Shown: piece after piece, positions 1 to 64,000 of the stretch | Position numbering within the stretch: position 1 is the first letter of the stretch | Layout of the letters: each line of letters begins with the position of its first letter | Assembly: GCF_038396675.1 (NCBI RefSeq) | Contig: NC_088934.1 | Coordinates: 37,029,001-37,093,000 of the forward strand | DNA from: Hydra vulgaris | Lineage: Eukaryota > Cnidaria > Hydrozoa > Anthoathecata > Hydridae | Direction: 5' to 3' | DNA length: 64,000 nucleotides | The notes under the pieces: generated by a model | Databases searched by the model: none | What the model saw: the letters and a program-made list of their open reading frames with translations, nothing else | What the model was told of the DNA's origin: nothing | Program-made: the position numbers and the translations under genes

Positions 1-731
1 TATCTGTATCTGTTCAACGTGTGAGACAAATCTTACATTAAAATCCAAACACAGTTTGAAAAAAACGTAAACCAAAACCAAAACTTACTGCTTGTCATAA
101 AGAAGTTAGATTATAATTTGCAAAAGAACACATGTCTTTGCAGGAAGAGTGGCATCAAGTTCTCTTTAGCGATGAAAAAAAGTTCAATCTAGATGGTCGT
201 AATGGCTATCAATATTACTGGCACAATCTTCGAAAAGAGAAAGGAACTCGGATGAGTCGTAACTTTGGTGGTGGAACTGTTATGGTTTTGGGGGCTTTTT
301 CCTTTATTGGAAAACTTCCACTGGCATGAGTTTCAACAAAAATGAATTCACAAGACTACATTGACTTATTAGAAATAAGTTTGCTTGAACATGGTAAGGA
401 ATTGATGGGTGAAAATTTCACTTTTCAAAAAGATAATGATGCTATCCATAACTCAAAGCTTACAAAAGCTTGGTTTAGAGAAAAAAATAGTCACGTAATG
501 GAATGGCCCGCATCTAGTCCAGATCTTAACTCAATTAAAAATCTATGGGGAATATTTTCTAGAAAGGTTTATGAAAATGGTAAGCAATTTGAATCCACCT
601 TGGAGCTGAAAACTCGTATAAGAGAAGCTTGGAATGAAATATCAATAGAAACTATCCAAAATTTTGTGACTAGTATGTTAAGTCGCATATTTGAAGTCAT
701 TAAAAATTCAGGAAGCAACAGTAAATATTAG
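1..731 (+). pseudogene. Tc1/mariner-type transposase relic, 5' cut by window edge
   Basis: The frame runs open from base 1 to the stop at 729-731 except for in-frame stops at 39, 57, 114 and 327. The first catalytic Asp lies in a SDEKKF motif near 168 and the second in KDNDAIHN near 430. The third position reads PDLNSIKNLW: the spacing is that of a DD34E transposase, but the catalytic Glu is now Lys. Together the pieces cover the DDE domain of a Tc1/IS630 family DNA transposase, which would cut and paste its own element. The stops and the lost Glu make it a dead copy. The N-terminal DNA-binding domain lies outside the window. Confidence 0.8.
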
Positions 732-989
732 ATGAGCGCAAAAACAAAATATTTTTTGTATTTTTTTGTATGTAACATAAATGAGGCTAATTCTATTTTC
801 TCCACAAATTGAATACTTTTAATTTTTACCATACCAACATACCAATTTATAATTTTCTTAGTTATAGTAGAAGAAAATAAGAAGTAAAGTAGACTTTATA
901 ATTGTTTCACTGACATTTTTGTTAAATCAGAACAAAAAATAAAGGTGAAGCTAATTTTATTTTCTCCGCTGTATGCTGATTTCAAATAT
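732..989. other. AT-rich 3' flank of the Tc1 relic
   Basis: No gene is seen. Two similar units containing GCTAATTYTATTTTCTCC occur at about 784-801 and 950-967 and could be end sequences of the transposon relic, but I could not pair them with a left end because that lies outside the window. Confidence 0.3.
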
Positions 990-1240
990 GGGGTCGTCCA
1001 TAAAGTACGTACGCTTTTTTTTCGTCGAACCCCCCCCCCCCCCCCCGCATTTTGCAATACGCTTTTTTGAGTACCCTCCACCTCCCTAAAAGTACCTTTG
1101 CTTTTAACCTATTTATCTAACATTTTATGATATTTTTTTAATTTAGAGTATCCTTTTATAAATAATCAACCCACTGCCCTCCCATCTCATATACGCCATC
1201 TGCAGACTCCCTCTTCCCCTCCGAGCGTACATACTTTGTG
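990..1240. repeat. Old dispersed repeat starting GGTCGTCCATAAAGTACG, with poly-C
   Basis: The block opens with GGTCGTCCATAAAGTACG and contains a run of about 18 C. A related block with GGTCTTCCATAAATTACG occurs near 16,973. The shared opening plus C/T-rich interior suggests two degraded members of one dispersed repeat. The superfamily is not clear. Confidence 0.4.
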
Positions 1241-1362
1241 AACGATGTTTTTTATAAGTTAAGTAAAATATTGTAATTGTAAAATATTGTAATTCTATTA
1301 TATATAAACTTTTTTTATTTTTAAATTCGATTAAAGACAAATAAAAACACAAATTTTTTTTA

Positions 1363-2785
1363 TTAAAAATAAAGTTTAATATTAATAAATATTGTCTGGT
1401 TTAAATTTTTGACTTTGGATTTACGCTTGTGACGAAACTTCGGCAAATCGCGTTGAAGTGTCCAGCAGTAATCCGCTAACATTGTTGCACTCCAACGACC
1501 TTGATAACGCGACTCCATTACCATTATATCTTGATGAAAGCGTTCACCATAATCGTCGCTTACAGAACCAAGGTTTTCTGGAAAGAAATTAAGATGCGAG
1601 TCAAGAAGATGAATTTTGAGGGACATGTTGCATCCCATATCTTTATAGGCATTTATGCAATTTTTAACCACATCTTTAAAATTTACAGACTTGTTATTTC
1701 CGAGAAAATTAGCAACGACGGATTTAAATGCCAGCCATGCATTTTTTTCAATTCCACTAAGTAAATTTTCAAAGTGGATGTCAGTAAAAATCTTTTTTAT
1801 TTGAGGACCTATAAATATACATGTCCCATTCACATACAAAGCAACATTACTTTGTGTAGCCTGTTTGCATTCCCATGAGAAATGTAATTACTTTTACCAC
1901 ATATTCTCCAGTTATATTTACCATAATCAATTTTATTTAATAGCAGCGGATCGTATGCTTCTTTTAGATTGGCAGAATATGCAATCAATACAGATGCATA
2001 TATATTTCCGTTGTGAAGCAATACTGCTTCTAAACTGCTCTTTGATGAATCAATAAATAATCTCCATGATTCTATATTAATTTAATGCCAAGATTTTTCA
2101 TAAGATACTCAATATCCGTGCAATAACATATATTCTCATTAAGTGAAAAAAATTTTACCAATTCTTTGTGACGGTTTCGAAATTTAGAAATTATTGTACC
2201 TGGTGCCAATAAATTAAATTCTTGGAGTCGAGATCCAAGTAATTCAGCTTGGCCTTTTTTCAGCGCCAAGTCTCGTACAAGATCGCAAGTTTCCGCATTA
2301 TTAATTAAATGGACGTTTTCGTCATGCTCGTTGTAATCAGAGTCTGAGCTACTGACAGAAGACGCAATTTGAAATTCGTCTAACATTTCTACATCGATAT
2401 TATATTCAGTAAGTGCAGTAGGTATTGGCAAAGTGGCAGAATTATAAAGTATTGGCTTTGAAACTGATGCCACTTTAGGATATTTAATAGACAACCGAGT
2501 TTTATATGAAAATCCAGCAATATTTACAGAACAGAAATAACAATTCGTAGTATGGTTGCTAGACTCCCGTCATATCATTGGAACACCAAACGAAAAATGG
2601 TTGTTCTTTTTTGCTTATCTTATCCAACCACGTAAGTTGCATGCTCATGCTGAGCAGATAAAATTTAGTGCCCAAGCCAAATTTACTTTTGAATCAAAAT
2701 ATAATTCATACGCTTTTTTTAGAAATGGTGTAAACGTTTTCCGATGAGATTTGTGTGTTAAACAGCCGCAGGCATAACAAAACAT
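1363..2785 (-). pseudogene. Multicopy CYxCG/GERFHQDI family, copy 1
   Basis: Reading the minus strand from an ATG at 2783-2785 gives a Cys motif (CYACG), a second Cys pair (CYFC, near 2530), an acidic stretch, then EWR/FID-like and LLHNG motifs, and finally LDSHLNFFPENLG, GERFHQDI, RYQGRW and ADYCW near 1430-1600. Frames are broken at least four times, and a central block is missing between about 1,850 and 1,830 when compared with copy 2. I know the family only as a repeated, uncharacterised protein of invertebrate genomes, probably of transposon origin; no catalytic domain is named. Two other copies lie at 3,404-4,235 and 11,590-12,017. The Cys pairs suggest zinc binding at the N-terminus. 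Confidence 0.6.
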
Positions 2786-3170
2786 ATCTTTTAAATTAAT
2801 ACAGCCTCTGAAAACTATGATATTAACCTACAAGTCAATTTAAATTTAAATAATGATAAAATTATGTAAACTTTTTTAGAATTTTTAGACTTTTTTAAAC
2901 TTTTTAGAATAAACTAAAAAAATAAATAAAATATAACAAAAAATAGAAATATATATTTCTATGCTTTGTAAAAACATAGAAAATACAATTTTAAGAATAT
3001 CTCAAAAACCTGAGGTGATAAAAAAAATGGTTTTCAAAAAAATGGAATGACAATATAACATAGGTTTGCAAAATGAAATTTTTAATATTTTTTTTAATAG
3101 TAGTAAGTGAATTAACTGTAGTTCGATATGTTGAATTTGAGAATGCCAACCTTTTCGACCCATCATGTAA

Positions 3171-3204
3171 GGATTTTCCGCAAAGATTACTTTGCGGAAA
3201 ATCC
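3171..3204. repeat. Perfect 15-bp-arm hairpin
   Basis: GGATTTTCCGCAAAG is followed after a 4-base loop by its exact reverse complement. It stands alone between two protein relics and is not followed by a T run, so a bacterial-style terminator is not implied. Confidence 0.85.
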
Positions 3205-3403
3205 TATATTTTAATTTCTAACCTATATTTTAATTTTTATAGAAATTGAAATATAAGCAAAACTTGCCTTACACTACTTTTGTACGGAATGTTCAAAAGA
3301 AAAAAAGTCATAAAATTATACAAATTGAATTAATTTCGAGTCATAGAATATTTTATTTACATTATATACAATTATAAATGTTTATTAAATCTGGTTTTTA
3401 GTT

Positions 3404-4235
3404 TCGAATCTTCGTTTTGTGCTTTTTCTTTTGTGGGACGTTATATTTTCCCTATGCAGCATCCAGTAGTAGTCACCCATCATATTTGTATCGCTTTAGG
3501 TTTACTGAGCATCCAAGATTTTTAAAATTGCACAACACTTTTTACAAAACTTTAGTCCGTGTCATTCTGATTCCCTAGAAACTTTGTAACTAAATCTTCA
3601 AAAGAATTCTATGCAGACCTCGCAAATGGTTCATCACATTTTCAAAGTTGTTATCACTCATCAGCTTACAAATGTCAGAACGAACAAATACGTCCCCCTT
3701 TAGCTTTGCGTTAGACAGACAAGTAAACTAGCTTGAAAGGTATTTAAATATCTCGCCGTTTTTTAGCAATGCTTTCACAAACTGCTTTATCATGCCAAGT
3801 TTGATATGGAGTGGTGGTAGAAGGACCTTTTCAGGATCAACCAAAGATTCAAAGTGCAAGTTTTTTTCTTTAACCTTCAATGTTCTTTTCAGCCACACTT
3901 TCTGGTTTGAGTGTTTAGCTTTAGCACAACTACCCCATTCACAAAGAAAACAGGAAAATTTTGCGTAACCACCTTGCTGTCCAAGTATTATAGAAATTAC
4001 TTTAAGATTCCCACAAACTGTCCACTCGAATTCCTTGTACTTTAACTTATCCAAGATCAATGCTAAGTTACCATTAGTTTCCTTCAAATGCACTAAATGA
4101 CAAACGGGTGCGTTGTGAAGTAAGCTTTTATAACTTTTGTCGAAGAATCAATTAGCAGTCTCCAATTTTCAGCTACATGTTGAACTTTAAACGTGGACAC
4201 TAAGCCATTAACATCAAAACAACAGAGTAGCTCAC
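3404..4235 (-). pseudogene. Multicopy CYxCG/GERFHQDI family, copy 2 (centre and C-terminus)
   Basis: The minus strand shows NWRLLIDSS near 4,170, then after a frameshift SLLHN, GQQGGYAKFSCFLCEW, KVWLKR, LPPLHIKLGMIKQFVKAL, and after further breaks NFENVMN and GDYYWMLHRENITSHKRKS near 3,410-3,460. The open central part is 3,728-4,093. This block is what copy 1 lacks, whereas this copy has lost the GERFHQDI segment. The two are therefore separate decayed members with the same orientation, not two halves of one gene. Function unknown. Confidence 0.6.
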
Positions 4236-4239
4236 CATT

Positions 4240-4937
4240 TTAAGAGAAATAAAGCTTAAATTTATTTCTCTATTTCTATACCAAGCAAAAGAAGTTCCAG
4301 GTGTCTATAAGATATTATAATTAATTATTACTGCAGCTTAATAGGATTTTCCCGTTAATTAATTACAAAGAAAATAAAAGTTTGAATGTAAATTTTTTTT
4401 TCCTATATAAGAAAGAAAGTTATCTTTGTGAGTTAAACGCGCCGACAACTAATTACCTAAGCATAACATAATAACATAACTATCTTTATCATGACATATG
4501 CGCAACAAATTTCCCCTGGTATTTTAATTTTTTTTAAATTTTAAGCTTTTAAAAAAAACTCTCTTCCTTTTGTTAGTAATGTAGTATATAATATCTTTAT
4601 ATATGATATAATAGGGTAAAGTAGTCTTTTATATTTAGTTGAATATTATTATGAAAACTCTACATTTTTGAAAATCTTTTTTTGATTAGTTAGTATGATT
4701 ATTTAGCTATAGAAATATCATAAATTTATAGTACACACCTAAAATAATTTCAAGGAAATATCATTTTTCTTAAAACGGCACTAATGACGATATAAACCTC
4801 ATATGCGTTCAATATCGCTACCCACACTTTTTTTATATTTCGTTATTCATAACGCATATTACATTAAAGAAACGAATGAAAAATGAATCATTATTCATAA
4901 AATTATTTGTTTAACTTTTTATTACAAAACTAATCGT
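4240..4937. other. AT-rich spacer
   Basis: I see no coding frame, inverted end or tandem repeat that I can support here. Confidence 0.5.
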
Positions 4938-6640
4938 TTAGTCACTTTCGCTACTTGATGTACACCCTACTTTGCACAAAGTGCATAGGCCACTTTTTAG
5001 GATGCTTCCTGTGTCACAGTGTTCTTGGAACCAAGTTTCGCATCCGACGCATCGAATCCAATCATCGTTTTTTCTTTTGTCGTTGTAAAATAGTCCGCAA
5101 TCACCACAAAACCATCTTTGTCATTCTTACTTCTCTTTTTTGATGATTTTTGAGTTTTTTTCAAATTATGTTTCGTGGCCATTTTTGTTTGAGTTGGCCT
5201 GAGCGTTTTAATTATTTTATCCGCAACTAAATTTCGATCGACAACAACTGCTTTCAGTTAATGATCTTCTAGTTTTTAATTTTCTAATTTTTTTATATGA
5301 TGGAATTATTGAACGGATACTAGTTACAGGGTCTGAAGATCCAAGTTCCAAAGTACTAAACTTGTCAACATTATGATTTTTGACGTTTATACAATTAGAA
5401 ATTTCACTGGGTGTAAAAGCTACTTAGGATATAATATTGGGGTTGAAAGGATAGATTCCTGTTGATCTGAATCCTGATATGGCATTTGCTGGTGTAGCGG
5501 TGCGCAACCATGCTTCAGTAAATAATAGTGGAAATTGCAATTTTGACAGTGATCGTCCAGGAAAGTTTCTTCGGAAATTATCAATGGAAACATTCCAGTA
5601 AATTTTTAATGATTTGAAAACGCTTTTGTCCGGAGGTTGAAGTTTGTGACTACAATGCGCTGGAAGACAAAGCATATGGATGTTTAACTTTTCGGCTTCC
5701 TCTATTACAGCAATATCCAAATGACTACGATGTCCGTCGAAAATCAACAAAGCTTTTCCTGGTAATCGGTGCTGGTTAAAATGACGCAAAAAAGTAGAAA
5801 ATTCTTCCTCAGTAGAATATCCTTTTAAAGTCATGCAAAAAATACTTGCAGGTCGCAAATTATCCCCGTACTCAAGTTTCGAATTTTTTCCTTTATACAA
5901 AATCATAGGTGGAATCCAATTGGTTTCAGAAGCATTTGTACATGCAAGTACAGTAACAGCTCTTCCTCTATCTGCATGAGTAGCTTTGTGTACAAGGTTT
6001 GCTCTTTATTTTCCATTACTACATGAGTACCAGTCATTGTTAATTGCAGTTCATATTCATTGACATTGTAAATCAATTCAAGATGGTATGCCAAATTTTG
6101 TTTTTCATAGACTTTATCAACAAGATTGTAAAAGTTTTGAACAGTTTCAGCATTGAATCGCATTAGCCTACCATAACTTAAACTTACACATTTCCTAGGA
6201 CAACATCAGGATGGCGTCCGAGATATCCAGCAAGCCAATCTTTGCCTGAAATTATTTATTTCATTAGTATAGTGATTTTAATTTTAAAGTTACATTTAAA
6301 TTCATGGACAAAACTGATTTTAATTAATTTTTTTAAACTCGAATATAAAATAAAAATTAAAAACTATAAAAATAAGTCCCAGCAACTTCATTCTTGAAAC
6401 GATATGGCAGATTTTTTTGAGAACATATTTCATATGCATATTTTCTAAGTTGTATTCGTGTTATACCAAATCCTATTTCTTGAAGATGAAATACTCTTTG
6501 CTTCAACTCAGGTTCTACTGTTTTGGGAATAATGCACTTTTCGACGTTTTGGTGAACTATCCTTTCTCGTTAACCAGTCTCTGAGAGTTCTTTGAGGAAT
6601 GTTATAATCTTACGATGCTGCCGCATTTAAAAAAGACACT
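4938..6640 (-). pseudogene. pogo/Tigger-like (DDE_1) transposase relic with C-terminal zinc finger
   Basis: Minus strand. The N-terminus near 6,560-6,610 reads AAAS-stop-DYNIPQRTLRDWL, a CENP-B/psq-type helix-turn-helix. GFGITRIQLRKYAYEIC follows, then KDWLAGYLGRHP. Between them an AT-rich stretch ending TTTCAG at about 6,250 looks like an intron whose GT donor has mutated. The DDE domain is at 5,424-6,163, with LLIFDGHRSHLD and LPAHCSHKLQPPDKSVF. The C-terminus at 4,938-5,110 has spaced Cys residues (DCGLF, RCVGCETWF, LCTLC) resembling a PHD-like zinc finger. There are several frameshifts and at least three stops. The likely original role was transposition of its own TA-targeting element. 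Confidence 0.75.
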
Positions 6641-6668
6641 ATATTCTAACAGAATATAGTGTCTTTTT
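6630..6668. repeat. Perfect 18-bp-arm hairpin at the pogo-like N-terminus
   Basis: AAAAAGACACTATATTCT is followed by loop AAC and the exact reverse complement. It sits where the start of the helix-turn-helix coding sequence should lie, so it may have been inserted into, or formed within, that gene. Confidence 0.85.
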
Positions 6669-7458
6669 CAAATCCATTTTGCCCTAATGGTTTTTTTTTT
6701 AAGTTTATTCATTCTAAAAAGAACAAAAATAATATTTGGCAATTTTTCTAACAAAGTTTTTTAAATAAATCAAAAAATCAACATTGCATTTGTCAAGTGA
6801 CAACAAAAGCATTTATAAACATCTTTAAGTTTAAAAAAATAAAATAATGAGGTTGTGAAAAGATAACAATAACAAAGGTACATTTAAAAGGAAAAGATAT
6901 TCCCTAAACAGTGATTTTTGCGTTAACTGATGGAATTAGCGCAGCAATTTATATATTTTGAAAGAATTTTAAAATTTATGTTTTTTGTTTCATTATTTTA
7001 AACTTTAACATTAAATTACAGTATTTTAAAGTAAATTTGAGAACACAAACATTTATTAGCCTATTCCAGTCTGTCGATGTTGGCAAGATATCAATGTTTT
7101 ATGTAAAAGGGTTTTTTTTTGTTTACATTGTGAACATTGCTTACTTTCAAAAATCAAATAATGTATTGGGCGCATGAATAAACAAAAATAACAATAAAAC
7201 ATTATTTGTTTTGAGCAAGTATAAACAGAAATGATACTTTTTTGATCAATGATAAAAAAAGAATGGTCTAAAATCGTGCTCTCTACATTGTATAGAATAA
7301 TTGCGAATGACTCAAAACCACAATAAAATGGGCAAAAGTTCAAAAAATATGATGTTTTATAACTAAAAAATGATTTATCTTAGAAGTTCTGACAATGTTT
7401 CCTCAATTGCGCAACTAAATATTTTTTAAGCCAACTTTAAAAAAGGAAATGGCGGTAT
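6669..7458. other. AT-rich spacer
   Basis: Nothing recognised. A 95-codon open frame on the minus strand at 7,056-7,343 has no recognisable motif. Confidence 0.4.
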
Positions 7459-7502
7459 CCCAGTAGGCACAGCGACGTGACAAAAACGTGAATTTCACGT
7501 TA

Positions 7503-7680
7503 TTTTGGCACGTGACATTTAGGTGACTTTTTGGTCCCCATGAAATGACCAATTCACGTGATTTATGGACGTGTTTTTCACGTTGCTTTTGGCACGTGAT
7601 ATTTAGGTGACTTTTTGGTCCCTATGAACTGTCTAAAAGACGTGCTTTTTACGTTAATTTTGGCACGTAATATTTAAGCA
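7503..7680. repeat. Three subterminal direct repeats (TTTTGGCACGT...)
   Basis: Each unit contains TTTTGGCACGTRAYATTTA and the first two continue with GGTGACTTTTTGGTCCC. The spacing is 84 and 71 bases. Such subterminal arrays often bind the transposase of the family; that role is inferred. Confidence 0.7.
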
Positions 7681-7904
7681 AAAACTATGCTTTATAAAAA
7701 CGAAGTGTTTGGATTCGTGTAAAGAAAAAAAACTCATCGTCGAGGAAATATTTAATACCTATTAAATTACATGGTTTTATTAGTCAGTTTATTAGTTCTT
7801 GACATAAACATTTTGAATTTGTAATAAAAGCTGCACTTTTGTTAAAATATCCTCCTTATATCCAATAAGTAATAAGTACAAAGTCATAGATCTGCCAACT
7901 TACA

Positions 7905-8060
7905 AAGAGCACGCTTCGATCCACAAAGAGCGCACTTCAAACTTAATCTAACGAACAAGTCGATATATTCTCCCATAAAAGCACGCTTCAAACATAATCT
8001 AACGAATCAGTCGATATTTTCTCCTATAAGAGTACGCATCAAACTTTATCTAATGAATCA
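7905..8060. repeat. About 50-bp direct repeats (GCWTCAAAC..AATCTAA..)
   Basis: Three degenerate copies of a unit with RCACGCTTCAAACWTAATCT and TCGATATTTTCTCC follow each other. A fourth copy lies at about 10,075-10,135, at the start of the second half of the element. Confidence 0.6.
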
Positions 8061-8792
8061 GATTTAGCTGAAAAGAAACAAATAAAATCTTAAATAATAA
8101 TATGATTATTTATTAATTATCTTAAATTGCAAACTTTTAAAACAAATCTTACTTGGTAAGTTGCCAACCATTTTGGCAACAAGATTTTCTAGTTGTTTTC
8201 TTTTATCTAAATCATTAAATAATTTTAAGAAAACAATACTACATACAATGTAGAAAAATAAAAAAAGTCATTTGCCTTCTCATTTTTTACTCTTATTGCT
8301 AAAAAATAAATAAGGATTTAATAAAAAAAGACATAACAAAAAAGTCGACAGATAAATAAAAAAAGAAGTACAAAATAATAAATACAAGTCTAAAAAAATA
8401 TTGTTTATCTATATATATCTACATCTAATATCTGTCCATAGATAAATATATAAAGTTAATAACTGATGCGCGTGATTAGAAAAAGACCTGTACTCACCTT
8501 ATGGGATAACATCTGATTAAATAATTTGTTTTCTTTGTTTTCCATCTTCTTATATTTGCACTTGTTTCTGCATTAACTTGTTCATACATTAACTCACTAG
8601 ATGCAAAGGTGACTGCCCATGAAGTTACTTTAAATGAGTAATCTACAAAGTTTTGAACATTAAATGTAGTTTTAGAATGCACACAGAAAAATTATAACAA
8701 TTTTTAAAAATGTAATAGTTACCACATAACCACACAACATTATAGTGGGGATTTTATATCATGATTTTCCTACCCATGATGAGATTTTTATC

Positions 8793-8841
8793 TTGAGGCT
8801 CCTTTTGCTGTGGAAACATTCCCACGGCTAAGGAGCCTCAT
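8793..8841. repeat. Imperfect hairpin TGAGGCTCCTT
   Basis: TGAGGCTCCTTTTGCTGTGG is followed by a near-perfect inverted copy ending AAGGAGCCTCA, with a short loop. It lies inside the 4 kb element. Confidence 0.6.
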
Positions 8842-11589
8842 CTACCCCTAATTATATATAATATATTAGGTATAAAACTAAAAGTATGTATAATAAAGTA
8901 TTGTCAAATTAGGTAACCAATAAATAACGAGTGCTGACTAAATTAAATTCTTGCTATAGGGTGCAATCACAAAAAAAGACGAAGAGAGGGAAAAGTGAAT
9001 TTTCTCAAACTTTAAAAGTTAAAAGGTTATTGTGTCTTACTACAGAATGATATTCCTAGGCAATAACATAACAAAACCATTGGATCTTCCTAGTCAATAA
9101 TACTTTATACAGAACTTATCATTTATCATGTAGTTTAATAAATTTAATATTAAATAAGGTATAATAACTTATTTATTATTAAATTAATTACATCGACAAA
9201 TTTGACAGTCTAAAATATTATATAATAGGGTAGAAAAAAAAAGTATACCTTGTATTAGGGTTTGATCTTTTGCATGTTGCAATATGAGAATTATCTACCA
9301 TAACGTTACACGATTTTGAACTAAGCTTTGTAATATATTTATTAAACCTAATTTGATAAAACTTAGATATAAAATTATATAATATGTTTAGATAAAATAT
9401 TATATATGTGACATTTTATTTTTGTCAAAAATGCATTGCGACGTTATAAGATATCTTATACCCTAATACTTTTTTTATTAATTATTATAAAACTACAATG
9501 CAAAATAATTATTTTATTATAAAAGTAAAATAAAAAGTAATTACAATAATGAATATATAAACTACATATTTCATATGATCATTATATTTAAAAAATCCGG
9601 AAAATTGTTTGCGGAAAATATCCTGAAAAAATTAAGAATATTTTTCCCATCATTTTTCCCTCTATTTTGCATTCAGTCAAGTTATTTCTCAATTTTTTAA
9701 AAACTTTTTTTAATTTTTGTATAAATGATGACTAAAACAACATAAAAACAAATAGATGACAATAATATATACTTTAACTTGCATATATGGAAAACTTTTC
9801 AGATATTTGGAAAAAGATAAATTAAAAAAAAAAAAATGCGGTATTCCGGGAATATCCCAAATAATCTATGAAACTAAATTATAAAAAAATAGTAAATAAA
9901 ATAAAGAATATCTTTCCAAGTTTCTAATCACAGGTTTTTATTGTGAATAAAAAAAGTTCCAAAATACACAATATTTTGGCAACGTAACTTTCACGATTCA
10001 ATCAAGTAAAATTGTCACCTGGACAAGGTCACCTATAATATACATGATTGAAACGTGAAGAAGGAAACTAGGTAAGAGCACGCATCAAACTTTATCTAAT
10101 GAATAAGTCAATATTTTCTCCAATAGTAGCTTGCGACACCAAATTTAGCTAAAAAGAAACATATAAAAACTTAAACAATAATATGATTATTAAATAATCA
10201 TCTTAAATCACAAGTTTTTAACACAAATCTTACATGGTGAGTCATCAACTGTTTTGGCAATACGATTTTCTGGTGTTGCTATTTCTTTGAATCATAAAAC
10301 AATTTTTAAAAAAGGAATGCTATACTTGAGAGAAACTTGCTTTACATATTGGAAGGTTGTCAACATTGAAAGATAAGTATAATGCAGCTTCAAATACAAT
10401 AGCATCATAATCATCTTTTTGTGGGGAAAACATCGAACAAATCCGCGTTAATAACCAGTTTTATATTGTACATAATAACAATAGTAATAAAATTCATATA
10501 ATATATATAATAATAATTTCATATAATTCAAATATATATATTATTCATATAATATTTAAATAATATAAAAAAATGAAATAAATAAGTATTAACCTTTTTA
10601 AACAAGTAAAGCACCAGATCAAGATGTCATATATTACAAAAAGATAAAGTATTTAATAATAATACATACATATATCAATAATAAATAACATAACACATTT
10701 GTTAATTGATATTATCTTGGATAAATTCTTTAACCTTGTTGATAAAAACCAAATAAAGAAAGAAAATTTATTTTTGGTTTTTATCTAAACGACTCTTGAG
10801 CAATAATGTATGCAGAAGTTCTAGGGACATTATTATTGCTCAAGAATCAAGAATAAGTTCTGCTAGAACTTATAATTTGTCCATGTTTAATAATTAAATA
10901 AGTTACATGGACAAATTATATTTTAATTTGATATTAAATTTGTCATAACTTATTTTGTACTAAATTAAGTAAGCAAAATGGACAAATTTGCCAGTCTAAA
11001 ATATTATATCATAAAGTAGAAAAAAATGCATACATTGTATTTGAGTTTAATCTTATTTGTGTGGCAAATGGCTTGGTACTAATTTATTTAACTTATTTTG
11101 ATATTACAACTTAAAATATATTGTACTTTTTAGTTCTGTTTTAAATGCATTGCGTTATAAGATATTATAAAGACCTAATTTTTTTTTTTTAATTATGATA
11201 ATGCTACAATAAAAATTAATTATATTATCATAACAGTAAATAATTATAACTACTATATTGAATACAAAAACTATACTATAAAAAAATAATTAATATAATA
11301 AAAAATATTATTTCACATTTCTTATGCCAGGTTTTTATTGAGAATAAAAGAAGTTCCGAAAGACGCGATATTTTGGCACGTAACTTTCACGTAACTTTCA
11401 CGTAAAATAGTAACCTGGACGAAGTCACCTAAAATACACGTGATTGAAACGTGAATAAGACGTTGCGTGCCTACTGGGATAAGCCGCCGGCGGTATTAGA
11501 CTACTTTACACTATCTATAGAACTTTAAAAATATTTTTTTTTATATATTATAAAATTGAAAAAAATTTAAAAAAATAAATACATTCTTG

Positions 11590-12017
11590 CAGTCTGGATG
11601 CTAGTAAACCAGTAGATTGTTTCGGGAGTCCAAAATCTCAATGTAGGTCATTTATTTCCGATTGAGAAAATTTTTAGGTGCACTGGAGTCACCTACTTTA
11701 AAATCGTCTCTAGAACTTTCTTTTGATTCGCATTCTGATGATGGCAAATCGTCTAGGCTTTTGAGTGTTTGTGTTGTAGGAGTCCTAAATCTGTGAGGGA
11801 CTAGGTGGAGTGCAGAATCCATGAGTGGAAACAAATTTTTTATTTATTTTGGAACTATACTCTTGCACATTGCATGAACAAAAGTAGCAGCCAAAATACA
11901 CTAAATACACTTTTTCAAAAATATCAGTAATATTTCTTTTTTTTTATTTTTCACTACAAATTCACCACATATATAGCAAAAACTCTCAGAAGATTTTAAA
12001 CCACTTCTTGAAGTCAT
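11590..12017 (-). pseudogene. Multicopy CYxCG/GERFHQDI family, copy 3 (N-terminal third)
   Basis: Starting at an ATG at 12,015-12,017 the minus strand reads MTSRSGLKSSESFCYICGEF and a Lys-rich stretch, then shifts frame to FCSCNVQEYSSK, PHRFRTP and an acidic Ser-rich run. It ends in LPKQSTGLLASRLQE near 11,595. These are the N-terminal Cys motif and the xxLLxSRLQE motif seen in copy 1. Everything downstream is absent. Decayed; function unknown. Confidence 0.6.
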
Positions 12018-12620
12018 TTTTGAAACGCACGTCACAAAAGTTGGAACAGAAATAAATAAATGAAAGGGCATGGGAGGGAGTTCAGAAATTTCTTGGGAAT
12101 AAACCTTGGGGATTACAGTATTTATATACATCGCGATTTTCCATACTTTGAATTAAAAAAAATATTTGATTTAAAAAAAAACAACTTTAAAGAACACGCG
12201 GCTCTCCAGTCAACTCGTACTATCACTCAATTGTATGAAAAATCTGAGTATACCTTTACCTTAGCCTATACCTTTTTTAGCATCTTCATTGACTTATCTT
12301 AATTCTCTGATACCGCAAAATTCTTTTTAAAAACTGAAAATGCTCTAAAATAATTAAAAAGTTATTTAAGTATTCGCAAACAAATTGTTATAAAACTTTA
12401 AAAAGTATAAAAATTTTATGTAAAGTAAGAGGCTTTTTGAATAAAAAAAAACTCAATTATATTTCTCTTTTATTTACAGCTATATTAACAATACAAACGT
12501 TACATGAGCTTATACCAAGACAAGCAAACTTCTTCATCGTCATCAGAAGCATGTAGCACGTTTAATAAATTTTAGTGAACACTTTATCCATGCAAAGCTT
12601 CTTATTAAAAAAATGAATGC
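12018..12620. other. AT-rich spacer
   Basis: An 80-codon open frame on the plus strand (12,060-12,302) shows no motif that I recognise. Otherwise nothing. Confidence 0.4.
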
Positions 12621-12622
12621 AC

Positions 12623-12820
<198 letters not shown>

Positions 12821-12984
12821 CTTAATGTTTATTATGTTCTTTGTTTAATGTTTAAAAGTAAAATTAATTCTTCCCATAATTTGTATTAGTCAAAATATAA
12901 AAATACATTTTACGGAATGATAATTTTAAAAACTACATGCATATGGGTTAAATGGAAAATTATAAAAGTGGATATTAAACTTTC

Positions 12985-13740
12985 TAGAAAACAAGCAACA
13001 ACGTGTTGTGCTTGGAGAATGCATTTCAAATTAGGCCAATGTCACCAGCGGCGTACAACAGGGAAGTGTGCTTTGACCACTGTTATTTGTAATCTATATA
13101 ATCTAATAATGTAAGACATCTTCCAAATGTCTTACATTATTATTTCTATTAGCTTTATGCTGATGATAGTAAATTAATAGCCAAGATATCAAATGAAGAA
13201 GATTCACAAAAGTTACAAAGAGAAATCAATGCAATTGTAATTTGGACAGAAATTTGGCTCATGAAACTGAATATTGATAAATGTAAAGTTATGCATTTTG
13301 GCTACGGTAACCCTAAATTTAATTGCAATATATCCTTTGGAACAACTTGTAATGCCTTAGTATCAACAGACTCTAAATGTGATCTTGGGATGACAATTAC
13401 GCCTAACCTCAATCGGAAAACGCATGCAAGAAAATGTGCTTTTAAAGTCAACAGTATTGTGTGACAAAAAACGCTTTTCTGAAAAGAAATAAACCTCTGG
13501 AAAAATTTATACATAACCTACGTTGACCTCATCTAGAGTTTTCTGCGCCTGTATGTAATGCTTACTCAAAGAAAGATATTAAATGCATTGAGTATGTTTA
13601 ATATATGGCCACAAAAGTCTCTCACTCGCTTAAAAAGTTTGTTATGAAAAAAGATTAAAAATTCTTAATCTAACTACTTTGACAGAAAGAAGAGTGCGTT
13701 CGGATTGCGAAAACAGTTTCAAAAAGTTTTTCTTAAGCTT
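12985..13740 (+). pseudogene. Non-LTR retrotransposon reverse transcriptase relic (CR1/Jockey-like)
   Basis: The plus strand encodes SGVQQGSVL and LLFVIYIN near 13,040-13,100, LYADDSKLIAKIS near 13,155 (the YADD catalytic box), LMKLNIDKCKVMHFG near 13,260, and LEFCAPVCNAYSKKDIKCIE near 13,545. These are the ordered palm, thumb and C-terminal motifs of a CR1/Jockey-type reverse transcriptase. At least four frameshifts or stops are present. A hairpin at 13,104-13,142 disrupts the stretch before YADD. The endonuclease is missing, as is common in 5'-truncated LINE copies. Confidence 0.8.
13104..13142. repeat. Perfect 16-bp-arm hairpin within the RT relic
   Basis: TAATAATGTAAGACAT and its exact inverse flank a 7-base loop. 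The right arm and loop make sense as coding sequence of the RT (DLPN-like, reading CTTCCAAATGTC), so the left arm is probably an inverted copy made from the right one. Confidence 0.85.
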
Positions 13741-13854
13741 TTATTCACTAATGTAACTTGTAACTAACCCTTAGAAACATTTATTTCGTCATTTATAAAC
13801 ATTTTACAACGATCTTGTTGTACAATTTTCATCAATAAAATTTAAATTAAAAAA

Positions 13855-14260
13855 AAAACTAATAACGACAGGAGCAAGTAGAAGACAGAAGTCTTGTCAT
13901 CAAGCCCCTATAGTAAGCGTAAAATATTTTTTACAAAGTTCTCATTATATAAATTTACAAATATTCGTTATATAAAACAAGTTAAGACATAATTTCAATA
14001 AGAATACGACAAATTGCAAAAATTAAATAAATACATCCAGTAAGAAATATTACAAGATTTTTTTTTTTTTTTCATTTAAAAATACAAAAATATGTTTGTG
14101 TCTGTTAATTCAAGTAAGTACTGTTTAACTATATTTTTAAAACAATTTATTGAAGTTATACTTTTGATATTTTCATTAAGAACTATGTTCCACAGACAAC
14201 CCTTACGGGCTAAGCCCAATATTATTTAAAAACTCTGGCATATAATATTAACAATGTAAC
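13855..14260 (-). pseudogene. LINE 3' end and C-terminal coding fragment
   Basis: On the minus strand, a short coding remnant near 14,080-14,220 (NIVLNENIKS, then INCFKNIVKQYLLEL) resembles the C-terminus of LINE ORF2. It is followed by a GC-richer 3' untranslated block containing GGGGCTTGATGACAAGAC. The same block occurs at about 22,925-23,050 (minus) and 44,040-44,115 (plus), so one LINE family left three tails in this window. Confidence 0.5.
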
Positions 14261-14892
14261 GTGTTTAAACGAAAGCCTAAAGAAATAATTTTAACAATTT
14301 AAATATTTACTTTTAATAATTTTTTTGTAATTTCCTTTTTTACTTTCTAAAAATTTAAGAAGTGTTATATTTAACAAAAGTTTATTTACTTACCAAGAGT
14401 AACATACGAATTATTCGGATAGATATTATATATAAGAGATCTATATATTTACAACAGACTGTTCTGTAAGTTAAAGAAAAAGTGTAATTAACTTGTTTAT
14501 CTTTTACCACTTTTATTTAACACAAGAAACTTTATCACGTTTATGTAGTTTTACTTACGTTCTTCTACGAATCCCTGCGTAATTTTTCATTCTTTAACGA
14601 TCTGTTTTTGTAAATTTATTATTATCATTTTCATTTTTTTTAAGTTTTATCTTGTAAACTTTATATTTCATAACATAAAGTTGTTTAAAAATTTCGTACT
14701 CTCTAAAGGACAAACTAGATAAGTTAAGTTTGAAAAATCTAGAATACATTTAAATTTTTTTGAAAAAATATCCTCAAGTTTAAGAAATACTTTTGTAACG
14801 TTTATTTCTGAATAAGATTTACTCTCTCTTAACTTTCACAACAATGGTTGAGGATGCGTTTCATTTTATTCGTATTGATTCTTCACACTTTT
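14261..14892. other. AT-rich spacer
   Basis: No gene or repeat supported. Confidence 0.4.
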
Positions 14893-14910
14893 TACAATGA
14901 AGTTTGTTAT

Positions 14911-14936
14911 ATTAAAGTTCATAGATGAACTTTAAT
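14911..14936. repeat. 26-bp palindromic insertion in the left mariner TIR
   Basis: Against the right repeat, the left one contains an extra ATTAAAGTTCAT-AG-ATGAACTTTAAT block: two 12-base arms with a 2-base loop. The rest of the two repeats aligns continuously on either side. Confidence 0.8.
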
Positions 14937-15056
14937 AACGGGTGATGCGGAAGTTATCGGACAAAATAAAAACGTCAATAACTTATTTATAAATAAAAAA
15001 ACAAGCTACTATTATATTTTTTTTAAATAAAGCATTTATCTTTTAATAAAAATATA

Positions 15057-16104
15057 TTATTTTTTATATGAAAAAACACCACCATCTGCAATTGATCTCA
15101 ATTTTGCTCTGACGTCTTTCATATGCGACTGTAAAAAGTTTAAATCAATTTCTTGTAGTTTTAGTTTAATGCGATCAATCAAAACTTGCTCTGTTGAAGC
15201 TTGCCAATCTCCCTCGTAAACCTTCTGTGCCAAATGTCCCCAAAAAATTTCAATTGGTCGTGCTTGAGGCACATATGGAGGATTAGATTCTTTATCAACA
15301 TAATAGACATATTGGTCCATCCAATTTAGAGAATCTTTAGAATAATGAGAACTTGCTAAATCTGGCCAAAATAAAAAGTTAAAGTCTCCATAATACTTGT
15401 GAATAAATGCAAGAAGTCGTTTTTCTAAACATTCATTAATATAAATTGATGAATTGATCGCTACAGCCTTGGAAGTGCGAAACAATGGCTCGGACATACC
15501 ACGGTCAGATATGGCTATCCACATTAATAATTTTTTTGAAAATTTCTCTTTTTCTATAAAACGAACACTTTCTGGGCATGTCTTTTTGTTGTTTGTGTAG
15601 TATCCATAATTTCCAGCCAAGTTGTACCCTGCAAAACAAAAGTATTTTTCGTCATCAATGACTAGAAGCAATTTTGTGTTATAGAGTTGGTTAACTAGTT
15701 TCCTGCTTCTTTTCTTTGCCTTTATTTGTTGTTCTATAGTGTATTTTGGAGTCTTTTCATGTTTTCTATATGTAATATTCATTTTTTTAACTGACGACCA
15801 ATTGTCGATTGATTTACACCGAACTTAAAACCTATTTTTCTCTGACTGACCCCTTTTCGATTGTTGACAAGTCTCGTTAATTCGGCTTTCTTTTCTCTAG
15901 TCCAGGATGTCGGACGACCAGGGTGCTTTCTATCAGAAAACGATTGAACAGTTTCAAGTCTTTTTTGGTTATCATATATTGTACTTCGAGCAAATCCTTC
16001 CTTTTCAAAATGATTTACGATTTTTTTTATTTTTTATATTAGGTTTATTTACAAAAAACATTTTTAGTCGCTTTCGATTCTCGTTCAGCTGCATTTAATC
16101 TCAT
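15057..16104 (-). pseudogene. Mariner-like transposase, DD37E-type spacing
   Basis: The last 241 codons (from the ATG at 15,780-15,782) are fully open, and the frame continues upstream to about 16,030 with FEKEGFARSTIYD, RKHPGRPTSWT and a helix-turn-helix-like GVSQRKIGFKFGVNQSTIGR. Further upstream the frame shifts to a likely true start (MRLNAAERES) at 16,102-16,104. Catalytic residues: Asp in LLVIDDEKYF, Asp in FLFWPDLASSHYS, Glu in ARPIEIFWG, with 36 residues between the last two (Glu is the 37th after Asp). The enzyme would act on the flanking inverted ends. Only the N-terminus is damaged, so this is one of the better preserved transposases here. Confidence 0.8.
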
Positions 16105-16258
16105 TTTAAATAATTGTGTTTCAAATAATAAAGTTTATATTTTATAGAACGTTTATGCCTACGCATAAAACCACAAAAACTAATTATTATGCTCAAATAA
16201 TGAAATTAGGATTTGTCCGATAATTTCCGCATCACCCGTTATAACAAACTCCATTGTA

Positions 16259-16970
16259 AAAATCCATCCAAATGTAATAAACTCAAACTCAAAAAATACG
16301 TATATAAACTCTAATAAACTCTTGAATAACAACCAGTATTCTTGTCTTTTTCCTTGTGCCATACAGTCTTTTTGCTTGCATTTAAACACCAGATGTTTGC
16401 TCTTACCGAATGTTCTTTTATTTCCAACAACGGACAATTGCGTACGTTCGCGTCAGCTGGTGGGTTCGCAGAATTTTTGGAACACTTGACAATGCGTAAC
16501 ATTCGGAAAGTAAGAGTCCTTCCATTACTAATTTAAAATTAAAAGTTTTCTCTTAACCGTAAAATAAATTAAGACTTTTTAAAATCCCTAGAATATTAGA
16601 TTTTAATTGACTATAGTAACATTTATTAGTATTTGTATATTTTTATATTTGCATATTTTGTATATGTTGTATATTGTTTGTATTTGTATATATTTTGTCA
16701 ATGAGCAAATAATATTACAATTGTAATAGTAAAAAAAGACCAAGTTTAAACTTTTGAAGAAAGGTTAGAAAGTAAATAAATGCAAGCTGAAAACAGACAA
16801 AAGAAAAACATCGAAGGAGAAAAAGAAATATTATAATGAGAAGAAATATAATAATTAGAAATTCCTCAAAAAAGGAAAATGAGCAAAAAAAGTCCAAATT
16901 TAAACTTTAGAAGAAATGCAAATTAAAGTTAATAATAATGTGTTTTATTTGTAAGTTTATCTGTAGTTTT
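16259..16970. other. AT-rich spacer with two overlapping anonymous ORFs
   Basis: Two open frames of about 63 codons on opposite strands at 16,311-16,536 show no recognisable motif. The remainder is simple AT-rich sequence. Confidence 0.35.
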
Positions 16971-16971
16971 A

Positions 16972-17133
16972 GGGGTCTTCCATAAATTACGTCACGCAAT
17001 TTTTGACACCTTTGGACATCCTCCCTAGTAACGAATCGTCACGTTTTACTTATCCCTTTCCCTTAAAATTACACAACTTTACATGCCTCCTCCCCCTCCC
17101 CCTATAATTTGTTGTTGTAGAGCCGTGAATGAC
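16972..17133. repeat. Dispersed repeat starting GGTCTTCCATAAATTACG
   Basis: Related to the block at 990-1,240 by its opening motif and the following C/T-rich stretch. It appears to be the host sequence of the Harbinger-like MITE and probably resumes after 17,627. Confidence 0.4.
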
Positions 17134-17136
17134 TAA

Positions 17137-17624
17137 GGAGTTGTTTATATGAAGAGGGCCAGCCCGGTTAGTCGGGCTAACTAAAATAAAAATAACAAAA
17201 AATAAATGTTTACATTTGAGTTTTAATTTAAATTTGAATTACGAAATTTCATTTTCATTTAATTGGTTGTTTTAAAAACAATTGGGAATGTTTTTGATTG
17301 AATAAAAGAATTACCGTGTTTTTTTTTTTTATCTAATCAGCTATTATTGTTTTATCCAATCAGCAATTATCATTCATTATTATATCTAATCAGCAATCAT
17401 TATTTATAGGCCGAGCTGGCTCACTTGTTCGTGTTTAAATAGAAAAAAATTGTCTCAGCTGAGTGGGATCCCATTGAAATTCGGCAAGATCTCAGTTATT
17501 GGAGCTAGCCCGTTCCTTGTCTAAACAAGATTAATTATTATAGGTAAATATTAAACATGCCGAGATCTCGTTTAACTGAGCCAGCCCGGCTAACCGTGCT
17601 AGCCCACTTCATATAAACGGCTCC
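17137..17624. mobile_element. Harbinger-like MITE, 488 bp
   Basis: The ends GGAGTTGTTTATATGAAG and its near inverse (CTTCATATAAACGGCTCC) extend into GC-rich repeats with AGCCCGG. TAA lies immediately outside each end (17,134-17,136 and 17,625-17,627). Short length, no coding capacity, long inverted ends and a TWA target duplication fit a non-autonomous PIF/Harbinger element. Confidence 0.7.
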
Positions 17625-17689
17625 TAATTCCCTGTAAATTGAGGCGCGCCTAATCAGGGTCGAGGATGCGACTCTCTTCAAGGGTGCAA

Positions 17690-18365
17690 ATTTCAGGATT
17701 TTGATATTTTTATATTTGGTGTTTTGATGAATTTGAAAGTTATTTTATATATTTTAGCTATTGCTGTGGTTTAATTATCACTATATTCATTTATTATTTA
17801 TATTTTTTTAAAGTTTCACACAATAATGAAAACCAATGAGAACATAAATTAAATGATATGGCCGTAGTTGCAGTGTAGTTACATACATTAACTGACTTAA
17901 ATAGGTATGGAAGAAGTGGAATGGACATATGTTCAAATTCGCACTCCTATAGTTTGATATAAAGTTTTATAAATTAACAGGGGCTAAACGGAAAAATAAG
18001 ATAGATATATTAAGTTTTTGATAAATATATTTTTTAAATAACTTCTTTAGCAATAAGTTAGTTTTGTGGTACAGTTTATATTAACATTACATTATTTTAT
18101 GCTAATGCGTATTAACTATTATTTTTGTTTAATAATTATTATACTATTTATTGATTATATCATAATTAAATATTTTTTCATCGATGGTATATCCGCTATA
18201 TTATTGACTCATACCTTCGTAGACGTATACCTTAATTGACTAAAATTTAGGTCAATTTGTATTTGTATAAACTTTTTATAAATATAAACTGACTAAAATT
18301 TCAACTTTTTTAAAAAAAGTCAATTCCAATAAAAATTGAGAGCAACTGTCTGTAAAAATCAGCCA
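17690..18365. other. AT-rich spacer
   Basis: No gene recognised. The long inverted repeat may start within the last 100 bases, but similarity is too weak to place its edge. Confidence 0.35.
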
Positions 18366-18369
18366 AAAA

Positions 18370-19130
18370 CACCAAATTTTTAAAGTAACCTCTTTCAAAA
18401 TTAATAATTTTTTAATATGTTGTTGCTATTCATACTAGACGCTCAATTCCAAATTTTTTTCAAAAAAATATTAGCTGGTTCTCTTGATGTCAAAGTTAGA
18501 CTAAATTATTAGAAATTGACCAAATGGTGTCGAAGGCATTTTTAAACTCAAAAAACAACAACAAAGTAAATACTTTAAAATATTAGCTGGTTCTCTTGAT
18601 GTCAAAGTTAGACTAAATTATGAGAAATTGACCAAATGGTGTCGAAGGCATTTTTAAACTCAAAAAACAACAACAAAGTAAATACTTTAAAATATTAGCT
18701 GGTTCTCTTGATGTCAAAGTTAGACTAAATTATTAGAAATTGACCAAATGGTGTCGAAGGCATTTTTAAACTCAAAAAACAACAACAAAGTAAATACTTA
18801 AAATAAGTTTTTTCACTTTATTATTGTATATAAGCTAGTTCAGACCGAAAATTAATAAAATTAAAGAAAATTTTTTTCCTTGACTAAATATCATGCTTCA
18901 AAACATGCAAAAAATGATTTTTTTGTCATTTTTTATCTTCGTTTTCATTCGAAGCCGCGAATATCCCATAATTTTTTTTTTTTATTATAAATCTTTAACT
19001 AGTTAAGTACCTATAGATATAAAAATTACCTATCAGGAAGTAAAGGCATAGCCGCAAAATCCAACTCAAAAACGAAATTCTAATCTTTTGACGCATTGAT
19101 TGCGACACGATAATGGTTAAAGCCCTGGGT
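18370..19130. repeat. Left arm of a long inverted repeat
   Basis: This stretch matches 24,262-24,790 in reverse complement at roughly 80 percent by eye. Anchors include ATGTTGTTGCTATTCATACT, TCGAAGCCGCGAATATCCCA and AATCCAACTCAAAAACG. It ends at GCCCTGGGTTTA, mirrored by TAAACTCAGGGC at the start of the right arm. Confidence 0.75.
18471..18806. repeat. Three tandem copies of a 112-bp unit
   Basis: Copies start at 18,471, 18,583 and 18,695 with TTAGCTGGTTCTCTTGATG and are nearly identical. The right arm has one copy, so the expansion happened in the left arm. Confidence 0.95.
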
Positions 19131-19593
19131 TTACAAAAATATTGTATATGGCGCAACCAGTGGCGTAACTATAAATTTGGGGCCCCCCCGCCAAAAAAGT
19201 AAAGGGGCTCTCCCACATCAAATTTTTTCAAAGTATATTTACAAATGAAATATCCAATATTTGATTATTATATTGAGTTAATATAACACGATTTAGTATA
19301 TAAAAAATATTTATTTAATAAACTTGAAAAATAATCTAGAATCTTTTCTCAAAATAATTATAAAAAAGAACGAACATTGAAATTATGTTTAAGAGATGCA
19401 TACTTAATAGCAAAAACTATTTATTTCTATGGCAGAATTTTTATTTTCATAATAGCTGTACTACCTTAAGGCAGTATAATTTACATTCGTTAATATGTGA
19501 TACATAATGACACAAATAAAAACAAATTTAAAGTTTTTTATTTTGTCCCTTAATTTTATTTATTTATAACTATTGTATTTTATTTTAATTATT

Positions 19594-20194
19594 TTATTTA
19601 TAAAATGAAGCTTTATGACGAATTAATGTCTCTGTATCCCCATTAAGTGACATGTTTTGTTTCCAATGATCGTATACTTGACATTCTTCAATATGTTTTA
19701 GGCAAGAAGCATAACTTTTTATTTTTTTACTTAGCCCTTTCCAGTCTCGAACTCCCGAACGCCATTTGGTTATTTTTATCATTTGAAAATACCCAACATG
19801 GATCACAGTATGCTGAGTCCAGAATTTTGGAATAACAGAGCCAAAATTGCTGTGTTCGACCAAATTTATATGCACAATAGTAATAATTTGTGGAAAAATG
19901 TCTACAATTTTGTGAAGAATGTTTTTTAAATGGTCCTTGTAGTTCACATCTTTCAGAGGAAATAATAAATTTTTTTGTGCTATCATCACGAAATTTTCCT
20001 TTAAAATATCCCATATCTGTTGTTAATGTATTTAATTCCTGAAATATATTTGGTTCTGGATCTGCTTCTTCATCTTGCGTTGCAGTGGTAGTGATTGTTA
20101 GGATTTGCAAAAATATCTCTATTACTTTTATAACGGATTCATTATGATCTTTTGAAATTTTATTGTGTTCTAAGTTAATTGAAACAGATAACAT
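19594..20194 (-). pseudogene. hAT transposase N-terminal (TTF-type zinc finger) fragment
   Basis: Minus strand in two overlapping frames. ERCELQGPFKKHSSQ, FSTNYYYCAYKFGRTQQFWL and YSKILDSAYCDPCWVF match the TTF-type Cys-rich domain found before the catalytic core of many hAT proteins. GLSKKIKSYASCLKHIEEC follows, with paired Cys and His. A frameshift lies near 19,730-19,750. The catalytic and dimerisation regions are absent. Confidence 0.7.
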
Positions 20195-21035
20195 TTCTTC
20201 TTGTTGGGTTGCTTGAGAAGTACTAGTAACGACATTGGTATTTTTTTATCTACAACTACTTCACTAGGTTTCTGTTCTACTGATGAAAAAAATTAGGATA
20301 TCTTTTTATTGTTTTTACGTAATCTATCATCAGTCTCCTTTTTTAATTTCCTTTTTCTGGCTCCACTCATATAAGTTCTTTTTGAGTCCATTTTGTTATA
20401 AAAAAAATATTCTATTAGAACAATTATATCTATGTATTAACCCTATAGGTATAAATATATATAGCTAAATATTTTTGAATAAATAATAGACTTAATTTGT
20501 ATTTATTCTTTAGTTCGTATTTTGAGTCCGCCCATTTAATTTTATATCAGATATGTACACATAATTTGTGTTTCTTTGTTAATTCGTACTATCCTCGTAC
20601 TATAACAAAACCTAGAGCGTACTCAACACAAAAACATGGTTCTACCTGTATCGCGTTTATATACATTTTTTAATTTAAAAATTCAAGATCTCAGGAATTA
20701 ACTTATATAGGAAATTTTAAATCGCTAGAATAAAATTGCAAGATTTTTTTAACAAGCAGCTAAAAAATATTACCAATATTATAAATATAACTAGTTTATT
20801 ACGTATTAGTTAAACATTTTGATAACTCAACTTATTGTAATGAAAATTATAATTATATGATTTTTACTGCTTTGCATGAATGCATATAAAAAGAAAAGCA
20901 TTTGCCTTCTAAATAAAATAATATTTAATAATTTATACTTAATTTTCCACTTCAAAATCACCTAACTTTATCGACAAATACGAAAATACTAAATTATATC
21001 AGCGGTATTTCTATAATAGACAACGTTAATATTCA

Positions 21036-21200
21036 CTAATGTTCACTAATATTCAATAGAAATTCTATAATGGATTTGCTATTGAAATTAAATTCTGTAA
21101 TCAAATCTCTATTGAAATTTAATTCTCCAATAAAAACTTCTGTTGAAACTAAATCTATAATAGAATTTTTATTTAAATTTAATTCTAAAATAGAGTTCCA
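21036..21200. repeat. Degenerate about 33-bp repeats in the hAT element
   Basis: Units of the form AATTCTRTAATRGATTT-T-TTGAAATTA recur four to five times. No function is evident. Confidence 0.5.
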
Positions 21201-21324
21201 ATTATAGAAAAATAATCTTTTTTCCATTAAGAATTATGAAAAAAATCTCCGAAGGGCCCTCTAAGCTTCGGGCCCTCCCGCCATGCGGGGTTGTGCTCCC
21301 CCTAGTTACGCCACTGGGCGCAAC

Positions 21325-22860
21325 GTAAACATGTTTCAACTATTTATCAGATAGAAGAATAATAGTCGTGGGGTATATTTGAAAGTTATTGAAAAAAAAG
21401 TGCATGTTATTTTACAATAATTCTCTTCTTATAAAACCATTTTTTTTTTAAACTCATTTCTTCATTAGTTCATTAGCTTCTTCAAAATCATTTGTTGCTT
21501 AGAAGTAATCACCGTGGTGATTAATTGGAGTTGAGGAGTTATTTTACATAAGATGTCATCATCTAAATATTCCATGCTATCTTTCTGATTAGGCCTTTGA
21601 TAACAACTTTTTCCAAATGAAACATTTTTCATATAGTTAATTAAAGTTCCAACTTCAGTTATCTAAAAATATCTAAATACAAAATTTATGGATAAATAAA
21701 ACTTCATTTCTATAATAAATAATCATTTAAGTTTTAGTATTGTTTTTGATGTAATGTTAGATTTTTACTTAGTTTTATGTATTATAAGTTTTTGGTTTAA
21801 CAATATATACAAAATTTTTACCTCTGCAACAACTCCTAAACACCATTGGTTTTTCTTAACAACTGCCACCCAATTATCTTTCAACCATATAAAGGAAAGT
21901 TTGGTTGCAAGTTTATGTATTTCTTTTTGATATCTCTCGGCTTCTTCATTTTCAAGTTCATTGTTTCTTCTTCATTAGTCGGAACAGTCAATTTTCCAAT
22001 TCTTATTAGCTTACTTTATCTAGAGAACAAAGATCTTATTTGTTGGCTTAAAACAAACTCATTAGCTGTAAGATATTTTCTTTATTTCCTGTATTTTCTC
22101 CATTCATGAAGTATTCATAAAGAAGTTTATTCAGCTTAATGGAAAAACGAAAAGTCTATCTTGTTGGCAATGCCCAACTTAATTTATAGAACTTTTGAGA
22201 ATATATGTTGTTTATTGGGGTAGGCATGAACTTAACCGAGGCACTTGTAGAATTAGAACGAACTTGCAAACATGCTTTCAACTTTTTTGTATAAACTTTT
22301 ACTTTATCTAAAAAAGATGGTTTTTCAGATCTTTTGTGCGAATAAAACAAGCAGTTCAATTGATGGTTCAACGGTTATTGTAAATCACTTTAACTCCATC
22401 TCCAATTTCATAGTATCGCCACACACTCAAGTAGCTTTATTGAAACTCATAAGAGTTGTAGTTGCTTGTAATTGGAATTTTAGGACCAGTTAAATAAATA
22501 TTTTTAACTTTTGCTACATTAACCACATCATTTTTGACGCCATAACCATTATTCACTGCTTTTGCAACATATACTGCTGTTACTATGTCATTACCAGCAT
22601 ATACGTAACTTCTTAGTATTGTTTACCGGATGCACTTTTCCTATCAAGTTGGTCTTTTCCACAGCAAGGCTCATTAAAGTCGTACCGTAGAAGTTTAAAG
22701 CTCTTTTGCAGAGCTTGTACATTTTGGAGAGCTTGTACATAGATTCAACTGAATAGTTAGCACTATCCAATTTTGCGAAAATATTTGTTTCTGGCTCATC
22801 GAGGCGAAACTGATTTAGAACTTAGCAATAGAGATAAGAGGAAACACCTTGATTGCAGCG
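21325..22860. other. Interior of the long-TIR element with unresolved coding traces
   Basis: Short minus-strand frames (for example at 22,156-22,371) are coding-like but heavily broken. I do not recognise a domain. Confidence 0.3.
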
Positions 22861-22924
22861 ATGTTAGTTAGTTAATTAGTTTATTTTGCCGTTAAAAATA
22901 TATACAATGTACAACAGTATAAAA

Positions 22925-23050
22925 AGTACAATTGGCTGGAGCAAGAAGAAGGCATAAACTAGCCTTATTACCGAGCCCCAATAGTAACGCAAAAAATATC
23001 TGTAATATACAAGCAACAGCATTTAAAAAACAATTTTAAGAAAAGAAAAA
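22925..23050 (-). repeat. LINE 3' untranslated tail
   Basis: Shares the GGAGCAAGNAGAAGGC...CAAGCCCC-type block (seen on the plus strand, so the LINE points left) with 13,855-13,930 and, inverted, 44,040-44,115. Confidence 0.55.
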
Positions 23051-23140
23051 AAGTAATAAAATAATTTTAAAGAAAAAAAAAAGATTATAATATAGTAATA
23101 AAAATGAAAAAATTTTATGTTTTTCTTTATAAAATGAGCA

Positions 23141-23376
<236 letters not shown>

Positions 23377-23649
23377 ATATATTATTTTTTTTTAAATAAT
23401 TCAACATTAAAATGATAAAATTTCTATTCCAATATCATAAAACATATCAAAGAAAATTGTAGGTAAATTCAAGAGTAAATATTTTCAATGAAAGTATGAT
23501 AAAAACATTGCAATTCTTAATAATGACTTTGCTCTTTTGTTAAATGAACTAGATTTTTAAATTTATGGTGCTATAAAATTGTTTGATAAACATGTTTTTT
23601 TTAAACGCCAATTTTTTAGTAAAAAAAACATCTATATGCATACTCATGT

Positions 23650-23950
23650 TTTTTTTTCCCGAAGTAGTCCTTCTGACCCACTCTAAACTTTACGGGTAAT
23701 ACCTTCAGTGAATAGACTTTCAACCAAAATGCTTTTTTTCATCTAGTTGTTTATATGCATCATTTTATTGTCTTTTCCCGTTGTGCATTTCTTAATAGGT
23801 GTTTCATATATTCTGTGATGCTGCCTATTGATAATTTAACATCCTGACCAACATTGGATCTACAATTGGAGTAGGTCGCATGTAAGGTCCACAACTATTC
23901 CGTTCAAAACAACAACACGTGTTATAAGTAACATTTTTTGTAGACATTAA
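23650..23950 (-). pseudogene. Unidentified Cys-rich coding relic
   Basis: The minus strand reads STKNVTYNTCCCFERNSCGP, YMRPTPIVDP and AASQNI, then breaks. It looks like a decayed transposon protein of the long-TIR element, but I cannot name the family. Confidence 0.3.
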
Positions 23951-24261
23951 ATCAAAATGTTTTTAAATAAGTAAAAAATCATAACTAACTAAAAATACGC
24001 AAAAGAGATTATTATAATATGAAATAATAATATTCAAAATCATACTCAGTAAACATTCGGAGTAAAAATTATACTCAAAAACTATGATAGTATAACAAGG
24101 AAACATACTGTATTCAAGCGCTTATAAATAAATAAAAAGAAGCACCAAGAAAACATCTATACTATTTATATGTTATTTTTTCTGAACCACTGCAATACTC
24201 CATGGGTATTTTTTATAAATAAGATTAAAGGTCAATGCAAGTTTTTTTAAATTGAAGTTTA

Positions 24262-24790
24262 CAGTAAACTCAGGGCTTTAACCATTATCATATCACAATC
24301 AATGCGTCAAAATTTTAGAATTTTATTTTTGAGTTGGATTTTGCGGCTAAGCCTTTACTTCCCCATAGGTGCTTTTTTATTTAGGTAAAGATTTGAAATA
24401 ACAAAAAAAAATTATGGGATGTTCGCGGCTTCGAATGAAAACGAAGATAAAAAATGACAAAAAAAAAATCATTTTTTGCATATTTTGAAGCATGATATTT
24501 AGTCTAGGAAAAAAATTTTCTTTACCAATTTTATTAACTTTTGGTCTGAACAAGTCAATAAACAGTAATCAAGTGAAATACTCATTTTAAAGTATTTTTT
24601 TTTTAAAATTTAATAATACCTTCGACTTAATTTGGTCAATATTTCTAAAAATTTAGTCTACCTTTGACATCTAATATCTAGAGAACCAATTAATATTTTT
24701 TTGAAAAAATTTTGGAATGGAGCTTTTAGTATGAACAGCAACAACATATTAAAAAGTTAGCAATTTTGAAGAGGGTCACTATTGAGCTCT
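24262..24790. repeat. Right arm of the long inverted repeat
   Basis: Reverse complement partner of 18,370-19,130; see that entry. This arm has a single copy of the unit that is triplicated on the left. Confidence 0.75.
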
Positions 24791-25026
24791 TTCTGATTCT
24801 TAAGTCAATTTAAAAAATTAATTCCAATTTATGTTAAATTCGAATAGACTTTTATACCTAAATAACTAACAAAAAAGTAATTAAATTAAAAATCTTTGCC
24901 TATATGGTAAAATCTTATTATATGTTACTATTATTATTATTATTTTTTTTGATTTGTTTAAAATCTAACCAATAACTTAACTCATATTTTCTTTACAAAT
25001 TAATAACTACTTATATCTTATTTTTA

Positions 25027-25989
25027 GGCGGAAACAGTAAACAAAGATAGGACATTGGATCAAGTCGTTGATCGTTCAGTAGCCAAATTTAAACAAGCTC
25101 AAAAAAAAAGGTTGAAGTTAAGATTAAAGTCTTCTCTTATAAAAAGCTTTACAAGAAAAGAAAAAAACATTGTATTTTTCATTTCTAGACAAAAAGCTGT
25201 ACTTCTGGCCATCAAAGAAACAAACAAACAATATAAAAGTCATACAGTTTTTGGAACATCCATATATAAGCTGTTGCCCTCCAGGCATGAGAGATACTGT
25301 TTGTTACGGAAAACCAGATAGTGTCAAAGAAACTTCAATGAAATTTTACCACATTCATAGCAGCTTTTTACTTTCATGAAAATATTGCATTTTAAAAAAG
25401 CAAAGTTGATAAAAATTCTAATTTGTCCAAGTTTCCAGTAGTAATTATATCAAATGAAACAAAGCATGATCGAAATATTGATTTTAAGAACAAAAATGAG
25501 CTTATTAGTATAGCCAAAAATTTAGCTCCGTTAGTTTGCAACTTGCATTTTGATTTGAAGTGAAAAATGTTCCGCTTTAATATATTTTTTGGTCTTCTTC
25601 TTATTACCTTTAAAATGTCACATTAACATTGAGTTACGTTGAGAAACTTTAAAAGACCCCACGATGGAATTGTAGGAGTTATTAAAAGACAAGTTTACAG
25701 AGAAGACTTGTCAGCTAAAGTTGTGATTGAAAATGCTAAACAGCTGCGTGACATTACAGTGATGTCGATGTATGCAGAAGGTATTGATTCCCCAGATTTT
25801 ACTCATTGCATCTGAACTCATAGAACTTTAAAGACTCACCTTGTTAGACAATTGACTTAAAATTTGATTGATTTATACCTAAATAGCACTTAATAAATCA
25901 TCAGATGTTTTTAATTATAGACATGGGGAAAAAAGAGTGGAGGAGTAGTAGTAGAAATTGAAGATGACGATGATAAAAATATTCATTAA
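25027..25989 (+). pseudogene. Unidentified transposon-like gene relic with likely introns
   Basis: After a TTTTTAG acceptor-like site the plus strand reads AETVNKDRTLDQVVDRSVAK and a Lys-rich run (open to 25,321). Later come FPVVIISNETKHDRN, LRNFKRPHDGIVGVIKRQVY and KVVIENAKQLRD near 25,640-25,760. After another acceptor-like AATTATAG, a short acidic end (VVVEIEDDDDKN) closes at 25,987-25,989. The HDGxxGxIKR motif recurs in uncharacterised multicopy proteins of invertebrates, which I associate with transposons; that link is from memory and not tested. Several frameshifts; no intact frame. Confidence 0.35.
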
Positions 25990-26262
25990 AGCTTGAACAC
26001 TTTTGCTATTTTACTTGTTTGTAAAAGATGTATAATTCCAGTTTCTTGTTTTTTACTTTTTGTGCTCCCGTGACATCAAATCGCTATAGTTACTTTGGAG
26101 TAGAGAAATCATTAAAATATAAAAATATTGGCCAATAAGACTTACTTAAAGTTAACATAAAGATTCCATATTTGTTCGAAAAATAAACTTATAACTTTAT
26201 CTTTATTATATTTAACAGAACCCAAGCTTGAAGTAGAAATATCATTCTACAGTCATTCTGTC
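25990..26262. other. Left flank of the Polinton
   Basis: AT-rich. The last six bases (26,257-26,262, TCTGTC) are the target duplication of the Polinton. Confidence 0.7.
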
Positions 26263-26647
26263 AGTAGTAGAAAAATGCGGGTTCTGGCTCATTTTTTTTT
26301 TCAATCATATCATTAACCATAATCTCATATCATATTTAGCTATAAACATATCCGTATTCTCATAAGTCATTTAAACTAGTATGAACTAGTTTTTAGCTCA
26401 TAAAAATTCTTCGAATTTACATGGATCCAAAGGACCTTAAAAAAAGTGTCTGAACCAAAATATAAAGATAATGGTAACAACCGTAATATATTAATATATT
26501 ATGGTTACAAACTATAAACTCTGAGCTAAAAAATATGTAAATTCGAAGAATTTTTCAAGCTATAATTTCATAACTGAAATCTAGCTAAGCTATAGCTCAT
26601 TGATTTCACTACGCATAATAGTAAATTACTCCTCTTAATTCAGACTT
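26263..26647 (+). repeat. Left terminal inverted repeat of the Polinton
   Basis: Pairs with 43,478-43,862. It contains a 21-bp inverted pair (26,402-26,422 and 26,535-26,555) around an AT palindrome near 26,480-26,510, so single strands could fold into a branched structure. The inner edge holds the last codons and stop of the fibre gene. Confidence 0.95.
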
Positions 26648-27905
26648 GCTCATAATACGCATAATAGTAAATGACTCCTTTTAACTCAGAAAAACTTCCA
26701 GATTTCCCAACTTGCTCATCACCAGAGTTTATTGTTACTACTAATCTTCTACTATTAGTAACGCTAGGCATGGATTCATTTTTACCAAAATTTCTGTAAA
26801 AAGAAATAGTAGTTGTAGAATCAATTTTTGGTGTTGATTGATACAATAGTCCAGATGATCTATTAGCAAATGAGGTAATAGGAGAGCTATTCTGCAAATA
26901 AAGATAAAAATCGACTAAACTAGATGAGCTGTATATACATTTACTTTCACTGTCATATCCAGGAAATATTGTATAATTACTATAGTTATAGGGTGTCCAA
27001 GGTTGAATAACTGCGTCATTGTTTTTAGGAGAATCGATTCCGTCATACATGCGTACTCTTGATTCCCACCAATTTCCAGATTTACCGATAACATGCATTC
27101 TAATATATTTTAAATAAACACCATTTCTACTACTTGCAGTGTTCAATAATATATATTCATTACCATAAGTTGTGTTCAAATATCTAAATGTGGATGAGTA
27201 TAGTTTAAGATCTGAAATAAATGGGGGTGTTATTGAAATATTTGCTTGTTGTGTTGAACTTGTAATAAAAGGTTGCAACAAATATCTAAGTGGATTTCCA
27301 GTTTTATTGTTTAATTCAATTTTTAGATTAGTTTTAAATGGTAAATCAAGTGTAAAGTATCCTCCTAATTCAATATTAGAATGCATATTACAACCTTGTA
27401 AAGAGTTAGTATAAAATGGTCCACCAAGTGGAGCGAATAATAAATCACAAGCTATACTTCCTATGTAAAGCGTATTATCTGCATATATCCTAATAAATAC
27501 GTTACTTGATACACTTCCATTAGGATTTGTTCCTTTAAATTCTAACCATAGTTTTCTGAGAATACCAGGACCACTATTTTGAATAAAAACTGCTGTTTCT
27601 TTATTTGGTTCAAGAGTCTGGGATTTTACTCCCATGCATGTTAAACTTGAATTTGGTACTATTTCTAAACTGCTAGGATTAGGTATTATTGTGTCGACAT
27701 AGTACTTTGTAGCAGCATCTTTTAAGTTAGTAGGTTCTGCTAAATTTATTAATTTGTTTGTATTCATGTCAATATCACTAGTTGCATTATTTTGTCCATC
27801 TCTTCTAATAAACATACTATCAGCTTGAGATGCTGTTAATCCATTTGAAACTACTCGACTTGTAGTTGAATAAATTGTTGTACGTCCGAATTTATCAACA
27901 GGCAT
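26640..27905 (-). CDS. Fibre-like virion protein with GH172/DUF2961-like domain
   Basis: 421 residues, intact. I take the start at 27,903-27,905 (MPVDKFGRTT) because it follows a TATATAAAATG motif; an upstream in-frame Met at 27,969-27,971 lies within the protease gene. Residues 35-70 read FIRRDGQNNATSDIDMNTN and DAATKYYVDT, a pattern of phage tail-fibre shafts. The rest has GPGILRKLWLEFKG, VFIRIYADN, GGYFTLDLPFKTNLKIELNN, repeated later in altered form (YLKYIRMHV, GNWWESRVRMYDG). This resembles DUF2961, a double jelly-roll fold known from GH172 enzymes. A role at the virion vertex in attachment is inferred. The C-terminus ends inside the TIR edge. It is the longest undamaged frame in the element. 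Confidence 0.75.
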   Translation of the reverse strand: MPVDKFGRTTIYSTTSRVVSNGLTASQADSMFIRRDGQNNATSDIDMNTNKLINLAEPTNLKDAATKYYVDTIIPNPSSLEIVPNSSLTCMGVKSQTLEPNKETAVFIQNSGPGILRKLWLEFKGTNPNGSVSSNVFIRIYADNTLYIGSIACDLLFAPLGGPFYTNSLQGCNMHSNIELGGYFTLDLPFKTNLKIELNNKTGNPLRYLLQPFITSSTQQANISITPPFISDLKLYSSTFRYLNTTYGNEYILLNTASSRNGVYLKYIRMHVIGKSGNWWESRVRMYDGIDSPKNNDAVIQPWTPYNYSNYTIFPGYDSESKCIYSSSSLVDFYLYLQNSSPITSFANRSSGLLYQSTPKIDSTTTISFYRNFGKNESMPSVTNSRRLVVTINSGDEQVGKSGSFSELKGVIYYYAYYEQV

Positions 27906-27927
27906 TTTATATATAAAGAAAAAAAAA

Positions 27928-28347
27928 TTACCATAGTTTATCAATAATATTCTGAAAATCATATCCTTCATCTAGTTTTTTTAAAACATAGAGACACAAG
28001 TGTCCACAGAATGAGGTGTCTCCAAATTGAACTCTATCACTATTATAATAAACAGGACTTTTCAAATAATTAACAACTTCGACAGGTGGGGGTTGTGCAT
28101 AAGAGTCAAAACTTAATTTTTTTTCACCGTCTTTATACCAACAAATCCAATGAAATCCATTTGTACTTGAATCTCCTGTATTTAATATTCCACATTCTTT
28201 TCTTTGTGCATTTTTTGGTAATTGATCTCTTCTAAATACACCTCTAAAATGTTTTATTTTTAGTTTTTTTGCGGCTTCTATAATCTATCAATTAGTTAGA
28301 GATTCATTTGGTAAGACTAATCCTTCAACATTAATAAACTTGTTCAT
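27928..28347 (-). pseudogene. PRO: Adenain-like cysteine protease (broken)
   Basis: Starts at ATG 28,345-28,347 after TATATAAA. About 140 codons, with two consecutive in-frame stops (TGA, TAG) after residue 19. Downstream the frame is clean: HFRGVFRRDQLPK, then ECGILNT, GFHWICWYKDG (catalytic His), LSFDSYAQPPP (Asp), VQFGDTSFCGHLCLYVL (Gln and nucleophile Cys). This order is that of adenovirus maturation proteases, which in Polintons are thought to process capsid proteins. It ends 22 bases before the fibre start. The tandem stops suggest inactivation. Confidence 0.85.
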
Positions 28348-28376
28348 TTTATATATAATAAACTTTTTATTATATA

Positions 28377-28536
28377 TTAATGATTAATTGTTAGATTCTT
28401 TAGTTTCTTAGAATTAATTACAATATTCATAATTACATTAGTAATATCAGTCTCTTCAGTCTCTTCAATCTCTTCATCTGACTCTTTATCTGAGTAAAAG
28501 TAAAAGAGTTTTTAATTTTAATTCTCTATTTTCCAT
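28377..28536 (-). pseudogene. Small acidic protein gene, frameshifted
   Basis: ATG at 28,534-28,536 follows a TATATAAA motif. It reads MENRELKLKTLL, then a shift of frame, then SDKESDEEIEETEETD and a short Asn/Ile-rich tail to the stop at 28,377. About 50 residues. No family is recognised. The promoter motif and position between protease and polymerase support a real former gene. Confidence 0.45.
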
Positions 28537-28594
28537 TTTATATACGCAAGAAAATTATTTATATTATTTTTTTAAAAAAAAGTTTTTTGTAAAT

Positions 28595-28849
28595 TTATAT
28601 GTACACTTCTATAATATTATACAAGTTTGTAAATGGATCATATTTATCAGTGCTTTTTATGAAATAGATTGAAATATCAACATTATTAATACATTCTTCA
28701 CCGTAGTATTTGTAATATTGTTTTACAGCTTTTATTATTTTTTGATTAATTTCTTTAATATTATTTGTATATATCTTTATTAATTTTAATTTATGATTGT
28801 CTAATAACAAAGTTTTTAATATTACTTTTCGTTTTTTATTTATTCTCAT
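28595..28849 (-). CDS. Small hypothetical Polinton protein, 84 residues
   Basis: Open from ATG 28,847-28,849, preceded by TTTATTTAAAATG. Basic N-terminus (MRINKKRKVILKTLL), then alternating Lys/Ile helices and CINNVDISIYF. It lies just downstream of PolB. I do not recognise it. Conservation of the start motif is the main support. Confidence 0.45.
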   Translation of the reverse strand: MRINKKRKVILKTLLLDNHKLKLIKIYTNNIKEINQKIIKAVKQYYKYYGEECINNVDISIYFIKSTDKYDPFTNLYNIIEVYI

Positions 28850-28938
28850 TTTAAATAAATAAAAAATATTTATGTCATTTTTTGTATCTCGTTTAGTATG
28901 ACTTTGGGTGAAGGGAGGGGGTGTTTCTTTAATGCCTA

Positions 28939-31900
28939 TTACCTTAATTTATAATGCCCGTATGCTAAAGTGTGAATTCCGTCTTCTAAAATAACTCTTT
29001 TATCATCGTCTGCTCTTAATGCAATTTTATTTATTTCTTCAGTATATACTTCATGTGAATGGGATCTTATTACATTCATTTTCCTAATATGTTCTCTTTT
29101 ATTTAATAAACAATCTTTGTTATCTTCATGTGTTATATACTTTTTAACAAAATTTTTCTTTACTCCTTTACATTTTTTGTTATCTTCTCCGCGTACTTTG
29201 TAAGAATACAACTTTGATCTGAGTCCGATAAATTCTTCAATTTGTGCTCCACCTGCTTCATCTTTGAACATTCCAATTACTTTTTTATTAACACCACCTT
29301 TAAATCCTACCTTATTATTAATTGCTGGGTGATTTGGGTTAAACACACTTGTATCAAATTTACTTTCAATATCATTTTTAATATCATCGTAGAAATCTTC
29401 TGTTTTTATTTCGTATGTTAAAGAATCAGTATCTGTAAATAATAGTTTCGCTCGATCAGCATATTTTTTCTTTATGTAATCATAATGAAATTCATACATT
29501 AGAGTTTTACTTAAATCTAAAATACACATTCCTAAGTAAATTGGTTTGTTGTACATTAATTTAGTTCTTTCATATGTATAGCTATTAAATTTTCATCAAA
29601 TATTGTTCTACTTTCGTAGTTTGGTCTTGATGCTAATTTAACAGCTTTATCTCTGTTAGTTATTAATCTAACATCGACTCTGTTCTCAATGTTCTCCATT
29701 GTTTTTCCAAATACTGAGTTGTTCATCAGTTTGAAAAATTTTTTTTTCAGAATCATTCGTTGCCTTGGTTCTTAGATTAGTATTTAGCTCAATGTATTGA
29801 CTTAACCAAGCTCTTTCTTCAAACTTTATGTCTCTATGAATTTTAGTAATCTTCAATCCTAATCTTTCATACAATTTTAGATTTTCATAATGTATAACAT
29901 AATTTTTCTTATGATTTAAATTTGGAATTAGTTTTTCAACTTTATTTACTTTTACCCTTTTTTTTCAACTCATCTTCATCCATCCGTTTAAACCCATGTG
30001 TTGGAAGTGGCTTACTCATTGCCCATCCATATAGATTATTAGCATCTAGATATTGAATGTATGTTGATGGTTTAGTTTGATCATAAATTTTCCATGTACT
30101 TATTATTAGATGTTCCTAATCTATTCGATATTATACTGATTCCACCTCTTATTACTTTCTTTATCATTAGTATCATATCGTAATCGCTCAACAGTTCTAA
30201 TTTTACTTTTGTTTTCTTCAATGCTGCATCCCAAGCTAATCCTGGTGATGTATAATACCAAGCAGGATCTAATTTATAACAATTCATACAGACATCTCTA
30301 AAATTTTCAAAAACATCAACTAGTAAAAGCACATCTGAAACGTTGTACAAGTTATGATAATTTCTAAATGTTTTGCAATGAAACTCCTTCCATACATTTT
30401 GTGCATGTGAGTAATCTTCATCACTTATATCTTCATCATTCAATTTTGAAAAGAAAGATTCTTTTGTGGGCAATTGAGTTTCATTAAATTGATCAACAGA
30501 GTCTACCCAATCATAGGGATATACGCCTTTTCTGACTAACAAATCTAATGGTTTCCCAGAATACAACTTTATGATATTTTTAAATTGCTCTGTTGATAAA
30601 TTTTTTGATAAAGAATCTAAACTATAAGGCATAAATCTATAACTATCTAAGAAACGAATCTCACGTTTAACTTCAAATTTCTAACCTCCTTTAATATACT
30701 CATCCACTTTAATTTCTCTAGAAAAGCTAATATACTTTTCTTCATTGTTTGGTATGCAACTCAATTTCCATCCTGATAATTTCTTTATAAATAAGTGAGA
30801 ATCATAACCAGATAAATTGAGAAATAGTACTGGAAAGAATTTTGGAATTTTATAATTTAAATTACAACTTTGATGAGCAGCATCTCTATATTTTCCAGTA
30901 ATGTGACAGGTCACGTACTTTGTCTTCTCCTAAATTTTCTCCACAAATGTGACATTCAGTTGCTTCATTAAAGTCTTTCTTATTTTCATGAGTATATATC
31001 ATGTCCTTTTTAAAGTTGATCCTATTACAAATATTTTTAATATCTTCTTGTAAACTATCAACAAAAATTTGTGCAATATCATCTGTTTCACTACTTGCAG
31101 TAAATGTGACTCGACTGCTTTGATAAAAACTTTCATCAAAACATTTAATGTAGTAGCAGAACGAACTAGGTGTATGCTTTTGATACTGTTTAGTATAAGA
31201 TTCATTCGGATTTGGTGTACAAGTATTAATGGGTTTAATAAAGCTTTCAAAGTCTGCATACACAACAAATGGTACTCTTATCGACCTATTATGATGAATA
31301 AATTGCATTGTTGAACCTGGATTAGGAAGTTCAATGCGCACTGAATCATGTGTATTACAATACAATTTGTGTTTAGATAATGATTCTTCAGAGTTGTATC
31401 CAAGTAAACAATTTCTACAATAGTGAATAGCGCTATTTCTCTTAGATGTTTGTGAAGAAAGCAATCTGCTTAAACTTTTTATTAAGCTGTAATGACTTTT
31501 TTCTCCATCTGAAATTAATAATAAATCTATTAAATTTTGACGATCATTATCTTTTGAAATGCGTAAAGGGTAAACTGACTTTTCAAATCCATACATATTA
31601 ACACTGATATCATGATTATTTTCCTCAAATAGTGTAATTTGATTTAGTGAAACTGGAAATTCTATCTTATCCCAATTTATTTTTTAAGCTTCATTTTTAA
31701 GCTCTTTATCAACTCTTTCAGAATTTTTAGCTGTTGGATTTAATGCTCTTGCAATACACCACTTAAAACATTGATTATCTTCATTCTTTATATTAATTAT
31801 TGCTTTTTTAGTTGCTAAGTTTTTATTAAGTGGAATATATGATTTAGCTTTAATAGTATTATACTCTATAGTATTTATATCCATCTTTTTAATAGAAACA

Positions 31901-32663
31901 AATCTCCAACCTGATCCTAGCTGTTGAAATGATGATAAGTTTTCTAAAATTTTCTGCTTTGTTTCTTCAGAAAACTCATCTAAATTTGTAGATTCTAACA
32001 CTCTTAAACTTTAATGAAAGATTCTGCATCATATCCATCTACACCTTTAACTGTAAATTGTTTTGTCACATTTTTAACTGCTGATTGTGGTAATATAAAT
32101 TCTATTTGTTTTTTGTATACTGTATTAGAAACTATAGATTTTATTGATTCTATTTTTCTTTTAATATCAGATCCTCTATCTTCTACTATCTTTATAATTA
32201 GATTTGGAATATATGGTTTAACTCACTCTACAACACCATTATAGCTGTTGATGACATAAGACGATGCATTTTTTGCAGCTGTTGTCAACCTTGAAAAGAG
32301 TCCAGGTTCTAAAACAGGCGCTTGAACTGATAATGGAATTGGTTCATCAAGTATAAGCCTTTCAGACCCATAAGAAGTATGCCTTTGAATAATAGGACGA
32401 GGAGCAGGAACTGGTCTTTGAATAGGACGAGGAGCAGGAACTGGTCTTTGAATAGGACGAGGAGCAGGAACTGGTCTTTGAATAGGACGAGGAGCAGGAA
32501 CTGGCCTTTGAATAATAGGACGAGGAGCAGCAACTGGTCTTTGTCTCTGAGATAATGCATTAATAAATTCATCTTTTCGCATATTATAATAATATTTAAT
32601 TTGACGCTCTTTAGCAATTTGTTTTAATTCTTTTACATTTTTGCTATTCATATTGTTTTCCAT
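28939..32663 (-). pseudogene. POLB: Protein-primed DNA polymerase B with N-terminal SAP-like domain (broken)
   Basis: Start ATG 32,661-32,663 after TATATAAAA. Order: SAP/Rho-N-like NVKELKQIAKERQIKYYYNM, five 10-residue PVPAPRPIQR repeats (32,395-32,545), a conserved region with NQCFKWCIARALNP, a Cys/His finger HYCRNCLLGYNSEES, exonuclease VYADFES near 31,260, CHICG with CHITGKYRDAAH, then polymerase motifs LDANNLYGWAMS (A, about 30,030), KLMNNSVFGKTMEN (B, about 29,720) and FTDTDSLTYEI (C, about 29,440), ending LAYGHYKLR. Breaks: in-frame stops near 32,223, 31,684 and 30,681; frameshifts near 32,005, 30,905, 30,095, 29,955, 29,745 and 29,570. The enzyme would replicate the linear element from a terminal protein primer. 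This copy cannot make it. Confidence 0.92.
32395..32545 (-). repeat. Five 30-bp repeats encoding PVPAPRPIQR
   Basis: Near-identical units of 30 bases lie within the POLB N-terminal linker; two carry an extra AAT codon. A proline/arginine-rich flexible linker between the SAP-like domain and the polymerase body is the likely product. Confidence 0.9.
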
Positions 32664-32690
32664 TTTTATATAGTAAGATAATTTTTTTTA
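32664..32690 (-). promoter_or_regulatory. Promoter-like motif before POLB
   Basis: Minus strand reads ATCTTACTATATAAAA directly followed by the POLB start codon. It is the same pattern as at 32,981 and 33,111. Confidence 0.55.
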
Positions 32691-32770
32691 ATTTTCATTT
32701 TCTTTATATCATTTTTCAAAATATTTTTTTCTTGTTAAAATATTTCATATGATAAATTTCATATAAATTA

Positions 32771-32980
32771 TTATACACACCCCCATCCTCTAACTCTACA
32801 GTAGTATTCTACTGTTCGTAGTTTTTCAAGTTGGCTCTCATTTTGAACAGTTGTTATTCTATATACAAAAGGTTCAGGAGTTAATATTTCTGATGATATG
32901 TATGGAGTCGGTTCATCAAGTAGGTCTTTCAGACCCATGCAAAGTAGGTCTTTCGGATCCATAAGAATTATGTTTTCCAT
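32771..32980 (-). CDS. Hypothetical Polinton protein, 69 residues, built partly from a DNA repeat
   Basis: Start ATG 32,978-32,980 with a strong motif (TCTTGCTATATAAAAAATG). It begins MENIILMDPKDLLCMGLKDL, which is the translation of two copies of the 24-bp dispersed repeat, and continues DEPTPYISSEILTPEPFVY. An adjacent frame of the same DNA gives YGSERPT, similar to YGSERLILDEP in POLB. So this small gene and the POLB linker share a duplicated segment. Function unknown. Confidence 0.4.
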   Translation of the reverse strand: MENIILMDPKDLLCMGLKDLLDEPTPYISSEILTPEPFVYRITTVQNESQLEKLRTVEYYCRVRGWGCV

Positions 32981-33110
32981 TTTTTATATAGCAAGATTTT
33001 TTTAAATCTTTTAAGTTATTATTTATCAATTTTTTATCTTCTTTTTTCCAATACAAAGTGCATGACGTAGGCTTATACATTTTATAAAACTCAATATTTT
33101 TATCTCCCAT
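32916..33110 (-). CDS. Hypothetical Polinton protein, 64 residues
   Basis: ATG 33,108-33,110 after TCTTGATATATAAAA. Reads MGDKNIEFYKMYKPTSCTLY and WKKEDKKLINNN, then runs through the next gene's promoter motif and repeat units in another frame. The real end may lie earlier, with a lost stop. No family recognised; the promoter motif supports the start. Confidence 0.4.
   Translation of the reverse strand: MGDKNIEFYKMYKPTSCTLYWKKEDKKLINNNLKDLKKSCYIKNGKHNSYGSERPTLHGSERPT
32981..33005 (-). promoter_or_regulatory. Promoter-like motif before the 69-residue gene
   Basis: Minus strand AAAAAAATCTTGCTATATAAAA, then A and the start codon. Confidence 0.55.
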
Positions 33111-33135
33111 TTTTATATATCAAGATTTTTTTAAT
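33111..33135 (-). promoter_or_regulatory. Promoter-like motif before the 64-residue gene
   Basis: Minus strand AAAAAATCTTGATATATAAA, then A and the start codon. Confidence 0.55.
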
Positions 33136-33567
33136 ATATTTTAATTTTTTTTAATTTTTCAGAATTTAATATTTCAATCTTATATCCATTATCAATCTTC
33201 CCATCACGCATTTCAAGATATCTATATCCATGACCGGTTCCACGCATTGCACTATATAAAGATTTATATACTGTTTCTTCTCCTGTTTCTATGTTTGTTA
33301 ATTTAATAGTGACTGGCTTTTTCTTAATTGATCTCAATCTTTCATATTTTGGATCTATTTCTTTTTTCTCTTCTTTTACTGGATGTATTTTAGGTCTCCA
33401 ATTGGTCTCTTCTCATCGGTTGCTTCTGTTGCTTTTGACATGATTGATTCTTTACCTATCAAACCATTATCTATAGCAAGCATTATTAATGTAACATAAT
33501 TTTTAGATGTTTGTGAAATGTTATTTTCTTTTAACAACTTCTGCAAGTTTTCCCTTGTATAATACAT
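33131..33567 (-). pseudogene. Polinton gene with NUMOD-like C-terminus, frameshifted
   Basis: Start ATG 33,565-33,567 (MYYTRENLQKLLKENNIS). A frameshift near 33,400 leads into WRPKIHPVKEEKK and then, open from 33,337, VTIKLTNIETGEETVYKSLY, SAMRGTGHGYRYLEMRDGKI and a short Lys-rich end. The latter part resembles NUMOD-type helix-turn-helix modules seen near homing nucleases (memory-based, moderate). No nuclease motif is present. It lies between MCP and POLB. Confidence 0.5.
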
Positions 33568-33616
33568 TTTTATTATATAAAGATAAAAATTTTTTTAAAT
33601 CAATTCAAAAAAAAAG

Positions 33617-34922
33617 TTAATAAACAACGTTCAACTTATTTCCGTCTGATTGAAAGAGTAAAAACTTATCCGATATTACAACAGCAAACGCTTCAGTATC
33701 TGCTGGAACAGCTGCATTAAATGTTGCTTTAATTTGTACATCTACTACTGAGGATTTTAATTTTTCTGATTGTCTACTAACATCAAAAACAAAGAGTGGG
33801 TATAAATCTTTATAGCCTGAAGGAGTTATGTTGCTTTGTGTTATCAAATTGTTCATTCCATAAAATTTTTCACTAAATACAGATGCATCTCTATAGGCTC
33901 TTGAAAATTGATGATTTGGAAATGATTATTATAGAAGTTATAGTCAGCAGCTGGATATTTTTCTTGATTAAGCATAATGTACATATTTTTCAAGTCACAA
34001 TGATCAAATATGGAAGAATTAACTTCTTGATTTCCATCCTTATTTGTTTGGAATCCAACAATGATGTATCTTGGTTTTTCTGGAGATGTTTTTACGCTAA
34101 GTCTCCAAGAAAACGTTGTAGATTGTGGAACAGTTATAGTATCATACTGCCTTGCGCGAAAAGTTACTGGAAGTGTCACTTTTGATTCAATACTTTTATA
34201 AAGATTAGCTCTCTCTAAATCTGATGGAATCACATGTGGCATGAACAATGATATTTTATCAAGATTAACTTTTCCTGCAGCTGCAAGAGCGTTTCTAAAA
34301 ATTGCTCCAGTATCACTTTTTCTAACAAGAGTTAGTGTATGTTTAAATCCGTAAATAACTTTGTTGTAATCATCGCAGAATCCAAAAATGTGTCTTCTGT
34401 GTATACAAAATGAAAATCTGTGTATACAAAATGAAAATCTGTGTATACAAAATGAAAATGTTCCCTTTGTGGTTTCTGAATTATGATGATTGTCGTACTG
34501 CAAACCCTGAGTTATCAGCAAGTACTGCTGTTTTTGAAGAATCTTTGTACCACAATTGATTTAATCCTTGTGCTAATTGAAAGTCATTTGAGTATTTAAG
34601 CATTCCTAACATTGTAGTTGCTTGACCTGGAAAATAAACTGACTCTATATTTTGGTTTGATAATTGATATGATATTTCACTGAATAAATGCATAATACCA
34701 TTATTTGTAAGCGCCACTGCATCTGCGTTAGCATAAGCTGTCCCATCAAGTTTAAGAAGTCTTCCTTCAAACAAAAAATAAGACTCAGATGGAAGTGTGA
34801 ACAAATCTTGTTGCTCAATGTTAATTCTTATTTCTCCAGTGCTATTTAAATTTGTGCGTGCAATTGGTTCATATTCATAGAATTCAAATCTCAGTAAAAT
34901 TTAATATATCAGAAGTTGCCAT
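33617..34922 (-). pseudogene. Major capsid protein, double jelly-roll (broken)
   Basis: Start ATG 34,920-34,922 after TATATAAAAAA. Pieces in order: MATSDILNFTE then frameshift; RFEFYEYEPIART; open 34,481-34,804 (LPSESYFLFEGRLLKLDG); frameshift near 34,490; open 33,853-34,521 with FGFCDDYNKVIYGFKHTLTL, SKVTLPVTFRARQYDTITVP and FSWRLSVKTSPEKPRYIIVG; frameshift near 33,880; open 33,617-33,856 with LITQSNITPSGYKDLYPLFV and IKATFNAAVPADTEAFAVVI. About 430 residues overall, the Polinton capsid size. A 21-bp unit near 34,395-34,458 is present three times and adds FSFCIHR repeats. Would form the virion facets; inactive as read. Confidence 0.9.
34395..34458 (-). repeat. 21-bp unit repeated three times in the capsid gene
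   Basis: TGTGTATACAAAATGAAAAT plus one base is repeated in tandem, keeping frame and inserting two extra seven-residue blocks. Confidence 0.9.
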
Positions 34923-34945
34923 TTTTTTATATACAATATAAAAAA
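34923..34945 (-). promoter_or_regulatory. Promoter-like motif before the major capsid gene
   Basis: Minus strand TATATTGTATATAAAAAA then the start codon. Confidence 0.5.
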
Positions 34946-34977
34946 AATTTTTAAAATGGAAAATAAATATAAAGAAA

Positions 34978-35436
34978 TTAAGCCAATCGAAGACCTCGGC
35001 CTTTTTTTGCTAGATCTTCTATCCTTATAGCTGTTGATTTTATTGCAGACCCCATCATTATATTATTTATATTTGGTGTAACTTCATCAGCTTTTTTATT
35101 TAAATTTGAGATTATGTCATTAATTTTATTATTAATGACTATATTTGGTTGAGAAACTTTAGTAGATGCTTTTCTAACTAATTGTTTTCCTTTTTCAACT
35201 GCAACATCTTTAGCAGCTTCTATTGCTGATGTTGAAAGTTCTTTCCCTGCTGATTTAGCAGCAGTTATTGCAGTTTTTCCTAAATCGCTAGCAGCTAACC
35301 TCTTTAACATAGCTGATGACACTCTTGTTACATTTGATGATGTTGCTCGTTTAAATAAATTTATTAAACTGTCAAATATACCACTTCCTCCAATAGCGTG
35401 TTTCTTTATATATCTCTTATTTTTAACAAATAGCAT
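34978..35436 (-). CDS. Core-like basic virion protein, 152 residues
   Basis: Intact from ATG 35,434-35,436. Basic start (MLFVKNKRYIKKH), then GGSGIFDSLINLFKR, a long Ala/Lys/Ser helix region (SDLGKTAITAAKSAGKELS, AIEAAKDVAVEKGKQLVRK), and a C-terminus ending KKGRGLRLA. A GGSG linker followed by an amphipathic helix and basic stretches recalls adenovirus minor core or membrane-active proteins (pVI/pX type). This is an analogy, not a proven homology. Flanked by capsid and the Tc1-interrupted gene. Confidence 0.55.
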   Translation of the reverse strand: MLFVKNKRYIKKHAIGGSGIFDSLINLFKRATSSNVTRVSSAMLKRLAASDLGKTAITAAKSAGKELSTSAIEAAKDVAVEKGKQLVRKASTKVSQPNIVINNKINDIISNLNKKADEVTPNINNIMMGSAIKSTAIRIEDLAKKGRGLRLA

Positions 35437-35445
35437 TTTTATGTA

Positions 35446-35911
35446 CTATATATTTTTTTTATATACATTGAGGTGTGGTTGTATTGCTTTATACTGATCA
35501 CTATTCATAACACCTTGTCTCAACAATTCATCACAAATTGCAACAGCTTCATTTCTTGATCCAGTATTACCGGCTCTCCATGCAGCTATGCGTAATTCAA
35601 GCATATCAAGAAGTGCAATAGGATCGCTAGTAAGAATTATTGGTCCTATTCCTGTTCCCTTTGATTCTCTTTGATACTTAAGCATTCTAGTTCTCTTTAA
35701 CTCTCTCCAAATGGGAGCTATTATTTCTTTGTATTTTTCGCTCCGAGATGACTTTGGTTTTCCTGAATGAGTAGTAATTACATCTGTTTGTATTATTATA
35801 TCTCAATAATTGTGAAGATCATCCATATTATATATTTCCTCATTAGGATTAGACTTTGTTAGTAATTCCCAAAAGACCAGGAGTACCTATGTATTTTATT
35901 CCATTTATATC
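35446..35911 (-). pseudogene. Conserved Polinton gene, 3' part (5' part beyond the Tc1 insertion)
   Basis: Continues the gene at 37,641-38,096. Just left of the Tc1 element the frame reads INGIKYIGTPGLLGITNK, a frameshift follows, then NPNEEIYNMDDLHNY, a TGA stop near 35,803, and TDVITTHSGKPKSSRSEKY; the last 79 codons are open (GTGIGPIILTSDPIALLDML, AAWRAGNTGSRNEAVAICDE). I remember this protein as common in Polintons but no function is established to my knowledge. Inactivated three ways: transposon, stop and frameshifts. Confidence 0.65.
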
Positions 35912-35913
35912 TA

Positions 35914-37638
35914 CACTACCGTGCAAAAGTCTCCGCTCATTTGTAATATTTCAATAAAGTAACAAAAGTTTGCAAGAAAATTGCGTTTATTTTTAATTGT
36001 TTATTAAACAATGAATTAGACAGTAAATACAATACATTTTAGGATGATTTTAAATATATAAAATCAATAAAATGTTAATATACAAAGTTGTAAATGTTAA
36101 ATTTTATTTTCATCAATATGAGACCCCCTGGAGCGTATAACAGCAGCACATAATCTTGGCATTCGGGCTAATAATTTATTCATGGTTTCCGCTGTTATCT
36201 CATTCCAAGCTTTTTGCAAACGTTCCCATATCATTTGCTGATTAATAAAAGATGTTTCACTTGCTTCTCTGATCTTCCGATCCAGTTCATCCCACAACTT
36301 TTCGATGGGTGATAGATCTGGTGATTGAGGAGGCCAAGTCATAATTTTGCAAACTTTTCCCTTTATTTTGGTTTCAAATAATTTTTGCATAATCCAGATG
36401 CATGTTTTGGATCGTTGTCCTGCTGCATGATGAATCCTTTCCCAATTATACAAATACCAGATGGAATCGCGTGCTTAACCAAAATATTATGGTACATGTG
36501 TTTATCCATGGTAGATGTGATTTTAACTAAATCTCCAGTTAACCCATTGCCAAAACATCCCCAAAGCATAATATTACCACCTCCATGTTTTACAGTACTT
36601 TGTATACATTGAGGAAGCACTCTTTCATTAGGTAAACGCCTAACATGCACGCGACGTCGGGTACCAAAAAGTTCGAACCTACTCTCGTCTGTCCATAGAA
36701 CTTTCTTCCAATCTTCTAATCCCCAATTTTTATGCATTTTTGCCCATTCCAATCTTTTCTTCTTATTTACTGCCCTCAACAAAGGTTTACGTGCAGCAGC
36801 GCGTCCAATTAAGTTGACTGATCTTAGTCTTCTTTTTACAGTATCAGTTGATACTGGCTTTACCCTTGTTTTGTTGAGTTCTGCTGTTAAAATTGTGGCT
36901 GGAATTTTTCTATTTCTTTTGCTGGACACAACATTAAACGTATCTTCTTGCCGTGATGTAACTCTTGGTCTTCCAGAACGTGATCTGTCACTGTTGGAAC
37001 CAATATCATGCAATCGTTGTAGAGCATATCTCACACCTGATTCGGATATTTTTAACCTGGAAGCAATTTTTCTATATGAATAACCTTCTTCACGTAAAAT
37101 ACATATTTTGCCACGAAGTTCTTCACAATATTCTTTCTTTACTTTCACCATTTCTCAAATTCTTTATTAAATTCAAGACATTAAATGCGCACACTAATGC
37201 CATTTTCAAGTATAAATATAAACATAAGTCTATTAAAAGCAACCAATTAAAATTACTGAAAACATCCTTACCATGCCGGAAAGTATGATGCTACTGTCAA
37301 ACCTAAGCTTACAAAAAATATTTTGGTTAAAACTTTTGTGCAGTTTTAAATTTAATAAAGAATACTGAAGAACTTTATATGTATTTTACGTGAAAAAGGA
37401 AATTCATATAGAAAAATTTCTGCCATGTTTTTAGCAGCAGAACTCAACAAAACAAAGGTAAACAAAATTATTTGAAACAAAAAGAAAAGGAAAAAGTATG
37501 CAAAATTATGATTTGGCCTCATCAACTTTTTATATTAACATTTTATTCTTTTTATATATTTAAAATCATCCGAAAATGTATTGCATTTACTGTTCCTTGC
37601 AAATATTACACATGAGCGGAGACTTTTGCACGGTAGTG
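35914..37638. mobile_element. Tc1-type element inserted in the Polinton
   Basis: Ends are CACTACCGTGCAAAAGTCTC and its inverse, with TA duplicated at 35,912-35,913 and 37,639-37,640. The inverted ends extend inward over 100 bp, the left carrying about 60 bases not in the right. Removing the element rejoins the interrupted Polinton gene at the TA, so the insertion is later than the Polinton. Confidence 0.95.
36097..37151 (-). pseudogene. Tc1 transposase, DD34E, one frameshift
   Basis: 262 codons are open from ATG 37,149-37,151: helix-turn-helix YSYRKIASRLKISESGVRYA, GRPR motif (SRSGRPRVTSR), second DNA-binding domain, then catalytic LWTDESRFELFG and FIMQQDNDPKHA. A single frameshift at about 36,380-36,400 moves the rest to another frame with WPPQSPDLSPIEKLWDELD, which carries the catalytic Glu. 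All three acidic residues are retained. About 340 residues, the normal Tc1 length. Apart from the shift it is well preserved. Confidence 0.92.
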
Positions 37639-37640
37639 TA

Positions 37641-38096
37641 TATCATCATTATTAATTAATATTGGAACTTTTCCTATAAAAAATTTACCCTCTTTAGAAT
37701 GTATTCCAAATGTAGTGTCTGTAGACGTTTTACTATAAGTATACATCCTAAGATAGTCTGTTGCAATTTTTCCCAACTTTAAAAATTCATCAGAAGGCAT
37801 TAGATCCTTCGGATTCATAAGAAGTATTTCTTTAGATCCATAAGTAAGTATTTCAAGATATGCATTTGAAAACGTAAGAGCAAATTGATTAGCTTGATCT
37901 TGCAATTTAGATATATCCTCCTTTATTCCAGATTGACTATCAATTAATGGCTTGTACAATTTTGACAAGTCATCTGCAAATTAGAATCTCCAATCTTTTC
38001 ACTAAGATGATTCTGCTGTATTCTTTTTTTACTCTCTGATAATTCTTTTACAATTTGATCTCTCTTTTCAGTGTCTGTAATTTTTAAAAATGACAT
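37641..38096 (-). pseudogene. Conserved Polinton gene, 5' part, interrupted by Tc1
   Basis: ATG 38,094-38,096 after TATATAAAAACAAA. MSFLKITDTEKRDQIVKELS and a Lys/Gln-rich coil, frameshift near 37,985, then open: LSKLYKPLIDSQSGIKEDIS, KLQDQANQFALTFSNAYLEI, with YGSKEILLMNPKDLMPSDEF partly encoded by the dispersed 24-bp repeat, and HSKEGKFFIGKVPILINNDD just before the Tc1 end. Likely coiled coil at the N-terminus. See 35,446-35,911 for the remainder. Confidence 0.65.
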
Positions 38097-38120
38097 TTTG
38101 TTTTTATATAAAAAAGATTA

Positions 38121-38152
38121 AAAACACAACATAAACTTTTATGTTGTGTTTT
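38121..38152. repeat. Perfect 15-bp-arm hairpin with 2-base loop
   Basis: AAAACACAACATAAA and its inverse face each other around CT, directly before the ACGTTTT array and 25 bases upstream of a gene start. Confidence 0.9.
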
Positions 38153-38156
38153 ATGA

Positions 38157-38290
38157 TTTACGTTTAACGTTACGTTTTACGTTTTACATTACGTTTTACG
38201 TTACGTTTTACGTGTTATGTTTTACTTTACGTTTTACGTTTTACGTTACGTTTTACGTTTTACGTTTTACTTTACGTTTTACGTTTTAGC
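38157..38290. repeat. ACGTTTT/ACGTT array, about 130 bp
   Basis: Tetramer ACGT recurs about 18 times, spaced mostly 5 or 7 bases apart by T-rich linkers. It lies in a non-coding gap inside the Polinton. Function unknown; a replication, packaging or protein-binding role is only a guess. Confidence 0.9.
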
Positions 38291-38350
38291 AAACTATTTA
38301 AATAATCAATATTAAACGTTTCACAATTCTTTTTAATCTTAATATAACTG

Positions 38351-38674
38351 CTATTGATAAAATACTTTGTTATTTTTTTCTTTAAAATCACACTCTAATT
38401 GAAGTACATATTTATCTATCATTGTCAATTTATAATTATTTTTAACATTAGTCGATTGTTTATTATGATCTTTAATGTCCCTTTCTACACAATAAAAATC
38501 ACTATAAGTTGATGGTATCTGAAAGTTTCCATAATCAGTGATAATTATAGAGTGACTTCCTGAATCAACAATAAAACTTCCTTTTCCAAATCCAAGAAGT
38601 TCCAAATATTTTTTTTTATTCAAATCTCTTTCATGTTTACTGCATTCTAAAAAGAATGGATATAAATGTTGCAT
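38351..38674 (-). CDS. Hypothetical Polinton protein, 107 residues
   Basis: Open frame MQHLYPFFLECSKHERDLNK, LGFGKGSFIVDSGSHSIIIT, YVLQLECDFKEKNNKVF. The start lies 14 bases after the stop of the upstream gene, with no clear TATATAAAA motif, so it may be translated from a shared transcript or begin elsewhere. Beta-rich pattern. Not recognised. Confidence 0.5.
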   Translation of the reverse strand: MQHLYPFFLECSKHERDLNKKKYLELLGFGKGSFIVDSGSHSIIITDYGNFQIPSTYSDFYCVERDIKDHNKQSTNVKNNYKLTMIDKYVLQLECDFKEKNNKVFYQ

Positions 38675-38687
38675 ATCTTATTATTTG

Positions 38688-39358
38688 TCAATAAAATGTT
38701 AAGTGACTTTTTTTATTAAACCTACTTTGAATTACTTTAATAGCTTCTTCTCTCCCTTGGTCGATTAGTGACAACATTGTTTGTTCATCAATTTCATTTT
38801 TAACTTTTATTCTAATTTGCTCCATCATTGTCTGAAATTATTCAAGTTCACCAAGTATTAACTCAAATTCCTTGTCATCTATATGCCCATCTACTAAAGC
38901 TTTAGAAATATAATTACTTATTGTATTTAGTTTTGAATCAGCAAGCACTTTAATCTTTTCATGCTTTTCTGCTTTTAAATTTTTAAATTCATTTTTTTAT
39001 TAACTTGTCCGCCTATTATTGATAACACACCTGCTCCTAATGCTGCACCTTCACATGCAATAACTATTGGTGCTGCAATGATTGTTGATAAAAAACCAAT
39101 TCCAATAGTTCCAAGTGCCATAGTGCTTGCTAGTAATGCATTATCAATTGCAGAAATTATTTTTACAGCTCTATGATATCTTTTACTTAGCGTTATTCTC
39201 TTTTCTCTCTCACGGTCTATTTCTTTTTGAATCTCGCCAAGTTTTTGTAACTGATATGATTTTTCTTCAGGTGCATTAGGAAGAACAGGGTAAATATTGT
39301 TATTCTCAGTAGGTATAGCTGAATAAATGTTATTGTACATTTTATTATTGTATTCCAT
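38688..39358 (-). pseudogene. Conserved membrane-associated Polinton protein (broken)
   Basis: ATG 39,356-39,358 (MEYNNKMYNNIYSAIP). Residues 50-75 form a charged coiled coil (GEIQKEIDREREKRITLSKR), followed by two hydrophobic stretches (LLASTMALGTIGIGFLSTII, AAPIVIACEGAALGAGVLSI). A frameshift near 38,985 leads to LADSKLNTISNYISKALVDG and FELILGELE, an in-frame TAA at about 38,837, then MMEQIRIKVKNEIDEQTM to the end. About 210 residues originally. A membrane role, perhaps of an inner capsid layer, is inferred only from the hydrophobic segments. Confidence 0.6.
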
Positions 39359-39383
39359 TTTAAATAAAAAAAAAATAAAAAAA

Positions 39384-39747
39384 TTAACACAATAGATTAA
39401 CAGAACAAAAACAATCTCCTTTTTTTATTAACACATCAGAATAAGATTTATTTACAATTGTTACTATAATATCATCAACAGACTTTGCTATTATACAATC
39501 TTGTAAACTTAACATTTTTAATCTAAGTTCATGTTTTAATGAAACTAACGCAACACCTTTATTAACTACTACACCAAACTTTAATATACTGATGTGATAG
39601 AGATTTTATTGTAATGTCGTGTTGTGCAAATACATCATATCTTCCATTTATTAATATTACAGGATGCTGTAAATTTTTATGTGGTTTAAAAACTATAGGA
39701 AATGGTTCCGGTTGTTTATATTTGTTTATAAATTTATGCACTGGCAT
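39384..39747 (-). pseudogene. dUTPase-like small beta protein (frameshifted)
   Basis: ATG 39,745-39,747 (MPVHKFINKYKQPEPFPIVF), HPVILINGRYDVFAQHDITI, frameshift near 39,575, then FGVVVNKGVALVSLKHEL, LQDCIIAKSVDD, IIVTIVNKSYSDVLIKKGDC to the end. The string V-I-V-N-K-S-x4-I-K-K-G-D resembles the C-terminal strands of trimeric dUTPases, but the catalytic Asp/Tyr motif is not visible. It may be a non-enzymatic relative or a coincidence of beta strands. It ends 25 bases before the next gene's start. Confidence 0.35.
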
Positions 39748-39797
39748 GCTATTTGAAATTTTATTATATATAAATTTTATTATATATAATTTGAAAA

Positions 39798-40381
39798 TCA
39801 AAGAATCATATTTAAAAATGGAATATTAGCAAATGGAAAATTTGGTCCTAATAATAAACCTGATCCTGTTGATGTATAATCATTTCCACAACGTAAGTAC
39901 AATTCATCACCTACAGAACTTCCTTTACTCCATGGTCTCAAATATAAACCAGATCCTGCGCATGTTAATTTAACTCCTTGTCCCTTCTTTTTCATGTACA
40001 CAATACCATTTCCAGCAATTTTATTAATCATCGTTGATCCAGCTGCTGATCCTACTTCTGAAAGCAGTCCTGTTGCAAGTGGTGGTATAACTCTTGATGC
40101 TAAAGAACCAAGAAACGGTAAAAGTGCACCGATAAATCCACCTTCTATTTTAGAATTGTGTACTAGCTGTGTTTTACTTAAAATAATTGATACACCAGAA
40201 CTTTTTCATATGCTTTTCTAATTCTATTAAATTGTGTTGTTGTTACAGCTAATACATGTTCACCATTTAAATCTGAATGCGATAACTTAATACTAGCTCC
40301 AATACCACATTCAATTGCATTTTTAATTTTTTCTATTTGGTTTTGTGAAAGATTTACTTTAATATTAGTATATTTACTCAT
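39798..40381 (-). pseudogene. Core-like Polinton protein with GSGLYLRP-type repeats (frameshifted)
   Basis: ATG 40,379-40,381. MSKYTNIKVNLSQNQIEKIK, NGEHVLAVTTTQFNRIRKAY, frameshift near 40,195, then SKIEGGFIGALLPFLGSLAS and a Gly/Ala-rich hydrophobic helix, and a C-terminal set of short repeats: GNGIVYMKK, GSGLYLRPW, GDELYLRCG, GSGLLLGPN. A hydrophobic or amphipathic segment followed by small basic repeats is typical of Polinton/adintovirus putative core proteins. Likely a virion component acting inside the capsid. One frameshift; otherwise preserved. Confidence 0.6.
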
Positions 40382-40396
40382 TTTGTTATAGTTAGA

Positions 40397-41116
40397 TTAT
40401 TTTTTTTCTCTTATATGAAATCTAATAGCTAATTTTTTTCCTCGTAAATTTATCAGATTTCCATCTTGATCAACCAATTTAGTCTCCATCTTTGAAATTG
40501 TTTTTAGTGTTATTGGTAAGTAAATTAAGTTTAATGGCTCTTGAATAATTTTATATCTAGAACCAACACTTGGGAAAAATGAATATATAACGTTTTCTGT
40601 TGTTCCATTTACATAGAATGATGCTATTATATCATTTGTTACACTTATGCTATTAATACTTAAAATGTTTACTATATTATCTGATTCATAAGATCCTGTT
40701 AAATATACTTGACTGTTAAAACCAAGAATAGATCTAATTGAATTTATAGGTCTAAAATCAACTTTATAACCAGCTTCAATATTTAAAGTTGTTTTTAATG
40801 TGTTATTTTCTGCTGAAAATATAATACTAGTTTCAACTCCAATAATAATTTTACTATTTTCAGTAATTTTTTCCACAATATACTTATTTATATCATCAAT
40901 CTCATAACTACCTTCTAGAATGTTTATATCTATCCAAGTCGCTCCATTATCTGAACTATATCTAAAATTGTTATTTGAAGAATCAACATTTGGAAAACTG
41001 TAGAATGTATCAAGACCAACTAATGCAATTTCATAATCTTTATCTTCACTTAGTTGTATAATAGGAGCAAACTTCTCTTTTATATGACTACTTTTATCAT
41101 TCAATATTATATACAT
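40397..41116 (-). CDS. Penton (minor capsid, single jelly-roll) protein, intact
   Basis: 239 residues from ATG 41,114-41,116, preceded by GGATATAAAAA. Key stretches: MYIILNDKSSHIKEKFAPII, DYEIALVGLDTFYSFPNVDS, NNNFRYSSDNGATWIDINIL, EGSYEIDDINKYIVEKI, GYKVDFRPINSIRSILGFNS and LNLIYLPITLKTISKMETKL. This is the pattern of the Polinton minor capsid protein, which would form the five-fold vertices where the fibre could attach. No stop or frameshift. Downstream gene starts 16 bases after its end. Confidence 0.85.
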   Translation of the reverse strand: MYIILNDKSSHIKEKFAPIIQLSEDKDYEIALVGLDTFYSFPNVDSSNNNFRYSSDNGATWIDINILEGSYEIDDINKYIVEKITENSKIIIGVETSIIFSAENNTLKTTLNIEAGYKVDFRPINSIRSILGFNSQVYLTGSYESDNIVNILSINSISVTNDIIASFYVNGTTENVIYSFFPSVGSRYKIIQEPLNLIYLPITLKTISKMETKLVDQDGNLINLRGKKLAIRFHIREKK

Positions 41117-41139
41117 TTTTTATATCCAAAAAAATTATT

Positions 41140-41921
41140 TTAAACTTTAGATGGAAAATAAAAATTATCTAATCCACTTCTATATTTTCCATTATCTATT
41201 TTAGAAGATAAATCTATGACAACAAATCCATGAGGTTCTGACCAAGCATGCTTACAAAATTTTTTAAACTCATCTTCGTTCATATCACTAGAAACATGAT
41301 CTCTATAAATATGACTTAAATTCTTTGCATCTTGAGGAAATAAGCAAAAAAATTGGCATTTTCTCGAATAGTTTGTCTAGGTAACATAAAATAACTTTGT
41401 GCAAGATAGAAGCAATCTACATTACTATGTCTTCCTCTTATATAATATTTTTCACACTTATTTTGTTTTGTTAAATGCAAATCATCAAATATCATCAAAT
41501 TATTCTTGTTAATATCAAGATCCTCAGGATTTGGTACATCTTCATCTGTTTCAAAAAACTTACACTCCATATCTGCTTTATCTTTCAAATTTTTTGAAAC
41601 TTCTGCAATTACAAAATCTGGATTTGCATTAAATTTTTCTATTTGGTCTTGTAGCTTAAATAGTTCATTAATAATTTCTTTTGGCAATTTTTTTTCAAAA
41701 GAGCTTTTTAATATTTTGTATTCTGGTTGAAAAAGAGACTTTCCAAAAACTTGTAAATTATTATAATCTAACCAACCAGGTCTTCAAAGTAGATTTAATA
41801 ATAAAGTAGTTTTTCCACAACCCAACTTTCCAACAATAATTACTCTTATACTTTTTGGTAACAACTTGTTATTACTTCGCTTATTTTTATTTACTTTCTA
41901 TGAATAATCTATAATATCCAT
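41140..41921 (-). pseudogene. ATP: Genome-packaging ATPase (broken)
   Basis: ATG 41,919-41,921 after TCTTATATATAAAA. Reads MDIIDYS, TAG stop, KVNKNKRSNNKLLPKSIRVI, Walker A IVGKLGCGKTTLLLNLL at about 41,785-41,830, TGA stop, RPGWLDYNNLQVFGKSLFQP, then open 41,316-41,687 with Walker B NLMIFDDLHL (about 41,480) and the CFYLAQSYFMLPRQTIRENA region. A frameshift near 41,335 leads to DAKNLSHIYRDHVSSDMNED and the stop at 41,140. About 260 residues, usual for this FtsK/HerA-type ATPase, which pumps DNA into capsids. Not functional here. Confidence 0.9.
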
Positions 41922-41971
41922 TTTTATATATAAGATTTTTTTTATATATAAAAATTTCTATATATATAAAA
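41922..41971. promoter_or_regulatory. Divergent promoter region with TATATAAAA-ATG on both sides
   Basis: Only 50 bases separate the start codons of the ATPase (minus) and the zinc-ribbon/PLA2 gene (plus). Each start is abutted by TATATATAAAA. Related motifs (AAAAAATCTTNNTATATAAAAATG) precede starts at 27,905, 28,347, 28,536, 32,663, 32,980, 33,110, 33,567, 34,922, 35,436, 38,096 and 41,116. The closeness to ATG is unlike a normal RNA polymerase II TATA box and recalls late promoters of large DNA viruses. Confidence 0.6.
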
Positions 41972-42453
41972 ATGTACTGTGTCAAATGTAGAAACAAAAC
42001 AAATACACTAAACTTGCAAAATGTTGTGAGTAAAACAATAGAAATGTGCAACGTGGAACTTGCGCTATTTGTAGAACAACAAAAACTCAATTTGTATCAT
42101 CAAAAAAAGGAGGAGATTTAGTGAGTTCAATTAATTCAATAACTTAAAAAATAAAATTACCATGGGCAAAGTTCCCTGGTGAAATGCATTTACCTGGAAT
42201 GAACTTTTCTGGTCCAGGCACTAATTTAGATAAACGATTAACTTCTACTGATGCATATAAAGAATGGAGTAAACCTATAGATAGAGTTGATAATGCAGCT
42301 TACCATCACGATCTTGCTTATAAATACTTCAATGATACTGCAAATAGAAATAAAGCTGGTAAAATTATGATCGAAGAAATGGATTCTATAAAAAATCCAA
42401 CAATACGTGAAGGAATTGAACGAGGTATTATAAAACCTATTATATCATCTTAA
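41972..42453 (+). pseudogene. Zinc-ribbon plus phospholipase A2 (parvovirus-type) gene (broken)
   Basis: From ATG 41,972 the frame reads MYCVKCRNKTNTLN, then after a frameshift GTCAICRTTKTQFVSSKKGG: two CxxC pairs like the short zinc-ribbon family DUF5679. After NSIT an in-frame TAA (42,145-42,147) interrupts, then KIKLPWAKFPGEMHLPGMNF, SGPGTNLDKRL (calcium-binding Gly loop) and DNAAYHHDLAYKYF, the HD catalytic pair of PLA2 as in parvovirus VP1. In parvoviruses this lipase helps escape from endosomes; the same role in Polinton particles is inferred. The frame downstream of TAA is open for about 100 codons. Confidence 0.75.
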
Positions 42454-43491
42454 GCAAAGTTTGGGCTAGGTCTTTCAGACCCATATGAATTAGGTCTTTC
42501 AGACTCATATGAATTGGGTGTTAAAACTACTCAAAAAAACTACAAACGATCAAAGAAAAAGAAAAGGGTAAAGAATTGAAATGGACTGATGAACTTGCAA
42601 ACGAACTTCATAAACCAGTTGTAAAACATTTCAGAAAAAGAAAAGTGATTGTAAATGGAATCGATGAAATATGGGCTGCTGATTTAGTTGACATGCAATC
42701 TTTCTCCAAACTCAATGACGGTATAAAATACTTATTAACGGTGATAGATGTTTTTTCAAAGTATGGATGGATTGTTCCATTGAAGAGTAAAACTGGAGTT
42801 GATGTTGCTAATGCTTTAAATAAAATCTTCGACGAAAGAAAGTGTCAAAAAATATGGGTAGATAAAGGCTTAGAATTTTATAATAAGCATGTTAAAGTGC
42901 TAGGTGTTGAGTTATACTCAACTGAAAATGAAGAAAAAAGTTGTGTAGTAGAACGATGGAATAGAACAATGAAAGATAAAATGTTTAAGTACTTTTCTGC
43001 TAATTCTACTAGAAAATATATTGATGTCTTAGATGAAATGGTAAATAAATACAACAACACAAAGCATTCTTCCATTAAAATGACACCAATTGAAGCTAGC
43101 GATAAAAAGAATGAAAATATTGTTTGGTTCAATCTAAATAGAAATGTACGATCAAAGTCTGTAAGGCCAAATTTTTCAAATGGTGATAGAGCTAGGATAA
43201 CTAAAAAAAAAGGAACGTTTGAAAAAGGATACACACCGAGATGGACTGAAGAAGTTTTTACAGTGTCACAAGTTCAGTTCACAGATCCACCAACTTATAA
43301 ATTAACTGACTATAATGGTGAAGAAATGCAAGGTACTTTTTATGAACAAGAAATGCAAAAAACAGATCAAAATATTTAGGATTAAAAAAGTTATTCGTAA
43401 ACTCAAAAACAAATCATTAGTAAAGTGGTACGGTTATCCTGATTCGTTCAACTCATGGGTTGATAATAAAGAATTGATAAGTCTAAATTAA
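42454..43491 (+). pseudogene. INT: Retrovirus-type integrase with chromodomain-like end (frameshifted, start missing)
   Basis: The N-terminal part at 42,454-42,570 (AKFGLGLSDPYELG, then KNYKRSKKKKRVKN) is in the PLA2 frame just after its stop and has no ATG. A frameshift leads to the open core (TTG at 42,576 to 43,379): WTDELANELHKPV, IWAADLVDMQ (first Asp), IWVDKGLEFYN (second Asp), CVVERWNRTMKDKM (Glu), SNGDRARITKKKGTFEKGY. Asp and Glu are 29 residues apart, shorter than the usual 35. After the stop at 43,377, a +1 shift gives LVKWYGYPDSFNSWVDNKEL, a chromodomain-like end stopping at 43,491 inside the TIR. The enzyme would insert the element with 6-bp duplications. Confidence 0.88.
42467..42508. 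repeat. Two units of the 24-bp dispersed repeat
   Basis: TAGGTCTTTCAGACCCAT followed by ATGAAT spacing to the next unit, period 24. Related units: 32,354-32,371; 32,921-32,962 (two, period 24); 37,801-37,850; and AAGGTCCTTTGGATCCAT in both TIRs (43,688-43,705 and inverted 26,421-26,438). Confidence 0.8.
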
Positions 43492-43862
43492 AAGGAGTAA
43501 TTTACTATTATGCGTAGTGAAATCAATGAGCTATAGCTTAGCTAGATTTCAGTTATGAAATTATAGCTTGAAAAATTCTTCGAATTTACATATTTTTTAG
43601 CTCAGAGTTTATAGTTTGTAACCATAATATATTAATATATTATGGTTGTTACCATTATCTTTATATTTTGGTTCAGACACTTTTTTTAAGGTCCTTTGGA
43701 TCCATGTAAATTCGAAGAATTTTTATGAGCTAGAAACTACTTCATACTAGTTTAAATGACTTATGAGAATATGGATATGTTTATAGCTAAATATGATATG
43801 AGATTATGGTTAATGATATGATTGAAAAAAAAATGAGCCAGAACCCGCATTTTTCTACTACT
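43478..43862 (-). repeat. Right terminal inverted repeat of the Polinton
   Basis: Partner of 26,263-26,647. Contains a perfect 28-bp palindrome centred on TTAA at 43,620-43,647 flanked by the 21-bp inverted pair. The left copy of the palindrome has one change. Confidence 0.95.
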
Positions 43863-44115
43863 TCTGTCATTCTTTCCGTGACACAAGTTTTGAAAGACGA
43901 TTCACTCAGAAAACTTAGAACTATGCAGTTAATACCTCCAACCTGTTGATTTAAAACTTGTTTAAAAAAAAAAATGTAACACTTTTTATTTAAAAGTATT
44001 TAATATTATTTTACTGAGATTGTAATATTTTTTTATATGATAGCTTATTTTTTGTTTAATATGTAAATGATACAACGGGGCTGGATGATAAGACTTTTGC
44101 CTTCTACCTGCTCCC
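43863..44115 (+). repeat. Right flank with LINE 3' tail
   Basis: Begins with the TCTGTC duplication. From about 44,040 it shows GGGGCTGGATGATAAGAC and a CTTCTACCTGCTCCCG tail like the other two LINE tails in the window, here pointing right. Confidence 0.55.
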
Positions 44116-44195
44116 GTCTCAACTTAACTCAAAAAAATATTGCAAATAGTTTATTATGAAGATGACAAAATATATATCAAAAAGAAATAAAAAAA

Positions 44196-44385
44196 AGTTT
44201 ATCAAATATAATAATAACCATATAATAATAATAATATAATACATATAATAAAAACCATAATATATATAAATATATATACTTAATAATAACCATATAATAT
44301 ATATAATAATAACCATATAATATATATAATAACAACCATATAATATATATAATAATAACCATATAATATATATGATAATAACCAT
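44196..44385. repeat. Minisatellite of AATAATAACCATATAATATAT units
   Basis: Five to seven units of about 29-30 bases in tandem, with partial units at the left edge. Tyr/Ile-rich open frames across it are artefacts. Confidence 0.85.
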
Positions 44386-44526
44386 CCCGCCTTATCGACA
44401 TATGCCGACTGACTGTCTAAGTTTACCGACTAACTTGTCTAAAGGGTCTACATTTGCCGACTGACTAGTCAAAAATGGTCAAATTTGCAGACAATGTGAA
44501 CAAAAAAATCATTGATGAGGGGGTTA

Positions 44527-44549
44527 TCACACACACACACACACACACC
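44527..44549. repeat. (CA)n tract
   Basis: About eleven CA dinucleotides immediately before the Transib target site. Confidence 0.95.
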
Positions 44550-45015
44550 CAATTGCGCCGCACAGTGTGTCAGAAAGGTCAAAAAACGGCAAAAATGACA
44601 CGAACGACGCGCGCTTACGCGTATAAGTGTCATTTAAGTGCGCAAAATATGATTCAAATAAAAAAATTGGATTCTTTCATCTAAAATACCATATAAAAGA
44701 ATACCACATATTTTTTAATGTAATTTTTTCTTGTGCCTAAGGGTCTTACTACGCACGCGTATACGTGTTAGAGTCTTTTACGCACACAGACTGACTTAAT
44801 TTAAAAAAATTAAATTTTTCAAACCAAAACATTTACTAATTAAAAAGAAAAATTGGATTCAAAAAATTTTTAAATATTAGAATATATTAAATACAATATA
44901 AATATAGAAAACAAAAAAAGAAAACCTAATATTAATAAAAAAGCTTTATTTCATTATTACAGCATTAATAAAGATAAAACTTCAGGGTAAGTGTTTTTCC
45001 ATTTTCAACCTTGTA

Positions 45016-46380
45016 TTATTTGAAACAAATGTTTAATTTTACAGGAAAAATTCTAATCAACAGGTATTTGTACAGGTTTTTCGTAACATTCTTTCTAGAC
45101 ATCTTGGCTGTATGGTTTAATCTAGCTTTGCGAATTTCCTTATTTAGAGCCTCTTGTGACTCTTCAGAGTAGTAACCAATTGGCAGTTCTAATGCCTCAG
45201 ATATCTGCACACCATGTTCCAAGAGTTTATGAACAGTTGGGGGAATTACATATAATTTTTGAGTATAAGAGCTGTAGTTTCGTAGCAATACTGGCCAAAA
45301 CTTTCAGAGTTCAACTCATAACAGGAGCATACTGATATGAGGGTTGTCCTCAATCTAATAATTACATCTACAACCAATCCTGTTTTATCAGCAAAAGTTT
45401 CAGCATTTTCAAAACCCTGTTTATGCTTATCAACTATAAGACTTAGCTCCTCTCTAAAGCTCAGTTGAATGTTCTTTTTTCTACTTTTTACTGATGCTTT
45501 TTAGCAGGGGATTTGGCAAAGTATTTAATGTCTTACTTATATCCTAAATGTAAAATGTATTCGATCTGAGCCAGCAATGCAGAGTAGAAAGACCCAAAGA
45601 TAAAGCTTTTTCATTGATTGGTTTAGATCTGATCAATGCTGGGTTATTAAGTTCATTGAGCTTAGCTCCGCAAACATTGCATGATTGGGAGGATAGAGTG
45701 TTAGTGAGGGTATTAACCACTTTACCATAAAACATGGTTAAATCTAGTTTGAACTTAAATGTGATGGTCGCATCCGGTTAGCTTTCCTCAAATTCTAAAT
45801 TTACTTCAAACTTGACTAGTCTATTTATTTTTGCTTTTAAAAGTTCATACTCATTTCTTATCAATTCTTCCGTTTCTTATTGATATTGGAGATGTAAGGG
45901 TCTACTAATGTAAAAAGGTAATGTGAACTAGAGAGTGTCTTATTAAACCATACATTTTTGTTCATGACGGTTAATGTAAGTGAAACAATAGCTGTCTGGA
46001 AATAACTTTTCTCGTTAACTTGGACCTCACCAATATTTGTATTAGTATATTTTTGTTTATAGACACTTTGACTGGAGGCACCATCAAAACCACCTTTAAA
46101 GTGAAGTAGTCCTTTATACCACCACCCAATTTCAGCGAACATTCTCAGAGAGTCTTGACATTCCGTAAAAGTTAATATCCTTGTCAGAGTATGATAAACA
46201 TACCCTGTAGAGGAGTTGAAGCAGATGTTTCTGTCACAATTAAACCCTCAGGATAACACTTGTGTCTCTCATTCTTAATTTCATGAAGTGAATGATAAAT
46301 ACCTGCATTATGTATTATTGATGAATTTTTAATTATTTGATACTGTTCATCAGAAAGGTCACACTAAATTTTTAAGCTCA
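45016..46380 (-). pseudogene. Transib transposase relic (RAG1 core-like)
   Basis: Minus strand pieces in order: KNERHKCYPEGLIVTETSAS near 46,240; GWWYKGLLHFKGGFDGASSQ (first catalytic Asp codon 46,083-46,085); VNEKSYFQTAIVSLTLTVMN; TMFYGKVVNTLTNTLSSQSC with CNVCG near 45,680; STLHCWLRSNTF; and, open 45,016-45,288, VIPPTVHKLLEHGVQISEAL, SEESQEALNKEIRKARLNHT (catalytic Glu region). The xDGK position, normally the second Asp, reads FYGK (codon 45,727-45,729). Multiple frameshifts and deletions. It would have cut at the CACAGTG ends by a hairpin mechanism related to V(D)J recombination. Confidence 0.85.
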
Positions 46381-46669
46381 AGGTATCTTCGGTCTTCATT
46401 TTTATCTGAAAATTTATCTCCGTGATTTTAACTTTTTCAGAGTTTGTAGCACTTTTCATAAGAACAACAAAGTTTTTTTGTTAGGATCTCTAGTGGCTTT
46501 TGAACTTTGATCGGAATTTACATTTAAATATTATTAGAGTTTTCTTTAGATTTATCATTTCAGGTTTGTCAATACTTTCATAGTATAGGCTCTCTAGTCG
46601 TAAAAACTTACGTAGAAGAGCTTCAAGTAAATCATCATGATTAATTCCTAACTTTTAATTTATAGGAAC

Positions 46670-46920
46670 TAGATATATTCTTTTCATGTTGAATGTAAGC
46701 AGTGAACTATTAGCAGAACTATTGTTAGTTATTTTATAAGCAAGTTTAAATTTTAAAACATGCTCTATGCCATCAAATGTTGCATATTTTGATTTGATAA
46801 TTAGCACCATCTGCTTGAGCATGAGTTTTTTGACTAATAGGAACTAAATGTATTATTTGTGTGATGAATGTAAGCAATGAACTGTTGTTCGCTAGTTTAT
46901 ACACAAGTTTTAATTAAAAG
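46670..46920. repeat. Imperfect direct duplication of about 80 bp in the Transib interior
   Basis: AGGAACTAGATATATTCTTT..ATGTAAGCAGTGAACT at about 46,668 recurs as AGGAACTAAATGTATTATTT..ATGTAAGCAATGAACT at about 46,840. Confidence 0.6.
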
Positions 46921-47495
46921 CGGACAAAAAAAATACAAAAAAAACGAAGTATTAAAAAGGTCTTATTTTAATTGGGACAACTTGGGGCCAATGATTTTTA
47001 TTTTTTCTGCTTTCATATATACCTATTAATGGAAAAATATTATAACTACCATGGAATCTAGTGGAATCATTTAGTTTATAAACTAAACTCATAATTAAAC
47101 TATATTAAAAAAATCAATATATGACACATTTTTGAAATCTCATTAACGAAAGTCTTAAATAAAATTGTCAAAAATGTTGCTAATAGTTACTTAAACATAT
47201 GACTTTAAAACTTTGAACTGTTTTTACCCATATCGATCTTAAAAGAGTGATACTAAAGCGAGACTTTTTTGAACGAGTTTTCCGATAAATAAAATAAAAT
47301 AAATAAGTCTCGGAAAAAAGCGTATAAATTGGTGAAACCTTAAAAATTATTCAGAAAAAAATTAATTATTATCTTTTAGTAGTATTTAGTTGCATTATAA
47401 TTTAATTAATTATTTTCTAGCAATAGTTTTTTATGGGGGGTTTTTTGCCGTTTTTTATGGATTTTGACTCACTGTGCGCCGGCTTTGTATATAAC

Positions 47496-48349
<854 letters not shown>

Positions 48350-48351
48350 TA

Positions 48352-50989
48352 GAGTAAAACCTGGTCAAACCGCACACTTATCAATGAAAATTAAAGAACT
48401 TTTTTTACTTTTTCATTTTTTTTTTTTTCCATTTCTTTGTATTAGATAGGTAATAAAAAACTAAATAAGATAATATATATATATGTTAAAAAATAATAAT
48501 AAAATTATCGAAAATATTAAACGTAAAGAAAAAAAAAGTGTGCGGTTTTAGGCGACATTCGGATAAAACATGGAATTTTTGAAATTTTAACTTTTTTTAT
48601 TGTTATTATTTTTAATGAGACTTACATTCAAAAAACTATATTGAGGTTTTTACATTTTTTGCAACAAAAAAACTTAGTTCCAACTACACATTTCTTGGTC
48701 AACATGTTTCTTTGCGCAACCAATCCGAATTCTCGAATTGCAACATTTTGCAACTTTTAATTGTTTGGCTGCTCGTACTTTTTTCTTCATTATTGTTTTG
48801 CTGAGGTTGCTCAGCATTGTTATGCTCAGGCATTTGAGTACTTGGCATAGAGAGTCTACGCTTTGAGTTATGTTTAGCAACTTTCACGGCTTCCTTTGTT
48901 GCTTTTTCTTTATCTTTTTGTTTGAGGAAATTGATCACATTTTTTCGGTAATACATTTTCCGCCAAGTTTTGACATTTTGCACTGCTTTGATTTCTTAAT
49001 ATGCGATTGATTTCTGGCTTGAAAAAACTGCTTCAACAAAATCAAGATACTGCTTTTGCAACGCTCAACACATGCTTGATACCTATCAAAACTTGAAGCT
49101 GGTGTAGTTGTGAAAAATGGTAATCGGTGTGTAGTTCGAGTAAGTGCTGTGGCGGCTGTTGAAGATAATGAAATTGTGTCTGAGCAAGATGGTATAGGTG
49201 CTGCGGAGGCTGCTAAAGTTGATGAAGGTGGATTAAACGTTTTTGTGATTGCTAATGCTTTATGATTTATGTTGTTTTTATTAAGTGGAAATAAGCCAGT
49301 GTACTGGAAACCAGCGATTGCGTGCAAGCGTGTAAAACATTTACCACTCTTATAAAGCAGTTTGAGCAATGGTAGAAAATGTTATTTATCTAAATTATTA
49401 CATTTTGAGTCTTTGTAATACTTTGTAAAATTTCTTTCCATGCTTATTTGACATGACAATAGACACCTCTATCCAATGGTTGTTGAATATGTGAAGAATG
49501 CACTTGTAGACAACTCAAGATTATATTGTGTTTTTTGCACAGCAATACCGCTTCCAAAGCTATGTGAGTTGTATGCCCATCTAATACTAAAGTATTAATA
49601 CCACCAATTTGCTCAGTTTTGGGTATAAATACTTCTTTCAGCCATTCAATAAACGTATCGTGCTCCATCCTTTATCTGATTTTGAAATTGAATATTTGGT
49701 GCCAACTGAACCACCTCTTGCCCAGTCAGGACGAAAGTTTCTTTTAGCTTTGTATATCACAAATGGTGGTGCAAAATGCCCATCAGCGTTGCAGCATTTG
49801 TTTACAGTATAATGAATTTTTTTGTTGTTGTCAGTATGTTTAAATGCACCTCTTGTACCTTTTCGATACACTACGGTTGCTTTACCTTGATCACCCGAAA
49901 AACCTGTTTCATCACATTTCCAAATATGCGTCACTGAAGTTATACCAGTCTGTTGATATTGCTTGGCGATGCAGTCAAAATAACGATCAATTTTTTTTGG
50001 CGTACAAGAAGCGACTCTTTTAAATGCTGAGTTATCCGCTTTTCTTGTTGAAATTTCTTTTGACCATCTCTTCATAAAGGTATAAAACCAGTCTTTACTA
50101 GGCTTGCCATTTTTGAATAAGTGCAATTGATCTTCGCGTTTAAGGTAGCCACATACAAATTCTAGAATTTTATTTCCAATTAAACCATAACCCAAGTCTC
50201 CAAGTAATTGGAACACATGCACCATCAATTTTTCTGTTTCATTTGAGAGTACCGTCGTTGACCCTGAGTCATGGAAGCCTTTGTCGTTGTTATTTTTGCG
50301 ATCTTTGAGCGTTGAGACTGGAACGCCATATTTGAATGCAGCTTTTCTCAGTGATGTTTTATTTTCTTTCATATCTTTTAATTCGGCTAGTATATCGTCT
50401 TTCTTGTATGCTTTTGTTTTTTTAGTTGACATGTTAAAGTGAGTGAGTTAAATTGAATTGAGTGAGTAATGATTATATTGAGAAATAATATAATAATTGG
50501 TTTTTAATGAGTAAGAGATGATTATATTAACAAATAACATTATATTTCATTCATAATTATTTAGATAAAGATACGCGCTAAGTCACTTGCGAAAAATTAA
50601 ACTAAGTAATTAATCGAGTGTGCGGTCTTATCAGGAAAAAAAAAGTTTTTTTTACTATTTTGTTTTTTTATTTAACTTTTTGTCCTAGATGCGTAAAAAT
50701 TATACTATCTGAATTAAAATTATGTTTCCAAGAAGATAGTGCTAAATTTATTTTTATATCAGTTTCAAGCGTTTTGTTCGCAACGATAAAGAATATATAA
50801 AAAATTTTGACTCCCGGTTAAAGTTATATAATTGAATCGACATATAATTTTATCAATTCGAATAGAGGAGATAGTTCTGTATTTGAATCTATTTTTATTT
50901 TTTTCTTAGCCATATCCGTTTAGTTTTTATTTGATAATTTCGATTAGTGTGCAAAATGATATGGTGTACGGTTTGACCTGGTTTTACTC
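48352..50989. mobile_element. pogo-type element, 2.6 kb
   Basis: Ends GAGTAAAACCTGGTCAAACC and its inverse with one or two changes. TA duplicated at 48,350-48,351 and 50,990-50,991. Encloses a minus-strand pogo/Tigger transposase. Confidence 0.9.
48674..50432 (-). pseudogene. pogo/Tigger-like transposase (broken)
   Basis: The first 264 codons are open from ATG 50,430-50,432: psq helix-turn-helix (DILAELKDMKENKTSLRKAA, FKYGVPVSTLKDR), CENP-B-like middle (PSKDWFYTFMKRW), then the first catalytic Asp in HIWKCDETGFSGDQGK. A frameshift near 49,660 leads to NTLVLDGHTTHIALEAVLLC with the second Asp and SSHIQQPLDRGVY. Further breaks near 49,400 precede IAGFQYTGLFPLNKNNINHK, a Ser/Thr/Ala-rich linker, a Lys-rich helix and a degenerate Cys finger near 48,720. 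Same architecture as the relic at 4,938-6,640 but a different family. Not functional. Confidence 0.85.
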
Positions 50990-51164
50990 TATTATATTAC
51001 ACTTAGATATTTCAAGTTAAATAAGTTTGTTGTCCGCCAGCCCCAGGTTTTTTTATTTCGCTTTATGTTAAATATTTCTTTATTATGAAAGTAAATGAAA
51101 TTTAAAAAATAGTTAAGTACTAAAGTATTTAAAAAAAGTAAATTTTTTTTTTTAAGTTTGTAGT

Positions 51165-51340
51165 TATTTAAGTGCTCCCAAAAATCCTTACGGTCTTATC
51201 ACAGAGCACCGCGGGAGATCATTTTACCAGAGGTTCACACCTCCTTCCGTACCAATGTCGCGAATTCGTACCAATGGCGTCGAATCTCGGACCTCTGGGT
51301 TTAAAGACAGAACTTTGGCCACGGCGCCACGACTGCTTTA
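51165..51340 (-). mobile_element. tRNA-derived SINE, older copy
   Basis: Minus strand: box A TGGCGCCGTGG at 51,319-51,329 and box B GATTCGACGCC at 51,276-51,286, then a body with CTCCCGCGGTGCTCTGTGAT and GACCGTAAGGAT matching the copy at 51,920-52,091. RNA polymerase III would transcribe it from the internal boxes. Confidence 0.8.
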
Positions 51341-51662
51341 ACAATAAAAAATCAAATCAAAAAGTTTTAGTTTTAAAATACTCATAACCTAATATAATTC
51401 ATAAAAGTTTACAATAACCAATCCCAAAAACATATTAAAATAATTTAGTAGTGAAAAAAAATTATAATACCAAAAATAATAAGTTTAGTAATAATAGCAA
51501 TAACGACAAATATTAATAACAGTCAAAATAAAGTAATGATAGAAATTTAATGATGGAGCATAGTTAAAATTAGAAAAATTAGACAAAATAGAAAAAATAG
51601 AAAAAATAAAAAAAGCTTAGAAAAAATGCTCCCTATTTTAAAGGTCGTATTTTGATGAACTA

Positions 51663-51849
51663 AGTTATTTGCAGCTAGCATATAATATATGCTAGCGGCA
51701 AATAACTCAATTTATATAAATATGCATATATGAAAGAGAGAGAAAATATATAAATATGTAGATTTATAAAATATTTAGATATTATATTATAATATCTAAG
51801 TATTTTTTAAATTTGCATATTTATATATTCTCTCTCTCTATTTCATATA

Positions 51850-51853
<4 letters not shown>
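51663..51853. repeat. Snapback repeat: two adjacent palindromes
   Basis: 51,663-51,707 is a near-perfect palindrome (arm GTTATTTGCAGCTAGCATAT, one mismatch). 51,721-51,853 is a second one with arms of about 65 bases (ATGCATATATGAAA...ATATTATA), roughly 88 percent paired. It abuts the TA tail of the next SINE. Confidence 0.85.

Positions 51854-51919
<66 letters not shown>
51853..51919. repeat. (TA)n tract forming the SINE 3' tail
   Basis: Immediately follows the 3' end of the minus-strand SINE at 51,920. Confidence 0.9.
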
Positions 51920-51923
<4 letters not shown>

Positions 51924-52091
51924 TATTTAGATGCTCCTAGAAGTCCTTACGGTCTTATCGCGGAGTACCGTGGGAGTGCATTTAACTAGAGGTTCACGCC
52001 TCCTTCCTAACCACTGTCGCTTTTTAAGCTAGACCCGGCGTCGAACCCAGGGTTCTGAGCCAGAACTCTAACCACTGCGCCACGGCTGCTC
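51920..52091 (-). mobile_element. tRNA-derived SINE, better preserved copy
   Basis: Minus strand starts AGCAGCCGTGGCGCAGTGG. Box A TGGCGCAGTGG (52,072-52,082) and box B GGTTCGACGCC (52,037-52,047) are close to consensus, spaced as in a tRNA. A unique body follows, with CACTCCCACGGTACTCCGCG, and the tail is (TA)n. It is not a working tRNA gene because no acceptor stem closes. Confidence 0.85.
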
Positions 52092-52103
52092 TAGCTTTCT
52101 CTA

Positions 52104-52280
<177 letters not shown>

Positions 52281-52905
52281 ACACACAAACACATAGACAG
52301 AGCTCTAACCATTACAGCTTTAAAATTAAAAAATTAAATTAAAAAGTTGCTACAATAACTTTAAAATTTGTAAATTTTAAAGTCATTGTAGAAAATTTTA
52401 CTTTCTTATAGTATTAGTTTGTTTTAACCACTTAATAAGATTGATTAAAATTAGAGAAAGATTTTTTCTGGAAGTTTTGTGTATTTTTAATAAATTTTTT
52501 CATTTGATTGTTACAATGCTACGCGGAGGGGTTTAAAATGAGGATACATAATCACAAAACCGCCATTGACAAGTAAACGTAAAAGTGCAAAATTCAACTT
52601 TGCCAAGGACCACGTGACATGAGACGTGAAAATTTTTTTTTTTTTTAAAAAAAAGTTTAATTTTAATAGGCCTGGTAATTAGTATCAAGACAAGATTTGA
52701 CCAAAAAAATGCTATGAGTTGTAGCATCAGAAGAGGGGCAGTTTCATAGACCTAAAGCATTTAATACAATTTTTTTCCCATTTATATTTTTTACTAGTCA
52801 CTTTTTTAATTTTTTAACATTATTTTGTAAAAAAATTATTAATTCTTTTATAATAAATATAAAATACAATAAAAATTCTTTCAAAAAATGTTTTTCTTTT
52901 TTTGA
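52281..52905. other. AT-rich spacer with a possible SINE 5' scrap
   Basis: The inverse of AGCTCTAACCATTACAGCTT near 52,300 resembles the first 25 bases of the SINE, but too short to be certain. Confidence 0.3.
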
Positions 52906-52909
52906 TACC

Positions 52910-53960
52910 TTTTCTCAAAATTACGGTTTAAACAGTAAAGTTATAACGTGGTTTAAAAGCTATTTAATAAAGCGTAGATAAGTAGTGTAAAGTAATGGCT
53001 ATCAAAATGGATCCTAAAATCCATAGTTCAAAATCCATAGGGTTTAGTTCTTGGGCCGCTGCAACTTCTAATATATGTAAACATTCTAAACAAAGCCTTT
53101 AACCTGATGAGTATAATGTTTGCAGATGAGACCGATCTATTTTAATGCCACAATGATACAACTTTTTACAACAATTACACAACTTTTTAACAACTAATAG
53201 TGAACTTGAACACATTTCTAAATGCTTTAAATCTAATAAATTAACATAAAATACTGATAAAACTGAACGAATTCTTTTTCATTTTTATTGATAAAAATGT
53301 AACAAAAAAAAAAGGTTCTGTTATAAGATTTATTGATGCTTATTATGACGAGAACATAACTAGGAAAAACCATAAGCACCAAAGTCTCAAGCACCCTTTA
53401 ATATAATGACCCTTTAAGCACCAAAGCTTCTAAAAATATTACTCTTTATATTAGGCCCGGGATTTCATAAAAAAATGTCTTAAACAGCTCTATTACTCTT
53501 ATTATACACAGCTATGTAAATTATGCAAACATTTCCTGGAATAGTACGGAAAAAAGTAAATAAAACGTCTATATAGCCGTCAGAAACATGCGATACGCGT
53601 AATTAATAATGTGGATCGCTTTTCCCATTTAAAACCTTTCTTTGATGAAATGAAAATGCTTGATGTATAAAAAATTAACGTCTTTAATGTTTTATAGGTG
53701 AAAAAACAATTTATCTCTACCAGTTTTTAACGAACTTTTTAGATTAAAAATAAGTACTCACTAATAAACAATGGTTTGTTAAATAAACCATTTTGTAGAA
53801 CAAAGTTTAATCAATTTTGATTTACTTATCGCACACCTTACCTTTTTAATAAAATAGCTTTTGTGCAATCTTGATTTTTCTGATCATTTTTCTGTTTTTA
53901 AAGATAAATTAAAAAGTTTCATTCTCGCTATGGATGACATTTTAAGTTACTATTAATTTA
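52910..53960 (+). pseudogene. LINE reverse transcriptase relic
   Basis: Plus strand motifs in changing frames: LMSIMFADETDLF near 53,105-53,140 (the FADD catalytic box with the last Asp changed), NSELEHISKCFKSNKLT, DKTERILFHFY, RFIDAYYDENI, then DRFSHLKPFFDEMKMLDV near 53,610 and a C-terminal FxDHFSVFKDKLK-like string near 53,880. These follow the order of Jockey-group LINE ORF2 proteins. Stops are frequent. The 5' part is missing. Confidence 0.65.
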
Positions 53961-54064
53961 AAATAAATTTTGATTTATAAGAATTATTTTAACAGATTTA
54001 TTTTCTTTGATTTTTAACAGATTTTGAAAAAAAAAAATTTTAGTTTGTTTTACTTTTTTAAATT

Positions 54065-54165
54065 GTGTTACTACGTCCTTCTAACTGATATTCTTGTTAC
54101 TACGTCCTTTTAACTAATATTTTTGTTACTACGTTCTTCTAACTGATATTTGTTATTGCGGTCAT
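54065..54165. repeat. Three 29-bp tandem units (GTTACTACGTCCTTCTAACT)
   Basis: Units begin near 54,067, 54,095 and 54,125 and a fourth partial unit follows, directly before a (TA)n tract. Confidence 0.85.
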
Positions 54166-54169
54166 TCTT

Positions 54170-54170
<1 letters not shown>

Positions 54171-54248
<78 letters not shown>
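54171..54248. repeat. (TA)n microsatellite, about 78 bp
   Basis: Pure TA. Confidence 0.98.
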
Positions 54249-54251
<3 letters not shown>

Positions 54252-54720
54252 CAGTTTTATTGTATAATTTACTGTTATTTTTTACTATTTCATTTTAATT
54301 TTAAAACAGTGGTAAAAAATACACGTTTTAAATTGGCCAGCTTCACGCGATTTGATCCCTAGTGATTCGTTCGGAAAATTGGCACAAACTGCATATGGAT
54401 ATTTTCGACAATATAATATGGTACATGAACTTTAGGCTTCTATTCAGCAAGGATGAGATGATATTTTCAAAATTTGTTTGGAAAATCTTATATAAAGTAT
54501 CAAAACCAAATCTTCAAATTAATTTATGTAAAAAGTAGTCGCACAGACTATTTAAAAACCAAAGTAAATAAAAAAATTGTTATTTAAAGCGAAAATTAAA
54601 TAGGTTTTTAATTTTTGCTTTAAATAAAATTTTGGATGTTTTTTTATATTTTATAAAATAATTTAATAAATATTTACAACTAAAATATTATTCGCTAATT
54701 TATCTATTCCTAACTACCCT
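54249..54720. other. AT-rich spacer
   Basis: An imperfect stem (ATTTAAAGCGAAAATTAAA and inverse) lies at about 54,573-54,626. No gene seen. Confidence 0.4.
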
Positions 54721-54721
54721 G

Positions 54722-54722
<1 letters not shown>

Positions 54723-54764
<42 letters not shown>

Positions 54765-54765
54765 A
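54723..54765. repeat. (CAA)n microsatellite
   Basis: About 14 CAA triplets. Confidence 0.97.
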
Positions 54766-54839
54766 TTTTTTATATGTTCATAAAGTATATTTGTTTCTTA
54801 TCAGTTTCATTATATTTTTATTCATTATCAGTTTTGTCC

Positions 54840-55050
54840 TTTTTCTTCAAAGATTTCTAAAGTAGCCTTTTGCCATTATTTCATAATTTACATAGTTTGA
54901 GTAATTCTCTTGCTTTGTTAGTTTTTGAGTTTGTTTGTCGTTTATTTTTAAAGATTTTCTTTGCAGTTTTGTACAAATTTTGACTCTCCACATCAGAAAA
55001 ACCTGTTTCTTTACATTTATTAAACCAATATTTACGCTTTTCATAAAGTT
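54840..55050 (-). pseudogene. Short Lys-rich coding relic, unidentified
   Basis: Minus strand reads YEKRKYWFNKCKETGFSDVE and SQNLYKTAKKIF in a frame with stops further on. It has codon-like composition but no domain I know. Possibly a transposon fragment. Confidence 0.25.
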
Positions 55051-55174
55051 TTTTAATCTCTTAATCTCACGAGTTATTTATTTCGACTTTTTGTAGTTAG
55101 TATTCGTATCTTTTTTATCAATTAATTCTTTAATTGAGTCATTTAACAATCGACTAAGATTAGTTATTAAATCT

Positions 55175-55284
<110 letters not shown>

Positions 55285-55378
55285 GACACACACACATATA
55301 TAAACAGCTTTAAATCAGTTTTCTTGTTTTTTTGATAAAATTTGGTTTCATAAAAATTAGAACATTAAATTCCTAAAG

Positions 55379-55382
<4 letters not shown>

Positions 55383-55463
<81 letters not shown>
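55383..55463. repeat. (TA)n microsatellite, about 80 bp
   Basis: Pure TA. Confidence 0.98.
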
Positions 55464-55466
<3 letters not shown>

Positions 55467-55663
55467 ACACATATATAACCATAATTCGTTTCCTGTATCA
55501 TAAATCGATGAACTTTTGCTCAAAAGTAATGAAAATGGGCATAGTTCTAATTAATTTTAAAAAAGCTCACTCAAAACACAAAATTGTTAAAATGGTATAT
55601 ACGTTGTATTTGCAGTCTGTACCATTATGACTTCCTGAAGTTTAGTATTTTCTTAAATCCTAA

Positions 55664-55745
55664 GGAACTTTCTAGAATTTTCTGAACTGTTCTGGATATT
55701 TTTAGAAATCTCTAAAATTTTCCAGAACTTTCTGAAGTCTTCTAG
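55664..55745. promoter_or_regulatory. Cluster of GAA/TTC pentamers resembling heat-shock elements
   Basis: Within 82 bases there are about ten GAA or TTC triplets, many as GAAnnTTC or TTCnnGAA (AGAATTTTCTGAA, TTCCAGAACTTTCTGAA). Heat-shock factor binds arrays of inverted nGAAn. No gene start is visible next to it, so a role is hypothetical. Confidence 0.35.
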
Positions 55746-56555
55746 ATGTTTATGGAAATAATAGATAATTGAGCAACGCTAATATTTATAATAACCGAAC
55801 AACGCTAATAATTATATATGAATCTTTATTCGCCAAATAGCAGTCAAATAATACAGAAGTAAAATAGCACTTATTATTATTACCGATCAGAAATATATTC
55901 AAGTATTCAATCATAAAGTATTCAAAAAAGTATATTTAATATTCACATGGAAAAAAAAACTGCACCACTAGAAGTACAATCACTGTAAGATAACAGCAGA
56001 ATACCACTCAAAACCCAAATTGTTAGTCGCTATCTGTTTTTTGAGAATCCATCAAAGGGAGACCAGAACGCATAAAGAAAATTGAGAAAGAAGTAACAAG
56101 TTTATGGCAAAAGAAATTTTCCACACTTATCATATCAAGTCATACACGAAAAACTAGATCAAATGCTGAAGTACGATATGTAAAAATTTATTGTTTCATA
56201 TAAGTTTTTAGCATCACAAAAAAAGATGGTGAAAAGCTTTGCAGTGAGGAAAATAGATTGTATCATCTTCAGATTAAAGTGAAATTACAGGTCGGATAAA
56301 CAATTGGGAAGGGTGCTAGTTCAAAAACTCTCCATCCATCCAATCCATCTCCATCTCCAAAAGAAGAAAAATATCATTGAAGTCAATAACCGCAACGACA
56401 ACAGCGACAACGTCAACTTCCGGATCCGAGTCTGAGGCAGAACACCCGGGTCTGGAGATTAAGAAGAACAGTTCACAAATACCAGCAAGAACTACAGCAA
56501 AACCAAAATTTTAACCAAATTAGTAACATCTTTAAAGTTATTAACCAGCAAAGCA
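55746..56555. other. Spacer with GC-richer island
   Basis: GCAACGCTAATAWTTATA is repeated near 55,773 and 55,803. The part at 56,360-56,470 is less AT-rich (CAACGACAACAGCGACAACG) and might be a retrotransposon scrap. No domain recognised. Confidence 0.3.
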
Positions 56556-56558
56556 GTA

Positions 56559-56611
56559 TAAATTGATTATTATCAAATTTATTCAAATAAATTTGATAAT
56601 AATCAATTTAA
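56559..56611. repeat. Perfect palindrome with about 25-bp arms
   Basis: TAAATTGATTATTATCAAAT... runs into a 2-base loop (CA) and then its exact inverse. Confidence 0.9.
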
Positions 56612-57109
56612 AAGTTGAACGAAGAATTTGTAAAGATTAATTGATCGGTGAAGACATAATTATTTAATAAAAGCCCAATTTTCAAGGCGAACAATCGGCG
56701 TAATTCATTGAACCCCATAGTTTACCGTGTTTTAACTCATAAATGATTTACCAATAATAGGATATTTAATTTAGCACAAAGATTCTTAATAGGCGTAAAA
56801 GGTTATTCTAAGTTCCGTTTTAAGTTCAATGTCAGCAAATTTCCCTTCCGAGTGTTTTATACCCATTTTTCAAAAGTAAAAAAATTTTTACGCAACCGAA
56901 AATTTGACCATTTAAAGAAAATAATTATTTATATTGTATTAAAATTTTATATTATCCTATTCAGAAAAAAATTTTCTACAACACGATTGAAAAATATTTT
57001 CAAATTGTTTATTCAATAAATAAATAGAAAAAAAAAGAATGAAACCATTATACAATGATTACACTGTCATAACGATTTCATTCCATCCTCTGTTTTTATT
57101 CTACCCGCT

Positions 57110-57180
57110 TTTCTTCACTTCACGGGTAAAGTTACTATTCATTTTCTTCACTTCACGGGTAAAGTTACTATTCATTTTAA
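57110..57180. repeat. Two 33-bp direct repeats
   Basis: TCTTCACTTCACGGGTAAAG followed by TTACTATTCATTT occurs twice in tandem. Confidence 0.85.
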
Positions 57181-57394
57181 CTTTTTTATATTCAATGCAT
57201 ACATTATGTATCAGTTGCAAAAACAAAATCAAATTTGTCTGGAATTGAATTCAAAAATATTTTTTTGAATCAACTTTTAAAAACTAAAATAATTCGACCT
57301 TTTTTTTGATGCCAAACAAAAAATTTTTTTAAAGGAACGCTGAATTGTGACAGCGAATGAACTCAATCAAACTAGCTGCAATAAAAGTGACAAC

Positions 57395-57586
57395 ATGCTA
57401 TCAACCAGAGTAACTAAAATAACCTCGACATGTTTGGACAACATACTATCAACCAGAGTAACTAAAATAACCTCGACATGTTTGGACAACATGCTATCAA
57501 CCAGAGTAACTAAAATAACCTCGACATGTTTGAACAACATACTATCAACCAGAGTAACTAAAATAACCTCAATATGTTTGGATATA
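57395..57586 (+). repeat. Four 48-bp tandem repeats (coding-compatible)
   Basis: Units start at 57,395, 57,443, 57,491 and 57,539 and encode the 16-residue block LSTRVTKITSTCLDNM with few changes. The open frame spans 57,347-57,601, but no start context or domain suggests a true gene. Confidence 0.9.
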
Positions 57587-57599
57587 ATTGCTGTAAAAT

Positions 57600-59360
57600 G
57601 AACAACTCTAAATACTCAAATATTTTGTTTGCAACACGAAACAGCCATTTTAAGCGCAAATTAAGTACAGTTGGTATGAAGAACTACAAAAAGAAAAGAT
57701 CACCATGTATATACAATGAAATAAGAGAACTCGTTGAAAAGAGAAAACTTAGGGCTAGAAAACTTATTCAAAACAAGCAATTTAACAACAGGAATAAATA
57801 ACCTTAAAAAAATATTAGAAGTCAAACAAACAAACAAAAAAAGACAAAGACATAGGAAGAAGCATTTATGAGTATAAATCCAACAGATATTTGGATATTT
57901 ATAAAAAAGGTACGCTTACAAACAAAGGAGCAAATCAAATAAATAAAAAAATAATAACATTGAACGAGTTAAAAGACTATTTCGCTTCAGTAGTACATAG
58001 ACCTGAAGAAAAATACTAGAATGGCTAACTGGATGTGATACTCCTAAGTCGTTCCAATACAAGAAAATAAAAAATATATCAAACAGAAAAATTGCGAAAT
58101 GCATTCAAAACAAATTCAGCCTTTGTTTACGATGATATTAAAGCATCATTGATCAAAAATAATTTCAAAATTGATTTGATATAATCTCATTATAATTTTC
58201 AACTAGTTGCTAGAAAATCAAGTTTTCCCATCAACTTGGAAAATAGCTCATATGGATTATGAGACAATATGGAAATTAAAAAGAAAAAACAAATGATGCA
58301 GCTAACTATTGATTAATTTTTTACATTGCCAATATGTTGAGAGTTTCCAAAAAAATTAATTGCCATACAACTCAAATTTTAATGATAAGTATCAACTAAT
58401 TCCAAAATAGCAATTTCGTTTCAGAAAATTCTCGGGAGTTGAAACTGTATACTCACTACCACAAACTCATGGTACAAAGTAATTGATAATGGTAAATACC
58501 CAGGTACTCTGTTAATAGACCTATTTCCGAGCATTTGATAATGCACCATATCAAGAACTTTTAAACAAACTTCAAAAATGTCTAAAATGGGAATAATACT
58601 CACAGCAGGAAAATGGTTCGCTAACTATCTGGAAAATAGATTGCAAAGAGTTAAAAAAAGGTAAAAAATATAGTTTGTGGAGGGATATTACAAAGAGTGT
58701 CCTACAAGGAGGAGGAATTAGACCAAAATTATTAACTCCCAACTTCTTTACATTCAGAAATATATCAGTTTGCTGACAATATAACTGCATCTGAAGCCAA
58801 TCAATCACTTTAAGCATTTGCAGAAAAACTGAAGAAATTGTCCCAGGATATTAAAAAAGTACTATGAAAAAATGAAACTGACTATTAACACAAATAAAAC
58901 CCAATTAACTGTTTTCAAACTTACCAGGAAGCAAATACCTGATGACTACCAAATTCTATTAAATGAAATAACTAGAAAGGTTGAAAACAATGTAAAATTA
59001 TTAGGGACCAGCATCTGATCTTCAACATACAGATTGAATTTGTAGTAAAAAAGTGTCACTCCTTTTTGGGAATATTGGTTAGAGCAGCGGCAAGTCCACC
59101 CAGAATTTTGTTAAAAATAGTTTATAATGGAATGGTGTTCAGTTGTATGGAGTTTGTTGGTTCACTTTACATTTCACTACCTAACGCCCACAAAGAAATT
59201 AGACGTCATACAAAAACAAGCCGCGAGAACTATTTGCCATGCAACAAGAAACTCTCATGCACAATGCCAGATTAATCCAATCGCACGTGCAAAACAGCGC
59301 CAGGCCTCTAGAAAGTACGATCTCAGCAGGAGCCCTAAATATTTTAAACATAAATGCCAC
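57600..59360 (+). pseudogene. Jockey-type LINE ORF2 relic
   Basis: Plus strand motifs: KKRSPCIYNEIRELVEKRKL near 57,700 (start of the RT domain), LIDLFRAFDNAPYQELLNKL near 58,515, NYLENRLQRVKK, ITKSVLQGGGI, QFADNITASEANQSL near 58,770 (catalytic FADD changed to FADN), KLTINTNKTQLTVFKLTRKQ near 58,870, then GILVRAAASPPRILLKIVYN and DVIQKQAARTICHATRNSHA near 59,200. Order and wording fit Jockey-group LINEs. Many frameshifts; endonuclease absent. Confidence 0.75.
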
Positions 59361-59380
59361 TAAAATTTTGGGTTTGTTGG

Positions 59381-59530
59381 AGCTTCTATATCACTACTGC
59401 AAGAGCATAAAAATGATTAAATGTGGAGCTTTTATATCACTACTGCAAGAGCATAAAAATGATTAAATGTGGAGCTTTTATATCACTACTGCAAGAGCGT
59501 AAAAATGATTAAATGTGGAGCTTTTAAATA
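59381..59530. repeat. Three 46-bp tandem repeats at the LINE 3' end
   Basis: Units starting AGCTTYTATATCACTACTGC at 59,381, 59,427 and 59,473, with a partial fourth at 59,519. The position directly after the last coding motif suggests they are the retrotransposon's repetitive 3' tail. Confidence 0.9.
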
Positions 59531-60591
<1,061 letters not shown>

Positions 60592-60889
60592 ACTTTATAA
60601 AAAAAAATACATATTTAATTTACTTCAGAAAGCTTCTATTTCCATCAGTACCGAATTTGACGCCCTAAAATTACAAATCTTTTTTCAGTTCGTGTTTATG
60701 ATCACACTTTATTATTAGACATAACAAGCCTCAAAAAACTTAAATATTTTGATAAAAAGAATTTTGTGATTTTGGTAACATATCAAACCTAAATATATAC
60801 AACTTAACATCTAATGCAACCTTTTTTTAATCTAATAAAACCTATTTATCGTAACGAATCCAACAATGAATGAAAATGTACAGGGTCAA

Positions 60890-61690
60890 ATCACAACGAT
60901 GTATTACAGTTTCTACTGTCAAATCACAATGCTAAAAGGTTGTTAAAAACAGCTGTGCATATTATTAAAAATTGGACTTTGACCTCAGAAAACTTAGAAG
61001 ATATTTACATTTCTAAATTGAATGTAGAAAAATCTAAATTTATTTTATTCAACAAACCTAGTAAAGGTGACCACAATGTTCCACTAAAAATACTTAATCT
61101 CCTAATCAATGAAACATTTATTATAAGGAAACCAATCGTTAATTTTCTAGGTGCAATAGTAGATGAATATTTGTCATTGAAACTACATATAAAAATTATA
61201 TCATCCGAATTTATATAAAACTAAACCATTTCTCAACACTGCATCCTTGAAAAAAAAAATATTTTTCATTCATTTATAGTTTTATCTCCTTCTGCAATAT
61301 TGTATACATTGTGATCCTTCTTTACGGAAACTTTGTGCCTTAAGTGTTTATAAACTTAAAATACACCAAGTTCTACAATTCATGTTTAAAACAAAACATG
61401 GACTTTCTCCTATTGCATTAAAGTCACTATAATGAAATTTCGCCCAAATTTTACAAAATCCTACTCAATTTTCAATTAATAACTTTTTTGTTCCAAGAAC
61501 TAATTTAAAACTAACTCTTACCAAATCCAATACGGTGCACAGTTTATATAGAAAATATTTTCAAAACTTATTACAAAAAAGAATAATGTTCAAAATATCT
61601 CTTTGGAACAGTTCAGGATCTACGAGTCTCTTATTACAAAAAGACTTTGATTTTAAATATCTTTTTTATAATAAATACATGAATAATATT
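60890..61690 (+). pseudogene. LINE ORF2 3' half relic
   Basis: Plus strand open frame at 60,940-61,218 reads KSKFILFNKPSKGDHNVPLK, LINETFIIRKPIVNFLGAIV and DEYLSLKLHI: the segment downstream of the catalytic box in Jockey-group LINEs (the K-FLGV-D motif). After frameshifts, LYKTKPFLNTASLKK and a run of C-terminal fragments continue to about 61,690. The catalytic box itself is not present. Confidence 0.65.
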
Positions 61691-61694
61691 ATTT

Positions 61695-62344
61695 TAATAC
61701 ATAATACATAAATAATAAATTTCTAATAACAATAAGTTATCTAAAAAATAGTTATTGATACTACTTCTCTTTTGTTGCAGTTTTAATTTAACTTTTTGTT
61801 GAAAAGCTACTATTCTTTTAAGTTGTTGTTATTCATTAATATGAGTCACCTTATAGGATAAGGGATCAAGTCTTAGAAATGGAGTTATTAGCACTACTGT
61901 ATAATAGAAAGAAAAATGATCAAAAAGAAAAAATATTTAATTTAATATCTTTATTTTTGATCAAATTAAAGCTGTTTGTGCGGGACAACGACCGGAATAG
62001 CGTTTTTGAGAAAATTAAAGTTGAAAGTTCGCATAATTTAAGAATGTTATAAATTCAGTTTGAAGAAGAAGTTAGTGGTTATTTTCTGTTTTTAAATGCA
62101 TGATACAGTTTAGATTACGGGTACAAATTTTTACATCAAATAAATTTCAGTAACTCTTTAAAAATAAAAAAATAAAAGCATAACTGAAAAATCAAAAAGG
62201 TACCAACTCTTAATTAAATACAAAATTTTGTATCTGCTTTTCGTAAGGGGCAAACTGGAACTATTTTTAGCATTTTATTTATATGTCCAACTTGTTTGCA
62301 GTAAGAACATATCCACGGCTATCTTTTAACAGGAGGCAAACCCA
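61695..62344. other. AT-rich spacer
   Basis: Nothing recognised. Confidence 0.4.
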
Positions 62345-64000
62345 CCTAAAAATCTAGATTGCCAACCGTTTCTTGAACTGTTTTGCGAACATTTGCTCCT
62401 CTGACCTGGAAATAAAAAATAATTTAAGATAATTAGTGATGTTTTCATTGTTCAAAGCCTAAATATTAAGTCAAATAAATCCGTATTTTAATTCTCGTAA
62501 TGATGGTAAGTTAAAACGTTGTCCTGTCAACTTGTGGCTTTCGACAAATTAAATCTTTCCCGCGTTCTGGAACAAAAATTCGGATGTTATCGTAAAGATA
62601 CCATTGTCTTTCTAGTGAGAGAAGTTAAGGTTGTATTATTTATGGCGTGGTAATTTTTGAGATGAGTTGGTGTTGCAATATTTGGAATTCACCTCCGCAC
62701 TGTCCGAATCAATCTTACAAGTAATCACTCCAGGTTTATCAAATTGAAATGTGAAAGAGTGCCATTGTTTGATATTTGGAATCGTTTTAAAATTAGGTGA
62801 AAGCTGTTCTTGCCAATCATATGTTGGAACAAAAATTGAACCATTCTCGTCACTGACGATGACTGGTTTATTCAATTTTGAAATTGGAGTACTAGCTTCT
62901 ATGCATGCAGCAGACTCTTTGACCAAAGCTACTTCACTTCGCCGAAACTTGGATTTCAGAATCCCAAATCCTGCATCTGGAGAGAAATTCGTGTGACCGA
63001 AAGGCAAAAACATAATAGTTATTTTTTGGTTTAACCCAGGAGCTACTCTCCAAGAGAAATACTGCATTACAATGTTGTTTTTATTTTGCCCTACGCCGTT
63101 GTCAGCATGGCAATACATGGTATCTTTGATAGAACATTTATGTTCAGCAAGGTAGTGATGAATCATACTCAAAATACAGTTAGTACCCTTTCCGGTTAAC
63201 ATGTTTTCCGGTTATCATGTTCATGACATAATTGTGCTGAACACAGGCCGATTCATTTGCAATACCAAAAATCCCAACTTTAAACGGAGTTAAAAAATAG
63301 ATAGGTTCAGGTTGATCTGGTAAGTTTGGAAGAAAGATTTGCTCGGCATAGTCAAAAGAAATGTGTGAAATTTTTTTTTTTTTTTGCCAGTTTGATACAA
63401 TCATAATAAACGAAACGCTCTTTCTCAACTTAACTTTAGATGTTTTTACATCTCAGTTATACACTCTAGTTTGACTTCTACTTCCAGATTAATCATTTCA
63501 GACATTTTTATAGTGTTATTCTGACATACACTGACGTTGGATAACAATAAAAGGCATAGTCATTCTCCAAATCTTTAAGAAATCTAAAATTTTCAGCAAA
63601 TGCATTCCAAACAATTCACATGCGGATTTATATTTTTCATGTATGCTTTTCTTTGTCTCCCATGACGGAAGAAGCATCATCCGATGATCTCTTATTCATC
63701 GAGTTTTTCCGGGTAGAACTAGTGCATTGTTTTCAGCATAATTCATTATAAATTGAACAACTGCTGTGGCATCTACTTTTGTACAAGTATTTTTGGGTTG
63801 TCTTCCAGTATTGCCATGTCTACGAAGAGCAATTCCAAACTTAATGACTCGCCTGCGTAGTAGATGGAGACGTTTACAACCAATCCCATGCAAAAACAGG
63901 AATGTTTTCAAACATATCTTGTATCCGTGAAACCGATAATTCATCAGTGTTTTTGATCGAAGTTCATTTTGATCTTCATAACGATTACAGCACATTAACC
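62345..64000 (-). pseudogene. Transposon-like HADNxxGQNKNN protein, N-terminus beyond the window
   Basis: Minus strand, in at least four frames. Open 63,696-63,995: MNYRFHGYKICLKTFLFLHG, GNTGRQPKNTCTKVDATAVV, NNALVLPGKTR. Then near 63,180-63,428 ISFDYAEQIFLPNLPDQPEP, YFLTPFKVGIFGI. Open 62,636-63,202: MYCHADNGVGQNKNNIVMQY, ITIMFLPFGHTNFSPDAGFG, LKSKFRR, and a beta-rich tail. Two spaced Asp-containing motifs (SFDYAEQ, HADNG) hint at a nuclease/transposase core, but I cannot name the superfamily. The family recurs in cnidarian and arthropod genomes from memory. A short tail relic (NVRKTVQETVGNLDF) lies near 62,350-62,395. Confidence 0.5.

Follow-up and report, generated by a model that had tools for sequence, protein, structure and literature searches.

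A dead Transib transposon with perfect CACAGTG heptamers in Hydra vulgaris and its young sibling family

Results

Ends and target-site duplication of the element

The window, by which we mean the whole stretch of 64,000 nucleotides of Hydra vulgaris DNA that was analysed, contains a Transib element proper at positions 44561–47476, whereas the span of 44556–47481 given in the first-pass annotation takes in both copies of the target site. Sibling copies elsewhere in the genome, described below, served as the reference for the gaps in the following features.

44556–44560, no strand: left target-site copy CGCCG, directly abutting the left CACAGTG
44561–44595, plus strand: left terminal inverted repeat, with the CACAGTG heptamer and an A-rich block from position 21; the genome-wide signature
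44561–47476, minus strand: entire element, 2,916 bp, with the 3′ end of the transposase gene at the left
44596–44597, no strand: 101-bp gap relative to the siblings, just within the left terminal repeat
44971–46480, minus strand: what is left of the main coding exon (catalytic core), split among several frames and with stops (tblastn); two fragments match HzTransib
45151–45153, minus strand: third catalytic residue, Glu (SEESQEALNK), retained by sequence alignment
45727–45729, minus strand: position of the second catalytic Asp, here Tyr (TMFYGK); Asp in HzTransib (TMIDGK)
46083–46085, minus strand: first catalytic Asp (GGFDG), retained by alignment to HzTransib
46484–46711, minus strand: what is left of the transposase's first coding exon, 78% identical to the sibling frame (tblastn)
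46501–46503, no strand: gap of ~287 bp relative to the siblings (presumed intron and coding sequence on either side)
47442–47476, minus strand: right terminal inverted repeat, with spacing equal to that of the left end
47477–47481, no strand: right target-site copy CGCCG, directly abutting the right CACAGTG

CACAGTG reads inward at both termini, at 44561–44567 on the plus strand and at 47470–47476 on the minus strand, and opens 35-bp imperfect terminal inverted repeats whose left and right versions are identical at 28 of the first 35 positions in the window copy and at 29 of 35 in the sibling majorities. Each end opens with CACAGTG and GTCA, continues through a segment in which left and right differ, and then reads AAAAAACGGCAAAAA. 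The A-rich block starts at position 21 on either end, in the window copy as in the two sibling majorities. The heptamer by itself is not significant, as CACAGTG was found 3 times in the window against 2.3 expected, and simple repeats flank the element on both sides, two observations that favour a chance origin of the heptamers and the duplication in low-complexity DNA. However, the 35-bp end signature occurs at 323 places in the 911.5-Mb genome at two mismatches or fewer (a whole-genome count over an assembly of 15 contigs, not limited to the places shown), against 0 for a backwards-read control pattern, and 17 complete siblings were recovered, so that a chance origin is refuted by the genomic ends and vanishingly improbable. 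The end pair is thus significant through the agreement at 28 of 35 positions, the exact 5-bp repeat abutting it and the genomic signatures that the control lacks, confirming the preserved CACAGTG at both ends that the annotation had described, together with the reality of its GC-rich CGCCG duplication. Both end types were found genome-wide at the position-21 spacing, the pattern being by design blind to other spacings.

Sibling copies and target preference

Of the copies with these terminal inverted repeats, for which the annotation had proposed a search, the genome holds 323 ends, and 17 complete siblings were examined. A DNA search with the window element gave 103 matching stretches among 40 scored of 436 candidates (window copy included), from which 29 sibling loci (L003–L031) were taken and 17 kept as complete with both ends placed; the remaining 12, in which one or both ends went unfound by the end pattern, were dropped from the counts and counted against the Transib reading. 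The complete siblings are 3,325–3,443 bp long and, with gaps ignored, 96.4–98.0% alike (median 97.2%), and the window copy is 90.0–90.7% like them on the same measure. In BLAST, where gaps are counted, most long stretches are 84–88% like the window copy.

The window copy lies 8.47% from the sibling majority compared with 1.06–1.86% for the siblings themselves, and at its 245 differing sites it has a base in common with any of the 17 siblings at only 28. These figures could mean that it belongs to a separate, older Hydra Transib subfamily and is not just an aged copy within the sibling family, a reading to which we give an appreciable chance, if one short of even. Against it, the 40 candidates scored of 436, the window copy among them, included none closer to it than the siblings, a few short stretches reaching 90–98%, and a lone old copy would look identical.

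An exact 5-bp duplication flanks 9 of the 17 complete siblings (CGTCG in four, CGACG in three, CGGCG and CAACG in one each), and 8 of these 9 fit CGNCG. Only 28 CGNCG sites occur in the window (0.44 per kb), and against this scarcity the target preference is plain. The other 8 siblings have an inexact duplication, matching at 4 of 5 positions in seven and at 3 of 5 in one, which was counted against the Transib reading. Among the seven one-mismatch cases, the difference is G-to-A at a CpG in four (flanks of L004, L006, L009 and L029), as the decay of methylated CpG would give, and of another sort in L017, L021 and L028. The left heptamer is perfect in all 17 siblings and the right one in 14, counts that are mildly biased because the selection pattern demanded end resemblance, with up to four substitutions allowed.

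A 59-bp direct repeat also lies within the transposon (46653–46711 and 46828–46886, 80% alike and 175 bp apart). It was rejected as an oddity of the window copy, as both parts were also present in the three siblings inspected (L010, L018 and L020).

Transposase gene and its decay in the window copy

A main-exon frame of at least 548 codons, measured from stop to stop, is retained in 2 of the 17 siblings, and several siblings carry an upstream frame of ~131–134 codons. A GT...AG stretch spotted by eye between the two frames suggests that the sibling transposase gene has one short presumed intron.

In the window copy, the GGFDG, CNVCG and SEESQEALNK motifs that the annotation had listed are all present, lying in the minus-strand frames 45861–46247, 45544–45777 and 45016–45303, respectively. 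With the sibling frames as tblastn queries, the coding remnant proved to be scattered over the three minus-strand frames and interrupted by several in-frame stops. Relative to the siblings, the window copy also lacks 39 bp near 45410, in addition to the larger gaps listed above and some smaller ones. Precise loss of the intron was rejected as the origin of the 287-bp gap, whose breakpoints are not at GT and AG. The D, D, E triad of the Hydra family aligns with that of HzTransib, and the second-Asp motif, located in 13 of the 17 siblings, always has Asp at the position where the window copy has Tyr. By alignment, we take the Hydra triad to be equivalent to D600, D708 and E962 of RAG1. These are the RAG1 catalytic residues named in the excerpt of PMC6941560. 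Judged from its stops, frameshifts, 287-bp deletion and Tyr at the second catalytic Asp, the window copy is dead.

Transposase kinship

The 548-residue sibling frame matched the HzTransib transposase of Helicoverpa zea (PDB 6pqn and relatives) with E = 8.3e-80 over 465 residues, bearing out the Transib identity put forward in the annotation, and matched no other solved structure at E ≤ 0.01; the window fragments matched HzTransib with E values of 3.9e-4 and 1.1e-8. The GGFDG fragment also hit a kelch protein of solved structure, but at E = 0.5 this was discarded as not meaningful. Homologous transposase, 5-bp duplication, terminal inverted repeats resembling the RSS heptamer and, in the family, a DDE triad are all features of the Transib superfamily that were found here. 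Both outcomes that the annotation had named as fatal to its reading, a transposase of another superfamily and relatives with different ends, are absent: Transib is the superfamily to which the transposase was assigned, and the same ends recur in the complete relatives. Only five of the 120 homologues listed are named, four from Hydra vulgaris and one from an ant, in keeping with the cnidarian host that the annotation had proposed. None of the window fragments or sibling frames passed the Pfam cut-off, which was counted against the Transib reading; some database homologues bear precomputed PF26100 or PF06918 labels. Rfam gave no match in the window at gathering scores.

We compared these transposases with RAG1 and RAG1L through a profile of 20 sequences, 19 of them drawn from the 120 homologues listed and one being the sibling frame. 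HzTransib scored 623.8 bits, amphioxus RAG1L 48.1 and the vertebrate RAG1 entries 32.7–45.7, indicating that the tie to RAG1 is real but distant, that the near kin are Transibs and that the transposase is far closer to HzTransib than to RAG1L or RAG1. The spacing from CxxC to the zinc-binding His is 161 residues in the Hydra family, 165 in HzTransib and 202 in amphioxus RAG1L; it was obtained for 93 of the 120 homologues (first match taken, the other 27 being without one), and all are at or below 168.

Transibs have been divided into Subgroup I, with asymmetric ends throughout, RAG2-binding helices in the zinc domain and a position nearer RAG1L, and Subgroup II, which is without these helices and has ends of both kinds (PMC9435367). 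By the short CxxC-to-His spacing, used as a proxy, the RAG2-binding helices were not found in the Hydra family, and its ends are not asymmetric, the A-rich block lying at position 21 on both. The Hydra family therefore looks like a Subgroup II Transib and not like the branch nearest RAG.

End spacing and the 12/23 signals

The annotation had further proposed aligning the interior of the terminal repeats with the 12/23 recombination signals. Nonamer-like matches came to 6 of 9 positions at both ends at 12-bp spacing, 5 of 9 (left) and 7 of 9 (right) at 23 bp, 6 of 9 and 7 of 9 at 21 bp, and 7 of 9 at both window ends at 11 bp, where the sibling left end has 6 of 9; as background, 2.1% of sampled window places reach at least 7 of 9 at one of six spacings (11–13 and 22–24). 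With symmetric ends and nonamer matches that do not fit, a 12/23 arrangement as in V(D)J recombination was rejected. A few insect Transibs have 12/23 ends while others show symmetric spacers of 20–22 bp, according to the excerpt of PMC8355894, and by its end spacing the Hydra family fits the symmetric insect Transibs, not the 12/23 ones. Transib ends are RSS-like in general (PMC4411706 and PMC8355894), so the RSS-like heptamers are not peculiar to the Hydra element.

Search for a RAG2-like partner

A linked RAG2-like (kelch) gene, a trait of RAGL transposons and one that the annotation had suggested seeking beside the element, was found neither in the full-length sibling L020, judged by frame length, nor in 18 Pfam-scanned ORFs near the window copy. 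L020 has no second gene of size, its longest non-transposase frame being a 140-aa antisense one. Around the window copy there are 25 ORFs, 8 on the right (at least 85 aa) and 17 on the left (at least 100 aa), of which the 18 scanned with Pfam, all within ~10 kb, gave no kelch match; two further ORFs, at 5.4 and 15 kb, were also scanned.

Discussion

Origin of the window copy

The window element is almost certainly a Hydra Transib copy, now dead, and thus a DNA transposon of the cut-and-paste type. An alternative would make it what is left of a RAGL transposon or of a Subgroup I Transib, from the branches that stand nearest to vertebrate RAG, after the loss of a RAG2-like partner. CAC-starting ends and a 5-bp duplication are common to those elements and the window copy, the Transib profile does pick up RAG1L and RAG1, if weakly (33–48 bits), corals have cnidarian RAGLs, we read one Hydra Transib of PMC9435367 as Subgroup I, and a RAG2 gene may lie elsewhere in the genome. 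By contrast, the same profile gives HzTransib 624 bits, the spacing of 161 residues is near the 165 of HzTransib and far from the 202 of amphioxus RAG1L, the ends are symmetric where those of Subgroup I are all asymmetric (PMC9435367), and a full-length sibling is without a second gene of size, leaving this origin highly improbable. The annotation had called the element a clear relative of the ancestor of V(D)J recombination. A general, distant cousinship with RAG1 stands, but a privileged link is not supported, given the nearness to HzTransib, the symmetric ends, the short zinc spacing and the lack of a second gene of size in a full-length sibling.

For the Transib reading, we propose that a live relative would express its single transposase gene, whose product would bind the two 35-bp ends, which match each other, and cut next to CACAGTG on one strand. 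Release of the element would then go through a hairpin, as it does in RAG and HzTransib, the relatives on which these steps are modelled. Reinsertion with a 5-bp stagger at CGNCG-like targets would leave the 5-bp duplication; both this duplication and a target bias are observed, and the chemistry is argued by analogy. The window copy would have landed at a CGCCG site and then decayed, gaining stops and frameshifts, suffering deletions and losing its second catalytic Asp, while the ends and the duplication have survived. Our verdict is that it is an old member or an older sister of a young Hydra family, an ordinary dead Transib.

Known relatives

The element is of an already known kind, as Transibs of Hydra are in print. 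HvuTransib-7_HMp and HvuTransib-9_HMp are named in a figure legend (PMC9435367), whose order we read as placing HvuTransib-9_HMp with Subgroup I and HvuTransib-7_HMp with HzTransib in Subgroup II. The excerpt of PMC12220107 lists CMC-Transib among the putatively active Hydra elements, outside the top 20% by expression, and puts such elements at 334 Mb, or 36.6% of the Hydra vulgaris AEP genome. The two HvuTransibs and CMC-Transib have superfamily and host genus in common with the Hydra family, which may be one of them. A superfamily tree that also holds Chapaev clades includes rows of Hydra magnipapillata, which may be Transib rows (PMC4411706).

HzTransib, 3,518 bp long according to the excerpt of PMC1852546, resembles the Hydra family in its transposase over 465 residues, short zinc-domain spacing, 5-bp duplication and size. 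It differs in that the window copy is dead and that the Hydra family has CGNCG-like targets, bipartite ends of 35 bp and, as far as can be judged by eye, a single short intron. RAGL transposons, such as ProtoRAG of amphioxus, and the vertebrate RAG1/RSS system share with the Hydra family the CAC-starting ends, the 5-bp duplication and distant transposase similarity, but in the Hydra family no RAG2-like gene was seen in sibling L020 or in the ORFs scanned near the window copy, the ends are symmetric, the zinc domain is shorter and the profile score of RAGL and RAG1 is far lower. Cnidarians also have solitary RAG1L loci that stand closer to the RAG1L of deuterostomes than to the Transib of arthropods (excerpt of PMC7204232); by the score, spacing and end tests made here, the Hydra family is not of this sort. 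Drosophila hopper and transib2 have the superfamily and a modal 5-bp duplication in common with the Hydra family, whereas their target motif is given as CCANTGG (PMC3276498), as against CGNCG. Among the matches listed from the open-licence literature (12 of 81), none contains the term CGNCG.

Significance of the family

The window copy itself matters little; it carries the caution that a transposon is to be assigned to the RAG branch by its transposase and end spacing, not by a perfect RSS heptamer. The Hydra Transib family shows a clear CGNCG target preference inside an AT-rich genome, and its young siblings could be used to test for insertion differences between Hydra strains. It is conceivable, but on the whole unlikely, that the sibling family, which combines CGNCG targeting and symmetric ends with perfect RSS heptamers, remains mobile in Hydra today; if so, it would offer a natural system for RAG-type transposition without RAG2.

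Other elements in the window

A perfect TA microsatellite of 58.5 units (47497–47613) begins 15 bp past the right target-site copy of the Transib. A Maverick/Polinton-like gene run extends over 26640–43379, with polymerase-like and capsid-like ORFs recognised by eye only, an integrase-core ORF (42525–43379, below the Pfam cut-off) and a phospholipase-A2-like ORF (42148–42453), and is broken by a Tc1/mariner-type transposase ORF (36363–37154, PF01498). On the minus strand lie a DDE_1 transposase piece (5424–6005, PF03184), which we take to be of the pogo type, and a transposase-looking Psq-HTH ORF (49638–50447, PF05225).
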